Origin: Desulfuromonadales bacterium | GTDB lineage: Bacteria > Desulfobacterota > Desulfuromonadia > Desulfuromonadales > BM103 | Direction of reading: 5' to 3' | NCBI GenBank assembly: GCA_027065695.1 | Contig: JAMONP010000004.1 | Span: 1-57,607, forward strand | DNA: 57,607 bases | Shown: one piece after another, positions 1 to 57,607 of the stretch | How positions within the stretch are numbered: position 1 is the stretch's first letter | Layout: every line of letters begins with the position of its first letter | Translations under genes and position numbers: made by a program | The notes under the pieces: model-generated | Databases searched by the model: none | The model's input: the letters and a program-made list of their open reading frames with translations, nothing else | What the model was told of the DNA's origin: nothing

Positions 1-195
1 CTTCTCAGTTGCAACCTTCTCAGCTGCAACCTTCTCAGCAGCAGCTTTCTCAGCAGCAGCCTTCTCAGCTGCAACCTTCTCAGCTGCAACTTTCTCTGCA
101 GCAGACTTCTCTGCAGCAGACTTCTCTGCAGCAGACTTCTCTGCAGCAGACTTCTCTGCAGCAGACTTCTCTGCAGCAACTTTGTCTGCAGCGGC
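1..195. repeat. 15-bp in-frame tandem repeat array (13 copies)
   Basis: Thirteen contiguous 15-bp units run from base 1 to 195, each a variant of cttctctgcagcaga. They encode the five-residue AAEK-type repeat of the minus-strand exported protein. Units at 106-165 are almost identical, while those at the left edge diverge (agctgcaac, agcagcagc). This suggests recent expansion by slippage or unequal crossover in the middle of the array. The array runs off the window, so its full copy number is unknown. Confidence 0.9.
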
Positions 196-519
196 TTTTC
201 CTACGACAACAGGGATCACTTCCTGTTCAATCTGCTCATTCGTATCTACAACTGGCGCACCATTCGCACTTTCTACATCCTCCTCAGCAGAACTGTCACC
301 ACTGACCAGGGTCTCATCCGTCTCTGATTCAACATTCATATCAACCACCGCAACTTCTTCAACAGTCGACAGGTCTTCGTCTTCAATCACGCTTGCACTC
401 TGGTCAGAAACAACCAGATTCTCATTAGCTTGAGGCAGGATGAAATCATCAATGAACCAAGCTGAAGCAGGATGTGGGAAGAAAAAGGTGGCCAACAGGA
501 GAAGTAAGAGGTACGGCAT
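1..519 (-). CDS. Exported protein with tandem (A/V/S)AAEK repeats, partial (3' end outside window)
   Basis: Reading from an ATG at 519 the frame stays open to the window edge (173 codons), so the C-terminus is missing. The start is preceded by GGGAG. Residues 1 to about 20 form a hydrophobic signal sequence ending in HPASA-W, so the product is exported. Residues ~22-105 are acidic, and from about residue 109 the protein is at least 13 copies of a five-residue unit (AAEK preceded by V, A or S). Such Ala/Lys/Glu repeats form long helical or coiled-coil stalks, as in TolA-type envelope proteins. No enzymatic domain is visible, and a C-terminal domain could lie beyond the edge. Function unknown. 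Confidence 0.75.
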
Positions 520-717
520 GCGGTGAAGCTCCCTAGGGAAATAGACGTTGCATCAGTGCTGCCAAATCTAATGAATCATCTGCAACATTGTACGAGAAAT
601 TATAGTTCAGAGCAAGAAAGGCAAGGGAACACAGATTTGTAGCAAAAAGGTCATCAGTTTTCTCCAGTTTATGACTTTGCAAGAAAAGGCCGATAGCCTC
701 CAGTAGAACTAGATTAT

Positions 718-1101
718 TTACCTGGCTTTTACTACTTCTACAAGGTAGCCGTCCGGATCAGAAAGGAAATAAAATCGTGCTCCCTGACCAGGCAACCCCT
801 TGAGCGGTTTTGGTGCAAGGCCCATTCCTACATGCTTCTTATGCGAAGTTTCGAGATCAGTCACACTGACGGCCAAGTGAGAATATCCATTACCAAGTTC
901 GTATGGCTCAGCCTGATCATGATTACAGGTTAATTCTAATTCAAAATCACTACCCGGAGAACGCAAGTAGCTGAGGGTGAATTTGAACTCCGGGAAATCC
1001 TTTCGGCGGTCAATTTTGAAACCAAGAGCATCCTGATAAAACCGCTCGGATTTCTCCAAATCCATGACCCTGATACATGAATGAATCATCTGGTAAGACA
1101 T
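718..1101 (-). CDS. gloA: Glyoxalase I / VOC-family lactoylglutathione lyase
   Basis: A single-domain vicinal-oxygen-chelate protein of about 127 residues that lines up end to end with glyoxalase I, which isomerises the methylglyoxal-glutathione hemithioacetal to S-lactoylglutathione in the cytosol. The four expected metal ligands are in place: His in MIHSCIRV, Glu in ELELTCN, His in GYSHLAVSV and Glu in YLVEVV near the C-terminus. The open frame extends to a GTG at 1107, but I choose the ATG at 1101 because GGAG lies five bases before it. The start almost abuts the stop of the upstream membrane-protein gene, so the two are probably co-transcribed. Whether glutathione is the true cofactor here is not shown. 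Confidence 0.8.
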   Translation of the reverse strand: MSYQMIHSCIRVMDLEKSERFYQDALGFKIDRRKDFPEFKFTLSYLRSPGSDFELELTCNHDQAEPYELGNGYSHLAVSVTDLETSHKKHVGMGLAPKPLKGLPGQGARFYFLSDPDGYLVEVVKAR

Positions 1102-1103
1102 AG

Positions 1104-1493
1104 TCACTCCGTCTCTTTATTTTTCTTTCTACCAAGTTCAAATGGGTGTGCTTGGCGACTGACAATAAAATCAGCGAATATTTTCAACCAGAGTGTCACA
1201 CCGGCAATGGAGCTCCAGGTCTTGTACGGGGAAAAAATATTTGGTAAACCAGCAAAGGTCAGCAGAACACCGATGATGGTGACAAGTGCCGTGCCACCTG
1301 CCAGTAGATTAACAATCCCGGTCGCAGGAGCCCATTTCTTTGGATTGGGTGGAACTTCACCACGTTTGAGAGCAACTTCGGAATAATTATGTTTGATGAA
1401 AATCCGCCATGCCCTCCGTAGCCAAAAGAAGGCCATGGGAAACATCGCTAGGAACAACATCAATGATATAGCAATACTTATGTCGAAAACCAT
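1104..1493 (-). CDS. Small membrane protein, unknown function
   Basis: A 129-residue protein with three hydrophobic segments: residues ~5-25, ~58-83 and ~92-110. A basic stretch after the first (RRAWRIFIKHNYSEVALKRGEVPP) and a charged tail (ELGRKKNKETE) suggest cytoplasmic loops. A GGAG six bases before the ATG supports the start. It immediately precedes the glyoxalase gene. I do not recognise the family. Confidence 0.65.
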   Translation of the reverse strand: MVFDISIAISLMLFLAMFPMAFFWLRRAWRIFIKHNYSEVALKRGEVPPNPKKWAPATGIVNLLAGGTALVTIIGVLLTFAGLPNIFSPYKTWSSIAGVTLWLKIFADFIVSRQAHPFELGRKKNKETE

Positions 1494-1605
1494 TCAATAC
1501 TCCCGGTAGCCCTTGCCGCGTCCTGTAAAAAACGCCGAGGCAGGCCATTGATAAAGTAGCATTATCTTTTACCTGATGATACAGGGGCAAGCAATCAAAA
1601 TCTGC

Positions 1606-1635
1606 AAAAAAACCCCGCCAGACTGGCTGGCGGGG
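1606..1635 (-). terminator. Rho-independent terminator of the symporter operon
   Basis: On the minus strand CCCCGCCAG / CTGGCGGGG form a nine-base-pair stem with a five-base loop, followed by seven T. It lies about 50 bp beyond the stop of the large symporter subunit. Confidence 0.9.
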
Positions 1636-1683
1636 TCAAGTGATCAAGCATAAGCCGGATCCAATTTAAATTTAAGCTTAGTA

Positions 1684-3507
1684 TTAGTGAGCAGCACCAT
1701 CAACAGCTTTGGAACCACGTGGGACACGCACGTTCTCGACCATTTCTGTGATGTGAGCAGGGCATGCCGGAGTGATCTTGCTGACCACGTAGGCAACTGC
1801 GAAGTTAACCAGGGCACCAATCGCACCAAATGCATTTGGCTCAATACCCATGAAGAAGTTCGCCTTGCCACCAAACATACCGAGGAACGAGGTACCTTTG
1901 ATGAAGAAAATCCCTTTGTGGGCAAAGACGTAGAACATGGTGACGCCGATACCGGCGAGCATACCTGCCATGGCACCTTCTTTGTTCATCTTCTTGTTGA
2001 AGATACCCATCATCAGAGCTGGGAAGATCGAGCTTGCGGCAAGACCGAAGGCGATTGCCACGGTACCGGCTGCGAAGTCCGGAGGGTTGAGACCGAGATA
2101 ACCGGCGACCACAATGGAACATGCCATAGCAACTTTACCGGTCATCAGTTCAGACTTCTCACTCATGTCAGGCATAAAGATGTTCTTGAAAAGGTCATGC
2201 GAGATTGCCGAAGAAATAGCCAGTAGCAGACCGGCAGCGGTCGAAAGCGCAGCAGCCAGACCACCAGCAGCAACCAGAGCGATAACCCAGTTAGGCAGAT
2301 TAGCAATTTCCGGGTTGGCAAGAACCATGATGTCACGGTTAACTTTAAGCTCACTACCTTTCCAACCAGCAGCTACAGCACCAGCCGGAGGATTCTTGTC
2401 ATTGTAGTACTGGATACGACCGTCACCGTTCTTGTCTTCGAACTTGAGCAGGCCGGTAACTTCCCAACGTTTCATCCAGTCGGGACGCTCATCGTACTTT
2501 ATGCTTGACTCAGGGGCAAACATCGCCGCCTTACGAAGCTCATCAGTGGCATAATCCATTTTGACGGCCTTGTTAACAGAAGCATGCAGGTTCAAGCGAG
2601 CCATAGCGGCAACACCAGGAGCAGTCGTGTAAAGGATTGCGATGAAAACCAGCGCCCAACCGGCAGATGCACGTGCGTCCTTAACCTTGGGAACCGTAAA
2701 GAAACGCATGATAACGTGGGGCAGACCGGCAGTACCGATCATCAGTGACATGGTGTAAACAAACATGTTCAGCGTGCTGATACGAGTCATCGTGGTGTAC
2801 TGTGGGAAACCGAGGTCCATAACGACCTGGTCAAGCTTGCCCAACAGACTCATGTCGGTGCCGACAAATCCGCCGCCCAGACCAAGCTGAGGAAGGGGAT
2901 TACCGGTCAACTGCATCGAAATAAAGATTGCAGGAATCGTGTATGCCAGGATCAGGACACAGTACTGAGCGACCTGAGTATAGGTGATACCTTTCATGCC
3001 GCCGAAAACTGCGTACATGAAAACGATGCCCATACCAATGAAAACTCCGACATGGTTGGAGACGCCCAGGAAACGGGAGAAAGCAACGCCAACACCGGTC
3101 ATCTGACCGATGATATAGGTGAGAGAAGCGGCCAGCAGACACAGAACCGCCACAATACTTGCACTCTTGGAGTAATAACGGTCACCGATAAACTGGGGCA
3201 CGGTGAACTTACCGAACTTACGCAGGTAAGGTGCCAGCAGCATTGCCAGAAGAACGTAACCGCCGGTCCAGCCCATGAGGAAGAGACCGCCGCCGTAACC
3301 CATGTTGGCGATCAGGCCAGCCATCGAGATAAAAGATGCTGCAGACATCCAGTCAGCGCCGGTCGCCATACCGTTCAGAACGGGAGGAACGCCGCCACCA
3401 GCAACATAGAATTCACTCGTGCTACCTGCACGAGCCCAAATGGCGATACCGATGTATAGAGCAAAGGTAGCACCGACAACAAGATAAGTCATAGTTTGAA
3501 GAGTCAT
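1684..3507 (-). CDS. Na+:solute (acetate-type) symporter, large subunit, VC_2705 subfamily
   Basis: A sodium:solute symporter family (SSS) permease of 607 residues with about 13 transmembrane helices. It resembles ActP-type acetate permeases and the VC_2705 subfamily. N-terminal landmarks include AGGGVPPVLNGMATGADWMSAASFISMAGLI. A hydrophilic loop at about residues 315-390 (ESSIKYDERPDWMKRWEV...) is typical of this subfamily. The annotated frame can begin at a TTG (3510), but the ATG at 3507 has GGAG six bases upstream. The gene follows the small subunit by about 10 bp, and a strong terminator closes the unit. In Geobacter relatives this pair imports acetate, the main electron donor; that substrate is inferred here. 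Confidence 0.9.
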   Translation of the reverse strand: MTLQTMTYLVVGATFALYIGIAIWARAGSTSEFYVAGGGVPPVLNGMATGADWMSAASFISMAGLIANMGYGGGLFLMGWTGGYVLLAMLLAPYLRKFGKFTVPQFIGDRYYSKSASIVAVLCLLAASLTYIIGQMTGVGVAFSRFLGVSNHVGVFIGMGIVFMYAVFGGMKGITYTQVAQYCVLILAYTIPAIFISMQLTGNPLPQLGLGGGFVGTDMSLLGKLDQVVMDLGFPQYTTMTRISTLNMFVYTMSLMIGTAGLPHVIMRFFTVPKVKDARASAGWALVFIAILYTTAPGVAAMARLNLHASVNKAVKMDYATDELRKAAMFAPESSIKYDERPDWMKRWEVTGLLKFEDKNGDGRIQYYNDKNPPAGAVAAGWKGSELKVNRDIMVLANPEIANLPNWVIALVAAGGLAAALSTAAGLLLAISSAISHDLFKNIFMPDMSEKSELMTGKVAMACSIVVAGYLGLNPPDFAAGTVAIAFGLAASSIFPALMMGIFNKKMNKEGAMAGMLAGIGVTMFYVFAHKGIFFIKGTSFLGMFGGKANFFMGIEPNAFGAIGALVNFAVAYVVSKITPACPAHITEMVENVRVPRGSKAVDGAAH

Positions 3508-3518
3508 CAATATCTCCT

Positions 3519-3773
3519 TTAGTCTTCGTGAACGTCAAATTTTTCGTCGATTTTGCCCATAAAATGCATATAGACAAAGATAAGGATGACGAATACATAC
3601 ATCGAGCCCTGCTGTGCGAACCAGAAGCCCAGCGGGTAACCACCAATACTCATGCTGTTAAGAGCATCTGCGAACAAGATGCCGCAACCGAACGAGACGA
3701 AAAACCAGACAGCCAGAACCTGGGCTACCAGCGTCAACGTTGCTTTCCAATATGCTTCTCCACTTTTGTCCAT
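3519..3773 (-). CDS. Symporter small subunit (DUF4212)
   Basis: An 84-residue protein with two transmembrane helices (about residues 14-35 and 55-72). It has the family signature YWKATLTLVAQVLAVWFFVSFG and the acidic C-terminus KIDEKFDVHED. DUF4212 proteins are obligate neighbours of VC_2705-type sodium/solute symporters. GGAGG six bases before the ATG gives a strong start, and the large subunit follows after a short gap. It probably assembles with or stabilises the permease; no separate activity is known. Confidence 0.9.
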   Translation of the reverse strand: MDKSGEAYWKATLTLVAQVLAVWFFVSFGCGILFADALNSMSIGGYPLGFWFAQQGSMYVFVILIFVYMHFMGKIDEKFDVHED

Positions 3774-4352
3774 GAATAACCTCCTTCAGGTTAGTAAAAA
3801 AAAACACTTTAAAATAGATACGGTAAAACTTTAAGCTCTCCCACCACCTCCTTAACTGACCGGGCTCGCGCCCGATACTGTGAGTGTCCCCCCAGACTAC
3901 AGTTTAAGGAGACAAAGTTTTAACTTCCTAGTTACGATGTTTGATATCAGGGTCTATATCCAGCTGTTAAAAGCTGCCAAACAAAACCTTCTAGAAGACT
4001 AAATCAATCAGAATTTAGCTATCATTCCTTATTCTTGCAACGACTAACCATCAACCTAAACAGGTTGATGGAGAAGATAGCTTGAGACTCACAACTGAGT
4101 CAATAAAAAAATATAACGTTGTTTCGTTCACGCCAAAAAGCATCTGAAACATACGTAAAACCAACAGCTTCCAAGGCCCCTGTTTTTCATTCCAAGTCCC
4201 ATAACAGTAAAACGCGAGTTTGCCAGTAATCGGTCTATTTTACTTGTTATATTATCATTTTTCATTAACGACTACGTCTGCAACGATTAGTTGCATAAAA
4301 AGCCAAAACTATGGACAATAACGTGATTTCATATGCTTTGCTTGGAGTTTCT
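3774..4352. promoter_or_regulatory. Divergent intergenic region with inverted repeats
   Basis: This 579-bp stretch separates the symporter pair from the CBS/nucleotidyltransferase gene. It holds several dyads. CGGGC-TCGC-GCCCG (3861-3874) lies in the symporter leader. A perfect 10-bp hairpin ccatcaacct-aaac-aggttgatgg is at 4048-4071. An operator-like inverted repeat tgcaac-gatta-gttgca is at 4279-4295, and its half-site tgcaacga recurs at about 4036. I cannot assign promoter boxes with confidence. Confidence 0.5.
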
Positions 4353-5810
4353 ATGCCCAACAGCAACTACAACGAAGAGAGCTTCTATTTCCTGCATATC
4401 GACAGCGTCTGTCGCAGCCCTGCGATCACCTGCTCTGCCAACATCAGCGTGATTGATGCGGCCCGCCTTATGCGCGAACAGAACATCGCCGGACTTGTCG
4501 TTGTTGCAGAGGAAGCTCCGATCGGCATTCTCTCAGTAGGCGACTTTCGCGACCTGATTGCCACTGCAGGGGAGAATCTTGCCGGGTACAAAGTCTGCGA
4601 TATCATGCATGTCGGCGTCATATCGGTTCGTCGACAATCTTATGTTTTTGAAGCCATCTTCAAAATGGCCCGGAACAACATTCATCGCCTGGCGGTTATC
4701 AACGATGAGCAACAACTTGTAGGCATAGTCAACGCCACCGACCTACTCAGCCAGCAGACCCGCAGCCCGCTCTACCTGAATCAGGAGATGGAAGCGGCTG
4801 ATTCAATTGATGAACTCCAGAAGATCAATGGCCGTATTATCGAAATGGTTAGAAGCGCCATGAGTGCAGGTGCCGACACCAGAAGCCTGGTTCAGCTGAT
4901 TGCCCATTTCAACGATGGCTTCACACAACGCATTATCACCCTCTTGGAAAATTTGGAAGGTATCTCCTTGCCAGCCAAAGCTGCTTACCTGGCGCTCGGC
5001 AGCGAAGGCCGCAACGAGCAGACGTTACGTACTGATCAGGACAGTGCCATGGTCTACGCCGACGATATTACACCCGCTGAGCTTGACGAATGTGCCCGCT
5101 TCGCAGACAGACTTGTTGACACACTCGATTTTGTCGGCATTCCCCGCTGCCCCGGCAACACCATGGCAAGTAATCCACAATGGCGACACAGCCTGACAGA
5201 ATGGCAACAAATCCTTGAACATTGGATCTCTGTCCCCAAGGGAGAGAACATGGTCAACTTCGGCATGTTCCAGGATTTTCGCACAATTTACGGTGACGAT
5301 TCGCTGGAAAAGGCTTTGCACAAATTCATCTATGCGTCAACTCAGAGGACCAAGCTCTTCTTTCCGTGTGTCGCCAAGAACATCGTTCGTTTCCAGGTCC
5401 CGCTGGGGGTGTTCGGTCGTCTCAAGGTTGAACACAACGGCACTAATCGTGGCAAGATCGACCTCAAAAAAGCTGGAATTTTTGCCATCACTGAGGGAGC
5501 CAGCTTGCTTGCATTGGAGAATAATATCGACAGGGGGACTACCCTGGACAAGCTGGGGATGCTTGAACAGCTGGGAGTACTCTCAACCGATGACAGCGAA
5601 ACCATCAGTGAGGCATTCATATATCTGGTCAATCTTCGCTTACAACGTCAATTAAGCGATCTGGCCACAGGCGAGACACCCGGCAACGCTATCGATCCAC
5701 AGCGCCTGCCCGGAAAATCACAAAAACAACTTCGTGAAGCTCTGCACGGTGTCAAACTATTCCTGCGCATCATCCACAATCACTACCAGCTCGACTTCAT
5801 ACCCAACTGA
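4353..5810 (+). CDS. CBS-domain / DUF294 nucleotidyltransferase-like regulator
   Basis: The protein has a tandem CBS pair in roughly its first 150 residues. A GlnD-like nucleotidyltransferase domain follows, marked by ALGSEGRNEQTLRTDQDSAMVY, with the catalytic-type acidic residues D-x-D-S-A. The DUF294 C-terminal helical domain completes it. CBS pairs usually sense adenylates, and proteins of this architecture are repeatedly linked to VC_2705 symporters, as here. A regulatory role over uptake is therefore likely. I prefer the ATG at 4353, which has GGAG five bases upstream, over the one at 4311, which has no Shine-Dalgarno. That gives 485 residues. A terminator follows directly. Confidence 0.88.
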   Translation: MPNSNYNEESFYFLHIDSVCRSPAITCSANISVIDAARLMREQNIAGLVVVAEEAPIGILSVGDFRDLIATAGENLAGYKVCDIMHVGVISVRRQSYVFEAIFKMARNNIHRLAVINDEQQLVGIVNATDLLSQQTRSPLYLNQEMEAADSIDELQKINGRIIEMVRSAMSAGADTRSLVQLIAHFNDGFTQRIITLLENLEGISLPAKAAYLALGSEGRNEQTLRTDQDSAMVYADDITPAELDECARFADRLVDTLDFVGIPRCPGNTMASNPQWRHSLTEWQQILEHWISVPKGENMVNFGMFQDFRTIYGDDSLEKALHKFIYASTQRTKLFFPCVAKNIVRFQVPLGVFGRLKVEHNGTNRGKIDLKKAGIFAITEGASLLALENNIDRGTTLDKLGMLEQLGVLSTDDSETISEAFIYLVNLRLQRQLSDLATGETPGNAIDPQRLPGKSQKQLREALHGVKLFLRIIHNHYQLDFIPN

Positions 5811-5816
5811 TAACTA

Positions 5817-5850
5817 AAAAAGGGCCAGCAAATCAGCTGGTCCTTTTTTT
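5817..5850 (+). terminator. Rho-independent terminator after the DUF294 gene
   Basis: GGGCCAGC and GCTGGTCC form a stem (one G-T pair) around a six-base loop, preceded by A6 and followed by T7, starting six bases after the stop codon. The A-tract also allows function on the minus strand. Confidence 0.9.
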
Positions 5851-5881
5851 ATAATATTCGAAATAGAACCTCCACCTACAA

Positions 5882-6127
5882 CTATTGGCTGGAGGGATCA
5901 AAGAACCAGACTGTCTGTTTCTTGTGCCAACCCTTCTGCCACATACAGCTTTCATAGCTAACCCTCTCCTGGCCAGGAGGGATACCTTTGCTAGCACCAC
6001 CAGTCTCTGCCTGGCAATCCCTGTCATCAGCATAAAATTCAGAGGAACGCTTGGTCGCATGCTCCCAGCGGGAAGCACAGCCGATCAGCAAGAGGACAAA
6101 CAATCCACACAAAACCCAACGCATCAT
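5882..6127 (-). CDS. Small lipoprotein, unknown function
   Basis: From the ATG at 6127 (GGGGGT about ten bases upstream) the product is about 81 residues. It starts MMRWVLCGLFVLLLIGC and has a clear lipobox (LIGC). The mature part is hydrophilic and contains three further Cys (DDRDCQAET, YESCMWQKG), two of which could form a disulfide. The frame extends upstream to 6172, but that would bury the lipobox. I recognise the type from Desulfuromonadales genomes only as hypothetical. Confidence 0.65.
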   Translation of the reverse strand: MMRWVLCGLFVLLLIGCASRWEHATKRSSEFYADDRDCQAETGGASKGIPPGQERVSYESCMWQKGWHKKQTVWFFDPSSQ

Positions 6128-6284
6128 CACCAGACCCCCAATCAGAAAAACTATGCCAGTATTCGCATCCATTCAGGAGATTCCGAGTGAATACGGTATC
6201 GTTTTCATATACTAATATAGCCCATAACATCCACTGCAGCAATTAAAAGCTGCCCTGCACATAATTCCAAGCAAGAAAAAAAAC

Positions 6285-6313
6285 TTGACCTACGGCATTA
6301 AATTGCATAAATT
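6285..6313 (+). promoter_or_regulatory. Sigma-70 promoter of the triheme cytochrome gene
   Basis: TTGACC (6285-6290) and TAAATT (6308-6313) are separated by 17 bp, about 45 bp before the cytochrome start. Confidence 0.6.
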
Positions 6314-6356
6314 AGCAGTTCTTTAATTATGGAACGTTAATTCAAAGGAGAGAAAC

Positions 6357-6623
6357 ATGAAGAAACTGATTATTGCTGTCGTGCTGATCGCATTCACCTT
6401 CACCATGGCCTATGCTGCCGACACCGTGACTTACGAAAACAAGAAGGGGAATGTCACATTTAACCACAAAGCTCATGGTGAGAAAATGGACTGCACAGCC
6501 TGTCATGAAGGCACTCCGGCCAAAATTGAAGTCGACAAGAAATCTGCCCATAAAGATACCTGTAAAAGTTGTCACAAAAAGGATGGCGGGCCGACTAAGT
6601 GTAACGACTGTCACAAGAAATAA
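6357..6623 (+). CDS. Periplasmic triheme cytochrome c7, PpcA family
   Basis: An 88-residue precursor with a signal peptide cleaved after AYA (residue 20). Three CXXCH heme sites follow: C46-H50 (CTACH), C69-H73 (CKSCH) and C82-H86 (CNDCH). Additional His residues such as NHKAH and SAHKD serve as axial ligands. Length, heme spacing and lysine richness match Geobacter PpcA-E, soluble periplasmic carriers that pass electrons from inner-membrane quinol oxidoreductases to outer-membrane conduits. Strong AAGGAG ribosome-binding site; single-gene unit with its own promoter and terminator. Which Ppc paralogue it is cannot be told from the sequence alone. Confidence 0.95.
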   Translation: MKKLIIAVVLIAFTFTMAYAADTVTYENKKGNVTFNHKAHGEKMDCTACHEGTPAKIEVDKKSAHKDTCKSCHKKDGGPTKCNDCHKK

Positions 6624-6644
6624 ACCCATTTTTATGCAATTTCA

Positions 6645-6675
6645 AAAGCCTCCCATTTTCGGGAGGCTTTTTTTA
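6645..6675 (+). terminator. Rho-independent terminator after the cytochrome c7 gene
   Basis: AAGCCTCCC / GGGAGGCTT stem with a short ATTTTC loop and a T7 tract, about 20 bp past the stop codon. Confidence 0.92.
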
Positions 6676-6748
6676 TTTCGGGACACAGCAAGGTGGGTAC
6701 ACTCACTATTTTCACAACAGCTTACCAAAAGACATGTTTAGTCATAAA

Positions 6749-6776
6749 TTGCGAGCTTCCAATATTATGATATAAT
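6749..6776 (+). promoter_or_regulatory. Sigma-70 promoter of the desulfoferrodoxin gene
   Basis: TTGCGA (6749-6754) and a perfect TATAAT (6771-6776) are 16 bp apart. The AT-rich spacer aatattatgatataat overlaps the -10 box and has partial dyad symmetry, so a Fur/PerR-type site is possible but unproven. Confidence 0.6.
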
Positions 6777-6810
6777 CCCGGACAACTATTAACCCTTTAA
6801 GGAGAAAGAA

Positions 6811-7191
6811 ATGCCTAAATTAAATGAAGTATACAAGTGTGAGTTGTGCGGCAACATTGTCGAACTCGTGCACGGTGGTCCAGGTGCCCTGAGCTGCTGC
6901 AGTCAAAAGATGGTTCTTATGACCGAGAACACGACTGACGCCGCCCAGGAAAAACATGTACCTGTCATCGAAATCAATGCTGACAGCATCACCGTTAAAG
7001 TCGGCAGTGTTCCTCATCCCATGCAGGATGAACACTCTATCGAATGGATTGAGTTGATTGCTGACGGCAAAGTCTACCGCCAAAACCTTCAACCTGGCGG
7101 GGCCCCGGAAGCCACCTTCCCGGTGATCGCTCAGCAAGTTACTGCTCGCGAATACTGCAACCTGCACGGACACTGGTCAGCTAAAAACTAA
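6811..7191 (+). CDS. dfx: Desulfoferrodoxin (superoxide reductase)
   Basis: 126 residues, collinear with two-iron superoxide reductases, which reduce superoxide to hydrogen peroxide in the cytosol of anaerobes. The N-terminal desulforedoxin domain keeps the Fe(Cys)4 ligands C10, C13, C29 and C30 (CELCG, CC). The catalytic centre II ligands are all present: H49 (KHVPVIE), H69 (HPM), H75 (EHSIEW), C116 and H119 (YCNLHGHW). K48, implicated in superoxide attraction, is also conserved. It has a good AAGGAG site and a consensus promoter and appears monocistronic. Confidence 0.96.
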
Positions 7192-7208
7192 TCCGTCAAT
7201 CGACAAAA

Positions 7209-7228
7209 GGCCCCCGGAATCGGGGGCC
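7209..7228 (-). terminator. Shared hairpin terminator between dfx and the slyD-like gene
   Basis: A perfect GGCCCCCG-GAAT-CGGGGGCC stem. On the minus strand it is followed by TTTT, so it mainly terminates the FKBP operon. On the plus strand there is no T-tract. Confidence 0.75.
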
Positions 7229-7266
7229 TCAAATCAATAAACAAGCTCAATGAATGGACTGCAAGT

Positions 7267-7710
7267 TCAGACGAATTCAAGCACCTCAATCTCAAAATGC
7301 AGGTCCTTGCCAGCCAGCGGATGATTGCCATCAAGCACCACGACGGCATCCGAGAGTTCCACCACCTGAACCTCCAGGGTCTGGCCCTCTTCCATACTGA
7401 CTTCGAGCATACTGCCAAGGATCAGTTGTTCATTGTCAGGGATCAAGTGTCGCTCAACCTCGACGACCATATCCGGCACATGGATGCCATAGCCATCTTC
7501 CGGAACAACCACCACCTTACAACTCTCGCCTGGTTTTAAGCCAACAACCGCGCGATCAAACCCGGCAATCACCTGTTCGGCACCGACGGCAAATTCCAGA
7601 GGTTCATGACCCTCGGAGGAGTCGAAGGTCGAGCCATTCTCAAAACGACCGACATAATTGACCCGGATCTGATCACCGTTGGCAACCACACGATCCTTCT
7701 GGTCACTCAT
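7267..7710 (-). CDS. slyD: SlyD-like FKBP-type peptidyl-prolyl isomerase
   Basis: 147 residues with an FKBP fold interrupted by an IF (insert-in-flap) chaperone domain, the SlyD arrangement. Markers are VNYVGRFENGSTFDSS near the N-terminus, the GYGIHVPDMVVEVER segment, and the closing GKDLHFEIEVLEFV. The His/Cys-rich metal-binding tail of E. coli SlyD is absent, as in many relatives. The open frame begins with TTG (7713), but the ATG at 7710 shares a base with the stop of the upstream FKBP gene (TGATG) and has GGAG eight bases ahead, indicating translational coupling. Cytosolic folding helper. Confidence 0.88.
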   Translation of the reverse strand: MSDQKDRVVANGDQIRVNYVGRFENGSTFDSSEGHEPLEFAVGAEQVIAGFDRAVVGLKPGESCKVVVVPEDGYGIHVPDMVVEVERHLIPDNEQLILGSMLEVSMEEGQTLEVQVVELSDAVVVLDGNHPLAGKDLHFEIEVLEFV

Positions 7711-8426
7711 CAATTTTCTCCCTTTTCTACACTGATCAGCTCCACATCAAATATCAGGGTTGCATTGGGGCCAATATCCTGACCGGCACCACGCTCGCCA
7801 TAAGCAAGGCTGGCAGGGATAACCAGCTGCCATTTCGCTCCAGGCTTCATCATCTGCAAGGCTTCGGTCCATCCGGCGATGACACCACCCACAGGAAAAG
7901 TTGCTGGTTGGCCGCGATCATAAGAGCTGTCAAACTGTGCACCATCAATGAGGGTGCCGCGGTAATGCACGGTCGCAACATCAGCCGCTGCCGGTGAGTC
8001 ACCCTCGCCTGGCTCGAGTACTTTGTACTGAAGACCGCTCTCAGTGACCACAACCCCTTCTTTTTTGGCGTTCTCAGCAAGGAAGGCTTCTCCATCTGCC
8101 TGATTCTTTGCCGCAGCGGCTTCCATCTCGGCAACCATCTTAGCTTGCATCTTCTCTTGGAAAGCTTGGATTTCACTGCCCATCTCCTCATCAGTGAGTC
8201 GCAATTCTTTACCGGTTAAGCTGTCTTTCAAACCCATTAACATAACATCAGTATCGATATCCATCTTCTGGGTGTTGAAATCCTGGCCTATATTCACACC
8301 GATCGTATAACTGATGCGGCTTTTCGGAGTATCCAACTTCGTCTCTGGAGCGACCTTGACCTCCTCGGCAGAACAACCAACAACAAACATCAGCAGAAAC
8401 ATCACGGAAAACAGTCTGAAATACAT
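7710..8426 (-). CDS. FkpA/Mip-type FKBP peptidyl-prolyl isomerase, lipoprotein
   Basis: 238 residues. Residues 1-18 end in a lipobox (VVGC), so the protein is lipid-anchored in the envelope. Residues ~35-125 form the helical dimerisation domain typical of FkpA/Mip (SYTIGVNIGQDFNTQ; a long Ala/Glu/Lys helix). Residues ~130-235 are the FKBP domain with VHYRGTLIDGAQFDSSYDRG, FPVGGVIAGWTEALQMMKPG and the final ATLIFDVELISVE. Expected role: folding of exported proteins. It is the first gene of a two-gene operon with the slyD-like gene. Confidence 0.9.
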   Translation of the reverse strand: MYFRLFSVMFLLMFVVGCSAEEVKVAPETKLDTPKSRISYTIGVNIGQDFNTQKMDIDTDVMLMGLKDSLTGKELRLTDEEMGSEIQAFQEKMQAKMVAEMEAAAAKNQADGEAFLAENAKKEGVVVTESGLQYKVLEPGEGDSPAAADVATVHYRGTLIDGAQFDSSYDRGQPATFPVGGVIAGWTEALQMMKPGAKWQLVIPASLAYGERGAGQDIGPNATLIFDVELISVEKGEN

Positions 8427-8482
8427 ACAAAGTCCTCTCTTTAGAATGATATTAAGTAACTATCCAGTTTACGATTAAAGAT

Positions 8483-8557
8483 TGTCATTCCCGAGAGTGT
8501 AATCGGAAATCCAGACCTTAAAACATGGATCCCCGATAAAACCATTCGGGGATGACA
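8483..8557 (-). repeat. Dispersed double-hairpin repeat, copy 1
   Basis: A 75-bp non-coding element that, read on the minus strand, aligns with copies at 30261-30336 and 54304-54377. It consists of two adjacent stem-loops: ATCCCCGA...TCGGGGAT, then ATTCCCGA...TCGGGAAT (imperfect in this copy). The ends are TGTCAT and ATGACA. It lies in the gap upstream of the FkpA-like gene. Confidence 0.85.
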
Positions 8558-8688
8558 TACATTTTACAATAGTTCAGATTGTGCTGAGCCGTTACGATAT
8601 TAGTAGAATGAGCTGATAAACATAACCACGCATCACAGCCGTGTCAACACAAACAAGCAAAAGACAGACTGGAGCAAGCGAAACCTCA

Positions 8689-9843
8689 CTAATCGGTATG
8701 CAGGTCTCCACGTATCGAAGCTGCCATACGCGAGAGGTGCACCGCCAGCAGCAGCGCAATCACCAGCACAACAATTAATGCCGCGACAAAACCACCCCAA
8801 CCAAAACCTCGATATACATAGCCGGGGAGATAAGAACCCACTGCACCACCGCCATAGTAGAAAGCAACATACAGGCCATTCACCACCCCCTTGTACTGAG
8901 GCATGTAACGGTTCAGATAACCTGTGGCCGTGGCATGGGTTAAAAACGAGGCACCACAGAGCAAAAACATGCCGCAGACCAGAACTGCAACTTGCGGTAC
9001 AGCCATCACCATAAGGGCCACTATAAATAAGGCCAGGCCACCAACCATCGCCCGTTCCGCACCACCACAACGTTGGTGGATACGCACCGCATTCAGTGAA
9101 ACAACAATGCCCATCAGGTAACCTGAATAAGCCAGGCCAATACGAAATTCATTGGTGTTGGGGCTCAACTCCGTCAAACGGAACGGCAGGTAGTTCATCA
9201 TGGCAGCGAAAGCCATGAAGAAGCAGAAAACCATGGCATAGGCAGTCCGCACCACGGGGTCAGCCAACACTTCGCCAATGGCCTTCAAACTTGGGCGGGT
9301 AACCCGCACAGAACCAGCCTCAGCAACCCGACCCAGCCAGAACCAGGCGACCAGCAAAGCAAAGCCGAGAAAAAGGAAGCTGAAGCGCCAATGCAGCAGA
9401 CTGGCAATTAACCCCGAGAAAGCTCGTCCGGCAAAACCACCCATAATCGTCGCAGCAATATACCAGGCCATGGCCCGGGCTATATCACCTTTTGCCGCAA
9501 CCTGAGAGGTATAGGTCATTAACGACGTCAACATCGCCGGTATCAACAACCCCTGGATCAACCGCAATGCCATTAACCCGGCGAAAGGCTCGACAATAAA
9601 CATCAAACCCTCGGTTATTGCTAGAAGCAACACAGCCAAACGCAACATGCGCCGCGCTGAGACTGTTTCGAGCAGGACACCGTAAAAAAGTGGCGCGAGG
9701 CTTAGGGGAATAAAGGCGATGGTGGTTAGCAGAGCAGCCGTTTCCCGGGCTACACCGAATTCTGCGGTCAGAACCGGCAATAACGGCTGGGGAAGATAAA
9801 GGGCGGAAAGTGCCAGGATTGTAGTAAAGAGAATTGCGGCCAT
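8689..9843 (-). CDS. MFS transporter, YnfM-like
   Basis: 384 residues with 12 predicted transmembrane helices in two six-helix halves, the second starting around residue 205 (LADPVVRTAYAMVFCFFMAF). Helix 1 contains ALYLPQPLLPVLTAEFG, typical of the YnfM/arabinose-efflux group of the major facilitator superfamily. It probably exports a small molecule; the substrate cannot be inferred. The start ATG lies 40 bp from the next gene's stop. Confidence 0.8.
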   Translation of the reverse strand: MAAILFTTILALSALYLPQPLLPVLTAEFGVARETAALLTTIAFIPLSLAPLFYGVLLETVSARRMLRLAVLLLAITEGLMFIVEPFAGLMALRLIQGLLIPAMLTSLMTYTSQVAAKGDIARAMAWYIAATIMGGFAGRAFSGLIASLLHWRFSFLFLGFALLVAWFWLGRVAEAGSVRVTRPSLKAIGEVLADPVVRTAYAMVFCFFMAFAAMMNYLPFRLTELSPNTNEFRIGLAYSGYLMGIVVSLNAVRIHQRCGGAERAMVGGLALFIVALMVMAVPQVAVLVCGMFLLCGASFLTHATATGYLNRYMPQYKGVVNGLYVAFYYGGGAVGSYLPGYVYRGFGWGGFVAALIVVLVIALLLAVHLSRMAASIRGDLHTD

Positions 9844-9883
9844 GATCTTCTGTGCAGCTTATATCCAGCGAATAGTCGGGCTA

Positions 9884-10921
9884 TCAATAAACCTCATCCA
9901 CCACGATCTCAATGCTCTCAAGCACTTTACCGGTAATGATTTCTATCGAGTGGTCGGCAGAACCCTGATAACGGCCGTAAAGTTCTCCCGGAGCAGGTGT
10001 GCCGCCGAGTTCACTTCGAGCAGCAATATAGTAGCGCCCTCCCTTGGGAAAAGATAACTGGTAACTGCCATTATCACTGGTTTCCCGAGAAACAAAGAGC
10101 GGCCTGTTGAGCATCATTGGATCCTCATAGAGCAGGACCTTAATGCCGGCGACCGGTGCCCCCTGTGTGTCGAGAACACGTCCCGTAACCAACGTGTTGC
10201 CAAACAAACTGGCGGCATGACGTTCAATCTTTACAGGCACCTCGATCAGCGGGATATGCACCCTGGCCAGCCTCTCTGCCGTTAAAACCAGAGGATTATA
10301 CGGCAGGTAGCCAAACAGATCACCAGCCTTGAGTGGCCCTACCATCTGTCCGCTCTGACGCACTCTGACCACCAGGTAATAGGTCCCTGAGGACAGCGGC
10401 AGTTCGAAATACCCCTGCCGGTCAGTCGGTGCCGCCATTCCCAAGCCCATACCCTTCAACTGACTGGAAAGATCTGTATAGACGGTCACTATGGCATTTT
10501 CCACCGGCTGGCCATCAAGACTCACACGACCAACAATCCCGGTTTCTATTGCCGCCTCTTCCTGCGGCCCGGCAAGATTGTCAGAAGTCAGCAGGAGGTT
10601 GACATTATCCAGGCCTTTCTCCGGTACGGTAATCGGGTTACGACCGTAATAAGCAGACAACTCCTTGCCTCTGGCTAACAGGTAATATTGGCCCTCTGGC
10701 AACTCCAGAGCAAAGAGTCCGTCGGTGGCTGTTGCCGCAGAGATGTGAGGAGCTGGTGGATTGAAAGTCAGTAGCTTGGCAGGATAGGCCATGACCTCTA
10801 CCCCTGCCACCGCTTCAGCATTGACCGTGGCCTTACCTTTTATGATCGCCGTATACGCGGTGGGCGCCAGCAGCGAGCAGGCAACTGCTAGCAGCAAACA
10901 GACTTTCGAAAACTTGTTCAT
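9884..10921 (-). CDS. Exported protein with carboxypeptidase-regulatory-like repeats
   Basis: 345 residues with a signal peptide (residues 1-24, LLAPTAYTA). Three beta-sandwich repeats follow at about 26-115, 125-215 and 240-340. Each has a core such as VTGRVLDTQGAPVAGIKVLLY...SDNGSYQLSFPKGGRYYIAARS. These CarboxypepD_reg-like domains are usually structural modules of envelope proteins. No catalytic residues are seen. The MFS gene follows 40 bp downstream, so co-transcription is possible. Precise role unknown. Confidence 0.75.
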   Translation of the reverse strand: MNKFSKVCLLLAVACSLLAPTAYTAIIKGKATVNAEAVAGVEVMAYPAKLLTFNPPAPHISAATATDGLFALELPEGQYYLLARGKELSAYYGRNPITVPEKGLDNVNLLLTSDNLAGPQEEAAIETGIVGRVSLDGQPVENAIVTVYTDLSSQLKGMGLGMAAPTDRQGYFELPLSSGTYYLVVRVRQSGQMVGPLKAGDLFGYLPYNPLVLTAERLARVHIPLIEVPVKIERHAASLFGNTLVTGRVLDTQGAPVAGIKVLLYEDPMMLNRPLFVSRETSDNGSYQLSFPKGGRYYIAARSELGGTPAPGELYGRYQGSADHSIEIITGKVLESIEIVVDEVY

Positions 10922-10933
10922 AGAGATACCCTT

Positions 10934-11095
10934 GCAGCCTGTCGGACAATCAGGGCTGAAGTGAAAATTTGGATGTTTGAGACCAGATTTTGGCTCATTT
11001 GAGAGTAATAGCCATAGCTATTGATAGAAAAGGAGCTGAAATATGGGCCAAACAGGCGAATTTGCAGCCAGCTCATTGATTGTCCGACAGGCTGC
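10934..11095. repeat. 156-bp-type element with terminal inverted repeats, copy A
   Basis: A perfect 19-bp terminal inverted repeat, gcagcctgtcggacaatca (10934-10952) and its complement (11077-11095), bounds a non-coding core. The reverse complement of this copy aligns along its full 156-bp core (10937-11092) with the element at 44969-45124. No reading frame inside is convincing, so it looks like a MITE-type non-autonomous element. It lies between the divergent exported-protein and lipoprotein genes. Confidence 0.85.
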
Positions 11096-11275
11096 TTGGG
11101 AACGACAATATTCCATGCACCCGAATAGTAGCCTCTTCGCGTATAACCGGTCAACAACTCTGCCGGACCACATGATTAAATCAGCAAAGAGATTAAACAC
11201 ACAGACTGGATTCAGGTATAATGCAAAAACTTTATCAGGAGCCTGTCAGACAAGCCATCAAAGGAAGAACGTCCA

Positions 11276-12040
11276 ATGCGCTCACTATTATTTGCAATAC
11301 TTTGCCTCACGCTGTTTCTTGCCACAGGTTGTCAGGAGGAGCCTCATCAAGCCGTCAAAAGCCCTCCACAGTCTACATTGGATGTCAAGAGTAGCACTAA
11401 AGATCAGAAAACAACCACAGAGGAGAAGCCAGCTCAGCAAGAGCCCTCAGGGCAACAAGGGCAACCAGAACAGAAACCACCCGAACCACCTGTCTTTGAA
11501 AACTTCCAGGATGTTCCGCAGCTCTCACTCTTCCCCCGCGCTGGCGACTTTCGCCCTGCGAAAGATAGCGATCGCCTGCCCTACTGGAAAACCTTTATCG
11601 AGCATCTGGTTAAAGTCACCGGGGTTGCCGAGGAAAAGACGACCGGCAGTCGTGCCTGGGTGTTCCGCAGCATCAAATCAATCGACTCCCTGGCCTACTT
11701 CTCACCACTTGGCGTTGAGCCACAGACCACATATCAAGTTTCTTTCCAGCTTACAGCAGAACTCCCGGAAGGCGCGTCGGCCGGTATCGGCATCCTGGAA
11801 TTCAACAAATTTCTCTGGATCCCCGGACAGTACACCGAGGAGACCTTTAAACAATACTTTAGCGGCTCTCATGAAGGCAAACGCCTGACCGGCACAAGCA
11901 AAGGAGAACATACCTTTACCTTCACCACCGGTCCCGAAACGCGCATGATTCACGTGGTCCTCTTTCGTGAGGGAACACATGATCGCAACCGTGTAATGTT
12001 TGATGATATCAGGATCGAAAAGATGAAGGATGAAGGGTAG
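11276..12040 (+). CDS. Lipoprotein with C-terminal beta-sandwich domain, unknown function
   Basis: 254 residues. The signal sequence ends in a lipobox (LATGC, Cys19). A linker rich in Gln, Pro, Lys and Glu follows (about residues 20-75). The C-terminal ~175 residues look like a galactose-binding/carbohydrate-binding-module-type jelly roll, with the characteristic final strand RVMFDDIRIEKM. A spacer plus sandwich suggests display on the membrane with a binding role; the ligand is unknown. It converges on the peptide gene and shares a bidirectional terminator with it. Confidence 0.65.
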   Translation: MRSLLFAILCLTLFLATGCQEEPHQAVKSPPQSTLDVKSSTKDQKTTTEEKPAQQEPSGQQGQPEQKPPEPPVFENFQDVPQLSLFPRAGDFRPAKDSDRLPYWKTFIEHLVKVTGVAEEKTTGSRAWVFRSIKSIDSLAYFSPLGVEPQTTYQVSFQLTAELPEGASAGIGILEFNKFLWIPGQYTEETFKQYFSGSHEGKRLTGTSKGEHTFTFTTGPETRMIHVVLFREGTHDRNRVMFDDIRIEKMKDEG

Positions 12041-12042
12041 AA

Positions 12043-12075
12043 AACAAAAGAGCCAGCTTTCGCCAGCTCTTTTGT
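12043..12075. terminator. Bidirectional terminator
   Basis: aacaaaagagc and gctcttttgtt form a symmetric stem with A/T tracts on both sides. It serves the plus-strand lipoprotein gene (stop 12040) and the minus-strand peptide gene (stop 12082). Confidence 0.85.
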
Positions 12076-12081
12076 TCTACT

Positions 12082-12138
12082 TTAGCAGGGATGTACGTTA
12101 CTGCTCCCTACAACTCTTGGCTTTTGATACTTCTTCAT
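12082..12138 (-). CDS. 18-residue peptide MKKYQKPRVVGSSNVHPC (copy 1)
   Basis: An 18-codon gene, far below usual annotation limits, with a perfect GGAGG six bases before ATG and a terminator starting a few bases after its TAA. A near-identical peptide is encoded at 23424-23480. The two differ at 10 of 18 codons, but eight of those changes are silent, which is strong evidence that the peptide itself is under selection. Y4-x-x-P7-x-V9 resembles the YxxPxL leader motif bound by PqqD-like RRE domains of RiPP systems, and the conserved end GSSNVHPC could be a modified core. It lies 85 bp downstream of the secreted FG-GAP gene. No modifying enzyme is in the window. Confidence 0.75.
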   Translation of the reverse strand: MKKYQKPRVVGSSNVHPC

Positions 12139-12223
12139 AACAACCTCCTCTGTTTTGGGACTGTCCATTTGCGAACTCGCCCCGTCTTGCGGTTTATGTT
12201 GACGATTCCAGCAGCCTGTTATC

Positions 12224-13651
12224 TTATTCCGTAATCTCCAGGGTTTGACCAGCCTTGACGGCCACACTCGCCTTACCCCCGCCGGGAAATCTGATCTTGG
12301 CAGTGTAGGTCTTGCCAGCTTTGACACCAAAATGTACCACCGAAGGCTCTTGGGCACAGAAGCCGGTAGCCGACTTGACTTCACGGGTAGCGACCAGCTG
12401 GTCGCCATCGTAAAGGGCAACCTTGGCACCGTACCCCAAACCGGCGATTTTCAGCCAATTACCATCATTCTGGGTGTTTTTGTAGAGTTTGTTTTCGGCA
12501 CCCCAGTTAATCACATAGAGATCAAGGTCACCGTCGTTGTCGATATCGGCAAAAGCAGTGCCCTTGGTACGCACGGTAGCACACTGCAGCTGTGGCTGAT
12601 CGTCAGCCACATTGACAAAGTTGCCTTTGCCATCGTTCATATACATCTGGTTAGCCCGCTTGCAGTCACCTTCGTAGAGATCGAGGTCACCGTCATTGTC
12701 GACATCACCGAAGGTCGGGCCCTTGCCCCAGCCTTCATCGCCAGCAGCAATCTTATGGCTGGCCTTGGTAAAAGCTCCCTGACCGTCGTTCAGGTACAGG
12801 TTGTTGCCACCAATATAGTTGGAGACAAACAGATCCTGGTCGCCATCATTATCGATATCGGCGAAACTGGCACCGAGACCCCAATTGGCATCATTAATAC
12901 CAGCGGCAGCAGCGCCTTCAGTAAAGGTGCCGTTGCCGTTATTGACAAAGAGTTTGTTCGGCTCACCGGCAGGATAACGGCCATTGACAACATAGAGATC
13001 AACATCACCGTCATTGTCGACATCAGACCAGATGCCCATCCAGCTCCACGATTTGTCACCCACACCGGCAGCGTCCGTCACGTCGGTAAAGGTGCCATCA
13101 CCGTTATTGGCAAAGAGCACGTTCTTGGCACCGACACCGTAGTTGGCGCAGTAGAGGTCGAGATCACCGTCGTTGTCGTAATCGACAAAAGAGGCCGAGT
13201 AAGTGAAAGCCTTGAGACCAACACCAGCAGCAGTGGTCACTTCGGTGAAGGTGCCATCGCCGTTATTGGCGAAGAGACGATTGGCTTCGATTTCATACTG
13301 ACCACCTGTGGCCAGATAAAGATCGACGTCGCCGTCATTATCATAATCACCAAACACACTACCCATAGTGAAGCCGGGAGAATCAATGCCTGCCCCAGCT
13401 GTGGCGGTGACATCTTTGAAAGTGCCATCAGCATTATTGAGGTAAAGTTTGTTGCTTCCACCTTTATTCGATACATACAGGTCGACGAAGCCATCGTTGT
13501 TGATATCAGCAAAGGCAACACCTTTACCCAGACCGTCATCAGCGACGCCTGCCTGCCTGGAAACATCAAGGAACCCCTGACCGAGGGCCGGACCAGCCGC
13601 TAAGACAAGCAACGCAACGCTTGTCAGCCAAATACCTGCCTTTTTACTCAT
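12224..13651 (-). CDS. Secreted FG-GAP/VCBS repeat protein with ASPIC/UnbV-type C-terminus
   Basis: 475 residues from the ATG at 13651 (GGAG six bases upstream; the frame extends to 13690 without support). A signal peptide ends in AAGPALG. About eight repeats follow, each carrying a calcium-loop motif such as DYDNDGDVDLY or DIDNDGDQDLF followed by NxLFxNNGDGTFTEV. These make a seven-bladed, integrin-alpha-like propeller. The final ~80 residues (NWLKIAGLGYGAKV..., VVHFGVKAG..., FPGGGKASVAVKAGQTLEI) match the ASPIC/UnbV domain. Extracytoplasmic and calcium-binding; partner unknown. The 18-residue peptide gene follows on the same strand. Confidence 0.88.
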   Translation of the reverse strand: MSKKAGIWLTSVALLVLAAGPALGQGFLDVSRQAGVADDGLGKGVAFADINNDGFVDLYVSNKGGSNKLYLNNADGTFKDVTATAGAGIDSPGFTMGSVFGDYDNDGDVDLYLATGGQYEIEANRLFANNGDGTFTEVTTAAGVGLKAFTYSASFVDYDNDGDLDLYCANYGVGAKNVLFANNGDGTFTDVTDAAGVGDKSWSWMGIWSDVDNDGDVDLYVVNGRYPAGEPNKLFVNNGNGTFTEGAAAAGINDANWGLGASFADIDNDGDQDLFVSNYIGGNNLYLNDGQGAFTKASHKIAAGDEGWGKGPTFGDVDNDGDLDLYEGDCKRANQMYMNDGKGNFVNVADDQPQLQCATVRTKGTAFADIDNDGDLDLYVINWGAENKLYKNTQNDGNWLKIAGLGYGAKVALYDGDQLVATREVKSATGFCAQEPSVVHFGVKAGKTYTAKIRFPGGGKASVAVKAGQTLEITE

Positions 13652-14027
13652 GGCCTTCTCCTTTTCACCGACATTGCGATTGCAAACCATACATCAGGAG
13701 CAATTCTGTACGCATTTCACGCAAAACAGCCACACTGAAAAGCTCTTCTAATATAGCGAAATATCAAAACAAATCAACCTGAAACACTACAGACAACCAG
13801 GCCTTATTGTAATTTAATCAAACAACGTAAAATCTAACTGTATTTATTGCCTGCAAAACACGCGCCCAAACTCGCAATCGACACTATATCTAAACCTCTT
13901 CAATCTATGGATAAATTCCTTGTTCTCGATTATGATGCCTTCACGATAAGTTACCAATGGCAAAGAGAAACTCGGGACTTAAACTTTTTATGACAACTCT
14001 TGCAGAAAGAGGAGGTGGGGTGCGGCC
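13652..14027. other. 376-bp divergent intergenic region, no clear content
   Basis: An AT-rich gap between the FG-GAP gene (minus) and the beta-CASP gene (plus). Apart from the two ribosome-binding sites (GGAG before 13651; GAGGAGGTGGGG before 14028) I see no convincing promoter boxes, hairpins or small reading frames. Confidence 0.5.
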
Positions 14028-15428
14028 ATGCTAAACACTGGATACATGCCAAACGCTGGATATGAACTCATCCATCACGGCGCACGTCACAGCGTGACCG
14101 GTTCATGCCATGAACTTCGTCTACCAGCAGGCAGCGGCCTGCTGGTTGATTGTGGAATATTTCAGGGAGAAGAGGACGGCACGCCACTGGAAATCGATTT
14201 TGCTGTTGACCACCTGTGTGGCCTGGTTCTCACCCATATCCACATCGATCACGTCGGCCGCCTCCCCTATCTGCTGGCTGCCGGTTTCAAAGGTCCAATC
14301 TTTTGCAGCCAGGCCTCGGCCCTGCTCCTGCCTACGGTCCTGGAAGATGCGCTAAAGATCAGCTTTACTCGTGATCGACAGCAGATCGCACACTTCCTCA
14401 AAATCGTTGCCGGGCAACTTTTTCCACTCCCTTACGGGAAAATGCAGCGCGTTGAGGCAAACAACGGTGACTATCTGCAGATCCGCCTACAGCCAGCCGG
14501 GCATATCCTCGGCTCCGCCTACCTTGAGTGTCACTTCAAAGATAATACCGGCAAACCACAACAAGCTCTTTTCTCCGGCGACCTTGGCGCACCCTACACG
14601 CCACTGTTGCCTGCTCCCAAGCCACCATATGGCGCCGACCTGGTGGTACTGGAAAGCACTTACGGCGACCGTCTGCATGAAGGGCGCAAACAACGGCAAG
14701 AAAAATTGCAACAGGTCATAAAACTGGCACTCCAGGATCGTGGAGTCATCCTTATACCAGCCTTCAGCATCGGCCGCACCCAGGAGCTACTCTACGAAAT
14801 TGAGGAACTGATTCACCGTAACCAGCGTCGCTTTGCCGCCTGCAACCTACCATGGGAGGAATTGGAAATCATCCTCGACTCACCGCTCGCCAGCCGCTTC
14901 ACCAAGCTCTATCGAGAGTTGCAACCTTTCTGGGACGCCGAAGCACACGTCAAACTCAAAAGTGGGCGTAAGCCTCTAGCTTTTGAACAGTTGACAACCA
15001 TCGACAACCATCGGGACCATCTGCACACAGTCGACTACCTGAAACGTAAAGCCCGGCCCTGCATCGTTATAGCCGCATCAGGAATGTGCAGCGGCGGACG
15101 TATTGTCAATTACCTGAAAGCGATGATCAATGATCCACGCACCGACATCCTCTTCAGCGGCTACCAGGCCGTCGGCACACCGGGACGCGCCATCCAGAGA
15201 TACGGCCAGCAAGGCGGCTACGTCGTCCTCGACAGCAAACGCTACGACATCCGCGCCCGCATCCACACTATCTCCGGTTATTCTGCCCATGCCGACCAGA
15301 AAAACCTGGTCAATTTTATCAAACGTATGCGTAAACGCCCCAAACATGTCCGCCTGGTCCATGGCGAACCTGAGGCGCAACAGGTGTTGCGTCAAAAGCT
15401 GGAACAACTCGGTATCATCGTCGATTAA
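14028..15428 (+). CDS. Beta-CASP metallo-beta-lactamase-fold hydrolase (putative ribonuclease)
   Basis: 466 residues. The catalytic metal motif is H70-x-H72-x-D74-H75 (THIHIDHVGRLPYL). It is followed by PAGHILGSAYLE (motif 3), SGDLG (motif 4), the beta-CASP insertion with LESTYGDRLH and IPAFSIGRTQELLYEIE, IAASGMCSGGRI, and SGYSAHAD near the C-terminus. This is the RNA-specificity group of zinc nucleases (CPSF/YsrA-like), so an endo- or exoribonuclease role is likely. A strong GGAGG-rich site precedes the ATG. A degenerate tandem copy lies downstream. Confidence 0.88.
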   Translation: MLNTGYMPNAGYELIHHGARHSVTGSCHELRLPAGSGLLVDCGIFQGEEDGTPLEIDFAVDHLCGLVLTHIHIDHVGRLPYLLAAGFKGPIFCSQASALLLPTVLEDALKISFTRDRQQIAHFLKIVAGQLFPLPYGKMQRVEANNGDYLQIRLQPAGHILGSAYLECHFKDNTGKPQQALFSGDLGAPYTPLLPAPKPPYGADLVVLESTYGDRLHEGRKQRQEKLQQVIKLALQDRGVILIPAFSIGRTQELLYEIEELIHRNQRRFAACNLPWEELEIILDSPLASRFTKLYRELQPFWDAEAHVKLKSGRKPLAFEQLTTIDNHRDHLHTVDYLKRKARPCIVIAASGMCSGGRIVNYLKAMINDPRTDILFSGYQAVGTPGRAIQRYGQQGGYVVLDSKRYDIRARIHTISGYSAHADQKNLVNFIKRMRKRPKHVRLVHGEPEAQQVLRQKLEQLGIIVD

Positions 15429-15858
15429 ACATATTTAGAAGCCCCTGCCAGCGTCCCGTCGGACCAATAATTCAGACCCTCTATCCCCCTTGTTTTACAG
15501 GGGGGAAGCGAGTAATGCGAGCAGGGGGGTGTTCTTAATGGTTTAAGTATAATATGCTGGATAGCGACCATAAAAATGGACTTTCCGGGAGGTGCAGCAG
15601 GTCCTAACCTCCAGCCATCCGCGATAAGGTTTTCAAGGGGTTGTCGATCTGAGAGCAATAAAGAACGAGATCAGGCTCATTTTCACAGCACTTTTAAGCA
15701 GTCAGATCAAACAATTGAATGTCCAGCATTTTGGATGTTTTGGGGCTAATGCCTGGATAAAGTTGTGTGATAATAAGTGGTTGCGTGGTCAAGCCTCAAT
15801 GATCGGTGAGAATGGCAAAGGATGAATCACTTACATAACTTGCCAGCGTCGGATAACT
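15429..15858. other. Intergenic segment between the beta-CASP gene and its truncated copy
   Basis: 430 bp without a supportable gene. Contains tgccagcgtcccgtcgga (15446-15463), repeated exactly at 15859-15876, and a partial third copy (tgccagcgtcgga) at about 15841. A cccccttgttttacaggggg hairpin lies near 15486-15506. The minus-strand frame at 15425-15658 shows no recognisable family. The mixture suggests debris of rearrangement. Confidence 0.5.
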
Positions 15859-15876
15859 TGCCAGCGTCCCGTCGGA
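15859..15876. repeat. 18-bp direct repeat at the duplication junction (second copy; first at 15446-15463)
   Basis: tgccagcgtcccgtcgga occurs 18 bp after the stop of the intact beta-CASP gene. It occurs again abutting the first base of homology of the truncated copy at 15877, which marks the rearrangement breakpoint. Confidence 0.85.
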
Positions 15877-16724
15877 TTTTCTCCGGCGACCTTGGTGCAC
15901 CCTACACACCACTGTTGCCTGCTCCCAAGCCACCATATGGGGCCGATCTGGTGGTTTTGGAAAGCACTTACGGTGACCGTCTGCATGGAGGGCGCAAGAA
16001 CCGGAAAGAAAAATTGCGGCAGGTCATAGAACTGGCACTACAGGACCGCGGTGTCATCCTTATCCCCGCCTTCAGTATCGGCCGCACCCAGGAACTGCTC
16101 TACGAAATCGAGGAACTGATTCACCGCAACCGGCAACGCTTTGCCGCCCGCAACCTGCCCTGGGAGGAATTGGAGATCATCCTCGACTCGCCACTCGCCA
16201 GCCGATTCACCAAGCTCTACCGGGAGTTACAACCTTTCTGGGACGCCGAAGCGCACGTCAAACTCAAAAGTGGGCGCACGCCACTCGCTTTTGAACAGTT
16301 GACCACCATCGACAATCACCGAGATCACCTGCATACGGTCAACTACCTGAAACGCAAGGCCCGACCCTGCATCGTTGTCGCCGCCTCAGGCATGTGCAGT
16401 GGCGGACGCATCGTCAATTACTTGAAAGCAACGATTGGCGACCCACGCACCGACATCCTATTCAGCGGTTACCAGGCAGTCGGCACACCAGGCCGCGCCA
16501 TCCAGAAGTACGGCCAGAAAGGCGGCTACGTCGTCCTCGATGGCAAACGCTACGACATCCATACCCTCTCCGGCTACTCCGCCCACGCCGACCAAAGAAA
16601 CCTGGTCAATTTTATCAAACGTATGCGCAAACGACCGAAGCATGTCCGCCTGGTCCATGGCGAACCGGGAGCACAGCAGGCGTTGCGTCAAAAGCTGGAA
16701 CAACTCGGTATCATCGTCGATTAA
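15877..16724 (+). pseudogene. Truncated duplicate of the beta-CASP hydrolase
   Basis: From 15877 the DNA is homologous to 14569-15428, roughly 90% identical by eye. It encodes the intact gene's C-terminal ~285 residues from FSGDLGAPYTPLLPAP to the last residue. The N-terminal ~180 residues, including HxHxDH and GHILGSA, are missing, so it cannot be an active metallo-hydrolase. A 12-bp in-frame deletion removes four residues just before SGYSAHAD. The frame is otherwise open and can start at 15822 with a non-homologous MNHLHNLPASDNLPASRR leader, but that ATG has no properly spaced ribosome-binding site. The preserved frame hints at a fairly recent event or residual function. Confidence 0.8.
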
Positions 16725-16842
16725 ACATCATTCGGGGGCATCCAATAGGGTTGCATTTTAACCCGCAGGCAAGACTTTAATTTTCTTTGCTTGCAAGGCA
16801 TTAAGAGTATTAATCACCGGTGGCGCATTCATCATCTAATTA

Positions 16843-16868
16843 CGGTGACACACACCATGTGTGTTACC
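16843..16868. repeat. Hairpin with ggtgacacacaccatgtgtg core
   Basis: ggtgacacaca...tgtgtgttacc forms a near-perfect 11-bp stem around a three-base loop, about 60 bp before the SGNH gene. There is no T-tract on either strand, so it is unlikely to be a terminator. It could be a REP-like element or an operator. Confidence 0.55.
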
Positions 16869-16927
16869 GGTTTCCCCATACTCTTTTCTGCTTGTGTGGT
16901 GTGGACTGACATTTCATAATACACTTT

Positions 16928-18898
16928 ATGCAACCCAACAGATTCATTCAAAATATACTGGCCTTACTTTTCGGCTGCATCTTAGTGATTGTGGTCGATC
17001 TGTCGCTTGCGCTGTTCGGGGTTATGCCTTTATCTAGTCAGGATACGTTGGTTGGCTTTGAAGGGAGCGATCCGCTCTTCGTGATAAATTCGAAGGCAGC
17101 AGACGGCAGACAAATCTACGAACGCAATCCGTCCAAAGAACGCTACTTTAATTCACAATCGTTTGTCATGCCTAAACCATCTGGATCTTTCAGGGTTGTC
17201 AGCTTTGGTGGTTCAACAACCTATGGCCGTCCATATCTCGACGCTACGTCATTTTCCAACTGGTTTAAGGAGCTTTTAGCCCGCTACGGGAACCGCCCCG
17301 ATGTGGAGACAATTAACACAGGCGGCATCTCCTATGCCAGCTATCGCGTACTACGTGTGATGCAAGAGATGGTCAATTACCAGCCTGATTTATTCATTGT
17401 TTATTCCGGGCACAATGAATTTCTCGAGGCACGAACCTTTGCAGCACAAAAAGATGAGACTCAGATAGTGGGAGCTGTCCGCGGCTTGCTCCACCATTCG
17501 CGACTCTACACTCTATTAAAGAAGAGTATTGACGCCATAGACAAAGTCGACACCAAACAACCTGAAGGCCTTCCTGAAGACGAGGTGGTTGCCCGCCTTG
17601 AGCAGGTTGGCGGCGTAGAGCTATATCACCGCGACGCGGATTTTAGCGCCAATGTGGTTCGCCAATATCGTCAGAGCATTGAGGCGATGGTGGCCTTGGC
17701 CCGCGAACGTCAGATCCCTATCATCCTCTGCACCCTGCCCTCGAACTTGTCGGGCGTAAGCCCGTTCAAGTCGGAGCATCGAGATAATTTAACTGATGAT
17801 GAATTGACCAGCTGGCAAGCTGCTTTTAATAAAGCTTTACGGGCCATGGATGAGCAAAACTGGACTCTGGCCATAGAGTCATTCAGCATTGCCGAGCAAA
17901 TTGATGCAAGCTTCGCTGACCTGCACTATTATAAGGCACAAGCTTATGCGCAGCTCGGCCATAGCAACGCAAGCCTTCAGTCTTATATACGTGCCAAAGA
18001 AGAAGATATTGTGCCATTGAGAGCACTCGAGACATTTAACGATATTCTGCGCGAGGTTGCCCAACAAGAGAAAGTTCCTTTAGCTGACGTTGATAACTTT
18101 GTGCGGCGAATTTCTCCGGGCGGCATCCCGGGCAATAATTTGTTTGTCGATCACGTTCATCCGACAATCGAAGGACAGCAGTTGGTTGCTTGGGTGGTTC
18201 TTGATGCCGCAGTTAATGCCAACCTGGTTCCACTCGACAGCACCAAATGGCAAAGAGAGCAGCCCGCAGCACGGAAATTTCTGCGTGAGCAGGACCAGGC
18301 GATCTCGCCTCGGTACAGGGCTATGGGTATCTGGGGTGTCGGTCGGCTCTACTATTGGGCTGGCAAGTTCCCCGAGGCCTATTTTGCACTACGGCAAGCC
18401 TGGCAGACGGTCAAGGATATTCCGGAAATTCCACGCAAACTAGGGCTGCTTGAAGTAACGCGAGGCAACGGCCAGAAAGCATTTGACTACTTCGCAGTAT
18501 CACAACAGATGGAATCTGACCACCCGTGGACGTTACTCGGTATGGCTCAGGCCTATAACCTAACCGGCAACCCTAAACAAGCTCTGGCTACTCTGGGACG
18601 GCTTCCGGCAAACCGTGAGCAGGACCTGGGCTATCACACGGCACGGGGGCAAGCCCTGCTGCAGCTCGGCCGCAACACAGATGGCATCGAGGCGCTTCAA
18701 GAGGCGTTGAAGCTTGCCCCAGAGGTTCCAAAAAGTGAGTTCACACTGGCTATGGCTCTAAATGACACGGGACAAAGAGCAGCAGCAGAAAAACATCTGC
18801 GCAGATTTTTACAACTGCGACATCTACCAGTAACACCGGAAACCATCAAACGTTGGCTGGAACAACCAGACACCGGCGCGAGAAGGGAGCAACAATGA
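16928..18898 (+). CDS. Membrane-anchored SGNH/GDSL hydrolase with TPR repeats
   Basis: 656 residues. An N-terminal hydrophobic segment (residues ~9-32) anchors the protein. An SGNH hydrolase domain follows with block I FGGSTTYG (nucleophile Ser96), block II NTGGISYAS, block III YSGHNEF and the C-terminal DHVHPT, which supplies Asp and His near residue 406. TPR-like helices interrupt the domain (about 300-350) and dominate residues ~470-650. Such enzymes remove or transfer O-acyl groups on envelope glycans. The next three genes overlap or follow without gaps, so it probably acts with the carbamoyltransferase on a polysaccharide or secondary metabolite; this is inferred from context. Confidence 0.82.
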   Translation: MQPNRFIQNILALLFGCILVIVVDLSLALFGVMPLSSQDTLVGFEGSDPLFVINSKAADGRQIYERNPSKERYFNSQSFVMPKPSGSFRVVSFGGSTTYGRPYLDATSFSNWFKELLARYGNRPDVETINTGGISYASYRVLRVMQEMVNYQPDLFIVYSGHNEFLEARTFAAQKDETQIVGAVRGLLHHSRLYTLLKKSIDAIDKVDTKQPEGLPEDEVVARLEQVGGVELYHRDADFSANVVRQYRQSIEAMVALARERQIPIILCTLPSNLSGVSPFKSEHRDNLTDDELTSWQAAFNKALRAMDEQNWTLAIESFSIAEQIDASFADLHYYKAQAYAQLGHSNASLQSYIRAKEEDIVPLRALETFNDILREVAQQEKVPLADVDNFVRRISPGGIPGNNLFVDHVHPTIEGQQLVAWVVLDAAVNANLVPLDSTKWQREQPAARKFLREQDQAISPRYRAMGIWGVGRLYYWAGKFPEAYFALRQAWQTVKDIPEIPRKLGLLEVTRGNGQKAFDYFAVSQQMESDHPWTLLGMAQAYNLTGNPKQALATLGRLPANREQDLGYHTARGQALLQLGRNTDGIEALQEALKLAPEVPKSEFTLAMALNDTGQRAAAEKHLRRFLQLRHLPVTPETIKRWLEQPDTGARREQQ

Positions 18899-19095
18899 AA
18901 ACCCGCTGCAAAAGATTTCTCGAACGACTCGGCCACTTTCAGGCGATGTTGCTGTTGACTGTAATGTTCGTGATCTTTCTCACCCCTTACGCGTTGCTGC
19001 TGAGGCTCTTCGGCCAGGGAAAACTTCCGCCAGGTGAGTGGCAAAAGGTCGTAGAACAGCAAGCAGAACTGTCCCGCCTACGGCGGACTTTTTAA
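18895..19095 (+). CDS. Small membrane protein of the carbamoyltransferase cluster
   Basis: 66 residues. The ATG at 18895 overlaps the upstream TGA (ATGA), with GGGAG ahead of it; the frame's earlier ATG at 18853 lies inside the SGNH gene. There is one long hydrophobic segment, LGHFQAMLLLTVMFVIFLTPYALLLRLFG, between basic ends. Its position equals that of SxtJ-like or hypothetical membrane proteins found beside such carbamoyltransferases. Probably a structural partner; function unknown. Confidence 0.75.
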   Translation: MKTRCKRFLERLGHFQAMLLLTVMFVIFLTPYALLLRLFGQGKLPPGEWQKVVEQQAELSRLRRTF

Positions 19096-19097
19096 CC

Positions 19098-20858
19098 ATG
19101 AATGTACTTGGCATTTCTGCCTTCTACCACGACAGCGCCGCAGCTTTACTGGTCGATGGTCACCCGGTAGCAGCCGCCCAGGAAGAACGCTTCAGTCGCA
19201 TCAAGAACGATGCGTCCTTTCCGGAGCAGGCTTGTGCCTTCTGTCTGCAACATGCTGGCATTACCAGTGCCGACCTTGATGCTGTGGTCTTTTATGACAA
19301 ACCACTGGTTAAATTTGAACGTATTCTGCACACTTTTCTTAATCGGGCTCCACGGGGCTTAAATATGTTTCGCCAGGCTATGCCTGCGTGGCTCAAACAG
19401 AAACTCTGGATTCCACGCATGTTGCACCAGCAGCTTCCCGGAGCCACTGAATACCTTTATTCCTCACATCATTTTTCCCATGCAGCCAGTGCCTTTTATC
19501 CCTCCCCTTTTACCTCTGCTGCCATTCTCACTGTCGATGGCGTTGGTGAATGGTCAACCTGTTCTTATGGCGTTGGCTGTGACGATGCTTTTGAACTGCA
19601 CAAGGAACTTCACTTTCCCCATTCCCTGGGACTCCTTTATTCATCGTTTACCGCATATCTCGGCTTTCGGATCAATGAAGGTGAGTACAAAGTTATGGGA
19701 TTGGCTCCCTATGGTGAGCCGAAATATCTTGACTTGATTTTTGATCAGCTGGTTGATCGTCATGCCGATAGTTCCTTTGCCCTCAATCGAAAATATTTTG
19801 GCTATCTGGATCAACTTTCGATGACGTCACCCTCTTTCCATGCTCTCTTCGGTGGCCCTCCGCGTCAACCGGAGGCAACACTGGAACAACGGCACATGGA
19901 TCTGGCGGCGTCAATTCAGAAAGCAACGGAAATCCTTATGCTAGATCTGGCCAATGAAGTTCATCGTCAAACCGGAGAGGAGAATCTCTGCCTAGCTGGT
20001 GGCGTGGCACTGAACTGCGTAGCCAACGGACGTCTGCTTCGAGAAGGTCCGTTCAAGCGCATCTGGATTCAACCAGCGGCTGGTGATGCTGGCGGTTCAC
20101 TGGGTGCTGCCTTTATCGGCCATCTTGCTCTTGGTGGTCAACTGCCACACAAGGACGGTGACGATCTGATGTCCGCAGCACTCCTCGGTCCCGACTTCAA
20201 CGATACTGAGATCATTCAGGCCCTGGATGCAGCTAATCTTGACTATACGCAAATGGAGACGCCTACCTTGTTGAACACTGTGGCGGCTGAGCTTGCTGGT
20301 GGAGGTGTCGTCGGCTGGTACCAAGGGCGAATGGAATTCGGCCCACGCGCGCTGGGGAATCGTAGTATTCTGGCCGATTCACGGCAGACCGATATGCAGC
20401 ACACACTGAATCAGAAAATCAAGTTTCGCGAAGGTTTTCGCCCCTTTGCGCCGGTGGTTCTGGAAGAGCTTGCCACTGAGTTTTTCGATCTCGATGTACC
20501 CAGTCCCTACATGCTGCTTGTGAGCCAAGTTGCCGAGCAACAAAAGCTGCCGGTAACGGACTCAGGAACCGGGCTCGCAATGCTCGACACTCCACGCTCA
20601 ACCATCCCGGCGGTGACCCATGTTGATAACTCAGCACGAGTGCAGACGGTCAACGACAGACAAAACCCTCTCTTCACGCAACTGTTGAAAACCTTTGAGC
20701 AGCAGACCGGCTGTCCCGTTCTTGTCAACACCAGTTTCAACATCAAAGACGAACCGATTGTCTGCACGCCACAAGATGCGGTAGAATGTTTTCTCAAGTC
20801 GGGCATCGATGCCCTTGCCATCGGTCCCTTCTGGATCAAAGAATGTGGGGAATTATGA
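19098..20858 (+). CDS. Carbamoyltransferase (NodU/CmcH family)
   Basis: 586 residues from the ATG at 19098, two bases after the preceding stop. The N-terminal Kae1-like domain has MNVLGISAFYHDSAAALLVDG, QEERFSRIKND, SSHHFSHAASAFYPSPF, VDGVGEWSTC and LAGGVALNCVANGRL (nucleotide and metal site). The C-terminal YrdC-like domain includes GRMEFGPRALGNRSILADSR, KFREGFRPFAPVV and CPVLVNTSFNIKDEPIVCTP. The family transfers a carbamoyl group from carbamoyl phosphate, via carbamoyl-AMP, to hydroxyls of sugars or antibiotics. The genes around it suggest an envelope or exported glycan-type acceptor. Confidence 0.93.
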   Translation: MNVLGISAFYHDSAAALLVDGHPVAAAQEERFSRIKNDASFPEQACAFCLQHAGITSADLDAVVFYDKPLVKFERILHTFLNRAPRGLNMFRQAMPAWLKQKLWIPRMLHQQLPGATEYLYSSHHFSHAASAFYPSPFTSAAILTVDGVGEWSTCSYGVGCDDAFELHKELHFPHSLGLLYSSFTAYLGFRINEGEYKVMGLAPYGEPKYLDLIFDQLVDRHADSSFALNRKYFGYLDQLSMTSPSFHALFGGPPRQPEATLEQRHMDLAASIQKATEILMLDLANEVHRQTGEENLCLAGGVALNCVANGRLLREGPFKRIWIQPAAGDAGGSLGAAFIGHLALGGQLPHKDGDDLMSAALLGPDFNDTEIIQALDAANLDYTQMETPTLLNTVAAELAGGGVVGWYQGRMEFGPRALGNRSILADSRQTDMQHTLNQKIKFREGFRPFAPVVLEELATEFFDLDVPSPYMLLVSQVAEQQKLPVTDSGTGLAMLDTPRSTIPAVTHVDNSARVQTVNDRQNPLFTQLLKTFEQQTGCPVLVNTSFNIKDEPIVCTPQDAVECFLKSGIDALAIGPFWIKECGEL

Positions 20859-21013
20859 GCTGGATGACAACCATTAAAGACCTGTTTGCTTTCATCCGCG
20901 AGCGCAAGAAATTTGTGTTGGCGCCACTGGTGATTGTGCTGGTGCTGATGGCAATTTTTATTCTGCTCGCTGAAATCCCTGTCCTCACACCTTTCATCTA
21001 CGCGCTCTTCTAA
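20855..21013 (+). CDS. DUF5989 small membrane protein
   Basis: 52 residues. The start ATG overlaps the carbamoyltransferase stop (ATGA) with GGGGAA ahead. The pattern FAFIRERKKFVLAPLVIVLVLM...VLTPFIYALF is the DUF5989 signature: a basic amphipathic N-terminus plus one transmembrane helix. DUF5989 genes regularly follow NodU-type carbamoyltransferases; the function is unknown. Confidence 0.88.
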   Translation: MSWMTTIKDLFAFIRERKKFVLAPLVIVLVLMAIFILLAEIPVLTPFIYALF

Positions 21014-21033
21014 GAGATGGTTGGAAACCGGTT

Positions 21034-22368
21034 TTAAGGACTCTTGATCTTTTCTGCAGCGTCTAGAATTTCGTCGAGGTAACCGGGAATCTGCCCGTGG
21101 TAGATAGTAGACCATGGCAGTTTTTTGAGCTTGGCCAGGGTTTCTATCAGTTGTTCAGCATACCCCATGCGGATCAGAATTTCAGCTTGGCCTATTTCCA
21201 GAAAAGGGTTATCAGGAAAGAATGTAGCGGCTTTTTTCAACATCCTCAGCGCACCGTCCGGGCGATTCTTTTCCAGTGCGACATCGGCCAAATCAAGATA
21301 TTCCATGGCATAGGTCAGATCCTGATTTGCCGCCAGGTCGAGATGCTCAAGAGCTTCGTCGATCTTGTTAAACTGCCGTAAGGTTTGGTAAAGATCGTAG
21401 TGAGCGGAGGCATCTTCGGGGTTATTTGCCACCATTTTACGGTGGAGTTCTAAAACCTCTTCTTTTTTGAAGAAATTGCCGAGATAGAGCGCCTCGTTGC
21501 GCAGGGTCGCGTTGCCATTGAGTTTCTTGCCGAGCAGAGTCGGATCAATCATGATGCTGCGGATATAAGAGCCGAGAAAACGTGTGCGCAGCGAAACATC
21601 TTGAGTCAGGTTCGAAGCAGAGATAGTGACCGCTAAAATCTTGATGGCCCTGGTTTTCAACTCTGAGAGGAGCTTGTCGGTATGTTTGTAGAGAGGCGTT
21701 TTTATTTCATTCTTATAATCGGCACCAAGAAAGCCGAGATCAAGATGGAGAATGACAGGCTCTGGAATTACTGGAATTGAGGATTTAAGTACCACGGTAA
21801 AGGGTACGCCTCTAACCACACCGGAAAATGCGGCGTCACCTCCAGCAAAGCTATCCGCTTCCTCTTGGGTAATATCTTTAAGCTCAAGCAACTGTTTGCG
21901 AAAAGCTTCCAGAGTTACTGAAGATCCCGGTAGCACAGGCAGAACCCAGATAACGCGTGAGAAAAAGCCAGCATCAAGAGCTGCGCTCAAGGACATATTA
22001 GGCAACATGACTGGTGACACAGCCGAGACTAACGCCTGCTGACGAAAATCATCAATCTCACCCTCCTTGGCTAAGGCCTTGACCTGCTCATACATTTCCT
22101 TCGGGATCGTCTGCAAGAGCGGATTCTTCGCCATCAGCAACAGTGCCGGCTTGGAAGAGGAGTACTTGCGCCAGGTTGGCAGAACTTCTGCCGGAGTTTC
22201 AACAAGAACAGTCTCAGAAGCATCCACAAGGAGAACGCTGGGCTGCATGATAATGGGCGGCTGCTTGCCTGAGCTGTTGCCGGGAGTTGATGCGCTTTCT
22301 TCTTTTTTTCTATCACACCCGGCGAGACTCAGAACAAGGATTACCAAATAAAACAGATGTTTCAACAT
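21034..22368 (-). CDS. TPR-containing lipoprotein, unknown function
   Basis: About 444 residues from the ATG at 22368 (GAGG six bases upstream). A signal sequence ends in the lipobox SLAGC. Residues ~50-290 are an alpha/beta region I cannot assign. It contains AYTIPEVILHLDLGF-like strands (seen as PVILHLDLGFLGADY) and several predicted Ser/Thr-rich loops. Residues ~300-440 are TPR-like repeats (NPEDASAHYDLYQTLRQFNKIDEALEHLDLA; FPDNPFLEIGQAEILIRMGYAEQLIETLAKL). It lies 45 bp downstream of the FGE-like lipoprotein gene and probably forms an operon with it. Confidence 0.7.
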   Translation of the reverse strand: MLKHLFYLVILVLSLAGCDRKKEESASTPGNSSGKQPPIIMQPSVLLVDASETVLVETPAEVLPTWRKYSSSKPALLLMAKNPLLQTIPKEMYEQVKALAKEGEIDDFRQQALVSAVSPVMLPNMSLSAALDAGFFSRVIWVLPVLPGSSVTLEAFRKQLLELKDITQEEADSFAGGDAAFSGVVRGVPFTVVLKSSIPVIPEPVILHLDLGFLGADYKNEIKTPLYKHTDKLLSELKTRAIKILAVTISASNLTQDVSLRTRFLGSYIRSIMIDPTLLGKKLNGNATLRNEALYLGNFFKKEEVLELHRKMVANNPEDASAHYDLYQTLRQFNKIDEALEHLDLAANQDLTYAMEYLDLADVALEKNRPDGALRMLKKAATFFPDNPFLEIGQAEILIRMGYAEQLIETLAKLKKLPWSTIYHGQIPGYLDEILDAAEKIKSP

Positions 22369-22413
22369 GTCTATCCTCAAGATCGGGGACACGGAAGGTA
22401 CCCATATCAGCTA

Positions 22414-23244
22414 TTATTTTGGTGGAATTTCTGCCGGAACTTCGTTTGCATCAAGGATGAGACGAAAACCAATATAATTATTGGTTGTTTGCGGCGGAAA
22501 AAAGTCACGACTGAAAGCTCTTGAGTCTTTCATACGCTCTATCCAGGAACCGCCACGGACAACTTTATTGCTTGGTTTTGCTGTAGATGCTGGGGAGCCA
22601 TCCTTCGGTGTCGCAGTGTAATCCTTCTGGTAATCATCCACGACCCATTCGCTGACATTACCGACGGTGTCGTACAGCTTCCATGAGTTTGGCGAAAACT
22701 TACCGACGGGCATGGTTCCCTTAATGCGCTCTTTGCCGCAATTTCTACAATTGGCAGCCTCTTCTGGGAGGGTGTCACCAGTCCAGAATTTTGTTGTTGT
22801 ACTGGCACGTGCGAAGTACTCCCACTCAGCTTCCGTTGGCAACCTGAACTTCAGACCAGCTTGGCTGCTGAGCCAGTCAGCGTAAGCAGTGGCATCGTGC
22901 CAAGAAACATTGATGACGGGCCGTGTGGCGCGTCCCCAACCTTCGTCTGCAGGCAGTTCACATTGAGGAACCGCATTGCAGTACTGATCATATTGGGCAA
23001 AGGTCACCTCGTACATACCGACAAACAGGTCATCTACTGTGACGCTATGAATCGGCTGTTCATCAGGCAACACAGTGGATCCCATCTGAAAGCTGCCGCC
23101 CTTGATCTTGACGAATTGCATGTTGACCACATCAACAGTGTAATCTGCTTTGGCTGGCGGTTGCAGGACAGCACAACTTGTCATAACAAATAATGTGACA
23201 ACCAGAAGCAGGCCTCTGCAAAAATACTGTTTTGAATACAACAT
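22414..23244 (-). CDS. FGE-sulfatase (SUMF1-like) domain lipoprotein
   Basis: 276 residues from the ATG at 23244 (AGGA ahead). A lipobox (FVMTSC) ends the signal sequence. The rest is a formylglycine-generating-enzyme-type fold: MQFVKIKGGSFQMGST at the start, YEVTFAQYDQYC, RPVINVSWHDATAYADWLS, FRLPTEAEWEYFARA, LYDTVGNVSEWVVDDY, KVVRGGSW and YIGFRLI. The redox-active Cys pair of true FGE is not obvious near the C-terminus, so it is more likely a non-catalytic or ligand-binding relative displayed on the envelope. It lies beyond the terminator that follows the second peptide gene, so it is probably transcribed separately. Confidence 0.85.
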   Translation of the reverse strand: MLYSKQYFCRGLLLVVTLFVMTSCAVLQPPAKADYTVDVVNMQFVKIKGGSFQMGSTVLPDEQPIHSVTVDDLFVGMYEVTFAQYDQYCNAVPQCELPADEGWGRATRPVINVSWHDATAYADWLSSQAGLKFRLPTEAEWEYFARASTTTKFWTGDTLPEEAANCRNCGKERIKGTMPVGKFSPNSWKLYDTVGNVSEWVVDDYQKDYTATPKDGSPASTAKPSNKVVRGGSWIERMKDSRAFSRDFFPPQTTNNYIGFRLILDANEVPAEIPPK

Positions 23245-23365
23245 AGAAAATATTCCTTTCTGCCTTTGCACCATCGTTTATAGCATTCACAGCATAACAA
23301 AGACTTCCAATTTAACGAACCCTCCTTCTCTTGTCATCAATTGTATCAAATCTCGCATAAAAGAA

Positions 23366-23393
23366 TATAAAAAGGGCCGGATTGCTCCGGCCC
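23366..23393 (-). terminator. Rho-independent terminator after peptide copy 2
   Basis: On the minus strand GGGCCGGA-GCAA-TCCGGCCC is followed by TTTTTATA, about 30 bp after the peptide stop. Confidence 0.92.
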
Positions 23394-23423
23394 ATGCGAT
23401 TAGCTCTGGTTTAATTGGTCTGA

Positions 23424-23480
23424 TCAGCAGGGGTGAACGTTGCTGCTGCCGACTACTTTTGGTTTTACGTACTTCTTCAT
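23424..23480 (-). CDS. 18-residue peptide MKKYVKPKVVGSSNVHPC (copy 2)
   Basis: An 18-codon gene with GGAG seven bases before the ATG, 59 bp after the stop of the 2205-residue cytochrome and followed by a strong terminator. It therefore looks like the last gene of that transcription unit. It differs from copy 1 only at residues 5 (Val for Gln) and 8 (Lys for Arg), while eight other codons differ silently. There is no signal peptide. The single Cys is the last residue. Basic N-terminus, YxKPxVV motif and Gly-Ser-Ser hinge resemble a minimal RiPP precursor. The link to the cytochrome may be functional or only transcriptional. Confidence 0.75.
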   Translation of the reverse strand: MKKYVKPKVVGSSNVHPC

Positions 23481-23539
23481 ATCTGCTCTCCATATTTAAT
23501 CCAGGGGCACTTCCAGCAGAAGAGCCCCTGTGCAGTTAA

Positions 23540-26500
23540 TTACCAAGGGGTAACCTTGTTCCAGCCTGGGCCGAAAACGGTACCGGAACCGGTTGCGCCT
23601 GTTGCCTCCGCCGGGCCGCGACGGTGACAGTTCTGCGCCGCGAGCCAGTTAGACAGCCGCTCGCCATCTGTAGTGCCACCAGAACCATCGACTTGGTGTA
23701 CATCCTGCCAGGTATTGTGGTTGTTGTCGAGGCAGTTGGTAATCATCAGTTTAGGCAGACGCGACGCATGCGGGTTATGGCACTTGCCGCAGTTGAAGGT
23801 ATGGTACTGCGATTGGGTGGTATTTTCGTCAACTGTCAGTGTAGAGGTTCCAGCGGCGACCTGAGCCGTGCTGCCACCGGCACTGACCCCCCACTCAAAT
23901 GCCTCAAAGGCATAGGGACGATAAGCTGGGTTAGTGTTTGGAGTATAGTTGTAACCGACAGAACCACGATAACTGAAACCACGATTGGTTTCCTGCGCCA
24001 ACCCCATGGAAACATCATTACCGTTTGTCCCGCCGGTATTAGTTGTTGGTGTTGCGTTACCACCCCGCAGAGTATTGCGGAAAATATTTGCGGCCGCCGA
24101 CCCGGTACCGCCAATAACCGCATTACTATGACCATTGGTACCGACCCAGAGACCTTCACTACCGGCATTACCTTCACCGGCGGCAACATCCATATTATCA
24201 ACAATATCGGCATCAGTTGTGAAGCCCTGACTGTGGCATAGTTTGCACAAACCCGCAGTAGTCGCCAGGGTCTCACCGTTGTTCGGGTTGCCGCTGTTCT
24301 GATCGATCCAGTAGCCGCCGACACCGCCATTGTTGGTAGAACTGGCGCTACCACGCGGTACCAGACCATAGGTACCGCTACCGCCATTCTGACTTTCGGT
24401 CCAGCCACCATCATGTGCTGTTTGCGGCGCCCCATCCTCATTATAGGGGTTGCCTTTCCAGGTGCCACGCAGATAAGGCTGACCGGAGACCGCATCGCCA
24501 CTGGTCAGGTTACGGTCGTGAACGTCATGACAGTAGGAACAGCGGATATCTCCAACAGCATCCTGCGCTTCTGTCATGCCGCCAACAGAGTACGCAGTAC
24601 CACTGACCACCGAAGTACCTGCAAGATTCGCTGAGTGAGTCGATTTAATGACACCGTTCTTGTAGCTGAAGTCGGTTTGATTGGCGCTTGACCAGGTCGC
24701 AGTGGTCCAATTAGAGGCACTCAAACTACCGTAATCATAGCCCAGGCCACCGGTATTGGCGTTGTTATTCACGCCCCACTCCGAAACCGGCGTACCTTGG
24801 GCATCATGACAAGACCAGCAAGTCTCAGCCTCAGTGGCATTGGTTATCGTCTTAATGGTCTTGAGCAGATGAATACCACCGGAATTATAGTCGATACCGA
24901 CCGTAAGATTATTGGGAATCAGTATCGTTGTTGCAGTGGTCCCCTGCGGATGACCAGACTCGTGACAATGCTCACAGTTGACGCCGGTGATGCCGCGACT
25001 ATCGGTCACATGGCCAGGATCGACGCCGCCGAAACCATGGCAATCATTACAATTAAATGTATTGGCTGGATTCCATGTGGTATTGCCGTGACAACTGTTG
25101 GCATCAAGGCTGCCACAACTGCCACCCGGAGCAACGTTGACCCCGGTGTCTGTCCAGGTCGCACCCAGACCGGCAGCAGCATCAAAGTTGACTTCAACCG
25201 TACCATTGGCATGATTAGCCGTACCGGTACCGGCACCGCTGTGACAAAGGTTGCAGTAGCTGTTTGGCGTGGTATTAGAGAAACTGACATTCAAGTGTTT
25301 CTGATGTTTACCAACCTCGTAGGAGCCACTCAGCCCGGCAAGATCGACCGGCGGTGCACCATCGCGATTATCACCAAAGGTGCCGGAGGTACCGTGGCAG
25401 TCACCACAAGCAACGGTACCAGTCGCACCCCAGGTCGGGGTGCCAGCACCGTGGCAGGAGACAGTAGAACAAGAACCGTAACCGTTGCCAGCAGGATTGG
25501 GACTCTGGCTGTAGCTGCCACCGATGGCAGCGGCAAAAGTTACATCAATATTTTCATTGGCATGGTTGATGGTTTCATCGCCAGCACCGTTATGACAGGT
25601 TGTGCAGCCATAGGCGTTATGTGTGACATGACTGCCGGTGGTCGGACGACCAGTAACGGCCGCACCATGACAATCGCCGCAGGCGACCGCACCACCCCAG
25701 GTGGGGGCCGCGAAGGTTGGCGACACAACAGTACCACCATTATTCTGTACATCACTGTGACAGTAGACATTAACACAACTGTCATAAGTGGTTGGCGCCG
25801 GGCCAGCGCTGCCGCTTGCGGCACCGGCATAGGTCGGAGTACTGCCGCTCAAAACGGTGACATCCCAGGCCACCAGGCCGTCCATATGGGTATCACCCAA
25901 GACCGGCACGCTACCGTGACAATTATCACAGGTCAGGTTGAGTTGGTAAGTAGCACCTGTCAGGTTACCAGCATGGCGACCATGGCTGCCAAGAGCGCCG
26001 GTCTGCATCTGCGTGGCGGTACCTTTATGGCAATCGCCACAGGCGATGGTAGCGGCATCATTCCAGACAGCAGTGGTAGTCGTGCCACCGATCGTATTAC
26101 CGTGGCAGTAGATGGCACAGGTCAGTGCGTCACCAGTGGTAACAGATGTCCCTGTACCAGCGTCAGCGTTATAACCGCCACCACCGGCGCGGCCATCATA
26201 GGTACCACCGTTGTTACCCGGGGTGACAATACCGATATTGATATTGCCAGCTTTTGGCATCTCACCAGAACCTTCCCAACCGGTGTGACAGGTGTTACAG
26301 CCATAAGCCTTATCAATAGCGTGTAGCTGGTGCTTACCTGCCGTTGCAGAACCGGTCCCGACCGAGTTATCCAGACCATCGGGTCCGCCGAGGGTATTGA
26401 CAACAGGCGGATTACCATGACACGCGTTGCAAGAAGCACGGAAGCCCATCTTGTGCTCATGACATTTAATGCAATCAGCATCAATATAGTGGCTCTGGTT

Positions 26501-29500
26501 TCCAGCGCTGGCACCGCTCATGTCGTAGCCGTGAAAACGCACACCAGAAGTCGGTGTAGAAACATTCGGGTCGGTGGCACTGTAAGTATGACAAGTTTCG
26601 CAGATTTTGTTTGAGGTTGCATGAGCACCATTTGTGTCACCGAGATCAGAACTGCCGTCCACTGCAGAAGTGTATGTAATATTAGTTACAGCACTACCAG
26701 GAATGCCTGCCAGAGGCACCTGGGTAATGATACGTTTGATATTACCGGTGTTCTTCTCGTGGCAGGTAGAACAGAGGATTGGACCGTACTGGGTAGAACT
26801 ATTGGTCCCCCAACCACCGGTATAGCGACGGTCTTCGTTCCAACTTCCACCAGCTGTGGTACATGCTGTGGAAGTGGTAATTGTTGTGCCATCGCCAGCC
26901 AGTACGCTACAAGCGAAGCGCAGGGAGTTGTGTAGCAGATCGTTATCGGCCCAGGCAACCAGTTGCACCTGAAGAACCTGTGGATCGGCGTTGCCATTGT
27001 GATCTATACCTGTGTCGATATAGCGTACGTTGATATCAACAAGAGCCCCAGAGGTCAGACCGCTTAAGGCAAAGGTCTTCGGGCTGGTGTTGTCAACATC
27101 AATTTCTGGAGTCGACCAAGCGTTAAAACCGCCTGCATTCTGTTGATACTGGTATTGGAAGGTTGCATTCGCATCTTTATCACCCTCATAAGGCATGGTG
27201 ATCGTGATGCCAGTGAGTCCTTGCTGAGTGGCTGAGGCAGGGAGGACGACCAGATTGGTGGTGCGGGTATCATAATTAACCGTGATATTTGTCGCCGTGA
27301 CTGCCGTACCACAAGTACCATCAACTGCCCGGCCCATAATTGTCGCTGTTCCTTGAGCCTGGGCACCTGGATCAAAAGAAGTTCCACTTGCATTCCATAT
27401 GGTACCACCGTCAGAAGACCACTCAGCCGAACCAACCTGAACGGTAGGAGTATCCTCGTTGATCGTAATGACTGAGGTACCGCCAACCGAGCTGATGGCC
27501 GAAGGGGTTGCAGTAATTGAAATCTGCGCGGTGGGCGTACACGCATCAGTGGTTGCGTTGGCAATAGCACCAGCAGACTGGTTCCCCAGCGTATCGGTCG
27601 CACAGACGCGATAATACCATGTAGCATTGGGGCTCAAACCAGTATGTGTGTAGCTGAGCACGGTACCGGAATAAATGCTGAGGGCAGCATTATTGCAATC
27701 TGCAACCACACTGGTATCAGCGTGCAGGTCGTAGGAAGCAGCGCTGCTGGTGGCATCCGTAGCGGCCGTCCAGCTCAAGGCGATCTGAGCCGAGCCACCC
27801 GTTGCTGTCAGAGTGCCATCGACCGGCGGGGTGCTATCCACTGTTACGCTTAACGGCGTGCCATAGACAGCGGACACATTACCAGCAGCATCTCTGGCCC
27901 AGGGGTAAAGAGTTTTAGCTCCGTCGGAGGCCACAGTGTAGCTGGTGACACTTACTGCCCATGCAGCATCGCCAGCCCCTGGCTGCGCGTTACTCTCAGT
28001 GATCATGTAGTGCGTCACCGCGACATTGTCTGTAGCAGTAATACTGAGTCCGGAGATAGTCAGATTGGTGCTGGTGGCCGGGCCGGTAAATGCTGTTACT
28101 ACCGGGGCCGCCATGGTGCTGAGATTAACTGTCGCACTATCTGTCAGTGTGCTGCAGTCACCTGTGCCCTGAGCATAGAAAGTCACAGATGCCGTACTAT
28201 CCTGCGGTGGCACATAGGTCCATGGTGAAGTCTGCGTTGGCGGAGTGGTATCACTAACCAGCATGCTGGTTGCATTGCTACCTGCTGTCACCTGAATCGT
28301 TGTACTTCCAGTGATTGGGTTCGCGATGGTATCGAGGGCTAGAGTTTTGGTTTCGGTGCAAGCATTCCAGGTGAACGTCTGTGAAACAGGTGTGGAAATA
28401 ATTGGGGTTCCACAATCGGGATCAGTGCCACGGGAATACAGGACATAATTACCATTGTTGTAATCACCACATAGCGAACCACCAGCTGTCGTTGTAGGAA
28501 TTGCAGCGGTACCAGTCCAGTTAGTACAGGTAATTTCACTGGTGACAGGAGCGGTTAGTCCAGAACCGTGCAGATTCAATGTCGCACCCCAATTGGTTCC
28601 AGTGTAGGGTGTACCGGTCGTATCTCCAGTAGCATAACGCATGGCATCTCCACTGGTAATCTGTGCTACGGCGTTGTTAGCACCAGTGAATACACCTAAA
28701 AACTCACCAGCAACTATTGGCAGATTAAGTCCGGTAAACTGATGCGCCCCGACAGTATTAGTAGCAACAGTTACAACAACAGAATTTTGCGGTGTCACTG
28801 TAGTGCCGTCCCAAGTTGCAGTAAAAAATTTAAGCGTAGATCCTTGAACCGCTGCCGTCAAATAAACGTCAATCGTATCGATTGTACCACTTCCGGTTGC
28901 AGCAAAAGTGACATCTATATCTGTTTCATTCGTATATACCGTACCTCCAGTCCCAGGTTGGAAAACTGGCCCAACTGAAATAGGTGTACCCGGAGTAGTC
29001 TGTTGCTGAGTAACTTGGTATTGCAACGACAGGTTGGCCGCAGGGTCACCGGTAGTAGTGATTAAAAGGCTGGCATCATAACCGTCGCCAAAGGCCGTTT
29101 GGCCTGTAGGAATTGTAATGGTTGAAGGATCAGGATCAACACATAGAGTATCATAGGTAGTATTAACCGGGGTCGGATCTGTAATCGTACCGCAGAAGCC
29201 AGTCGCCTGAGTTTCGATAGCAACTGTGCCACTATTGTTAACATGTGGCGTATAAGTCGCACCACTGGCCTGCCAGCCACTGAAAGCACCGCCATCAGTG
29301 CTCCAGCGAACTTGTGGAGCACTACCACCCGTACCGCCGAGGGTGGCGGTGATAGCGGTCGCTGCGGTGATGACGCCGGGGTCTACTGCTGCAACGGTTG
29401 CAGTTTCAGTACAAGCCACAGTTTCATCAACCGTAAAATAGGCTGTTGTTTGATTACCAGCATCAGGCCATTCATTTAGACCATTAGTATCCCATGTAGT

Positions 29501-30157
29501 GGCACCAGCAGTTGCATTGGCAACAATGACAATTCCCCATTTGTTACCTGCTGAAATAGTCCCGGTAAGCCCAGAAAAATCTATATAATCAACATCGCCA
29601 CCTGTCAAGGTAGCAATTATTGTACTGCTCAAAACGCCAATCTGCGTGCCGGTGCTACTATATTCACGAAGCTCGGCAGTAACATCAAGTCCACCGGTGG
29701 TATTGCGATCTTTCATAGTTAACAAGTTACCAGTCGCCTGACTAGTAACAGTTGTATTCGAAGCCACAGTGTTCGGACTAAGGAATACCAGCATATCTAT
29801 CGGCCCACCACTGATAGCGATTCTAGCATCCTGAGGATTAGTACAATTGGCAGGTGTCGTAACGGTAAGATCTACAACCGTTCCAGCAGCGGTTATTTGT
29901 CCGCCGTCACAAGGAACACTGTTTACATCAACATAATAGGTAGTAAGCGCCGCCTCAGCACTCCCCACAAACCCAGCCGCCCCAAACACCATCGCCATCA
30001 AAGCCACAACCGCAAACCGCGCCACACGCCAGCTACCACACGCTTCCCCACGCCGACAAGCCGGACCACCTGCATCCGTTCGACAAGTGCCACTTAATCT
30101 CATCATTCTCGTCATCTTCTCAACTCCTGTCAGCATGTGCGCACTCCACTTTTTCAT
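23540..30157 (-). CDS. Giant exported multiheme cytochrome with N-terminal Ig/FN3-like half
   Basis: 2205 residues. A hydrophobic signal sequence is preceded by a long basic N-region. The true start may be Met15 or Met18 rather than 30157, since GGAG precedes Met15 by eight bases. Residues ~70-1120 are Thr/Ser/Asn-rich Ig/FN3-like repeats (for example DSTPPVDGTLTATGGSAQIALSW... and YYRVCATDTLGNQSAG). From about residue 1128 to 2150 I count 17 CXXCH, two CX4CH, one CX3CH (CAIYCH) and one CX7CH (CGSLDANSCH), many in the GSu CxxxxCH...CxxCH pattern. Likely extracellular or outer-surface electron transfer with an adhesin-like stalk. Heme attachment at the long-spaced motifs is unproven. Confidence 0.9.
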   Translation of the reverse strand: MKKWSAHMLTGVEKMTRMMRLSGTCRTDAGGPACRRGEACGSWRVARFAVVALMAMVFGAAGFVGSAEAALTTYYVDVNSVPCDGGQITAAGTVVDLTVTTPANCTNPQDARIAISGGPIDMLVFLSPNTVASNTTVTSQATGNLLTMKDRNTTGGLDVTAELREYSSTGTQIGVLSSTIIATLTGGDVDYIDFSGLTGTISAGNKWGIVIVANATAGATTWDTNGLNEWPDAGNQTTAYFTVDETVACTETATVAAVDPGVITAATAITATLGGTGGSAPQVRWSTDGGAFSGWQASGATYTPHVNNSGTVAIETQATGFCGTITDPTPVNTTYDTLCVDPDPSTITIPTGQTAFGDGYDASLLITTTGDPAANLSLQYQVTQQQTTPGTPISVGPVFQPGTGGTVYTNETDIDVTFAATGSGTIDTIDVYLTAAVQGSTLKFFTATWDGTTVTPQNSVVVTVATNTVGAHQFTGLNLPIVAGEFLGVFTGANNAVAQITSGDAMRYATGDTTGTPYTGTNWGATLNLHGSGLTAPVTSEITCTNWTGTAAIPTTTAGGSLCGDYNNGNYVLYSRGTDPDCGTPIISTPVSQTFTWNACTETKTLALDTIANPITGSTTIQVTAGSNATSMLVSDTTPPTQTSPWTYVPPQDSTASVTFYAQGTGDCSTLTDSATVNLSTMAAPVVTAFTGPATSTNLTISGLSITATDNVAVTHYMITESNAQPGAGDAAWAVSVTSYTVASDGAKTLYPWARDAAGNVSAVYGTPLSVTVDSTPPVDGTLTATGGSAQIALSWTAATDATSSAASYDLHADTSVVADCNNAALSIYSGTVLSYTHTGLSPNATWYYRVCATDTLGNQSAGAIANATTDACTPTAQISITATPSAISSVGGTSVITINEDTPTVQVGSAEWSSDGGTIWNASGTSFDPGAQAQGTATIMGRAVDGTCGTAVTATNITVNYDTRTTNLVVLPASATQQGLTGITITMPYEGDKDANATFQYQYQQNAGGFNAWSTPEIDVDNTSPKTFALSGLTSGALVDINVRYIDTGIDHNGNADPQVLQVQLVAWADNDLLHNSLRFACSVLAGDGTTITTSTACTTAGGSWNEDRRYTGGWGTNSSTQYGPILCSTCHEKNTGNIKRIITQVPLAGIPGSAVTNITYTSAVDGSSDLGDTNGAHATSNKICETCHTYSATDPNVSTPTSGVRFHGYDMSGASAGNQSHYIDADCIKCHEHKMGFRASCNACHGNPPVVNTLGGPDGLDNSVGTGSATAGKHQLHAIDKAYGCNTCHTGWEGSGEMPKAGNINIGIVTPGNNGGTYDGRAGGGGYNADAGTGTSVTTGDALTCAIYCHGNTIGGTTTTAVWNDAATIACGDCHKGTATQMQTGALGSHGRHAGNLTGATYQLNLTCDNCHGSVPVLGDTHMDGLVAWDVTVLSGSTPTYAGAASGSAGPAPTTYDSCVNVYCHSDVQNNGGTVVSPTFAAPTWGGAVACGDCHGAAVTGRPTTGSHVTHNAYGCTTCHNGAGDETINHANENIDVTFAAAIGGSYSQSPNPAGNGYGSCSTVSCHGAGTPTWGATGTVACGDCHGTSGTFGDNRDGAPPVDLAGLSGSYEVGKHQKHLNVSFSNTTPNSYCNLCHSGAGTGTANHANGTVEVNFDAAAGLGATWTDTGVNVAPGGSCGSLDANSCHGNTTWNPANTFNCNDCHGFGGVDPGHVTDSRGITGVNCEHCHESGHPQGTTATTILIPNNLTVGIDYNSGGIHLLKTIKTITNATEAETCWSCHDAQGTPVSEWGVNNNANTGGLGYDYGSLSASNWTTATWSSANQTDFSYKNGVIKSTHSANLAGTSVVSGTAYSVGGMTEAQDAVGDIRCSYCHDVHDRNLTSGDAVSGQPYLRGTWKGNPYNEDGAPQTAHDGGWTESQNGGSGTYGLVPRGSASSTNNGGVGGYWIDQNSGNPNNGETLATTAGLCKLCHSQGFTTDADIVDNMDVAAGEGNAGSEGLWVGTNGHSNAVIGGTGSAAANIFRNTLRGGNATPTTNTGGTNGNDVSMGLAQETNRGFSYRGSVGYNYTPNTNPAYRPYAFEAFEWGVSAGGSTAQVAAGTSTLTVDENTTQSQYHTFNCGKCHNPHASRLPKLMITNCLDNNHNTWQDVHQVDGSGGTTDGERLSNWLAAQNCHRRGPAEATGATGSGTVFGPGWNKVTPW

Positions 30158-30260
30158 GGGGCTTATTCCTACGTTTAAAAACAGTAATCAGTATTCAGTA
30201 TCTTGGCTTGTGGTTTTTCGTTATTTTTTCGGGACGACCCCTTAATGTCTCGCTATGTTT

Positions 30261-30336
30261 TGTCATCCCCGAAGTGCTTCTATCGGGGATACATCTCTTG
30301 AAATCTGGATTCCCGATTACACCCTCGGGAATGACA
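30261..30336 (+). repeat. Dispersed double-hairpin repeat, copy 2
   Basis: A 76-bp copy with intact stems: ATCCCCGA...TCGGGGAT, then ATTCCCGA...TCGGGAAT, bounded by TGTCAT and ATGACA. Closely similar to 54304-54377 and to the complement of 8483-8557. Confidence 0.9.
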
Positions 30337-30433
30337 GGACTTGTTTTTATCAGCTGTTCTGGAGCAGTCCCTTAACTTCCTACCTTTGCCTTACATGATA
30401 AACTTTTTTAATCTGCCCCTTAAAAGATGAATA

Positions 30434-30459
30434 CCGGCCCCGAGTTCAATCGGGACCGG
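30434..30459 (-). terminator. Terminator after the 58-heme cytochrome gene
   Basis: CCGGTCCCGA-TTGAAC-TCGGGGCCGG (one G-T pair) on the minus strand, followed by a T-rich stretch; 34 bp past the stop codon. Confidence 0.8.
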
Positions 30460-30492
30460 CGTCTTCATGCCTGCGAGCCTAGCGGGTAAAGC

Positions 30493-33400
30493 TTACTTCG
30501 GCAGACTGGTGTGGCAAGCCATACAATCATTAGTCGGTGCCGCCCAGGTTGCATCATTATTGTTGTGACAAGCAACAGTGGAACAGGTTGCTGTACCGCT
30601 CGTATAAGTAGGTGTTGCAAATGCGGCCTTGGGTTGATCGTAATCAGTCGCACCCTTATAACCGGTGATGCGGTTCCAGATGGCGGACAGAATGCTGATT
30701 CCATCATCGGCATCACTCAAGTTATCACGCAGCTGAGCCTTGGATTTATAGAGACTCAGATCAGCGAAGGTAACATCCTTGGCACCGTTGAGGTGAACCG
30801 TGCTGCTCACCTGGATACTGGCTAGTTCATCGCCAATCAGTGCATTGCCAGTCCTGCTGTTATGACAAGTAACACAAGTGCTATTGGCCGAGTTGGCGCT
30901 GTTAGTCACCGTGCCGTTATGACAGGTGAAGCAGTTGATTGTGGTGGAGACGTCAGTGTCACCATGAGCCGCGCCGCTACCGACCGTACCAGACGCTGTC
31001 AAGAGACCCGGAGTTGCCGGATCGTAGAGTTCGGCATAGTGAATACCGACTTCGTGGACACCGTGAGCAGCGGTGGTCGGGCTGTTGCCATGGCAGTCGG
31101 CACAAGTCAGATTCTCAGCTATACCACCCCAGGTGGGAGGCGTTGCATCGTAAGTACCGTTACCATCAGAGTGACAGTAGACTGCTGAGCACTGGCCAGT
31201 GACCTGGCTGTAACTTTCACCGGTATTCCCACGCTTGGCATTCGGTGTCGGAATAAGCTGAGTCGCTGAATTCGGATCAAGCTGCATATCAACAACTCCA
31301 CTCAAGTGGAAAGTAGCCTGATCATCGGAATGGCACTGGCCACAACCGGCAACCAGACGACCAGTTGCATCATAAGTAACGTCGAACCAGCCTTTAGCTG
31401 GATCACCGTAATCGCCAGTGGTCAAGCTCTTGCCGGCGATGAAAGCATAGACATCGGTATGATCAGCGTGATCCGGATGGTTGAGATTCGGGTCCTTGTA
31501 TTTACCAGCACCGTGACAATCGATACAGGCATCACCACCATCAACCTGGACGATACGGTCGATATGCTTGGTGACATCAACGAAACCGTTGTTAGTTGCA
31601 TTGACATGGAAGTGACAGCTGTCACAGCTGGTACTGGTAGGATGCTGAGCACCAGACCCAATATCACCTACTGGCGGGAAGCCGTGGCAGTAGTCACAGG
31701 TTCCGTTAGAGAGATTACTTCCCCAAGTCGGGTTCACTGCCACATTGTAGAGACCAGCGGTCTGGTCAATAGTCGAGAATTTCAAGCTGTCACCATGGCA
31801 GTAGGTTGTGGCGCATGAACCATAAGCCGTGCCCTTGGCCTTACCTGTGAGGTAACTACCACCAAAGTCACCGGTAGCAGAGTTATAGACATTGACCCAA
31901 GTGTCCAGATGCTCGATCGGTGCCGTGGTGTCTTTAACGGCGCTATCGTGACAGTTACCACAACTGATAGCGGTATTGTTAATAGCTGAACCAAGGTGAT
32001 TATTGTGACTACCACTGACCATGTTAGAGAGATGACAAGAAGCACAACCACCTGTGGTACCCCACTGTGGAGTCACGGCCAGGGTTCCAGTGCCATCATC
32101 ATGACAACTAGCTGTGCTACAGGTGCCATAACCATTACCAGGTACACCACCGAGGGTGTAAGTGTTGGCAACATCAATCAATTTATTTACATGGTTGCTG
32201 CTGTTATAGGCCGAGGCATCGTTAAGCGCACCGGTGTGGCAATCAGCACAACCATTGACACCGGAAGTGCCAAGGTGAGCAGCATGACTTCCGGATGTAA
32301 GCCCGGTGGCTTCGGTAACCTTGTGACAGGTACCACAGGCAGCGCTGGCCGGAATAGCCCAGGTCACCGTATTGTAAGTCGGCGTAGCTGAGTTACCATT
32401 GCTGGTAGACTGACCTGTAGAGTGACAGTAAACCGCGTCACAGCTACCGGCATAGGCACTGTTACCACCGTCGAGAGAACCAAGGATCGCCACATTGAGC
32501 AGGGTATTGACGTGTACGGACTTGTTGCTGATCGCCCGGTCGGTAGCATCCACGGTGGCGTTGTGACATGACTGACAGGCTTTGCTGGCACCGTTGTTGG
32601 CGTTGTTAATGTGTTTGGTGTGAGCCCCGCTGACCATGGCGCTGCCAGAGGCGACATTGTTGTTATGACAACCGGTACAAGTAGCAGCCAGGCTGGACGT
32701 CCACTGTGGCGCGGTTGTGTTCGGTGCACCTTTAGCAGCAGTACCGTCGTTGTGACAGTCGTTAGTGCCACAAGTACCGTCGGTAAAGGCGAAACCACGA
32801 TCAGGCGAAGCCGCTGCCGCCGTTACGTTAGCGCTGTAGCTGCCGGAACCGGCCAGGTTGACTTCAGCCGCTTGAACGGTACTTACTGCACCACCGGCAT
32901 GAGTGGTTGCATTATGACAGTTACCGCACTGGAAGATGTATCTACCAGCTGTACTGTTGTTGTTGGCATTAATCGCCGTAGCCACCGTTGCACTGTTGTA
33001 ATGTACACCATGGCTGTTAGCCAGGGCGCTGCTGGCGCTATGGCATGAGTCGCAATTGAGAGCCGGACCACCCCATTGCGGTGTGCCACTGCCATGACAA
33101 TATGTTGTAGAGCAGGTATCGGTAGCACCATCGAAGCTGCCGGTCTGCTTGAAAACAACATCGATAGCACCATCTACATGCAGAGCAGGTGTAAGGCCGT
33201 CAATACTGGTTCCGGTCTTACTGGTATCGGCATGACACTCTTCGCAACTGATCAAACTGGTTTCAACGTGCTCTACGTGAGTATTGGCACTGGTCGCAGC
33301 GGCACCGTTGCTGGCATAAACCGGGTGGCTCTTGCTGGTATTGTCACCATGACAGTTGAAGCAATCGAGGGTATCTGTAGCAAAGTTGGGATTGTACTGC

Positions 33401-36400
33401 ACCAGGTCGGCACCGAAGTTACCATTGCTGTGACAGACGTTGGTCGCACAACTGGTGACATCGACACCACCATTCACATGCAGGGTGTAATCAGCAATTG
33501 TAGTGTTATCAGAGACCGTAGTGGTATGACAATCGACACAGCCAAGAGTCTTGCCGATAGTCGTGCCGGCTGAAGCAGTCACAGTGTGCTCTTCGTGAGC
33601 ACCGGAGAGGTTAGTTGCTGCGGTTGCACCTTCGTGACAGCTGACACAATCGTTGATAGTGGTGCCCCATGTCGGGGTACTGTCTACACGTCCACCACCG
33701 GTCTGACCGTTACTGTGACAGTAGACAGTGCTACAGTTACTGTAGGCATCACCCGGTACGGGCGTACCATTATAGTTACCGCCCCAAGAACCGTTGATGC
33801 TGACATCAACGGCAAAGTCGGCATGTTTAGCGGTGCCGGTGCCTGCACCCTGATGACACTGAGTACAACCGATAGCATACTTGCTGGCAGATACGTGATC
33901 GGAGTGAGAGCCAGAGGTTTGTTCCGTGACGCCGCCAGCAGGACCGGCATTGTGACAATCGCCGCAGTTGACTGCACCACCCCAGTTGGGGGTCGCAAAG
34001 GTAACCCCATTGTAGCCACTTGGTGGTGATGCCTGGACATCAGAGTGACAATAGATGTTGTCGCAATTGCCGTAGGGCAGAGAACCAACATCTGCCTTGA
34101 CACGGGTTCCGGCGTTACTGCCGCGATAGGTTGAAGATGTAGTCAGTTGAGCTTTGCTTGCATCAAGGTGCCAGTTAAGAGACTGATTAACGTGCAGTGA
34201 TTTATCAGCAATGCCACCTGTAGAGTTGACGGCTGTGGCACCGTGACAGACGTCACAATTGATACCGATATTTTTCACATGAACATCGTGAGCACCGCCA
34301 TCCATGGCAACTGAATTGTCTGCATCATGGCAACTGCCGCAAGCACCACTGGCGGCACTGCCCCAGGTTGGGCTTGCCGCATTACCGTTGCCACCAAAGT
34401 TACCGTGACAATAGAGGCTGGCGCAAGTGGCGTCTGAGTAGTAGAAACCATTATCGGCAGTTTCACCGCTGCCAGACGTGTAAGTAGCGCTGGTATCAGC
34501 AACTGTACCGTCAAAATTAACTTCTGCAGTCAGTCTTGGCACAGTGCTCCTAACCCATCCACCTGCATGAGTGATACCAACAGTACCATTAGTGGAATGA
34601 CAGACACCGCACTGGATAATGTAGTTACCTGTCGTTGAACTATTGGTCTCATTCGCGTAATCACCAACCGCAACCGCATTATAGTGGGCAGGATGGCTCT
34701 GGGCTAAAGTGTTGTTAGCTGCATGACAGCTGCCACAGGCGACGGTGCCGCCCCATTGCGGGGTGCCAGCGCCATGACATACGGTCGCCGAACAGGTTGT
34801 ACCATCCCAGGAGTTAATTTTTGAGCTACTTACATCAATCTTCTGGTCAACATGTGTACCGCCCAAAACGACCGAAGTGCTATCCAGGGTGGTCGTCACG
34901 TGGCAATCCTGGCAAGGTATATTGCTCGACCCAACATGTTTGTTGTGAGAGTTGGCATCTGTCGAACCAGCACCACCATCCGCATAGGCAGGATAGGCCT
35001 TGTTGGTCGCATCATCACCATGACACTTATCGCAGGCATTGAAGGTTCCTGGCGTGCTATCTGCGAGCGTCCAGGCCGGGGTGTTGTTCTTCGGGTTGGC
35101 TGTTGCCACATGATCAGTGACACTGCCCAGATTACCATCACTATGGCAGAGGCTGGTCGAGCAGTCTTGAGCAGGATCGATCGTCACCGGCATTGCCACA
35201 TCAACCTGACCGTTCACATGGAAGGCAACAGCAGCAATCGTGGTGTTGTTACCGGCGTTCATCGTGTCGTCGTGACAGACTGCGCAATCGAGGTTGCGGC
35301 CTACGTTCGAGGTTGAACCATTGACATGAGCGGCATGAGCGGCAGTCTGGTTGGTCCCCGCCGTTATGTTATGACAAGAGTTACAGGTCAGTGGACCACT
35401 GCTGGTCCAGGTGATGGACTTATAGACACGGTCGCCAGGGACGGCATCCTGGCCGGTGCTGTGGCAGTAAACCGCCGAACAGGTCACATTGCCAGGGCCG
35501 CCCCAAGGGTTGGCACCGTGAGCAACGTTGGCACCACCAGCTTTGAGTGGACTGGTCTCGTCAAAGACAACGTCGATAAGCTGGTTCATATGTTTGACGT
35601 TGATGGCACCGGTCTGCAGGGCAGTACTGCCGCTCGCAGTATCAACATGACAAATATTACAGGAGAAACCTTGCCCAAGGTGAGCCTGGTGAGTCACTGA
35701 GTTATTGCTGCTGGTCATAGTGGCAGAATCGTTGCCATGACAGGAGCTACACTCATTGGATTGGCCGACAATAGTATCCTTGGTAGCGTTCCAGCCTGGC
35801 GTAGTGAAGTTAAAGGTTCGTGTACCAGCACCATCGTTGACCCCACCGTTACTGTGGCAATATACGTTGTTACAATTGGCTGCAGCGTCATTGTAAACTG
35901 GGTTAGCTGCACCTGAAGCCACCGACTTGCTATCATAGGTGTAGCCAGCCTCAAGTACGTCACGGAAAGAGGTATTATCCTTATTGTGCGTTCCTGCAAA
36001 GTCAGTAATATGCGTATTGTGGCAAACCTGACAGGAAAAACCGTAGCGCGACGTGGTTCCGGCATGGCTTACATGTGGAGTTGTAGTCTCATCTTTGAAA
36101 TGGCCAGAATCGTTGAGATAGTCATATTGCACAGCTGAGTTACTACCGTTCGGTGCCCAGGCATAACCATTAAGCACATAGCCCGCGGCAGCAACATTAC
36201 CAGGGGCATTAAACTGCGGCGGCGAACCGTGACAACCATCGCAGCCGACCGGCTTGGAGAAGGCGCCTTCAGCGTGGCTTCGGTGACAAGTCGAACAGTT
36301 TTCACCTTGGGTATGTACCCGAGTCGCATTAAATGGCGGATCAGCCATATCACCATGACAGCTTTCACAAAAGCCGTCGACGACACCTACCTGTGTACCA

Positions 36401-37446
36401 CCCCAGAGATCTTCACGCTTCGCAGTGCCACCAAATTCTGTGGGCAGCTCTGTGTAGTTCTCATTCAGCATAAAGTATGAAGGGTTGTTATTGTTATAGT
36501 TATGTCCACCATGACAGCCCATGCAGCCCATGTCGACAGTTGCAGAACCGTGCATGGAGGTAACAGGGTCCGAATTGTGACAGGTGGTACAGAAAGTCGT
36601 CGCTTTGGCCGGGTCGTTGACAAACTGGGGACCATCACCGCGCAGCATCAGACCATCACCATTGGTTGCGGCTCCAGGGCCATCAGCTGTAGAGCTATTC
36701 GAATCAGTGAAGTGCAGATTATGGCAGGAGAGGCAACTGACATTACCATTAACTAATTGGATACCATTGGCATAGGAGTCAGGAGCTGTGGCCGAATCGT
36801 CTGTGACCAATTTATAGTCTGCACTGTTGTTGCTCTGAAAAGTTGCGTAATCGGTCACCAACGGATGGCTGAGCAAACCATGGTTCGCTGGCACGGAATC
36901 ACCAAAAGTCTTATGGCAGGCCAGACACATCTCGTCGGGCGTCATCGGCGTGACACGGTCCGCCTTGGTTTGCATCAACGTCGGGTTGGTCGCGTATTCA
37001 CCGTGTGGATTATGACAACGCGAGCAAGCCACCTTGCCGGTCGTGGTTCCATAGCGACTATAGAAGCTGGGGTGTAAAGTCCGGTTCGGCTCAGCTGCGC
37101 CAGCCGCAGGGTTGGTCGAGGTCGCGGCCCAGTTGTGCGAGGTCTCTGCTCCAGGAGCAAGATTATTGCCGTACTGATTACTGGCATCGCCGGTGACAAA
37201 GCCTATGCTGGGAATCGCTGTGGGCGTTCCTTGTGGAGCACCAGGGTTCAGTGCGATTGGCACCGGACTCTGGTTATGGCATTGAGTACAAACATTATCA
37301 TTGCCCAGGGTATTGGCCGATGTCCCTGTAAGGTGGCATTCCTTACAATCGAAGAAATGCACTCCGGGTCCGGCACCTATGGCGAGGTGCGGGAGGACCA
37401 ACAGCAGTGCCAGACTTAGAAGGACGAGTGAACCTTTAGATCTCAT
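30493..37446 (-). CDS. Giant multiheme c-type cytochrome, 58 heme motifs counted
   Basis: 2317 residues with a signal peptide (LPHLAIGA, cleavage near residue 25). By hand I count 58 heme-binding motifs: 43 CXXCH and 15 CX4CH. The first 11 are CXXCH. Motifs 12-50 form 13 successive triads of CX4CH, CXXCH, CXXCH at ~120-160-residue period; the last eight are less regular. Interheme segments repeat themes such as TPxWGG and GxHxxHV, where the His residues are likely axial ligands. This is the Geobacter-type CxxxxCH...CxxCH repeat family (TIGR01904-like) at extreme length, expected to be secreted and to act as a long electron conduit. AGGAG precedes the ATG. It is the third gene of the 41230-30493 unit. 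Confidence 0.93.
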   Translation of the reverse strand: MRSKGSLVLLSLALLLVLPHLAIGAGPGVHFFDCKECHLTGTSANTLGNDNVCTQCHNQSPVPIALNPGAPQGTPTAIPSIGFVTGDASNQYGNNLAPGAETSHNWAATSTNPAAGAAEPNRTLHPSFYSRYGTTTGKVACSRCHNPHGEYATNPTLMQTKADRVTPMTPDEMCLACHKTFGDSVPANHGLLSHPLVTDYATFQSNNSADYKLVTDDSATAPDSYANGIQLVNGNVSCLSCHNLHFTDSNSSTADGPGAATNGDGLMLRGDGPQFVNDPAKATTFCTTCHNSDPVTSMHGSATVDMGCMGCHGGHNYNNNNPSYFMLNENYTELPTEFGGTAKREDLWGGTQVGVVDGFCESCHGDMADPPFNATRVHTQGENCSTCHRSHAEGAFSKPVGCDGCHGSPPQFNAPGNVAAAGYVLNGYAWAPNGSNSAVQYDYLNDSGHFKDETTTPHVSHAGTTSRYGFSCQVCHNTHITDFAGTHNKDNTSFRDVLEAGYTYDSKSVASGAANPVYNDAAANCNNVYCHSNGGVNDGAGTRTFNFTTPGWNATKDTIVGQSNECSSCHGNDSATMTSSNNSVTHQAHLGQGFSCNICHVDTASGSTALQTGAINVKHMNQLIDVVFDETSPLKAGGANVAHGANPWGGPGNVTCSAVYCHSTGQDAVPGDRVYKSITWTSSGPLTCNSCHNITAGTNQTAAHAAHVNGSTSNVGRNLDCAVCHDDTMNAGNNTTIAAVAFHVNGQVDVAMPVTIDPAQDCSTSLCHSDGNLGSVTDHVATANPKNNTPAWTLADSTPGTFNACDKCHGDDATNKAYPAYADGGAGSTDANSHNKHVGSSNIPCQDCHVTTTLDSTSVVLGGTHVDQKIDVSSSKINSWDGTTCSATVCHGAGTPQWGGTVACGSCHAANNTLAQSHPAHYNAVAVGDYANETNSSTTGNYIIQCGVCHSTNGTVGITHAGGWVRSTVPRLTAEVNFDGTVADTSATYTSGSGETADNGFYYSDATCASLYCHGNFGGNGNAASPTWGSAASGACGSCHDADNSVAMDGGAHDVHVKNIGINCDVCHGATAVNSTGGIADKSLHVNQSLNWHLDASKAQLTTSSTYRGSNAGTRVKADVGSLPYGNCDNIYCHSDVQASPPSGYNGVTFATPNWGGAVNCGDCHNAGPAGGVTEQTSGSHSDHVSASKYAIGCTQCHQGAGTGTAKHADFAVDVSINGSWGGNYNGTPVPGDAYSNCSTVYCHSNGQTGGGRVDSTPTWGTTINDCVSCHEGATAATNLSGAHEEHTVTASAGTTIGKTLGCVDCHTTTVSDNTTIADYTLHVNGGVDVTSCATNVCHSNGNFGADLVQYNPNFATDTLDCFNCHGDNTSKSHPVYASNGAAATSANTHVEHVETSLISCEECHADTSKTGTSIDGLTPALHVDGAIDVVFKQTGSFDGATDTCSTTYCHGSGTPQWGGPALNCDSCHSASSALANSHGVHYNSATVATAINANNNSTAGRYIFQCGNCHNATTHAGGAVSTVQAAEVNLAGSGSYSANVTAAAASPDRGFAFTDGTCGTNDCHNDGTAAKGAPNTTAPQWTSSLAATCTGCHNNNVASGSAMVSGAHTKHINNANNGASKACQSCHNATVDATDRAISNKSVHVNTLLNVAILGSLDGGNSAYAGSCDAVYCHSTGQSTSNGNSATPTYNTVTWAIPASAACGTCHKVTEATGLTSGSHAAHLGTSGVNGCADCHTGALNDASAYNSSNHVNKLIDVANTYTLGGVPGNGYGTCSTASCHDDGTGTLAVTPQWGTTGGCASCHLSNMVSGSHNNHLGSAINNTAISCGNCHDSAVKDTTAPIEHLDTWVNVYNSATGDFGGSYLTGKAKGTAYGSCATTYCHGDSLKFSTIDQTAGLYNVAVNPTWGSNLSNGTCDYCHGFPPVGDIGSGAQHPTSTSCDSCHFHVNATNNGFVDVTKHIDRIVQVDGGDACIDCHGAGKYKDPNLNHPDHADHTDVYAFIAGKSLTTGDYGDPAKGWFDVTYDATGRLVAGCGQCHSDDQATFHLSGVVDMQLDPNSATQLIPTPNAKRGNTGESYSQVTGQCSAVYCHSDGNGTYDATPPTWGGIAENLTCADCHGNSPTTAAHGVHEVGIHYAELYDPATPGLLTASGTVGSGAAHGDTDVSTTINCFTCHNGTVTNSANSANSTCVTCHNSRTGNALIGDELASIQVSSTVHLNGAKDVTFADLSLYKSKAQLRDNLSDADDGISILSAIWNRITGYKGATDYDQPKAAFATPTYTSGTATCSTVACHNNNDATWAAPTNDCMACHTSLPK

Positions 37447-37511
37447 GATGCCTACTCCTGAGAGTAATCAATTTGGGAGCAATCAATTTACTATTAGTCA
37501 TCAAATATCAC

Positions 37512-38333
37512 TTATTTATTGTGGCAAGACAGACAGAGGTCGCTGCCGGTATTGGGCCTGATCAGAAACGGTGTGTAGTTATTGCTGTTAATTCCACTTA
37601 CATAGTCAACATGGGGGTCGTGACAACTCGAACACTCGACCCGGTCGTTAGTACCGAAGAAACGTATTCCTTCACCCTTGTAGGTCGTCGCAGCGAGAAC
37701 CGTACGCAACTCGTTCTCCTTGCTACCACCAACACCGTACGCCGGATCGGCCAGAACGTCACTGTAACTGAATGAAATCGGGTGGTCGTCGGTGAGATCA
37801 CCGGTACCGCTTGTATTACCAGGCGCAGCACCTATGCGTGAGCCTACCCCACCAAACAGATCGATAATCTCGGTATCAGGATCATTATTGAACAGGGTTT
37901 CAATCGGAGTCGTGCGGTCATTCGGCACATTAATAAGGTGATTGACTGAAATGCTGCCGTCATGACAGGACATGCAGATCAATGATTCATCATTGACAAT
38001 ACGCGACACAGACAACCCCTGCAGGACACTCGAGAGCGTCACGCTGTTGTAGTGGGTAAAGGATGTATTGGAGGGGGTACTGTGGTTCCAGAGCGGCCCG
38101 TCGAGGATACCACCGTGCGGCGTATGACAGAAGACACAGATCTGATCCTCATTTGTGGCATAGAACGAGGAACCAGCACCGCCGATAGCCGGATCGACAC
38201 CTGTCGCTGACAAGTTATGGATGGTATTCTCCACCTTGGCAAGCCCCCTGCCCCAGGCAACAGAAGCAGCAGTAAGTATCAGTATCCCGACAACACTACA
38301 AATCAAAACATTTCGATTGGTCCTCTTGGTCAT
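37512..38333 (-). CDS. Exported tetraheme c-type cytochrome
   Basis: 273 residues from the ATG at 38333; the frame reaches 38366, but that would put the signal peptide too far in. A hydrophobic signal precedes AWGRGLAKVENTIHNLS. Four CXXCH sites: CVFCHTPHGG, CMSCHDGSIS, CSSCHDPH and CLSCHNK at the very C-terminus. CxxCHTPH and CHDPH are typical of doubled-CXXCH periplasmic or outer-membrane-associated cytochromes. It sits between the NHL/FG-GAP protein and the giant cytochrome with gaps of about 60 bp and probably hands electrons to the latter. Confidence 0.9.
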   Translation of the reverse strand: MTKRTNRNVLICSVVGILILTAASVAWGRGLAKVENTIHNLSATGVDPAIGGAGSSFYATNEDQICVFCHTPHGGILDGPLWNHSTPSNTSFTHYNSVTLSSVLQGLSVSRIVNDESLICMSCHDGSISVNHLINVPNDRTTPIETLFNNDPDTEIIDLFGGVGSRIGAAPGNTSGTGDLTDDHPISFSYSDVLADPAYGVGGSKENELRTVLAATTYKGEGIRFFGTNDRVECSSCHDPHVDYVSGINSNNYTPFLIRPNTGSDLCLSCHNK

Positions 38334-38392
38334 TAATCCATGCCCCACGCTATAAGTTATAGTCAATACGCTCTTAAATTGATTAAGGTTTC

Positions 38393-41230
38393 TTACAGTA
38401 ACGCCAGCAATTCCATAGCCGACTGTTGTGCTGCACCATTGGGTAGTGCCGATAGCAGCGTTGCTGTTGCATCTGCGGCGTCATCAAGATCGCCCGAGGT
38501 AACCAGTGCACCAATGGCGGCAACATCATCGCTTAACTGCGGCGCTTCGACAGCAACCAGCTCTGCCAGTTCGGCAACTTTATCGCTCAAGGCAGTAAAG
38601 AAGCTGGCAACCGGCTTATGGCTTTTACCTGCCAGATAGACGATCTTGCCGTTACTTTGCCCCGCCAGCAACTGCTTACCTGAGCCGTTCAAAGCAATCG
38701 GGAAAACGCCACTTAAATCGGCACGACGAGCTCTGAACCGCTGACCAGCTTGGTAAATACCGTCAACCTGCGCGTAAACAGTTACCTTGCCATTCACAGT
38801 CAGCAGCAGTTCCTGCTGGCCATCAGCATCCCAGTCGGTCGGGAAAGGAACTACTGCACCCTTCACCGAGAAGAGGACAACAGGAGCAGCCAGTAGCGGC
38901 GCAGCGTCATCGCCCTGGTTCAGGAATACGACAATCTGACCGGCCGCATTGCCGACCAGAAGATCCTTGGCACCGTCACCGTTGTAATCAATTACGGCTG
39001 GAGCTGCGCTGCCACTCACCGATATGGCACTACCGGCAGCCTGGATATCGGCGCCGCCACCAAAGGCCGGGGCTGCTTCGAGGCCGCTGTTAATAAAGAG
39101 CTTCACCGTACCGTCGGCCTGGCCGACGATCAGGTCTTTGCGGCCATCATTGTTCCAGTCGGCCACAAAAGGTACCGCATCCGGCATGACCGGCAGACCG
39201 AGAGAGATCCCTTTATCGAATCTGAGTCGACGGCGACCGTCTATCTGCATGTTTGCAAAAAGCGTGAGCTGCCCGGAGCCATCACCAACCAACAGGTCAA
39301 GTGTGCCGTCGTTGTCAAAATCAACCAGGAAAGGTGCCGCAGAACCACTTACGGAAAGTCCGGAGCGACCATTAATGCCTCTGCGGCGAGCCCTTAACTT
39401 TTTAACAGCCATGGCCGGCACCAGTTCGGCGTAAAGGTCAACATTAGCGTTTTCAACCAAGGTAACTTGGGCGACAAAAGGTTCGAAGCCGGTTCTCTCT
39501 ACAACAACAGACAGAGTTCCCGGGGTAAAGTCGCGCAATTCGACGGGGGCAACTCCAACAGTTTGGCCGGCATAAGCATGGTTGCCTGAGAAGGAGACGA
39601 CCGCATCCGGCATGTTGGCTGTAATAGTCAGGGCTGTCGTGTCATAAACAAATTGCCCGGTAGCACTCGGTTCAGAGATTGTCTGCTCATCATCCAGAGC
39701 TAATACGCGCCAGAAGTAGCTGGTGCTGTCAACCAGGTCGCCGTATGCGGCAAAGGCATCGATGGTCAAGGCCGTATCACTCAGAGTTGCTTCAGCAATA
39801 ACCTGAGCAAAGGCTTCATCGAAAGCTATTTCAACCTGATAGGTAACATTGTTGTCATTTGGGTCGGGATCGCTGGAGGCACCCCAGGAGAGTGTATCCA
39901 GACCATCGATCGACTCACCATTGAGCGGAGCAATCAACTCTGGCACCGAAGGGGCTTCTTCAACAGCGTTAACAACAAAGTTTGCCGAAGCACTCACTGC
40001 TGAGGATTTATCACCATCGCTTGCCTGTACTGTCCATGAGAAAGCAGTATTTTCCTCTAGAGCGACATCGACCACAACGCTCGTGGTATCACCCGCTACC
40101 TCCTGCACATTTGCTTCAAACACCACCACACCGTCCTGAGTGAGCACGAAGTTGTAAATGAGTGAATCACCATCTTCATCGATAGCATTATTGATAGCTA
40201 GCACAGGACTTACTGTATTGACCTCACTCCCCGCAATGGGGCTCTGCTGAACCGGTACGGACGGGGCGTGATTTACATACATCGGATTCTGACCGCCATC
40301 GATACCGAAGATCTCGATACGGCCAGTGTCGCAACCGACAAACAGGCGGCTGTTGGCATCGTCGAAGATCACATCGATGACACTGTTCAGTTGACCAACT
40401 TCATAACCTTTCTGAGTATAAGCTCCCAGGTAGCTGAAGCCCGCACTGGTAACACGAATCTGCGACGACATGTAATCAAGAAAATAACCCCGACCTTGAG
40501 CGTCAAAGGCCAGACCACGGGGTGCATGCATAATAGGGGAACCGAAATTTGCGGCAGACGACTTAAGGTAGGAGACGGGGGCGTTCGCACTAAGATCGGC
40601 ATTGATGGTAAATACCTGAACCTTACCATTTAAAGCTGAGCTGTCAGCGACGACGACCTTACCAGACGGATTAATCGCCATGCCGCCCATCTGCATAAAC
40701 TGGCCGTCATTTGTACCAATCCCTCCGAAACGGCTCTGATATTGACCTGAAGCATTGTAGACCTTGACCAGCATCTCGCCAGCATCAACAACAAAGACAT
40801 TACCGGCGGCATCAAGATCAATTGCCCCAGCCAAACCAAATTCCGGGCCACCTGCTTCAGCACCGGCCAGAGTCCCGACCACAGCCCCGGCCGCATCAAC
40901 GATCACAACCGCCTGCTCGCGTGAGACATAAATACGGGTCCCACCTGGAGATACGGCAAGACCGCGGCCAGTCGCCTGCAGATCAAAGCTTTGCAGCAGA
41001 TCACCATAAGGACTGAACTTATACACCTGCCCACCACGGGCATCAGCCACATACAGGTTGCCAGCTCCATCCAGGTCCATTGCGCCGGGCACCCGTAGTG
41101 TGCCAACCCCGAGCTGACCCAATGAAGTAAAGGTCGGCGCAGCAACCGCAAGAGTCGGGATGAGCCATATAACACCAAGCAACAGTGATATCACCGTAAT
41201 AAGGCTGAATAGCGAGCGTGATCGTTTCAT
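38393..41230 (-). CDS. Secreted NHL beta-propeller / PEGA / FG-GAP protein
   Basis: 945 residues with a signal peptide (IPTLAVAAP). Residues ~35-330 are NHL-type propeller blades (VPGAMDLDGAGNLYVADARGGQVYKF; LAGAIDLDAAGNVFVVDAG). Residues ~335-560 hold two FN3-like domains. Residues ~560-640 form a PEGA domain (GVAPVELRDFTPGTLSVVVERTGFEPF). Residues ~650-870 hold FG-GAP repeats (VDFDNDGTLDLLVGDGSG; ADWNNDGRKDLIVGQADG; IDYNGDGAKDLLVGNAAG). A helical tail ends the protein. NHL proteins commonly accompany porin-cytochrome operons in Geobacter; a scaffold role on the cell surface is likely. GGAGG precedes the ATG, and a candidate sigma-54 promoter lies ~48 bp upstream. First gene of the cytochrome unit. 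Confidence 0.88.
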   Translation of the reverse strand: MKRSRSLFSLITVISLLLGVIWLIPTLAVAAPTFTSLGQLGVGTLRVPGAMDLDGAGNLYVADARGGQVYKFSPYGDLLQSFDLQATGRGLAVSPGGTRIYVSREQAVVIVDAAGAVVGTLAGAEAGGPEFGLAGAIDLDAAGNVFVVDAGEMLVKVYNASGQYQSRFGGIGTNDGQFMQMGGMAINPSGKVVVADSSALNGKVQVFTINADLSANAPVSYLKSSAANFGSPIMHAPRGLAFDAQGRGYFLDYMSSQIRVTSAGFSYLGAYTQKGYEVGQLNSVIDVIFDDANSRLFVGCDTGRIEIFGIDGGQNPMYVNHAPSVPVQQSPIAGSEVNTVSPVLAINNAIDEDGDSLIYNFVLTQDGVVVFEANVQEVAGDTTSVVVDVALEENTAFSWTVQASDGDKSSAVSASANFVVNAVEEAPSVPELIAPLNGESIDGLDTLSWGASSDPDPNDNNVTYQVEIAFDEAFAQVIAEATLSDTALTIDAFAAYGDLVDSTSYFWRVLALDDEQTISEPSATGQFVYDTTALTITANMPDAVVSFSGNHAYAGQTVGVAPVELRDFTPGTLSVVVERTGFEPFVAQVTLVENANVDLYAELVPAMAVKKLRARRRGINGRSGLSVSGSAAPFLVDFDNDGTLDLLVGDGSGQLTLFANMQIDGRRRLRFDKGISLGLPVMPDAVPFVADWNNDGRKDLIVGQADGTVKLFINSGLEAAPAFGGGADIQAAGSAISVSGSAAPAVIDYNGDGAKDLLVGNAAGQIVVFLNQGDDAAPLLAAPVVLFSVKGAVVPFPTDWDADGQQELLLTVNGKVTVYAQVDGIYQAGQRFRARRADLSGVFPIALNGSGKQLLAGQSNGKIVYLAGKSHKPVASFFTALSDKVAELAELVAVEAPQLSDDVAAIGALVTSGDLDDAADATATLLSALPNGAAQQSAMELLALL

Positions 41231-41277
41231 TGTGATGCCTCCTGCAGTAATAGTGCTGCCTGCATAAAGTCAAATAT

Positions 41278-41293
41278 TGCAAATAGTTAACCA
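41278..41293 (-). promoter_or_regulatory. Candidate sigma-54 (-24/-12) promoter of the cytochrome operon
   Basis: On the minus strand TGGTTAACTATTTGCA keeps the invariant GG and GC dinucleotides with exactly ten bases between them. The -12 half TTGCA is perfect, whereas -24 TGGTTA departs from TGGCAC. Transcription would start about 36 bases before the NHL protein gene. The neighbouring regulator is a sigma-54 activator, which supports the call. Confidence 0.6.
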
Positions 41294-41335
41294 GCCTAAA
41301 GACAAACTTCCGTCATCAGTGGGGGAATGTTCGAC

Positions 41336-41363
41336 AGGTTGTCAATGCAACCTTGGTACCAAG
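41336..41363. promoter_or_regulatory. Candidate enhancer sites for the NtrC-type regulator
   Basis: Two overlapping dyads, aggttg-tcaatg-caacct (41336-41353) and the perfect palindrome cttggtaccaag (41352-41363), lie ~45-70 bp upstream of the -24 box. That is the usual place for activator binding. Confidence 0.4.
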
Positions 41364-41434
41364 ATTAATTTTGGTCTTTTGGCAGAGGGAAATGTGAATG
41401 TAAGTGCAGGCGGGTAAAACGGATCACCGAAAAG

Positions 41435-41463
41435 GGCAAAGCAGGTAAATCTCTTGCTTTGCC
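41435..41463 (-). terminator. Terminator of the sensor-regulator genes
   Basis: GGCAAAGCA / TGCTTTGCC arms form a nine-bp stem on the minus strand, followed by CTTTTC, 27 bp after the regulator stop. It separates the regulatory genes from the cytochrome operon. Confidence 0.8.
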
Positions 41464-41489
41464 TCTACGGGTTTTCGGAGTGCTGCAGT

Positions 41490-42875
41490 CTAGCCCAAAA
41501 ATCCAAACTTCTTCATACGGTAACGGAATGCGTCGATGCCGAGATTGAGTTTCTTGGCAGCTTTCGACTGGTTGCCTTCGGCAATCTCCAGGGATTGGCG
41601 GATCAACTCCCGTTCGACATCCTCGATATCTATCCCTTCTGGTGGGATGCGTAGATTCATTGGCCCGGACGCGACATCACCGGTCTTCGAGATCAATTCC
41701 CTGGGGAGATGTTCGAGCATAAGAGTCTCCTCGTTTTCGAGAATAATTGCCCGCTCAATAATATTGCGTAACTCACGCACATTGCCCGGCCACTCGTATT
41801 CTTCGAGAAACTTGCGCGCCATCTTGGAGACACCGACAACATCCTTGGCGAACTCTTTATTGTAATGTTGAATAAAGAATTCAACCAATGGCATAATATC
41901 GTCACGACGTTCACGCAGTGCCGGCAGATAAATAGGAATCACCTGGAGACGATAGTAGAGATCGTTGCGGAAGGTCTTTTCCTCTATCTTCTTGAGTAGC
42001 TCCTGATTAGTCGCAGAAACAATACGCACATCGACCGGGATCTCCTTGGTGCCGCCAACCCTGCGGAAAGTGCGCTCTTCGAGAACCCGCAGCAACTTGG
42101 CCTGCATCCCCATCTCCATATCACCGATTTCATCGAGAAAGAGGGTGCCGCCATCAGCGACTTCGAAAAGACCGCGCTTCTGAGTTTTGGCATCGGTAAA
42201 AGCACCTCTTTCATGCCCCATCAACTCACTTTCCAGCAGAGCTTCCGGAACAGCAGCACAGTTGATTGCCATAAAAGGCTTGTCCTTGCGCCCACTCTCC
42301 ATATGAATGGCCCGGGCAATCAGTTCCTTGCCGGTACCGCTCTCGCCCTGAATCAGAACCGTACTGGCATCACTTGTCGCCACCTTGCGCACCATGTCGA
42401 GCACCTGCTTCATATGGCGACTGTCACCGATGATATTGTCTATGCCGAACTTGCTTTTCTGAGCGGAGCGCAAGTGGGCCACTTCCTTGCGCAGTTGGCG
42501 TGTTTCGAGGGCTTTCTTGACGATGATCGAGAGTTCATCAAGATTAAAGGGCTTATTGATATAGTCATAAGCGCCAAGACGCATTGCCTTGACAGCAGTT
42601 TCAAGCACGCCAAGAGCCGTGACCATAATCACCAGGATATCGTCGTCGATTTCCTTGACTTTCTCCAAGACTTCGAGACCGTCCATGCCTGGCAGTTGAA
42701 TATCAAGCAGCATCAGTTCGGGGGCATCTTCTTGCACTCTCTTTAGAGCATCTTCGCCGCTGCCAGCAGTTACGACATCGTAGCCCTGTTTTTTCAGGGA
42801 CTGCTCCAGAGACCAGCGAATCAGGTGTTCATCGTCAACGACCAGTATTCTTGTATTACGCACGTTCTTCCTCAT
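41490..42875 (-). CDS. Sigma-54-dependent NtrC-family response regulator
   Basis: 461 residues. The receiver domain (1-125) has the phosphoacceptor Asp58 (LLDIQLPGMDG). The AAA+ domain (~148-380) has Walker A GESGTGKE (177-184), the sigma-54-contact loop GAFTDA (224-229), Walker B GGTLFLDEIGD, and RNDLYYRLQVIPI. The C-terminal Fis-type helix-turn-helix is EGNQSKAAKKLNLGIDAFRYRMKKFG. It overlaps the kinase gene. The ATG at 42875 is weak, whereas GTG at 42863 has GAGG six bases upstream and may be the true start. It likely activates the cytochrome operon just downstream. Confidence 0.95.
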   Translation of the reverse strand: MRKNVRNTRILVVDDEHLIRWSLEQSLKKQGYDVVTAGSGEDALKRVQEDAPELMLLDIQLPGMDGLEVLEKVKEIDDDILVIMVTALGVLETAVKAMRLGAYDYINKPFNLDELSIIVKKALETRQLRKEVAHLRSAQKSKFGIDNIIGDSRHMKQVLDMVRKVATSDASTVLIQGESGTGKELIARAIHMESGRKDKPFMAINCAAVPEALLESELMGHERGAFTDAKTQKRGLFEVADGGTLFLDEIGDMEMGMQAKLLRVLEERTFRRVGGTKEIPVDVRIVSATNQELLKKIEEKTFRNDLYYRLQVIPIYLPALRERRDDIMPLVEFFIQHYNKEFAKDVVGVSKMARKFLEEYEWPGNVRELRNIIERAIILENEETLMLEHLPRELISKTGDVASGPMNLRIPPEGIDIEDVERELIRQSLEIAEGNQSKAAKKLNLGIDAFRYRMKKFGFLG

Positions 42876-44355
42876 TCATATCCGGCACAGCATCTTTGCT
42901 GACCGGCAGGTTAATGACGACCCGGGTTCCTTCACCAAGCCGACTTTTAATTTCAATGGTCCCGCCTTGCTGCTCCATGAGCTGCCGGCAAATCGCCAAT
43001 CCCAAGCCGGTCCCTTGGATTTTTGTGGTAAAAAACGGCGCAAAAATGGACTCCAGATCTTCCGTCTTAATGCCAGGCCCAGAGTCACCGACCAGCACCC
43101 GCACGACCTGCCTGTCCTGCTCTTCGATAAGGTCTGTTTGCAGTAACAGTGTGCCACCACCCTTCATCGCCTGTATGGCATTAATGATGATATTAAAAAA
43201 TACCTGTTGTAGCTGCTTCTCGTCAACCCAAACCGGCGGTAAATGGCGAGTAAATTCCTTACTCTGGTGCACATTTCTGGCTTCCGGGTGCTGACTGATG
43301 AAAAACATCGTCTTTTTGAGCAGATCGTTGGTGTCAACAAAGCTGAAATTCGGCTTACCGGGACGACCGAAGAAGAGCAGATCAGTCGCGGCCTTGTCCA
43401 GACGAGCGATTTGTTCAAGAACCTGGTTAATCACCTCGCGACGAGGATCATCTTCGGCGAAATCATCAGACAGCACAGTGATAGCGCCGCTGATCGCTGC
43501 AAGAGGATTCTTGATCTCGTGCGCGATACCGGCCGACATCTCACCGACAGAAGCCAGGCGGTCAACCCGTTCCATCTGCTGGTAATGACACTCTTGAAGT
43601 TCATCGTTGGCTTCGCGCAAACGGTTGACCATAGAATTGAAACTGACCGCCAGACTACTGACCTCATCTTCTCTCTCTGGCTCCAGAGTGACAGTCAAAT
43701 CACCATTTTCAACCTGAGACATTTTGTCCGCCATGATCTTTAACGGCTGTCGGACGAAGCGATGGAAAATCAGAGAGACCCCCACGGTCAACAGCAATAC
43801 CATGATTAACATGGTAAAACTGAAAAGCTGTGAAGTTTCCAGGAGCTGCGCTTCCATTTCGGCCAGCGAGAGATCAAGGTTCAAGATACCGATAATCTGG
43901 TGTCCGGTATCATGACAGGGCATACAACGTTTCCCGGAATAAATCGGCTTGACAACTCCCATGACCTCATCGCCAGTCGGGCCGCGAAAAATGTCATGTT
44001 GCTTGCCATTTAAAAAGATTGCCAGGTTATGAGGATCAACCCTACGGCCGATCTCACTCGGGTTCGACGATTTGAGCACACGACCATCGGGGTGAAAGAT
44101 GCGCACGCCCGCCAGACGCTGGTCGCTGCCGACCATCTCCAGAATCGTCTGGACATCGCGGCCGTTGTCAGTTCTCATGGAGCTGGTGATAGACCGTTCG
44201 ATCACCGACATCATCAAATCTGCGGTACGCAAGCTGGTATTGGTGATATGGGTATGCTCGCGCTGGATATGAAAAACCGTCACACCACCGATAGCGACAA
44301 GGAATAGCAGGAAAGAGAGTATGACAATCCGACCGATAAGGCTTTTGAAAAACAT
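42856..44355 (-). CDS. Sensor histidine kinase with periplasmic heme-c motif
   Basis: 499 residues. Transmembrane helix 1 (residues ~8-28) and helix 2 (~178-198) bracket a periplasmic dCache/PAS-like sensor. That sensor contains a canonical heme-c motif, C144-M-P-C147-H148 (GKRCMPCHDTGH), and two upstream His that could ligate iron. A HAMP domain follows, then HisKA with H279 (AHEIKNPLAA), and an HATPase with NIIINAIQAM, GDSGPGIK and GTGLGLAICRQ. A heme in the sensor implies redox or gas sensing. It is translationally linked to the sigma-54 regulator and is its likely cognate partner. Confidence 0.93.
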   Translation of the reverse strand: MFFKSLIGRIVILSFLLFLVAIGGVTVFHIQREHTHITNTSLRTADLMMSVIERSITSSMRTDNGRDVQTILEMVGSDQRLAGVRIFHPDGRVLKSSNPSEIGRRVDPHNLAIFLNGKQHDIFRGPTGDEVMGVVKPIYSGKRCMPCHDTGHQIIGILNLDLSLAEMEAQLLETSQLFSFTMLIMVLLLTVGVSLIFHRFVRQPLKIMADKMSQVENGDLTVTLEPEREDEVSSLAVSFNSMVNRLREANDELQECHYQQMERVDRLASVGEMSAGIAHEIKNPLAAISGAITVLSDDFAEDDPRREVINQVLEQIARLDKAATDLLFFGRPGKPNFSFVDTNDLLKKTMFFISQHPEARNVHQSKEFTRHLPPVWVDEKQLQQVFFNIIINAIQAMKGGGTLLLQTDLIEEQDRQVVRVLVGDSGPGIKTEDLESIFAPFFTTKIQGTGLGLAICRQLMEQQGGTIEIKSRLGEGTRVVINLPVSKDAVPDMNEEERA

Positions 44356-44396
44356 CGGGCTCCAGATATTAATGTCTTAAGATAAGCTGTGGGAAT

Positions 44397-44924
44397 TTAC
44401 GGCTTCGTACTACCCGGTACAGGCGTAAGAGGTTTCCTGGTTGTCTGGCTCCTCCTGGACGGTGCAAAGACGAACTCCCATTCGAGATAGGATTCTTTGT
44501 CTTTAAATGCGGCTAGTTCTGCAGGGAAACCGTCCTTACGGAAAGGCACAAGGTCGCTACTACTACGAACTCCGATGATTCGCTCTGCCGGATCTGTAAC
44601 CAGCTCCCAAGCTTTGCCGGTCATAGGATCATCGTAGAGTTTACGCAGATGGCGCACCACACCCGGAAAGCGCGGGTCACGCAGCAGATGCTCAAGCTTG
44701 GCCGGTAGCATCTGCACCGCACCGTGCTTGACCGCATAATAACTGGCAATCGCCTGTTGATATTGTTGCCCCCGCCAAAGCAGTTCGGCCTCCCGTGCCC
44801 TCTGCATAGTACTGCGCCAGGACTGCCCGGCCATAGAGGCTGACAAACCCAGGATCACCACCATGACCAGGAGCAACAACAGAATCGCACCACGCTGGCT
44901 GTTTTCTGAAGATTTAACAATCAT
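44397..44924 (-). CDS. Pseudopilin-like type II secretion protein
   Basis: 175 residues. A short N-terminus SSENSQRGAILLLLLVMVVILGLS resembles the prepilin/pseudopilin methylation helix, although the cleavage Gly is followed by Ala rather than Phe and there is no Glu5. A single transmembrane helix leads to a soluble domain (YDDPMTGKAWELVTD...IIGVRSSSDLVPFR) of the GspG/pseudopilin-associated type seen in Geobacter. It is 41 bp upstream of the sensor kinase and probably co-transcribed with it. Likely an envelope assembly factor; the exact role is unknown. Confidence 0.72.
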   Translation of the reverse strand: MIVKSSENSQRGAILLLLLVMVVILGLSASMAGQSWRSTMQRAREAELLWRGQQYQQAIASYYAVKHGAVQMLPAKLEHLLRDPRFPGVVRHLRKLYDDPMTGKAWELVTDPAERIIGVRSSSDLVPFRKDGFPAELAAFKDKESYLEWEFVFAPSRRSQTTRKPLTPVPGSTKP

Positions 44925-44968
44925 GGTGTTCCAACGGTGATCAGTGATCAGGTAACTGGTTACTAGAA

Positions 44969-45124
44969 GGCTGTCGGACTATCCATGACCCGGCTGCAAA
45001 TCCGGCTGTCTGGCCCATATTTCAGCTCCTTTTCGACCAATAGCTATGACTATTAACCTCAAACGAGCTAAAATCTGTTCTCAAACTTCCGAATTTTCGC
45101 TACGGCACGCATAGTCCGACAGCC
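44969..45124. repeat. 156-bp element with terminal inverted repeats, copy B
   Basis: 14-bp perfect terminal repeats ggctgtcggactat / atagtccgacagcc enclose a core that aligns end to end with the complement of 10937-11092. Both elements are exactly 156 bp between matching ends and ~75-80% identical by eye. Strongly conserved core segments include ggcccatatttcagctcctt. No gene inside. Confidence 0.88.
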
Positions 45125-45137
45125 CCCTAGATTCTCC

Positions 45138-45620
45138 CTACTTCTCATCCCCCAGCAAATAAGAGAGGATCACTTCATCCAGGCTGCCTTCTACAGCTGA
45201 AGGAGGTGTTTTGGGTGCTACAGCAGGGGCAGTCACTGCGGCAGGTGGAACCGGGGCCGGTGGCGATTCTACTTCAACCCGAGATTTACCGAGTTTATCT
45301 CCCACCAAAGTCTGAGGAAGCGCTGTCTTTCCAGAGGTCTCTGCTCTGCCAGACCTATGGCGCTTGATCACGACATCGAATTCGCCCGATTTGAGACCAC
45401 GCAGCATGTCCTTATGCTGCTCCTTCATTAACTCCTCGACAACCTGTCCCAGATTGTCAATTTTACCGATATCGGCGTAGGAAGTTTTCTTCGAAGCGAG
45501 GATTGTCCCGCCCTGATAAAGCAAGGTCACAATATTGGGGTTCTTCACCCCGCTATCCTCGGTCTGAATGTGGTAGACCTCGCCCTTGTAGCGAAAGTTA
45601 TGGTTGAAACCGACGACCAT
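45138..45620 (-). CDS. Conserved hypothetical protein
   Basis: 160 residues. Residues ~1-75 form a compact domain (VVGFNHNFRYKGEVYHIQTEDSGVKNP...GGTILASKKTSYADI) that I recall from many delta-proteobacterial genomes without a function. Residues ~115-145 are a Pro/Ala/Val linker (PPAPVPPAAVTAPAVAP), and the final ~15 residues (LDEVILSYLLGDEK) form a short conserved helix. There is no signal peptide, so it is cytosolic. Possibly an adaptor binding a partner through its C-terminal peptide. Confidence 0.7.
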   Translation of the reverse strand: MVVGFNHNFRYKGEVYHIQTEDSGVKNPNIVTLLYQGGTILASKKTSYADIGKIDNLGQVVEELMKEQHKDMLRGLKSGEFDVVIKRHRSGRAETSGKTALPQTLVGDKLGKSRVEVESPPAPVPPAAVTAPAVAPKTPPSAVEGSLDEVILSYLLGDEK

Positions 45621-45651
45621 CGGATCTGTTCTCCGTAACTATCCATGCAAC

Positions 45652-45754
45652 TATTTAACGCCCATTCGCTACGCTCACTCAAGACGCAAAGGCGCTAAGC
45701 AAGGCGAATGCTGAGATTAAAACAAAAGACCTTTGACTCTCTTTGCGTTAAATA
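45652..45754. repeat. Nested inverted-repeat element (tatttaacgc ends)
   Basis: tatttaacgc (45652-45661) pairs with gcgttaaata (45745-45754), and inside it cattcgc (45663-45669) pairs with gcgaatg (45704-45710). The core has cgcaaaggcgctaag, like dispersed cgcaaag-type repeats common in Proteobacteria. It lies between metH and the upstream hypothetical gene. Confidence 0.6.
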
Positions 45755-45826
45755 CCCTTAGCCTTTAACCGGTTCATTGTCGCACAAGCAAAAACCCAGC
45801 GCAAGTCAGAGTCAGAGTCAGCGATT

Positions 45827-48229
45827 TCAGTGCCCTAAGACAGCCTTAACCTTAACCACAGCTTCAAGTGCATCCCTGGCATAGATATCAGCACCGATGC
45901 TGTCGGCATAATCCTGAGTAACCACAGCACCGCCAACCATGGTAAAGACTTTAATCCCGGCATCCCTAAGCTTGCCTAAGGTCACATCCATCTGCTGCAA
46001 GGTAGTGGTCATCAGGGCGGAAAGGCCGACGGCATCAACTTTCATTTCCAGCGCCACCTCAAGAATTCTGGCAGATGGCACATTTTTACCGAGATCAATC
46101 ACCTCAAAACCGTGGTTCTCCAACAATGTACAAACGATATTTTTGCCGATATCGTGAATATCACCTTCTACTGTTGCCATGAGAATACGACCAAGAGAGG
46201 GGCCACTTTCACCGGCAAAGTTTTCTTTGATATAACCGAAAGCGGCCTGCATGGTCTCGGCAGCCTGCATCACCTGAGGCAGAAAGATGCGATTGGCAGC
46301 AAAGCGGCGGCCGACTTCCTCAAGCCCCGGCAGCAGCCCCTCGTTGCTGATCGTCATAACATCCAGGCCCTCTTCCACAGCGTCCTTGACCAGCGCCACA
46401 ATACCTTCGCTGTCACCGGCGACAATCGCAGCGGCGAGTCGCTGACTAATATCGAGATGAGACTCCTGCCCACCGACAGCAGGGGCGGTAACCACGGTCT
46501 GCTCGGCGTAGTGGGCGATGTAATCTTCAGCCCGCACATCCTGACAGAGCAGCACCAGCGCGGAACGATAGACATCCATCATGCGCTCATCTTTGGGATT
46601 GATAATAGCTGCCTTAAGACCGGCCTCCAAGGCCATGGCAAAAAACGCCGAGGAAAGAACCGGGCGGGACGGCAGGCCGAAAGAGATATTACTCACACCC
46701 AGGGCTGTGGCGAGACCAAGGTCATCACGGACCAGGCGCAAGGCACGCAGGGTTTCGAGAGCCCGCTGCTGTTCTGCAGAAACGGTCAGAGTCAGGCAGT
46801 CGATCACCAGGTCCTGCGGCGGCAAACCCACGGCAAGAGCCGCATCAAGGATCTTGCTGGCAACCTTGACGCGTCCTTCTGCAGTTGCCGGGATACCCTT
46901 CTCATCGAGAGTCAGTCCTATAACAGCAGCGCCATAACGGCGGGCAAGCGGCAGAATCCGCTCCAGGCTCTTGGCTTCCCCGGTGACTGAATTGATCAAA
47001 ACTTTACCGTCTGTGGCCTTTAAAGCCCGTTCAAGAGCAGCCGGATCAGAAGTATCAATAACCAGAGGGGCCGTGCAGGCACCACTGACTGCAAAGACAG
47101 CTCGCTCCAGGGCAGCGACCTCGTCAACGCCGGGTGCGCCGCAGTTGACATCAAGCAACTGTGCGCCAGCGGCAAGCTGAGCCGTTGCTTCACGACGGAT
47201 ATAGGCTGTCTTGCCGGAGAGTAACTCTTGCGTATAGCCTTTCTTACCAGTGGGATTAATGCGTTCGCCGATCAAGACGCACGGAGCCTCGCCACCGAAC
47301 TCTGTCACAGCGCTCCGGCTGGAAAGAAACCCTCGCCGAGCTGGCGGTGTCCAATCATGAGGGAAGTGATCCAATGCGGCGCGCATAGCCCGGACATGCT
47401 CCGGAGTCGTGCCGCAACAACCACCGATAATCCGTACACCGAGGGCGATCAGGCGTTCATGATAGGCGGTCATCTCCTCGGGAGTACCGGGGAAAATAGT
47501 CTGGCCGTCCTTGAGTATCGGCAGCCCAGCATTAGCCTGGGAGATCAACGGCCGGGAGGTCCCCAAGCGCATTTGCGCGAGGACATCATGAATCCCGTCT
47601 ATGCCGAGCCCGCAGTTGGTGCCGATCACGTCAACCTGCAAAGCATCGAGAGTAACTGCCGCAGCGATGGGAGGTGTACCGAGCACCGTACGACCGGCAT
47701 CATCAAAGGTCATCTGGGCAACAATCGGCAGGTCACAGACATCGCGGCAGGCAATAACCCCGGCACGCAGTTCACGAATATCAAGGAATGTTTCAAAAGA
47801 AATCAGGTCGGCACCGGCTCCAGCCAGAGCGGAGATCTGCTCGGCAAAGATATCGACCATTTCATCAAAACCGGCATCGCCTACCGGCTCGACAAATCGC
47901 CCGGTAGGGCCAACTGAGCCACCGATAAACAGCTGGTTGCCGCCAGCTTTACGAGCCAACTCGACGGCACGGCGATTCAGTTCATCAACTGCACTATCCA
48001 GGCCATAATGAGCCAGCTTGGCACGATTACCACCGAAACTGTTGGCAACCAGGATATCGGCACCCGCCGCAGCATATTCGGCGTGGATGCCGGTCACGGC
48101 ATCCGGCGCAACCCGGTTCATCTCTTCAGGGCAGCCTCCCGGCGGCAAACAGCGCTCCTGGAGCAGAGTCCCCATAGCGCCGTCTAGAACCAACACCCTT
48201 TCTGTGATTGCTTTACGAAAATCTGTCAC
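45827..48229 (-). CDS. metH: Cobalamin-dependent methionine synthase, short form
   Basis: 800 residues from a GTG start with GGGAG upstream. Domains in order: homocysteine methyltransferase (1-~290, LVLDGAMGTLLQE and zinc ligands in GGCCGTTPEH), pterin/methyltetrahydrofolate-binding (~310-570, GERINPTGKKGY, LLDVNCGAPGVDEV), the helical cap (~585-665) and the B12-binding Rossmann domain (~670-800) with the axial His in DIHDIGKNI. The ~330-residue AdoMet-binding reactivation domain of E. coli MetH (~1200 residues) is absent, as in many anaerobes, so reactivation must be supplied by a separate protein or be unnecessary. Last gene of murI-gerMN-metH. No riboswitch was seen. Confidence 0.95.
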   Translation of the reverse strand: MTDFRKAITERVLVLDGAMGTLLQERCLPPGGCPEEMNRVAPDAVTGIHAEYAAAGADILVANSFGGNRAKLAHYGLDSAVDELNRRAVELARKAGGNQLFIGGSVGPTGRFVEPVGDAGFDEMVDIFAEQISALAGAGADLISFETFLDIRELRAGVIACRDVCDLPIVAQMTFDDAGRTVLGTPPIAAAVTLDALQVDVIGTNCGLGIDGIHDVLAQMRLGTSRPLISQANAGLPILKDGQTIFPGTPEEMTAYHERLIALGVRIIGGCCGTTPEHVRAMRAALDHFPHDWTPPARRGFLSSRSAVTEFGGEAPCVLIGERINPTGKKGYTQELLSGKTAYIRREATAQLAAGAQLLDVNCGAPGVDEVAALERAVFAVSGACTAPLVIDTSDPAALERALKATDGKVLINSVTGEAKSLERILPLARRYGAAVIGLTLDEKGIPATAEGRVKVASKILDAALAVGLPPQDLVIDCLTLTVSAEQQRALETLRALRLVRDDLGLATALGVSNISFGLPSRPVLSSAFFAMALEAGLKAAIINPKDERMMDVYRSALVLLCQDVRAEDYIAHYAEQTVVTAPAVGGQESHLDISQRLAAAIVAGDSEGIVALVKDAVEEGLDVMTISNEGLLPGLEEVGRRFAANRIFLPQVMQAAETMQAAFGYIKENFAGESGPSLGRILMATVEGDIHDIGKNIVCTLLENHGFEVIDLGKNVPSARILEVALEMKVDAVGLSALMTTTLQQMDVTLGKLRDAGIKVFTMVGGAVVTQDYADSIGADIYARDALEAVVKVKAVLGH

Positions 48230-48286
48230 TCTTTAACTCTCCCACTATATTCTCTCCACGGGAACTCTCTCCACGTGGGTAGATGA

Positions 48287-48922
48287 TCATTTTCCAGTCG
48301 ACATTAGTTCCTCTCCAACCAGGCTGCCCTCTTCCACTAAACTAAAGTCAGGATTTATCGGCTGGCGCAAATCGACGTGCCCCTTAAGCGTTGCGACCGG
48401 GACTCCCTCTACCAGGATCTGCACTTGGCGCAGATGTGGGAAATTAACCGCCATGGTATCGGCCAAACCATAGATCGTAAGTAGTTCACTCTGGGTTCCG
48501 CCCGGATGTGCAGCAATCAGTTCCTGGCTGAAATCAATGCTCACCAGACTATTTGTAACAGCAATACTGCGCAGCTCAACTGCCGTGGGGAAAATTGGCG
48601 CGAGATCACTTTCCGGGCCGGCAATCAACGCCCTGACCGTATCACTCAGGCAATCTTCATCCTGTTGGCATTCGCTGATCTCGCGTATTTCTGCAACCAG
48701 AGTCCGGCCGTCAACTGAAGCGAAATAGAGGATCACCTCTCGGTTCGACTGCGACGATGTTTCCACAACAATCGGCTTTTTGAGGGTAGTTTCACTGGTT
48801 TCAAAATAACCGACCAGCAGACCGATACAGAAAAGCAGAGCGACAAGAGCACCCCACAGGATCAGACGTTTACGCCGTGGTTTCTGCTGTGCTTTGTGTA
48901 GTTCATGATGATTTTGGGACAT
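48287..48922 (-). CDS. GerMN-domain membrane-anchored protein
   Basis: 211 residues. A basic N-terminus and one transmembrane helix (~residues 21-42) precede a GerMN domain (VILYFASVDGRTLVAEIREI..., TVRALIAGPESDLAPIFPTAVELRSIAVTNSLVSIDFS, GGTQSELLTIYGLADTMAVNFPHLRQVQILVEG). GerMN domains occur in spore germination proteins and envelope lipoproteins and are thought to bind peptidoglycan or glycans. Its position after murI, a cell-wall precursor gene, fits an envelope role. Confidence 0.85.
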   Translation of the reverse strand: MSQNHHELHKAQQKPRRKRLILWGALVALLFCIGLLVGYFETSETTLKKPIVVETSSQSNREVILYFASVDGRTLVAEIREISECQQDEDCLSDTVRALIAGPESDLAPIFPTAVELRSIAVTNSLVSIDFSQELIAAHPGGTQSELLTIYGLADTMAVNFPHLRQVQILVEGVPVATLKGHVDLRQPINPDFSLVEEGSLVGEELMSTGK

Positions 48923-48948
48923 GATTCAATCCAGGTTCGGGGCATGAT

Positions 48949-49749
48949 TTAATCCAGGCTGACCGTTTCAACCCCATGCAGTTCCTTTCCAAGAAAGGCT
49001 CCGCCAACCCGTTTGAAGCGGTCAGGGATATCGGTCACGAAATAACGTGGTAGTGGGGCGGGAGTTGTCTGACACAGCAACCGATACTCACCAAGCCGGG
49101 AAGCGACAGCCTTGGCTGTCGCCTGCGCGGAATCGACCAGCCTGACATCAGGACCAACAACCTCCTGCAACATTTGCTTAAGCAACGGATAATGGGTACA
49201 GCCAAGCACCAGGGTATCAATCTTTTTTTGAAGAAGGGGGGCAAGGTATGCATGGGCGGCAAGGCGGGCGACCTCATGACATGCCCAGCCCTCCTCAGCC
49301 AGGGGCACAAAGAGCGGACAAGCGGCAGCATGTACAACAACATCTGATCTGCCAGCCAGCAGGGCGCGCTCGTAGGCACCGCTGCGTATTGTCCCTTCCG
49401 TACCGATCACACCGATCCGGCCATTGCGGGTGACTTCCAATGCCCGCCTGGCGCCTGGCTCAATAACACCGATTACCGGCACCTGATAACGCTCCGCCAA
49501 ACCATTGAGAGCAACTGCTGAAGCCGTATTGCATGCAACAACCAGAAACTTAACCCGTTGGTCGAGGAGAAAGCGTGCGGCCTCATGCGCATAACGCAGC
49601 ACAGTCGATGAACTTTTTGTACCGTAAGGCACTCGCGCCGTATCCCCCAGATAAACGAGTGGTTCATCAGGAATCTGGCTACGAAGTTCCCGCAGGACAG
49701 TCAATCCACCGACCCCTGAATCAAAGATACCAATAGCTCGTTCCGGCAC
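48949..49749 (-). CDS. murI: Glutamate racemase
   Basis: 266 residues from a GTG start (GAGG upstream). It supplies D-glutamate for peptidoglycan. Conserved motifs: AIGIFDSGVGGLTVLREL, YLGDTARVPYGTKS, VVACNTASAVAL (first catalytic Cys) and LVLGCTHYPLL (second catalytic Cys). Length is normal. First gene of the murI-gerMN-metH set and divergent from the membrane-protein gene at 49940. Confidence 0.96.
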   Translation of the reverse strand: MPERAIGIFDSGVGGLTVLRELRSQIPDEPLVYLGDTARVPYGTKSSSTVLRYAHEAARFLLDQRVKFLVVACNTASAVALNGLAERYQVPVIGVIEPGARRALEVTRNGRIGVIGTEGTIRSGAYERALLAGRSDVVVHAAACPLFVPLAEEGWACHEVARLAAHAYLAPLLQKKIDTLVLGCTHYPLLKQMLQEVVGPDVRLVDSAQATAKAVASRLGEYRLLCQTTPAPLPRYFVTDIPDRFKRVGGAFLGKELHGVETVSLD

Positions 49750-49939
49750 CGCTTCAGACCTCTTTTCCTTAAGTTCAAGCAGGGGGTTACTCTAGTGAGC
49801 GAGTAGGCAAAAGTCAAGGGATATGGCGGTTTTTTAGCCTTTGTCACATTGTAAAAAAATGATAAGATGCTCAGCGGACAGGCGGCCCATTGAGTTTGTC
49901 CATTGACAGGCTCATAGCTAGCTACCGAAGAGGCCCCAA

Positions 49940-50275
49940 ATGGATTTTTCTTCAATTCTCAAGTTCCTGCAAAGGTTTGAAACCAGCAAGATCATGGCCT
50001 ATGTCCAGACTATGGAACTCAACACAGTCATGGAACACCCCTATTTCCTGGCTGGCATCGGCTCTCTGGCAATCCTTGCCTATATCATGCGCTGGCGGCT
50101 GCTGCTGGTCACGGTGATGACCATTACCGGCTTCATTTACCTGCTCAGCTACACACTCTCCAAGGGGGTCTCTCTGGAAAGTGGCATGCCGGGAGACTCG
50201 CTTCTGGTACTGGTTGGCGGCGGCGCGTTCATTATTTTCCTTGCGATTTACATGCTTTTTATCCGAGGCGAATGA
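49940..50275 (+). CDS. Small inner-membrane protein, unknown function
   Basis: 111 residues with a soluble N-terminal ~30 residues and three hydrophobic segments (~35-50, 52-72, 88-107) ending IYMLFIRGE. GAGG lies six bases before the ATG. I know similar proteins in Geobacter only as hypothetical. It precedes the diheme protein by 136 bp on the same strand. Confidence 0.65.
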   Translation: MDFSSILKFLQRFETSKIMAYVQTMELNTVMEHPYFLAGIGSLAILAYIMRWRLLLVTVMTITGFIYLLSYTLSKGVSLESGMPGDSLLVLVGGGAFIIFLAIYMLFIRGE

Positions 50276-50411
50276 CGCATGTTGCAGTGTTTGGTTGCTG
50301 ATGTTACCTTGAAGATCGTTTTCAGGATTAAATCAGTCGTCAGAAAATGGCACTGACGTGAAAACGACAAAACACACTTAATTTCAAAACGACAAAGAAC
50401 CTGGGGTCCTC

Positions 50412-50678
50412 ATGGCTTTAGCTTTCAAAAAACGTGATTTCCTGCTGATCGGAATTGCTATATTAATCCTGACTTTTCTTTGGCAGGCACCGCCAGAGTC
50501 AACCAGCCGCGTGCCTCTAGATGATGATCATCGCCAGTTTCATGACCTCGTAAAAAGTGAAGGCAAAAAAGCCGCCGAAAAGTTCTGTGAAGAATGCCAC
50601 AATGATGACAACGTAACCTTCCCTGAAGGGCATCCACCCAAAGCCCGTTGCCTCTTTTGTCACAAGATGGGGTCTTAA
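50412..50678 (+). CDS. Membrane-anchored diheme c-type cytochrome
   Basis: 88 residues. An uncleaved N-terminal helix (residues 9-25, FLLIGIAILILTFLWQA) anchors a short periplasmic domain with two CXXCH sites, CEECHNDD and CLFCHKMG, the latter six residues from the end. This is half of a NapC/NrfH-like or c7-like unit, so it is probably a small electron-relay subunit. The ATG is preceded by TGGGG. No enzyme partner is adjacent. Confidence 0.85.
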   Translation: MALAFKKRDFLLIGIAILILTFLWQAPPESTSRVPLDDDHRQFHDLVKSEGKKAAEKFCEECHNDDNVTFPEGHPPKARCLFCHKMGS

Positions 50679-50835
50679 CCCCCCTCTTCAAGCCAGATCG
50701 CGTTCAAAGGCGACGTTATTTCACCATAGCTGCTCACATTTTAGCCGTCACCACATCCAGACATAGTCTGATTTGCGGGAATATATAGCTGTATTTTCAC
50801 CCAGTTATACAAGCAGAAGGGCATCTTAATACTTT

Positions 50836-50851
50836 TGGCACAGGCGTTGCT
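50836..50851 (+). promoter_or_regulatory. Consensus sigma-54 promoter
   Basis: TGGCAC-aggcg-TTGCT matches the -24/-12 consensus (TGGCAC-N5-TTGCW) at every defined base. It points at the small gene at 50923, with a leader of about 60 bases. Confidence 0.8.
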
Positions 50852-50922
50852 TTGCCCTTTGTAAGCCTGTAACGCAAGTAACGTAGGAAGGGGTTAAGAA
50901 AAATTAAGTCATGGGGTTCTTT

Positions 50923-51051
50923 ATGCCGAAAACACTGAATAACAGGAAGACAGGAACACAAATCAATATTATGGACGCCTTACTTTATGTTCTGGCCGGT
51001 AGCTCCATGGCCATAATCAGCGTATCTTTCCTGCTCTGGTTACGTTTCTGA
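50923..51051 (+). CDS. Tiny single-span membrane protein under a sigma-54 promoter
   Basis: 42 residues from the ATG at 50923 (GGGG six bases upstream); an in-frame ATG at 50911 would add four residues. A polar, basic N-terminus (MPKTLNNRKTGTQ) leads to one hydrophobic helix (MDALLYVLAGSSMAIISVSFLLWLRF) ending at the stop codon. It is flanked by a perfect sigma-54 promoter and a terminator, so it forms a complete unit. Not recognised. The promoter might instead drive a small RNA that includes this frame. Confidence 0.55.
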   Translation: MPKTLNNRKTGTQINIMDALLYVLAGSSMAIISVSFLLWLRF

Positions 51052-51078
51052 GATATTGGTTTTTACACCCTAAAACAC

Positions 51079-51104
51079 GAAACCCGGCCTCTCAGCCGGG
51101 TTTC
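51079..51104. terminator. Bidirectional terminator
   Basis: gaaacccggc / gccgggtttc stem with a ctctca loop, between the tiny membrane-protein gene and the end of nrdG. The A/T arms on both sides allow use on either strand. Confidence 0.85.
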
Positions 51105-51111
51105 TTATTAA

Positions 51112-51816
51112 CTATGGACAAGTCGCACCCCGCACGATAACCCGTTGCGCATAGCGGCCAGCAAGCTCAGCAAAAGACTGCACCTGTTCTGAGGAATAAG
51201 GGATGATTTCTTTTGCTTCCACACAAAGAGCATGCTCAGGATGGTACTGCTGTAAAACCCAGAGCGGCGTACCATTAATCAGCTCTCCCAATTTGACAAT
51301 CACCTTCTCATCAACCCAACCGGGAACACAGGTCGTGCGGTACTCCAACTCGACAGACGCATCAGCACAGAGGCGCAGTGTCTCAACCAGCTTATCAGCG
51401 GGGACCTCACCCGAATGCAGCTCTGAGTAGCGTTCAGGTGTGGTTTTCAGGTCGATGGCCAGATAATCGACCAACTGTTTGGCAATCAATTCGGCGATGA
51501 GTTGCGGAGCCAGACCATTGGTGTCGAGTTTGACCTCCAGGCCCAGCGATTTGATTTCTTCGAGAAAGGGTAGCAAGCCACTGTTAATCGTCGGCTCACC
51601 GCCTGAGATAACAACTCCATCGATAAAAGCTTTGCGGCCAGCCAGATCGGCCAACAGGTCGGCAGGGTCCAGATCTGGACAGGCTGCTGGATCAAGCACC
51701 AAGGCAGGATTATGACAAAAAGGGCAGGTCAAATTACACCCGCCCCAGAACACCAGAGAAGCTATCCGCCCTGGGAAATCGAGCAAACTCGTCCCTTGGA
51801 AACCTTTGATACCCAT
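51112..51816 (-). CDS. nrdG: Anaerobic ribonucleotide reductase activating enzyme (radical SAM)
   Basis: 234 residues. The radical SAM cluster is C-N-L-T-C-P-F-C (CX3CX2C) at about residues 28-35, followed by VVISGGEPTI (SAM-binding GGE) and LDTNG. It resembles the NrdG2/TIGR02495 group. The enzyme makes the glycyl radical on class III ribonucleotide reductase using SAM. It is third in nrdD - glycyl-radical tail - nrdG on the minus strand, separated by about 60 bp from the tail gene. Confidence 0.93.
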   Translation of the reverse strand: MGIKGFQGTSLLDFPGRIASLVFWGGCNLTCPFCHNPALVLDPAACPDLDPADLLADLAGRKAFIDGVVISGGEPTINSGLLPFLEEIKSLGLEVKLDTNGLAPQLIAELIAKQLVDYLAIDLKTTPERYSELHSGEVPADKLVETLRLCADASVELEYRTTCVPGWVDEKVIVKLGELINGTPLWVLQQYHPEHALCVEAKEIIPYSSEQVQSFAELAGRYAQRVIVRGATCP

Positions 51817-51878
51817 TATGCTGTTACTCTCGTTAGAGGGACAGCCCCCATGCGGGGCCAGACTCCAGCCTCCAGCTC

Positions 51879-52019
51879 TTACCCTCTACCTTCTTCGACA
51901 ACATACTCCTGGCGATCCCTAAACTCTGCCTTTTTACCTTTGTTCCACTGCTGAACCGGGCGGAAAAAACCACAAACACGAGAGTAGACTTCTGTTTTAG
52001 CGCTGCATTTGGTTGACAT
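51879..52019 (-). CDS. Separate glycyl-radical tail of class III ribonucleotide reductase
   Basis: 46 residues whose sequence is the C-terminus expected of NrdD: CSAKTEVYSRVCGFFRP, with the radical glycine at Gly17 in RVCGFF, then QWNKGKKAEFRDR. The gene has its own AAGGAG six bases before the ATG and starts 19 bp after the NrdD stop, so it is a distinct cistron and not a sequencing frameshift. Cys5 presumably joins the zinc site begun in the large protein (CPEHG...CPHMH). It must bind NrdD and be activated by NrdG. Confidence 0.88.
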   Translation of the reverse strand: MSTKCSAKTEVYSRVCGFFRPVQQWNKGKKAEFRDRQEYVVEEGRG

Positions 52020-52038
52020 GTTTTTCTCCTTCATTTGA

Positions 52039-54027
52039 TTAAGCGGCCTGGCCTTCGTGCATGTGCGGACAGGCGAAATGCTCGCCGGAGATGTAGCCGT
52101 GCTCCGGGCAAATGGTGAATGTCGGGCTGATGGTGAAATACGGCAGGTGGAAATTCTCGGCAATCCGCCGCACCATCAGGCGGGCACTCTGCCAGTCATC
52201 AAGTCTCTCACCGAGGAAACCGTGGAACACCGTGCCACCGGTATAGAGGGTCTGCAGGGAGTCCTGATGGGTGAGTGCTTCGAAAATATCGTCCGTAGTG
52301 CCAACTGGGAGCTGGGTTGAGTTGGTGTAATAGGGTTCGGCATCACCAGCGGTGATAATATTTGCATAGCGGGTTCGGTCAGCGCGTGCCAGACGGAAGC
52401 TGGTTCCTTCTGCCGGGGTAGCTTCTAGATTGTAGAGATGACCGGTTTCTTCCTGAAAAGCTTCCAGCTGGCTACGCATAAACTGCAGGGTCCGTACGGC
52501 AATACTCTTGCCCTCTGAGCTATCGACCCCTTGACCGATCAGGTTGAGCATAGCCTCGTTCATACCGAGCAGGCCGATAGTGGAAAAGTGGTTATCCCAG
52601 TAACGACCGCTACGTTCACGGATGCCCTGCAGGTAAAAACGGCTGTATGGATACAGACCTTCCTCGGTCAGACGCTCCAGTTGTTTACGCTTGATTTCAA
52701 AGGATTCGTAAGCCATACGCATTAACTCTGCGATCCTGGCAAAGAAACCAGCGATATCCTTGGCCTGGTATGCTGCTCTGGGCAAGTTGAGCGTGACCAC
52801 ACCGATCGAACCGGTCAAGGGATTGGAGCCGAACAGTCCACCGCCACGGCGACGCAGTTCACGGTTGTCGAGGCGTAGTCGGCAGCACATGGAACGGGCA
52901 TCTTCCGGATCCATATCAGAGTTAATGAAGTTGCTGAAATAGGGGATACCGTACTTAGCGGTCATCTCCCATATCGGCTGGAAGCGCGGGCTGTCCCAAT
53001 CAAGCTCTTTGGTGATATTGACAGTCGGGATCGGGAAGGAAAAGATCCGGCCGGAAGCGTCGCCAGCCATCATTACTTCACAGAACGCCCGGTTGAAGAG
53101 ATCCATCTCCTCCTGAAATTCACCGTAAGTAGCATCCATCAGCTTGCCACCGATGATGATCGCCTCCTTGCCGATGTCGCGTGGCGGGGAGAGGTCAAGG
53201 GTAATATTGGTGAATGGTGTCTGAAAACCGACCCGGGTCGGCACATTCATATTGAAGATGAATTCCTGCATCGATTGGCGTACTTCGCGATAAGTGAGCC
53301 CGTCGTAGCGAATAAAGGGAGCAAGTAGAGTGTCAAAATTGGAGAAGGCCTGGGCACCAGCAGCTTCACCCTGCAAGGTATAGAAGAAGTTGACAACCTG
53401 GCCGAGAGCCGTGCGGAAATGCTTGGGTGGTGCGCTCTGGATCTTGCCGTAGGCGCCACTGAAGCCTTTGATGAGCAGATCCTTGAGGTCCCAACCACAG
53501 CAATAAACCGAGAGCATACCGAGATCGTGGATATGGAAATCACCTTCACGATGAGCATCAGCGACATAGCGCGGATAGATCTTGTTCAGCCAATAGTTGC
53601 TGGTAATGTTGGCCGCGATATGATTATTGAGCCCCTGCAGGGAATAACCCATGTTGGCGTTCTCATTGACCCGCCAGTCCTCCTGGGTGAGATAGGAATC
53701 CATCGATTCGATCGACTCCTTGATGAACGCCTTGGTTTCACGCAGTGAGGCATGCTGTTGACGATAGAGGATAAAAGCCTTGGCAGTTTTGGCGTGGCCG
53801 TTTTCAATGAGAATTTTTTCTACCAGATCCTGGACATTCTCAACCGTCGGAATACGCCCGTCCTTGTAGATAACATCCAGGATACCGACAACCTGACGAC
53901 CGATTCCGGCAACCTGTGCCATGTCGGAACCACCGACAGCCTTGACCGTCTTCTGAATGGCAAAGACAATCTTTTCTTCCTCGAACGCTACAAGCCGTCC
54001 ATCCCTCTTGCGAATAAATTCCAGCAA
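52039..54027 (-). CDS. nrdD: Class III anaerobic ribonucleoside-triphosphate reductase, large part
   Basis: 662 residues from a TTG start with GGAGG five bases upstream. An N-terminal ATP-cone (residues ~1-95, IRKRDGRLVAFEEEKIVFAI) binds allosteric ATP/dATP. The catalytic ten-stranded barrel follows (NNHIAANITSNYWLNKIYPRY, DGLTYREVRQSMQEFIFNMNVPTRVGFQTPFTN, SNFINSDMDPEDARSMCCRLRLD). It ends with CPEHGYISGEHFACPHMHEGQAA instead of the glycyl-radical loop, which is encoded by the next gene. It reduces NTPs to dNTPs under anoxia. Two NrdR boxes lie upstream. Confidence 0.95.
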   Translation of the reverse strand: MLEFIRKRDGRLVAFEEEKIVFAIQKTVKAVGGSDMAQVAGIGRQVVGILDVIYKDGRIPTVENVQDLVEKILIENGHAKTAKAFILYRQQHASLRETKAFIKESIESMDSYLTQEDWRVNENANMGYSLQGLNNHIAANITSNYWLNKIYPRYVADAHREGDFHIHDLGMLSVYCCGWDLKDLLIKGFSGAYGKIQSAPPKHFRTALGQVVNFFYTLQGEAAGAQAFSNFDTLLAPFIRYDGLTYREVRQSMQEFIFNMNVPTRVGFQTPFTNITLDLSPPRDIGKEAIIIGGKLMDATYGEFQEEMDLFNRAFCEVMMAGDASGRIFSFPIPTVNITKELDWDSPRFQPIWEMTAKYGIPYFSNFINSDMDPEDARSMCCRLRLDNRELRRRGGGLFGSNPLTGSIGVVTLNLPRAAYQAKDIAGFFARIAELMRMAYESFEIKRKQLERLTEEGLYPYSRFYLQGIRERSGRYWDNHFSTIGLLGMNEAMLNLIGQGVDSSEGKSIAVRTLQFMRSQLEAFQEETGHLYNLEATPAEGTSFRLARADRTRYANIITAGDAEPYYTNSTQLPVGTTDDIFEALTHQDSLQTLYTGGTVFHGFLGERLDDWQSARLMVRRIAENFHLPYFTISPTFTICPEHGYISGEHFACPHMHEGQAA

Positions 54028-54122
54028 AACAGCCTCCCCCGGTCATGGCCGTACAGGACAGCCCCCAAAAACAAACACTTTTTGGAAATTATCACACAGC
54101 CTAAAAATGACAAAGGGAAAAA

Positions 54123-54170
54123 ACACAACATATAGACAAAAAAACCCACCCTACTCACTACATATTGTGC
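54123..54170 (-). promoter_or_regulatory. Tandem NrdR boxes upstream of nrdD
   Basis: acacaacatatagaca (54123-54138) and tcactacatattgtgc (54155-54170) each resemble the palindromic NrdR box (ACACTATATATAGTGT type). Their centres are 32 bp apart, three helical turns, the arrangement at which NrdR represses ribonucleotide reductase operons. They lie about 100-145 bp before the nrdD start. Confidence 0.75.
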
Positions 54171-54303
54171 AAAACTACGTGGACAGCCTGTGGATGAACT
54201 TATTACGGAAGCCGCTAAACAGGCAAGATTCTTGACCCACACAAAATTACCATGTAAAGATTCTTGCTATTCAGCACAATCTGAATTGCTTAAAAATAAT
54301 GGC

Positions 54304-54377
54304 TGTCATCCCCGAATGATTCTATCGGGGATCCATGCTTTAAAGTCTGGATTCCCGATTACCCCCTCGGGAATGAC
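54304..54377 (+). repeat. Dispersed double-hairpin repeat, copy 3
   Basis: 74 bp with both stems intact (ATCCCCGA...TCGGGGAT; ATTCCCGA...TCGGGAAT) and the conserved middle ctggattcccgatta. It lies 60 bp before nikR, between divergent promoters. Confidence 0.9.
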
Positions 54378-54436
54378 TGCTTTTTTATCGCACTGAAGAG
54401 CAGAGCCTCAACATTTACCCACCTTGTGAGGGAACT

Positions 54437-54859
54437 ATGGCTGAACTTGCCCGCTTCGGAATTTCCATAGATCAACAACTGTTGGACAACTTTGATCGAC
54501 TAATCACCAGCAAGAGCTATGTCAATCGCTCCGAGGCAATCCGCGATATGATTCGCAGTGCGCTGGTCGAAGATCAGGTAGACCGAACTGACACCACCCC
54601 GACCATCGGCACCGTCACACTGGTTTACAACCACCATACCCGTGACCTCTCCGACAAACTCACTGAACATCAACACGCTCATCATGATGCCATAGTTTCT
54701 GCACTACACGTCCATCTTGACGCCCATCATTGCCTGGAAGTTATCGTAGTCCGCGGCACCGCTGCGCAGGTTAAACACCTGGCTGACGGGTTGATCGGCA
54801 CCAAGGGTGTTAAACATGGCAAGTTGGTTTTGACGATGGCGGAACCGGAGATGGGGTAG
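54437..54859 (+). CDS. nikR: Nickel-responsive regulator NikR
   Basis: 140 residues. An N-terminal ribbon-helix-helix ([17 protein letters not shown]...[15 protein letters not shown]) binds DNA. The C-terminal ACT-like domain carries the high-affinity nickel ligands: His in EHQHAHHD (H78 or H80), H91 and H93 (LHVHLDAHH), and C99. Represses nickel uptake when Ni is replete; target genes are not in the window. GAGG five bases before the ATG. Confidence 0.95.
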
Positions 54860-54942
54860 GGGTTAGCTGAGGGTTGTGGGTTCTGTATGCACCGAAAGGA
54901 TCAGTAGGGGCGAAGCAGGTGGAACGTTTACTTTGCCCCCAT

Positions 54943-55563
54943 TTATCCAGCAGCATCCAATGCAACTAATTTACCATCCCATGCCGTTGCCTGAAAACGC
55001 GCCTTCAGCTTTTTCAGCCTCACATCACGTTCAAATGGCACCAAGGCACTATCCAGAGTCTCTACAGCATAACCACGAGCCGATTTTTTACTGACACACC
55101 AGAGACGAAAACCACTGCCGTCATCGTTCAGCCAGAGATAGACCTGATAGCCTTCCGGGGTAATCCCTTCCAGGTAATCTGAATCAAAGAAATATTCACT
55201 TTGGTCAAGAACTGTAAGAGAACGCGGGTATTCAGCATAAATAGCATGGTAACCGCGGAAAACTTGCTGATAGCTTTCGAGAACTTTGCTAATCGTTTCA
55301 CGCTCTCCAAGGTCACGCTGCCTCTGCATGCGATCAAGCTGTTTGCCAGCAGTTGCGCCGGACTGAGTCCCTGGGTATCTGGCAACCAGATCAGTCAAAA
55401 GCTGTTCGGCCTGTAATTCTTTGCCCTGCTGTATCAGGCCTTCAGCCTGACTGAGCAACTTTTTACTATTGGCCTCATCAGAATCTCCACAACCGCCCAG
55501 CGCCAATGCAAACACGACCAGCAAAACAACTATAGACAGATAAACATGTCTCAGCACAATCAT
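54943..55563 (-). CDS. TPR-like lipoprotein with pseudopilin-type C-terminus
   Basis: 206 residues. A lipobox (LALGGC) ends the signal. A helical repeat follows (SQAEGLIQQGKELQAEQLLTDLVARYPGTQSG). From about residue 95 it reads FRGYHAIYAEYPRSLTVL...YFFDSDYLEGITPEGYQVYLWLND...FRLWCVSKK, which resembles the soluble domain of GspG-like pseudopilins without the pilin helix. Probably an envelope lipoprotein tied to pilus or secretion assembly. No partner is adjacent. Confidence 0.65.
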   Translation of the reverse strand: MIVLRHVYLSIVVLLVVFALALGGCGDSDEANSKKLLSQAEGLIQQGKELQAEQLLTDLVARYPGTQSGATAGKQLDRMQRQRDLGERETISKVLESYQQVFRGYHAIYAEYPRSLTVLDQSEYFFDSDYLEGITPEGYQVYLWLNDDGSGFRLWCVSKKSARGYAVETLDSALVPFERDVRLKKLKARFQATAWDGKLVALDAAG

Positions 55564-55603
55564 CCTCCCACAAGTTTATTTTTTGAGACTATTTGAAAAG
55601 TTT

Positions 55604-56815
55604 TCAAACCTTAACCGCCGCAAGAATAAAAACCGGGTTAAAAGCCTCAAACATCTTGTAATCGGTCAACGGCCTGGTACGCGAAATATTGACTGTGGTT
55701 ACTTCCAACTCGTAGCCAGCATTCTCGAAAAACTCGGTGGCAGCCGTGAGAGTATCAAGGGTGACGGCATTAAGCACCACCCGTCCACCGGTCGACAAAC
55801 GAGCGTCAGCCGCTTCAAGAATCTGCCAGAGATGGCCACCGGAGCCACCAATGAAGACACGATCGGGGTCTGGCAGGTCATCAAGACAAGCCGGAGCATC
55901 TTCTGCGACCAGGGTGATGTTGCGGGAATGGAATTTTTGCGTGTTTTCCTTCAAGTACACCAGACACTGGGGATTTCGTTCCACCGCAAAAACCCGCCCG
56001 TTGGGCATGAGATGATCGGCCTCAATACTGACCGATCCGGAACCGGCACCAATGTCCCAGAGAGTCATATCCTGGCGGAGGCGCAGTTTCGCCAAACTCA
56101 CAGCCCGCACCTCTTCTCGGGTAATCAATTTTTTGACTGTAGCGAGTTCCTCGTCCGGAATTCCCATGCAGGGCCCGGCACCATCGCCACCGGCATCATA
56201 CTCCTTAATCAGAATCAGAACATTCAAAGGTGCCGCCGGGATATCAAGCAAGCCCTTGAGATCAGTATGGGTAATCGCCTCTTCAGCAGTCCCCAGGTTT
56301 TCACAGAGGTAAGCGGTGTAGCCATCTCGCCCCCGTACGATCAGTTCATTGGCAATCGCCTGAGGTGTATTCACCTCATCAGTAAGGATTGCAATTTTGT
56401 CGTGAGCCACAACCTGGTCCACAGCACCTTTCATGCCACGGCCTTGGGCCGACACGAAAACTGCGTCATCCCAGGGTTCACGGATCTTGGCAAAGGCATA
56501 TTGGACCGAGCTGACATTCGGCACAAACTCAAGCTCGGCTTGCGGCAGATTGCGCAACAGGTAACGACCGATGCCAAAGAAGAGTGGGTCACCGGACGCC
56601 AGGACCACTGCCGAGCCCTCACCTTTTGCCAGACACTCGACCACCGGTGCAAGGTTGGCCCCTGTCGTCAGGGTCTCCCCGGAAAAATCAGGAAAGAGCG
56701 CAAGCTGACGGGCACCTCCAATCAACATATCCGCTTGGTCCACCAGCTCCAGAGCCCTGCGGCTAAAACCTTCTTGTCCTTCGATTCCAGCACCGATGAT
56801 ATAGATCGTCTTCAT
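55604..56815 (-). CDS. cbiET: Precorrin-6Y/cobalt-precorrin C5,15-methyltransferase-decarboxylase, CbiE-CbiT fusion
   Basis: 403 residues. The N-terminal CbiE tetrapyrrole methylase (~1-205) begins IYIIGAGIEGQEGFSRRAL and has VVLASGDPLFFGIGRYL. The C-terminal CbiT SAM methyltransferase (~215-400) has GIPDEELATVKKLITREEVRAVSLAKL and the Gly-rich SAM loop WDIGAGSGSVSIE. Together they methylate C5 and C15 and decarboxylate the C12 acetate in cobalamin synthesis. Other cob/cbi genes probably lie elsewhere. B12 is used in this window by MetH. Confidence 0.93.
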   Translation of the reverse strand: MKTIYIIGAGIEGQEGFSRRALELVDQADMLIGGARQLALFPDFSGETLTTGANLAPVVECLAKGEGSAVVLASGDPLFFGIGRYLLRNLPQAELEFVPNVSSVQYAFAKIREPWDDAVFVSAQGRGMKGAVDQVVAHDKIAILTDEVNTPQAIANELIVRGRDGYTAYLCENLGTAEEAITHTDLKGLLDIPAAPLNVLILIKEYDAGGDGAGPCMGIPDEELATVKKLITREEVRAVSLAKLRLRQDMTLWDIGAGSGSVSIEADHLMPNGRVFAVERNPQCLVYLKENTQKFHSRNITLVAEDAPACLDDLPDPDRVFIGGSGGHLWQILEAADARLSTGGRVVLNAVTLDTLTAATEFFENAGYELEVTTVNISRTRPLTDYKMFEAFNPVFILAAVKV

Positions 56816-57086
56816 CTGCTGATATCCTCCTTCTTACTTTTCGCATTGTCAAAATTGTCAAACAAGCTTGTAACGTTGCTCTTTATGACCTTCAACCTGG
56901 CCGTGCTGAGCCAGGTAAATCCATGTTCGTTGCATCATCGCCCTACTTACTGATTTTTATACAAATTTCCCAACAGGTCATTATATAATAGCACCGTCGA
57001 TAAGATCGAGTGAACATTTCTAAGTCCAATTCGTACAGTTTGATATACTAACTGTGCAGAGCATGTCCATCTTCGGGTAAAATGCC

Positions 57087-57467
57087 ATGAAAAAGATCCT
57101 TTTCATTGATGACGACCACCTTTTCCTAGAATTTCTCACCGACTATGTACGTGAGCGTTATCCCCATTTAGAAATCCTTGCCTACGACAACTCATTACAG
57201 GGTCTGGCCCAGATAAATACCGATATCGACCTCTTGCTGCTCGACCTGGAGATGCCAGGTCTCGACGGCAGCAAACTACTAGCTTATGCCACAGAAAAAG
57301 GCGTGGACAAAAGCCGCATCATCATCCTCTCGGGTCGAGAGGCCGACTACCTGCACAAATGCTTCACTATGGGCCAATGCCTGGCAGTACTGAATAAAAA
57401 TGAGGCGAGACAGAAGGTGGTATTAGATATGGTTTTTGATGCTCTGGAGAAAAAAGCAAGAGAGTGA
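57087..57467 (+). CDS. Stand-alone response regulator receiver domain
   Basis: 126 residues, only a CheY-like receiver: DDDH near the N-terminus, phosphoacceptor Asp in LLLLDLEMPGLDG and Ser in IILSG. The usual conserved Lys near the end is part of LNKNEARQK. There is no output domain or neighbouring kinase, so it likely relays phosphate to or competes for a kinase elsewhere. A terminator follows. Confidence 0.88.
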   Translation: MKKILFIDDDHLFLEFLTDYVRERYPHLEILAYDNSLQGLAQINTDIDLLLLDLEMPGLDGSKLLAYATEKGVDKSRIIILSGREADYLHKCFTMGQCLAVLNKNEARQKVVLDMVFDALEKKARE

Positions 57468-57484
57468 ATATCTTGCTACCCTGA

Positions 57485-57519
57485 ACAAAAAAGGTAGCCA
57501 ACGGGCTACCTTTTTTGTT
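57485..57519. terminator. Bidirectional terminator
   Basis: aaaaaaggtagcc-aacg-ggctaccttttttg is a symmetric stem with A and T tracts on both sides, between convergent genes. Confidence 0.92.
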
Positions 57520-57526
57520 CATTCGC

Positions 57527-57607
57527 TTAGAGAGAGCAACTCATGTCCTCGCCACAGCACATCGGCGACTTTATTTTGCCGTGTCCATTCGGGCATTTCG
57601 AAACTTG
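57527..57607 (-). CDS. Possible 3' end of a zinc-ribbon-like protein, partial
   Basis: On the minus strand an open frame enters from the window edge and stops at 57527. It reads CPNGHGKIKSPMCCGEDM then SCSL, a CxxGH...CCGxxM pattern like desulforedoxin/zinc-ribbon tails. It ends just beyond the bidirectional terminator, consistent with a convergent gene. Only 26 codons are visible. A second minus frame ending at 57519 (PEWTRQNKVADVLWRGHELL) is also open, so the frame choice is uncertain. Confidence 0.35.
   Translation of the reverse strand, partial: QVSKCPNGHGKIKSPMCCGEDMSCSL

Follow-up and report, generated by a model that had tools for sequence, protein, structure and literature searches.

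The window, i.e., the entire stretch of 57,607 nucleotides analyzed here (contig JAMONP010000004.1 of a Desulfuromonadales bacterium), carries two short peptide genes on its minus strand, each located directly behind the gene of a much larger protein. The relevant features are as follows (both hairpins were read from the sequence).

12082..12138, minus strand: peptide gene 1 (MKKYQKPRVVGSSNVHPC followed by a stop codon), identified by ORF reading, five copies in the genome, and coding selection
12144..12148, minus strand: ribosome-binding site GGAGG of peptide gene 1, ending 5 nt before the ATG
about 12045..12072, minus strand: intrinsic terminator hairpin of peptide gene 1, directly 3' of the stop codon
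12224..13690, minus strand: secreted-type FG-GAP/UnbV protein of 488 aa (PF13517, 216 bits; PF01839; PF07593)
22414..23274: SUMF1/FGE-sulfatase-domain protein (domain match), directly downstream of peptide gene 2
23369..23393, minus strand: terminator-like hairpin GGGCCGGAGCAATCCGGCCC with a T-run, 3' of peptide gene 2
23424..23480, minus strand: peptide gene 2 (MKKYVKPKVVGSSNVHPC followed by a stop codon), identified by ORF reading, with GGAG at a similar spot
23540..30157, minus strand: giant CxxxxCH/CxxCH multihaem cytochrome of 2205 aa with 17 CxxCH (TIGR01904, PF14522/PF09698)
30493..37446, minus strand: second giant multihaem cytochrome of 2317 aa with 43 CxxCH (TIGR01904, 338 bits)

Re-reading of the minus strand confirmed the 18-residue peptide gene proposed in the earlier note and its paralogue. 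The GGAGG, which the note had placed six bases before the ATG, is present at a spacing of 5 nt, and peptide gene 1 is the sole case with GGAGG in the tested interval among 279 ATG ORFs of its length class in the window. The terminator, described as lying right after the gene, has a 12-bp stem, a GAAA loop, and a T-run, and is common to the convergent gene at 11276-12040. Also as claimed, 10/18 sense codons differ between the two peptide genes, eight of them silently; the stop codon differs as well. The FG-GAP/UnbV gene ends 85 nt upstream of peptide gene 1, and the gene of the 2205-aa cytochrome, whose C-terminus reads ...GWNKVTPW, ends 59 nt upstream of peptide gene 2; the 2317-aa cytochrome gene is not directly followed by a peptide gene. 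The SUMF1/FGE-like protein was considered as a modifier of the peptide and rejected, being present at the peptide-2 copy only, with no recurrence seen.

Elsewhere in the window, an inverted repeat (10929-10952 / 11077-11100) with 24-nt arms that are 92% complementary and 124 nt apart is accompanied by another partial copy of the repeat near 11240; the arrangement resembles a small mobile element or a REP-like sequence. Two metallo-beta-lactamase/beta-CASP nucleases are encoded at 14028-15428 and 15822-16724. Their best NCBIfam model is that of type VII Cas14, far below its cut-off (299 and 215 vs 800 bits), and a beta-CASP nuclease gene stands divergently beside the FG-GAP/peptide pair in several related loci.

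Five copies of the peptide gene are present in the genome (3.39 Mb, 108 contigs). Two are those of the window, behind the FG-GAP gene and the giant cytochrome gene; of the other three, one follows a truncated cytochrome ORF on contig C99, one an HD-domain gene on C67, and one lies in a GeoRSP operon on C97. A search of 136 genomes of the order yielded 142 matches at E ≤ 0.05 in 57/136 genomes, four of the matches being doubtful (two in G040 with E 0.03-0.04, one in G094 with E 0.014, and one in G075 that ends with HPR, not HPC). Members of the family comprise 18-20 residues. Three further families of the class reach the highest scores with the GeoRSP model, for which reason we assign them to the relatives of Geobacter; their version of the peptide resembles MKKRTYIKPRVVGSANVHPC and was read in 19 of 20 stretches, the twentieth having been chosen for its operon.

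The claim that selection acts on the peptide is borne out by a pN/pS of 0.20 (0.149/0.742) over 127 non-redundant copies. The information content of codon positions 1, 2, and 3 amounts to 1.58, 1.64, and 0.79 bits, compared with 0.16 bits in the upstream and 0.09 bits in the downstream flank. Since [YF].KP and [VI]HPC were prescribed by the pattern used to gather the 127 copies, these letters are in part invariant by design, and no conclusion was based on their invariance. With a wider pattern, 131/135 matches end exactly with HPC and 131/135 carry the motif Y..P.[VIL] (the remainder are mostly false matches); this pattern and unfiltered BLAST-type matches revealed few exceptions to the fixed letters. 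The gene is a predicted short ORF under coding selection, and neither absence from relatives nor frameshifting substitutions, which the earlier note had named as evidence against it, occurred. ORFs this short usually fall below the acceptance length of gene callers, which would explain why the peptide is missing from the annotation; no NCBIfam model matches it when in-frame upstream residues are added (20-residue minimum). At one cytochrome locus of G124, two tandem peptide genes (L108, 4998 and 5101) stand about 100 bp apart behind a single cytochrome gene.

A GeoRSP-type radical SAM/SPASM plus PqqD system, which the earlier note had postulated elsewhere in the genome, is encoded on contig C97. 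The gene order is beta-helix protein, PhnD-like binding protein, TPR protein, YedE, PqqD, radical SAM/SPASM, peptide, SPASM protein, and cysteine-desulfurase-family protein. The radical SAM/SPASM enzyme reaches 445.8 bits with TIGR04303 (cut-off 400). PqqD, whose gene overlaps the radical SAM gene, and the SPASM protein have their best families in TIGR04302 (87.9 bits, below the cut-off of 100) and TIGR04304 (109.7 bits, below the cut-off of 300), respectively; the cut-off of TIGR04304 is reached in no genome of the order, and a separate match to it is present in 51/53 GeoRSP genomes. YedE (TIGR04112, 412.7 bits, cut-off 200) and the cysteine-desulfurase-family protein (TIGR01977, 462 bits, cut-off 377) score above their thresholds. 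The runner-up NCBIfam models of the radical SAM enzyme are all below cut-off (AhbD, 204 bits; NirJ, 186 bits; mycofactocin enzyme, 186 bits), and its closest full-length relatives in the PDB are the peptide-modifying SkfB, PqqE, and SuiB. A search of genome contigs with this one protein as query returned close relatives only; those at 78-95% identity belong to Desulfuromonadales, Desulfuromonas, or Deltaproteobacteria records.

The SPASM protein downstream of the peptide gene is predicted to adopt a radical-SAM barrel (pLDDT 83.7, pTM 0.85), with SuiB, SkfB, and PqqE as top Foldseek matches (SuiB TM 0.67 by query length). It has seven invariant SPASM cysteines; because the model shows a radical-SAM fold, yet no invariant cysteine precedes residue 230, N-terminal to the SPASM cysteines, this partner is predicted to be a pseudo-radical-SAM enzyme. 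The YedE gene precedes the radical SAM gene on the same strand at a distance of 360-947 bp in 49/53 GeoRSP genomes; it is located on another contig in G015 and G020, and none was seen in G010 and G021. A second type of YedE (about 480 bits) occurs unlinked to GeoRSP. Relatives of PhnD, TPR protein, and YedE are present near GeoRSP in three long stretches from other families of the class, and relatives of PhnD and YedE together with a beta-helix protein in a MAG labelled as Nitrospirae; a cysteine desulfurase was not found near GeoRSP in the four stretches from outside the order. The scan of the operon proteins revealed no precursor protease, exporter, lasso cyclase, or immunity protein. In GeoRSP operons such as that at L033 (4547-8202), YedE has a beta-helix protein of NosD type and a PhnD-like binding protein as neighbors, and ABC permease genes were not seen among the scanned proteins of operons with this set; NosD-like protein, PhnD-like protein, and YedE are possibly a periplasmic loading module.

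The check proposed by the earlier note, co-occurrence of the peptide with radical SAM/SPASM and PqqD genes across related genomes, shows that peptide and GeoRSP go together. When genomes of the order were counted as GeoRSP-positive at a TIGR04303 match of at least 200 bits (including pieces at contig ends, and excluding matches of 140-166 bits in other genomes, which represent a different protein), the peptide was present in 53/53 positive genomes vs 4/83 others (Fisher's p about 2e-33, uncorrected for phylogeny). The four genomes with peptide but without GeoRSP (G018, G070, G081, and G128) are each 70-82% complete. In 46 of the 53 positive genomes, the radical SAM gene is followed at 30-209 bp by a copy in the same orientation, with about 0.005 expected for random positions. 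Among 141 genomes in the rest of the class, the peptide occurs in 33/35 GeoRSP genomes vs 5/106 others; the exceptions include G239 (97% complete), which has the peptide and no GeoRSP match, and G182 (a complete genome) and G226, which have GeoRSP and no peptide match. In three other families of the class, the peptide was found within 1.5 kb of the radical SAM gene at none of the 30 GeoRSP loci scanned, and at 8-10 kb in two. In the MAG labelled as Nitrospirae, a radical SAM protein with 56% identity is preceded by a PqqD-like frame and followed by a peptide ending with VKYVKPSVVGSSSVHPC, which is the sole copy in that genome. In a set of 33 loci, the radical SAM gene was read at 28 (it was lost at five by the longest-ORF rule), and the peptide was seen at 26 of these. 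Occurrence of the peptide, and often its gene position as well, is tightly coupled to that of a PqqD-like protein and a radical SAM/SPASM enzyme, joined at most loci by the SPASM-bearing, putative pseudo-radical-SAM partner.

The copies located away from GeoRSP show a second, different pattern. In a survey of 132 distinct copies (loci L034, L035, L038, L039, and L082-L245 plus the window), which left out most GeoRSP-adjacent loci with lower numbers, the upstream neighbor was defined as a same-strand ORF ending within 350 nt (one radical SAM gene was reassigned by hand from "other"). Directly upstream were 57 multihaem cytochromes (54 plus three cut fragments), 24 GeoRSP radical SAM enzymes, 18 FG-GAP proteins, six HD proteins, and 12 others; 15 copies had no such neighbor of at least 100 aa. 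The setting behind a secreted FG-GAP protein, from which the earlier note had started, is thus recurrent (18/132) and one of several, with multihaem cytochromes being the commonest. A multihaem cytochrome gene directly precedes 53% of the 108 copies away from the radical SAM gene, even though proteins with strong TIGR01904 domains number only four in the genome under study. The cytochrome link is visible also by genome content, because TIGR01904 cytochromes are present in 44/53 GeoRSP-positive vs 9/83 GeoRSP-negative genomes; the domain without the peptide was seen in at least seven genomes that lack GeoRSP. A WNxxTPW-like C-terminus is shared by 32/54 upstream cytochromes, in both groups of the class (two orders). 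A role confined to the cell exterior is hard to reconcile with the HD partner, a protein of cytosolic type. Terminator-like hairpins lie within 90 nt downstream of 95/106 non-GeoRSP copies (16.2 in mononucleotide shuffles) but upstream of only 7/106 (4.2 in shuffles); for copies beside the radical SAM gene, the numbers are 19/26 downstream (7.4 in shuffles) and 3 upstream (3.8 in shuffles). With such hairpins behind most copies and before few, the peptide gene is usually the last cistron.

The enzyme set is that of GeoRSP (TIGR04302, TIGR04303, and TIGR04304), with the radical SAM enzyme above cut-off and PqqD and the SPASM protein best-matched only; new relative to it are the candidate substrate and the loci where further copies stand beside partner genes. 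Among known systems, PQQ biosynthesis is similar in combining a small precursor, a PqqD-type chaperone, and a SPASM radical SAM enzyme (pqqA with pqqD/pqqE). In the core of PqqA, Glu and Tyr are cross-linked, whereas the peptide has no Glu and carries its tyrosine in the docking-like part, and the radical SAM enzyme scores 118 bits vs a PqqE cut-off of 381. The two systems also share the arrangement of one enzyme operon with several precursor copies: PMC4109929 gives 3-12 copies of pqqA for Methylophilaceae, compared with single copies of the other pqq genes. It is this resemblance, one enzyme set serving several precursor genes, from which we infer a cofactor or carrier. Mycofactocin (MftA/B/C) would be analogous as a peptide-derived redox carrier, and the MftC-type radical SAM family (TIGR03962) is among the nearer ones of the enzyme (185.8 bits, cut-off 265). 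MftA ends with Val-Tyr and is modified at its very C-terminus; by contrast, the peptide ends with Cys (HPC in 131/135), and the companion proteins differ. Its exact ending at Cys nevertheless suggests chemistry at that residue, as at the C-terminal Tyr of MftA.

Similarities to other peptide-modifying systems are more limited. Lasso peptides have cyclase and protease genes beside the precursor gene, whereas neither a cyclase nor a B2 protease was recognized among the operon proteins scanned, and the putative core of the peptide is invariant and only about eight residues long. The PqqD protein weakly matches lasso PqqD models, and PMC13381572 describes discrete lasso RREs that bind a leader motif [Y/W]xxPx[L/V/I/F/A]; the YxxPx[VIL] motif of the peptide family, with Y4-x-x-P7-x-V9 here, matches it, in agreement with the RRE-type reading of the earlier note. 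The thio(seleno)oxazole RiPPs (SbtM, TIGR04082) appear to share the Geobacter-type radical SAM chemistry and the cysteine/chalcogen theme. However, TIGR04082 is not among the best 25 families listed for the radical SAM enzyme and is matched only by the SPASM partner (25 bits, cut-off 350). Given the invariant Cys18, a thioether as in sactipeptides or ranthipeptides would be possible.

As a whole, these observations are best explained by a ribosomally made precursor of the GeoRSP system, which we consider likely. The proposal of the earlier note that the peptides are substrates of such a system is strongly supported by genomics (the operon copy and the co-occurrence in the order and in the rest of the class), and the peptide is, judging from genomic context, very probably a GeoRSP substrate. 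Residues 4-9 (YxKPxV) would dock on the PqqD-like recognition domain, and the radical SAM/SPASM enzyme, with the putative pseudo-enzyme as partner, would modify the C-terminal GSS(N)VHPC, with the invariant terminal cysteine as the most likely site or mediator of the reaction; that the chemistry is centered on Cys18 has about an even chance. Sulfur or selenium may be supplied via the neighboring YedE-type transporter and, in this order, by the cysteine-desulfurase-family protein; PMC9312934 describes YedE as a transporter with a possible relation to Se. The extra precursor genes would be the last cistrons of giant cytochrome, FG-GAP, and HD operons, expressed together with the proteins that need the cofactor or carrier, so that supply would follow demand.

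A different function for the same gene arrangement would be that of a structural or ligand microprotein, with the modified peptide being exported and becoming part of, or capping, the giant cytochromes and FG-GAP proteins. The position of 57/108 non-GeoRSP copies directly behind multihaem cytochrome genes and of 18 behind FG-GAP genes, the WNxxTPW-like C-terminus common to 32/54 such cytochromes in two orders, and the distribution of TIGR01904 (44/53 vs 9/83 genomes) are all in line with such a role. Yet the peptide has no export signal, six copies follow the cytosolic-type HD protein, the GeoRSP operon itself makes a nearly identical peptide, and the partners are too varied to suggest a specific subunit. 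Many cytochromes lack a copy, including one of the two in the window; the occurrence of cytochromes without the peptide also weakens the case for an obligate cytochrome subunit, and we regard the structural reading as unlikely. Alternatively, the peptide could act without modification, as a regulatory microprotein or a sensor of nascent chains whose gene closes long operons at their 3' end and whose link to GeoRSP is regulatory; this would agree with the last-cistron position, the terminator, the strong ribosome sites, and the hyperconservation. A free cistron behind a stop codon, however, is an odd location for a nascent-chain sensor, the YxxPxV motif of PqqD type and the strict coupling to GeoRSP would have no explanation, and in the MAG labelled as another phylum the single retained copy lies within the GeoRSP locus; we regard this reading as very improbable.

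The RRE, the radical SAM/SPASM enzyme, and the short precursor would suit a conventional RiPP antibiotic or lasso-like bacteriocin, but the cores of antibiotics diversify, whereas this one is nearly invariant over many genera, with multiple copies beside respiratory genes; together with the lack of a recognizable lasso cyclase, protease, exporter, or immunity gene among the scanned operon proteins, this leaves little room for such a product. Least probable of all is that the frame arose by chance or that a conserved RNA element was mistaken for a gene, even though the frame is very short and many copies adjoin terminator hairpins. Five genome copies, the spread of the family, and coding selection rule out chance, and an RNA element is ruled out by the codon-position pattern and the absence of any Rfam family reaching its gathering score anywhere in the window; the pN/pS of 0.20, the unconserved flanks, and the conserved ribosome site point in the same direction. 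A GeoRSP precursor that is nearly frozen, is served by one operon for several precursor genes, and lacks recognizable exporter and immunity genes argues for the making of a cofactor or carrier, not an antibiotic. We rate a cofactor or electron carrier as the product slightly below an even chance, and by analogy, a peptide-derived redox factor resembling PQQ or mycofactocin would be its nature.

A literature search, conducted mostly without subscription journals, found no paper on the peptide or on GeoRSP, and neither this search nor the NCBIfam family library revealed a substrate of GeoRSP. What is new is a precursor family for a known, orphan enzyme system and its unusual multi-locus link to respiratory cytochromes. 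The peptide (MKKYMKPRVVGSSNVHPC) can be synthesized, which provides a candidate substrate of GeoRSP ready for in vitro assay. To our knowledge, PQQ and mycofactocin are the only peptide-derived cofactors of this enzyme class. The peptide may be the precursor of a small redox molecule, and a cofactor as its product would extend this list. A tentative and rather doubtful extension is that it represents a third kind of peptide-derived redox cofactor, perhaps bearing sulfur or selenium and based on the C-terminal cysteine, that is used in extracellular electron transfer and whose precursor genes tail the operons of its users (giant cytochromes and FG-GAP proteins). With its tie to giant multihaem cytochromes, the peptide family marks a point where RiPP chemistry meets extracellular electron transfer.
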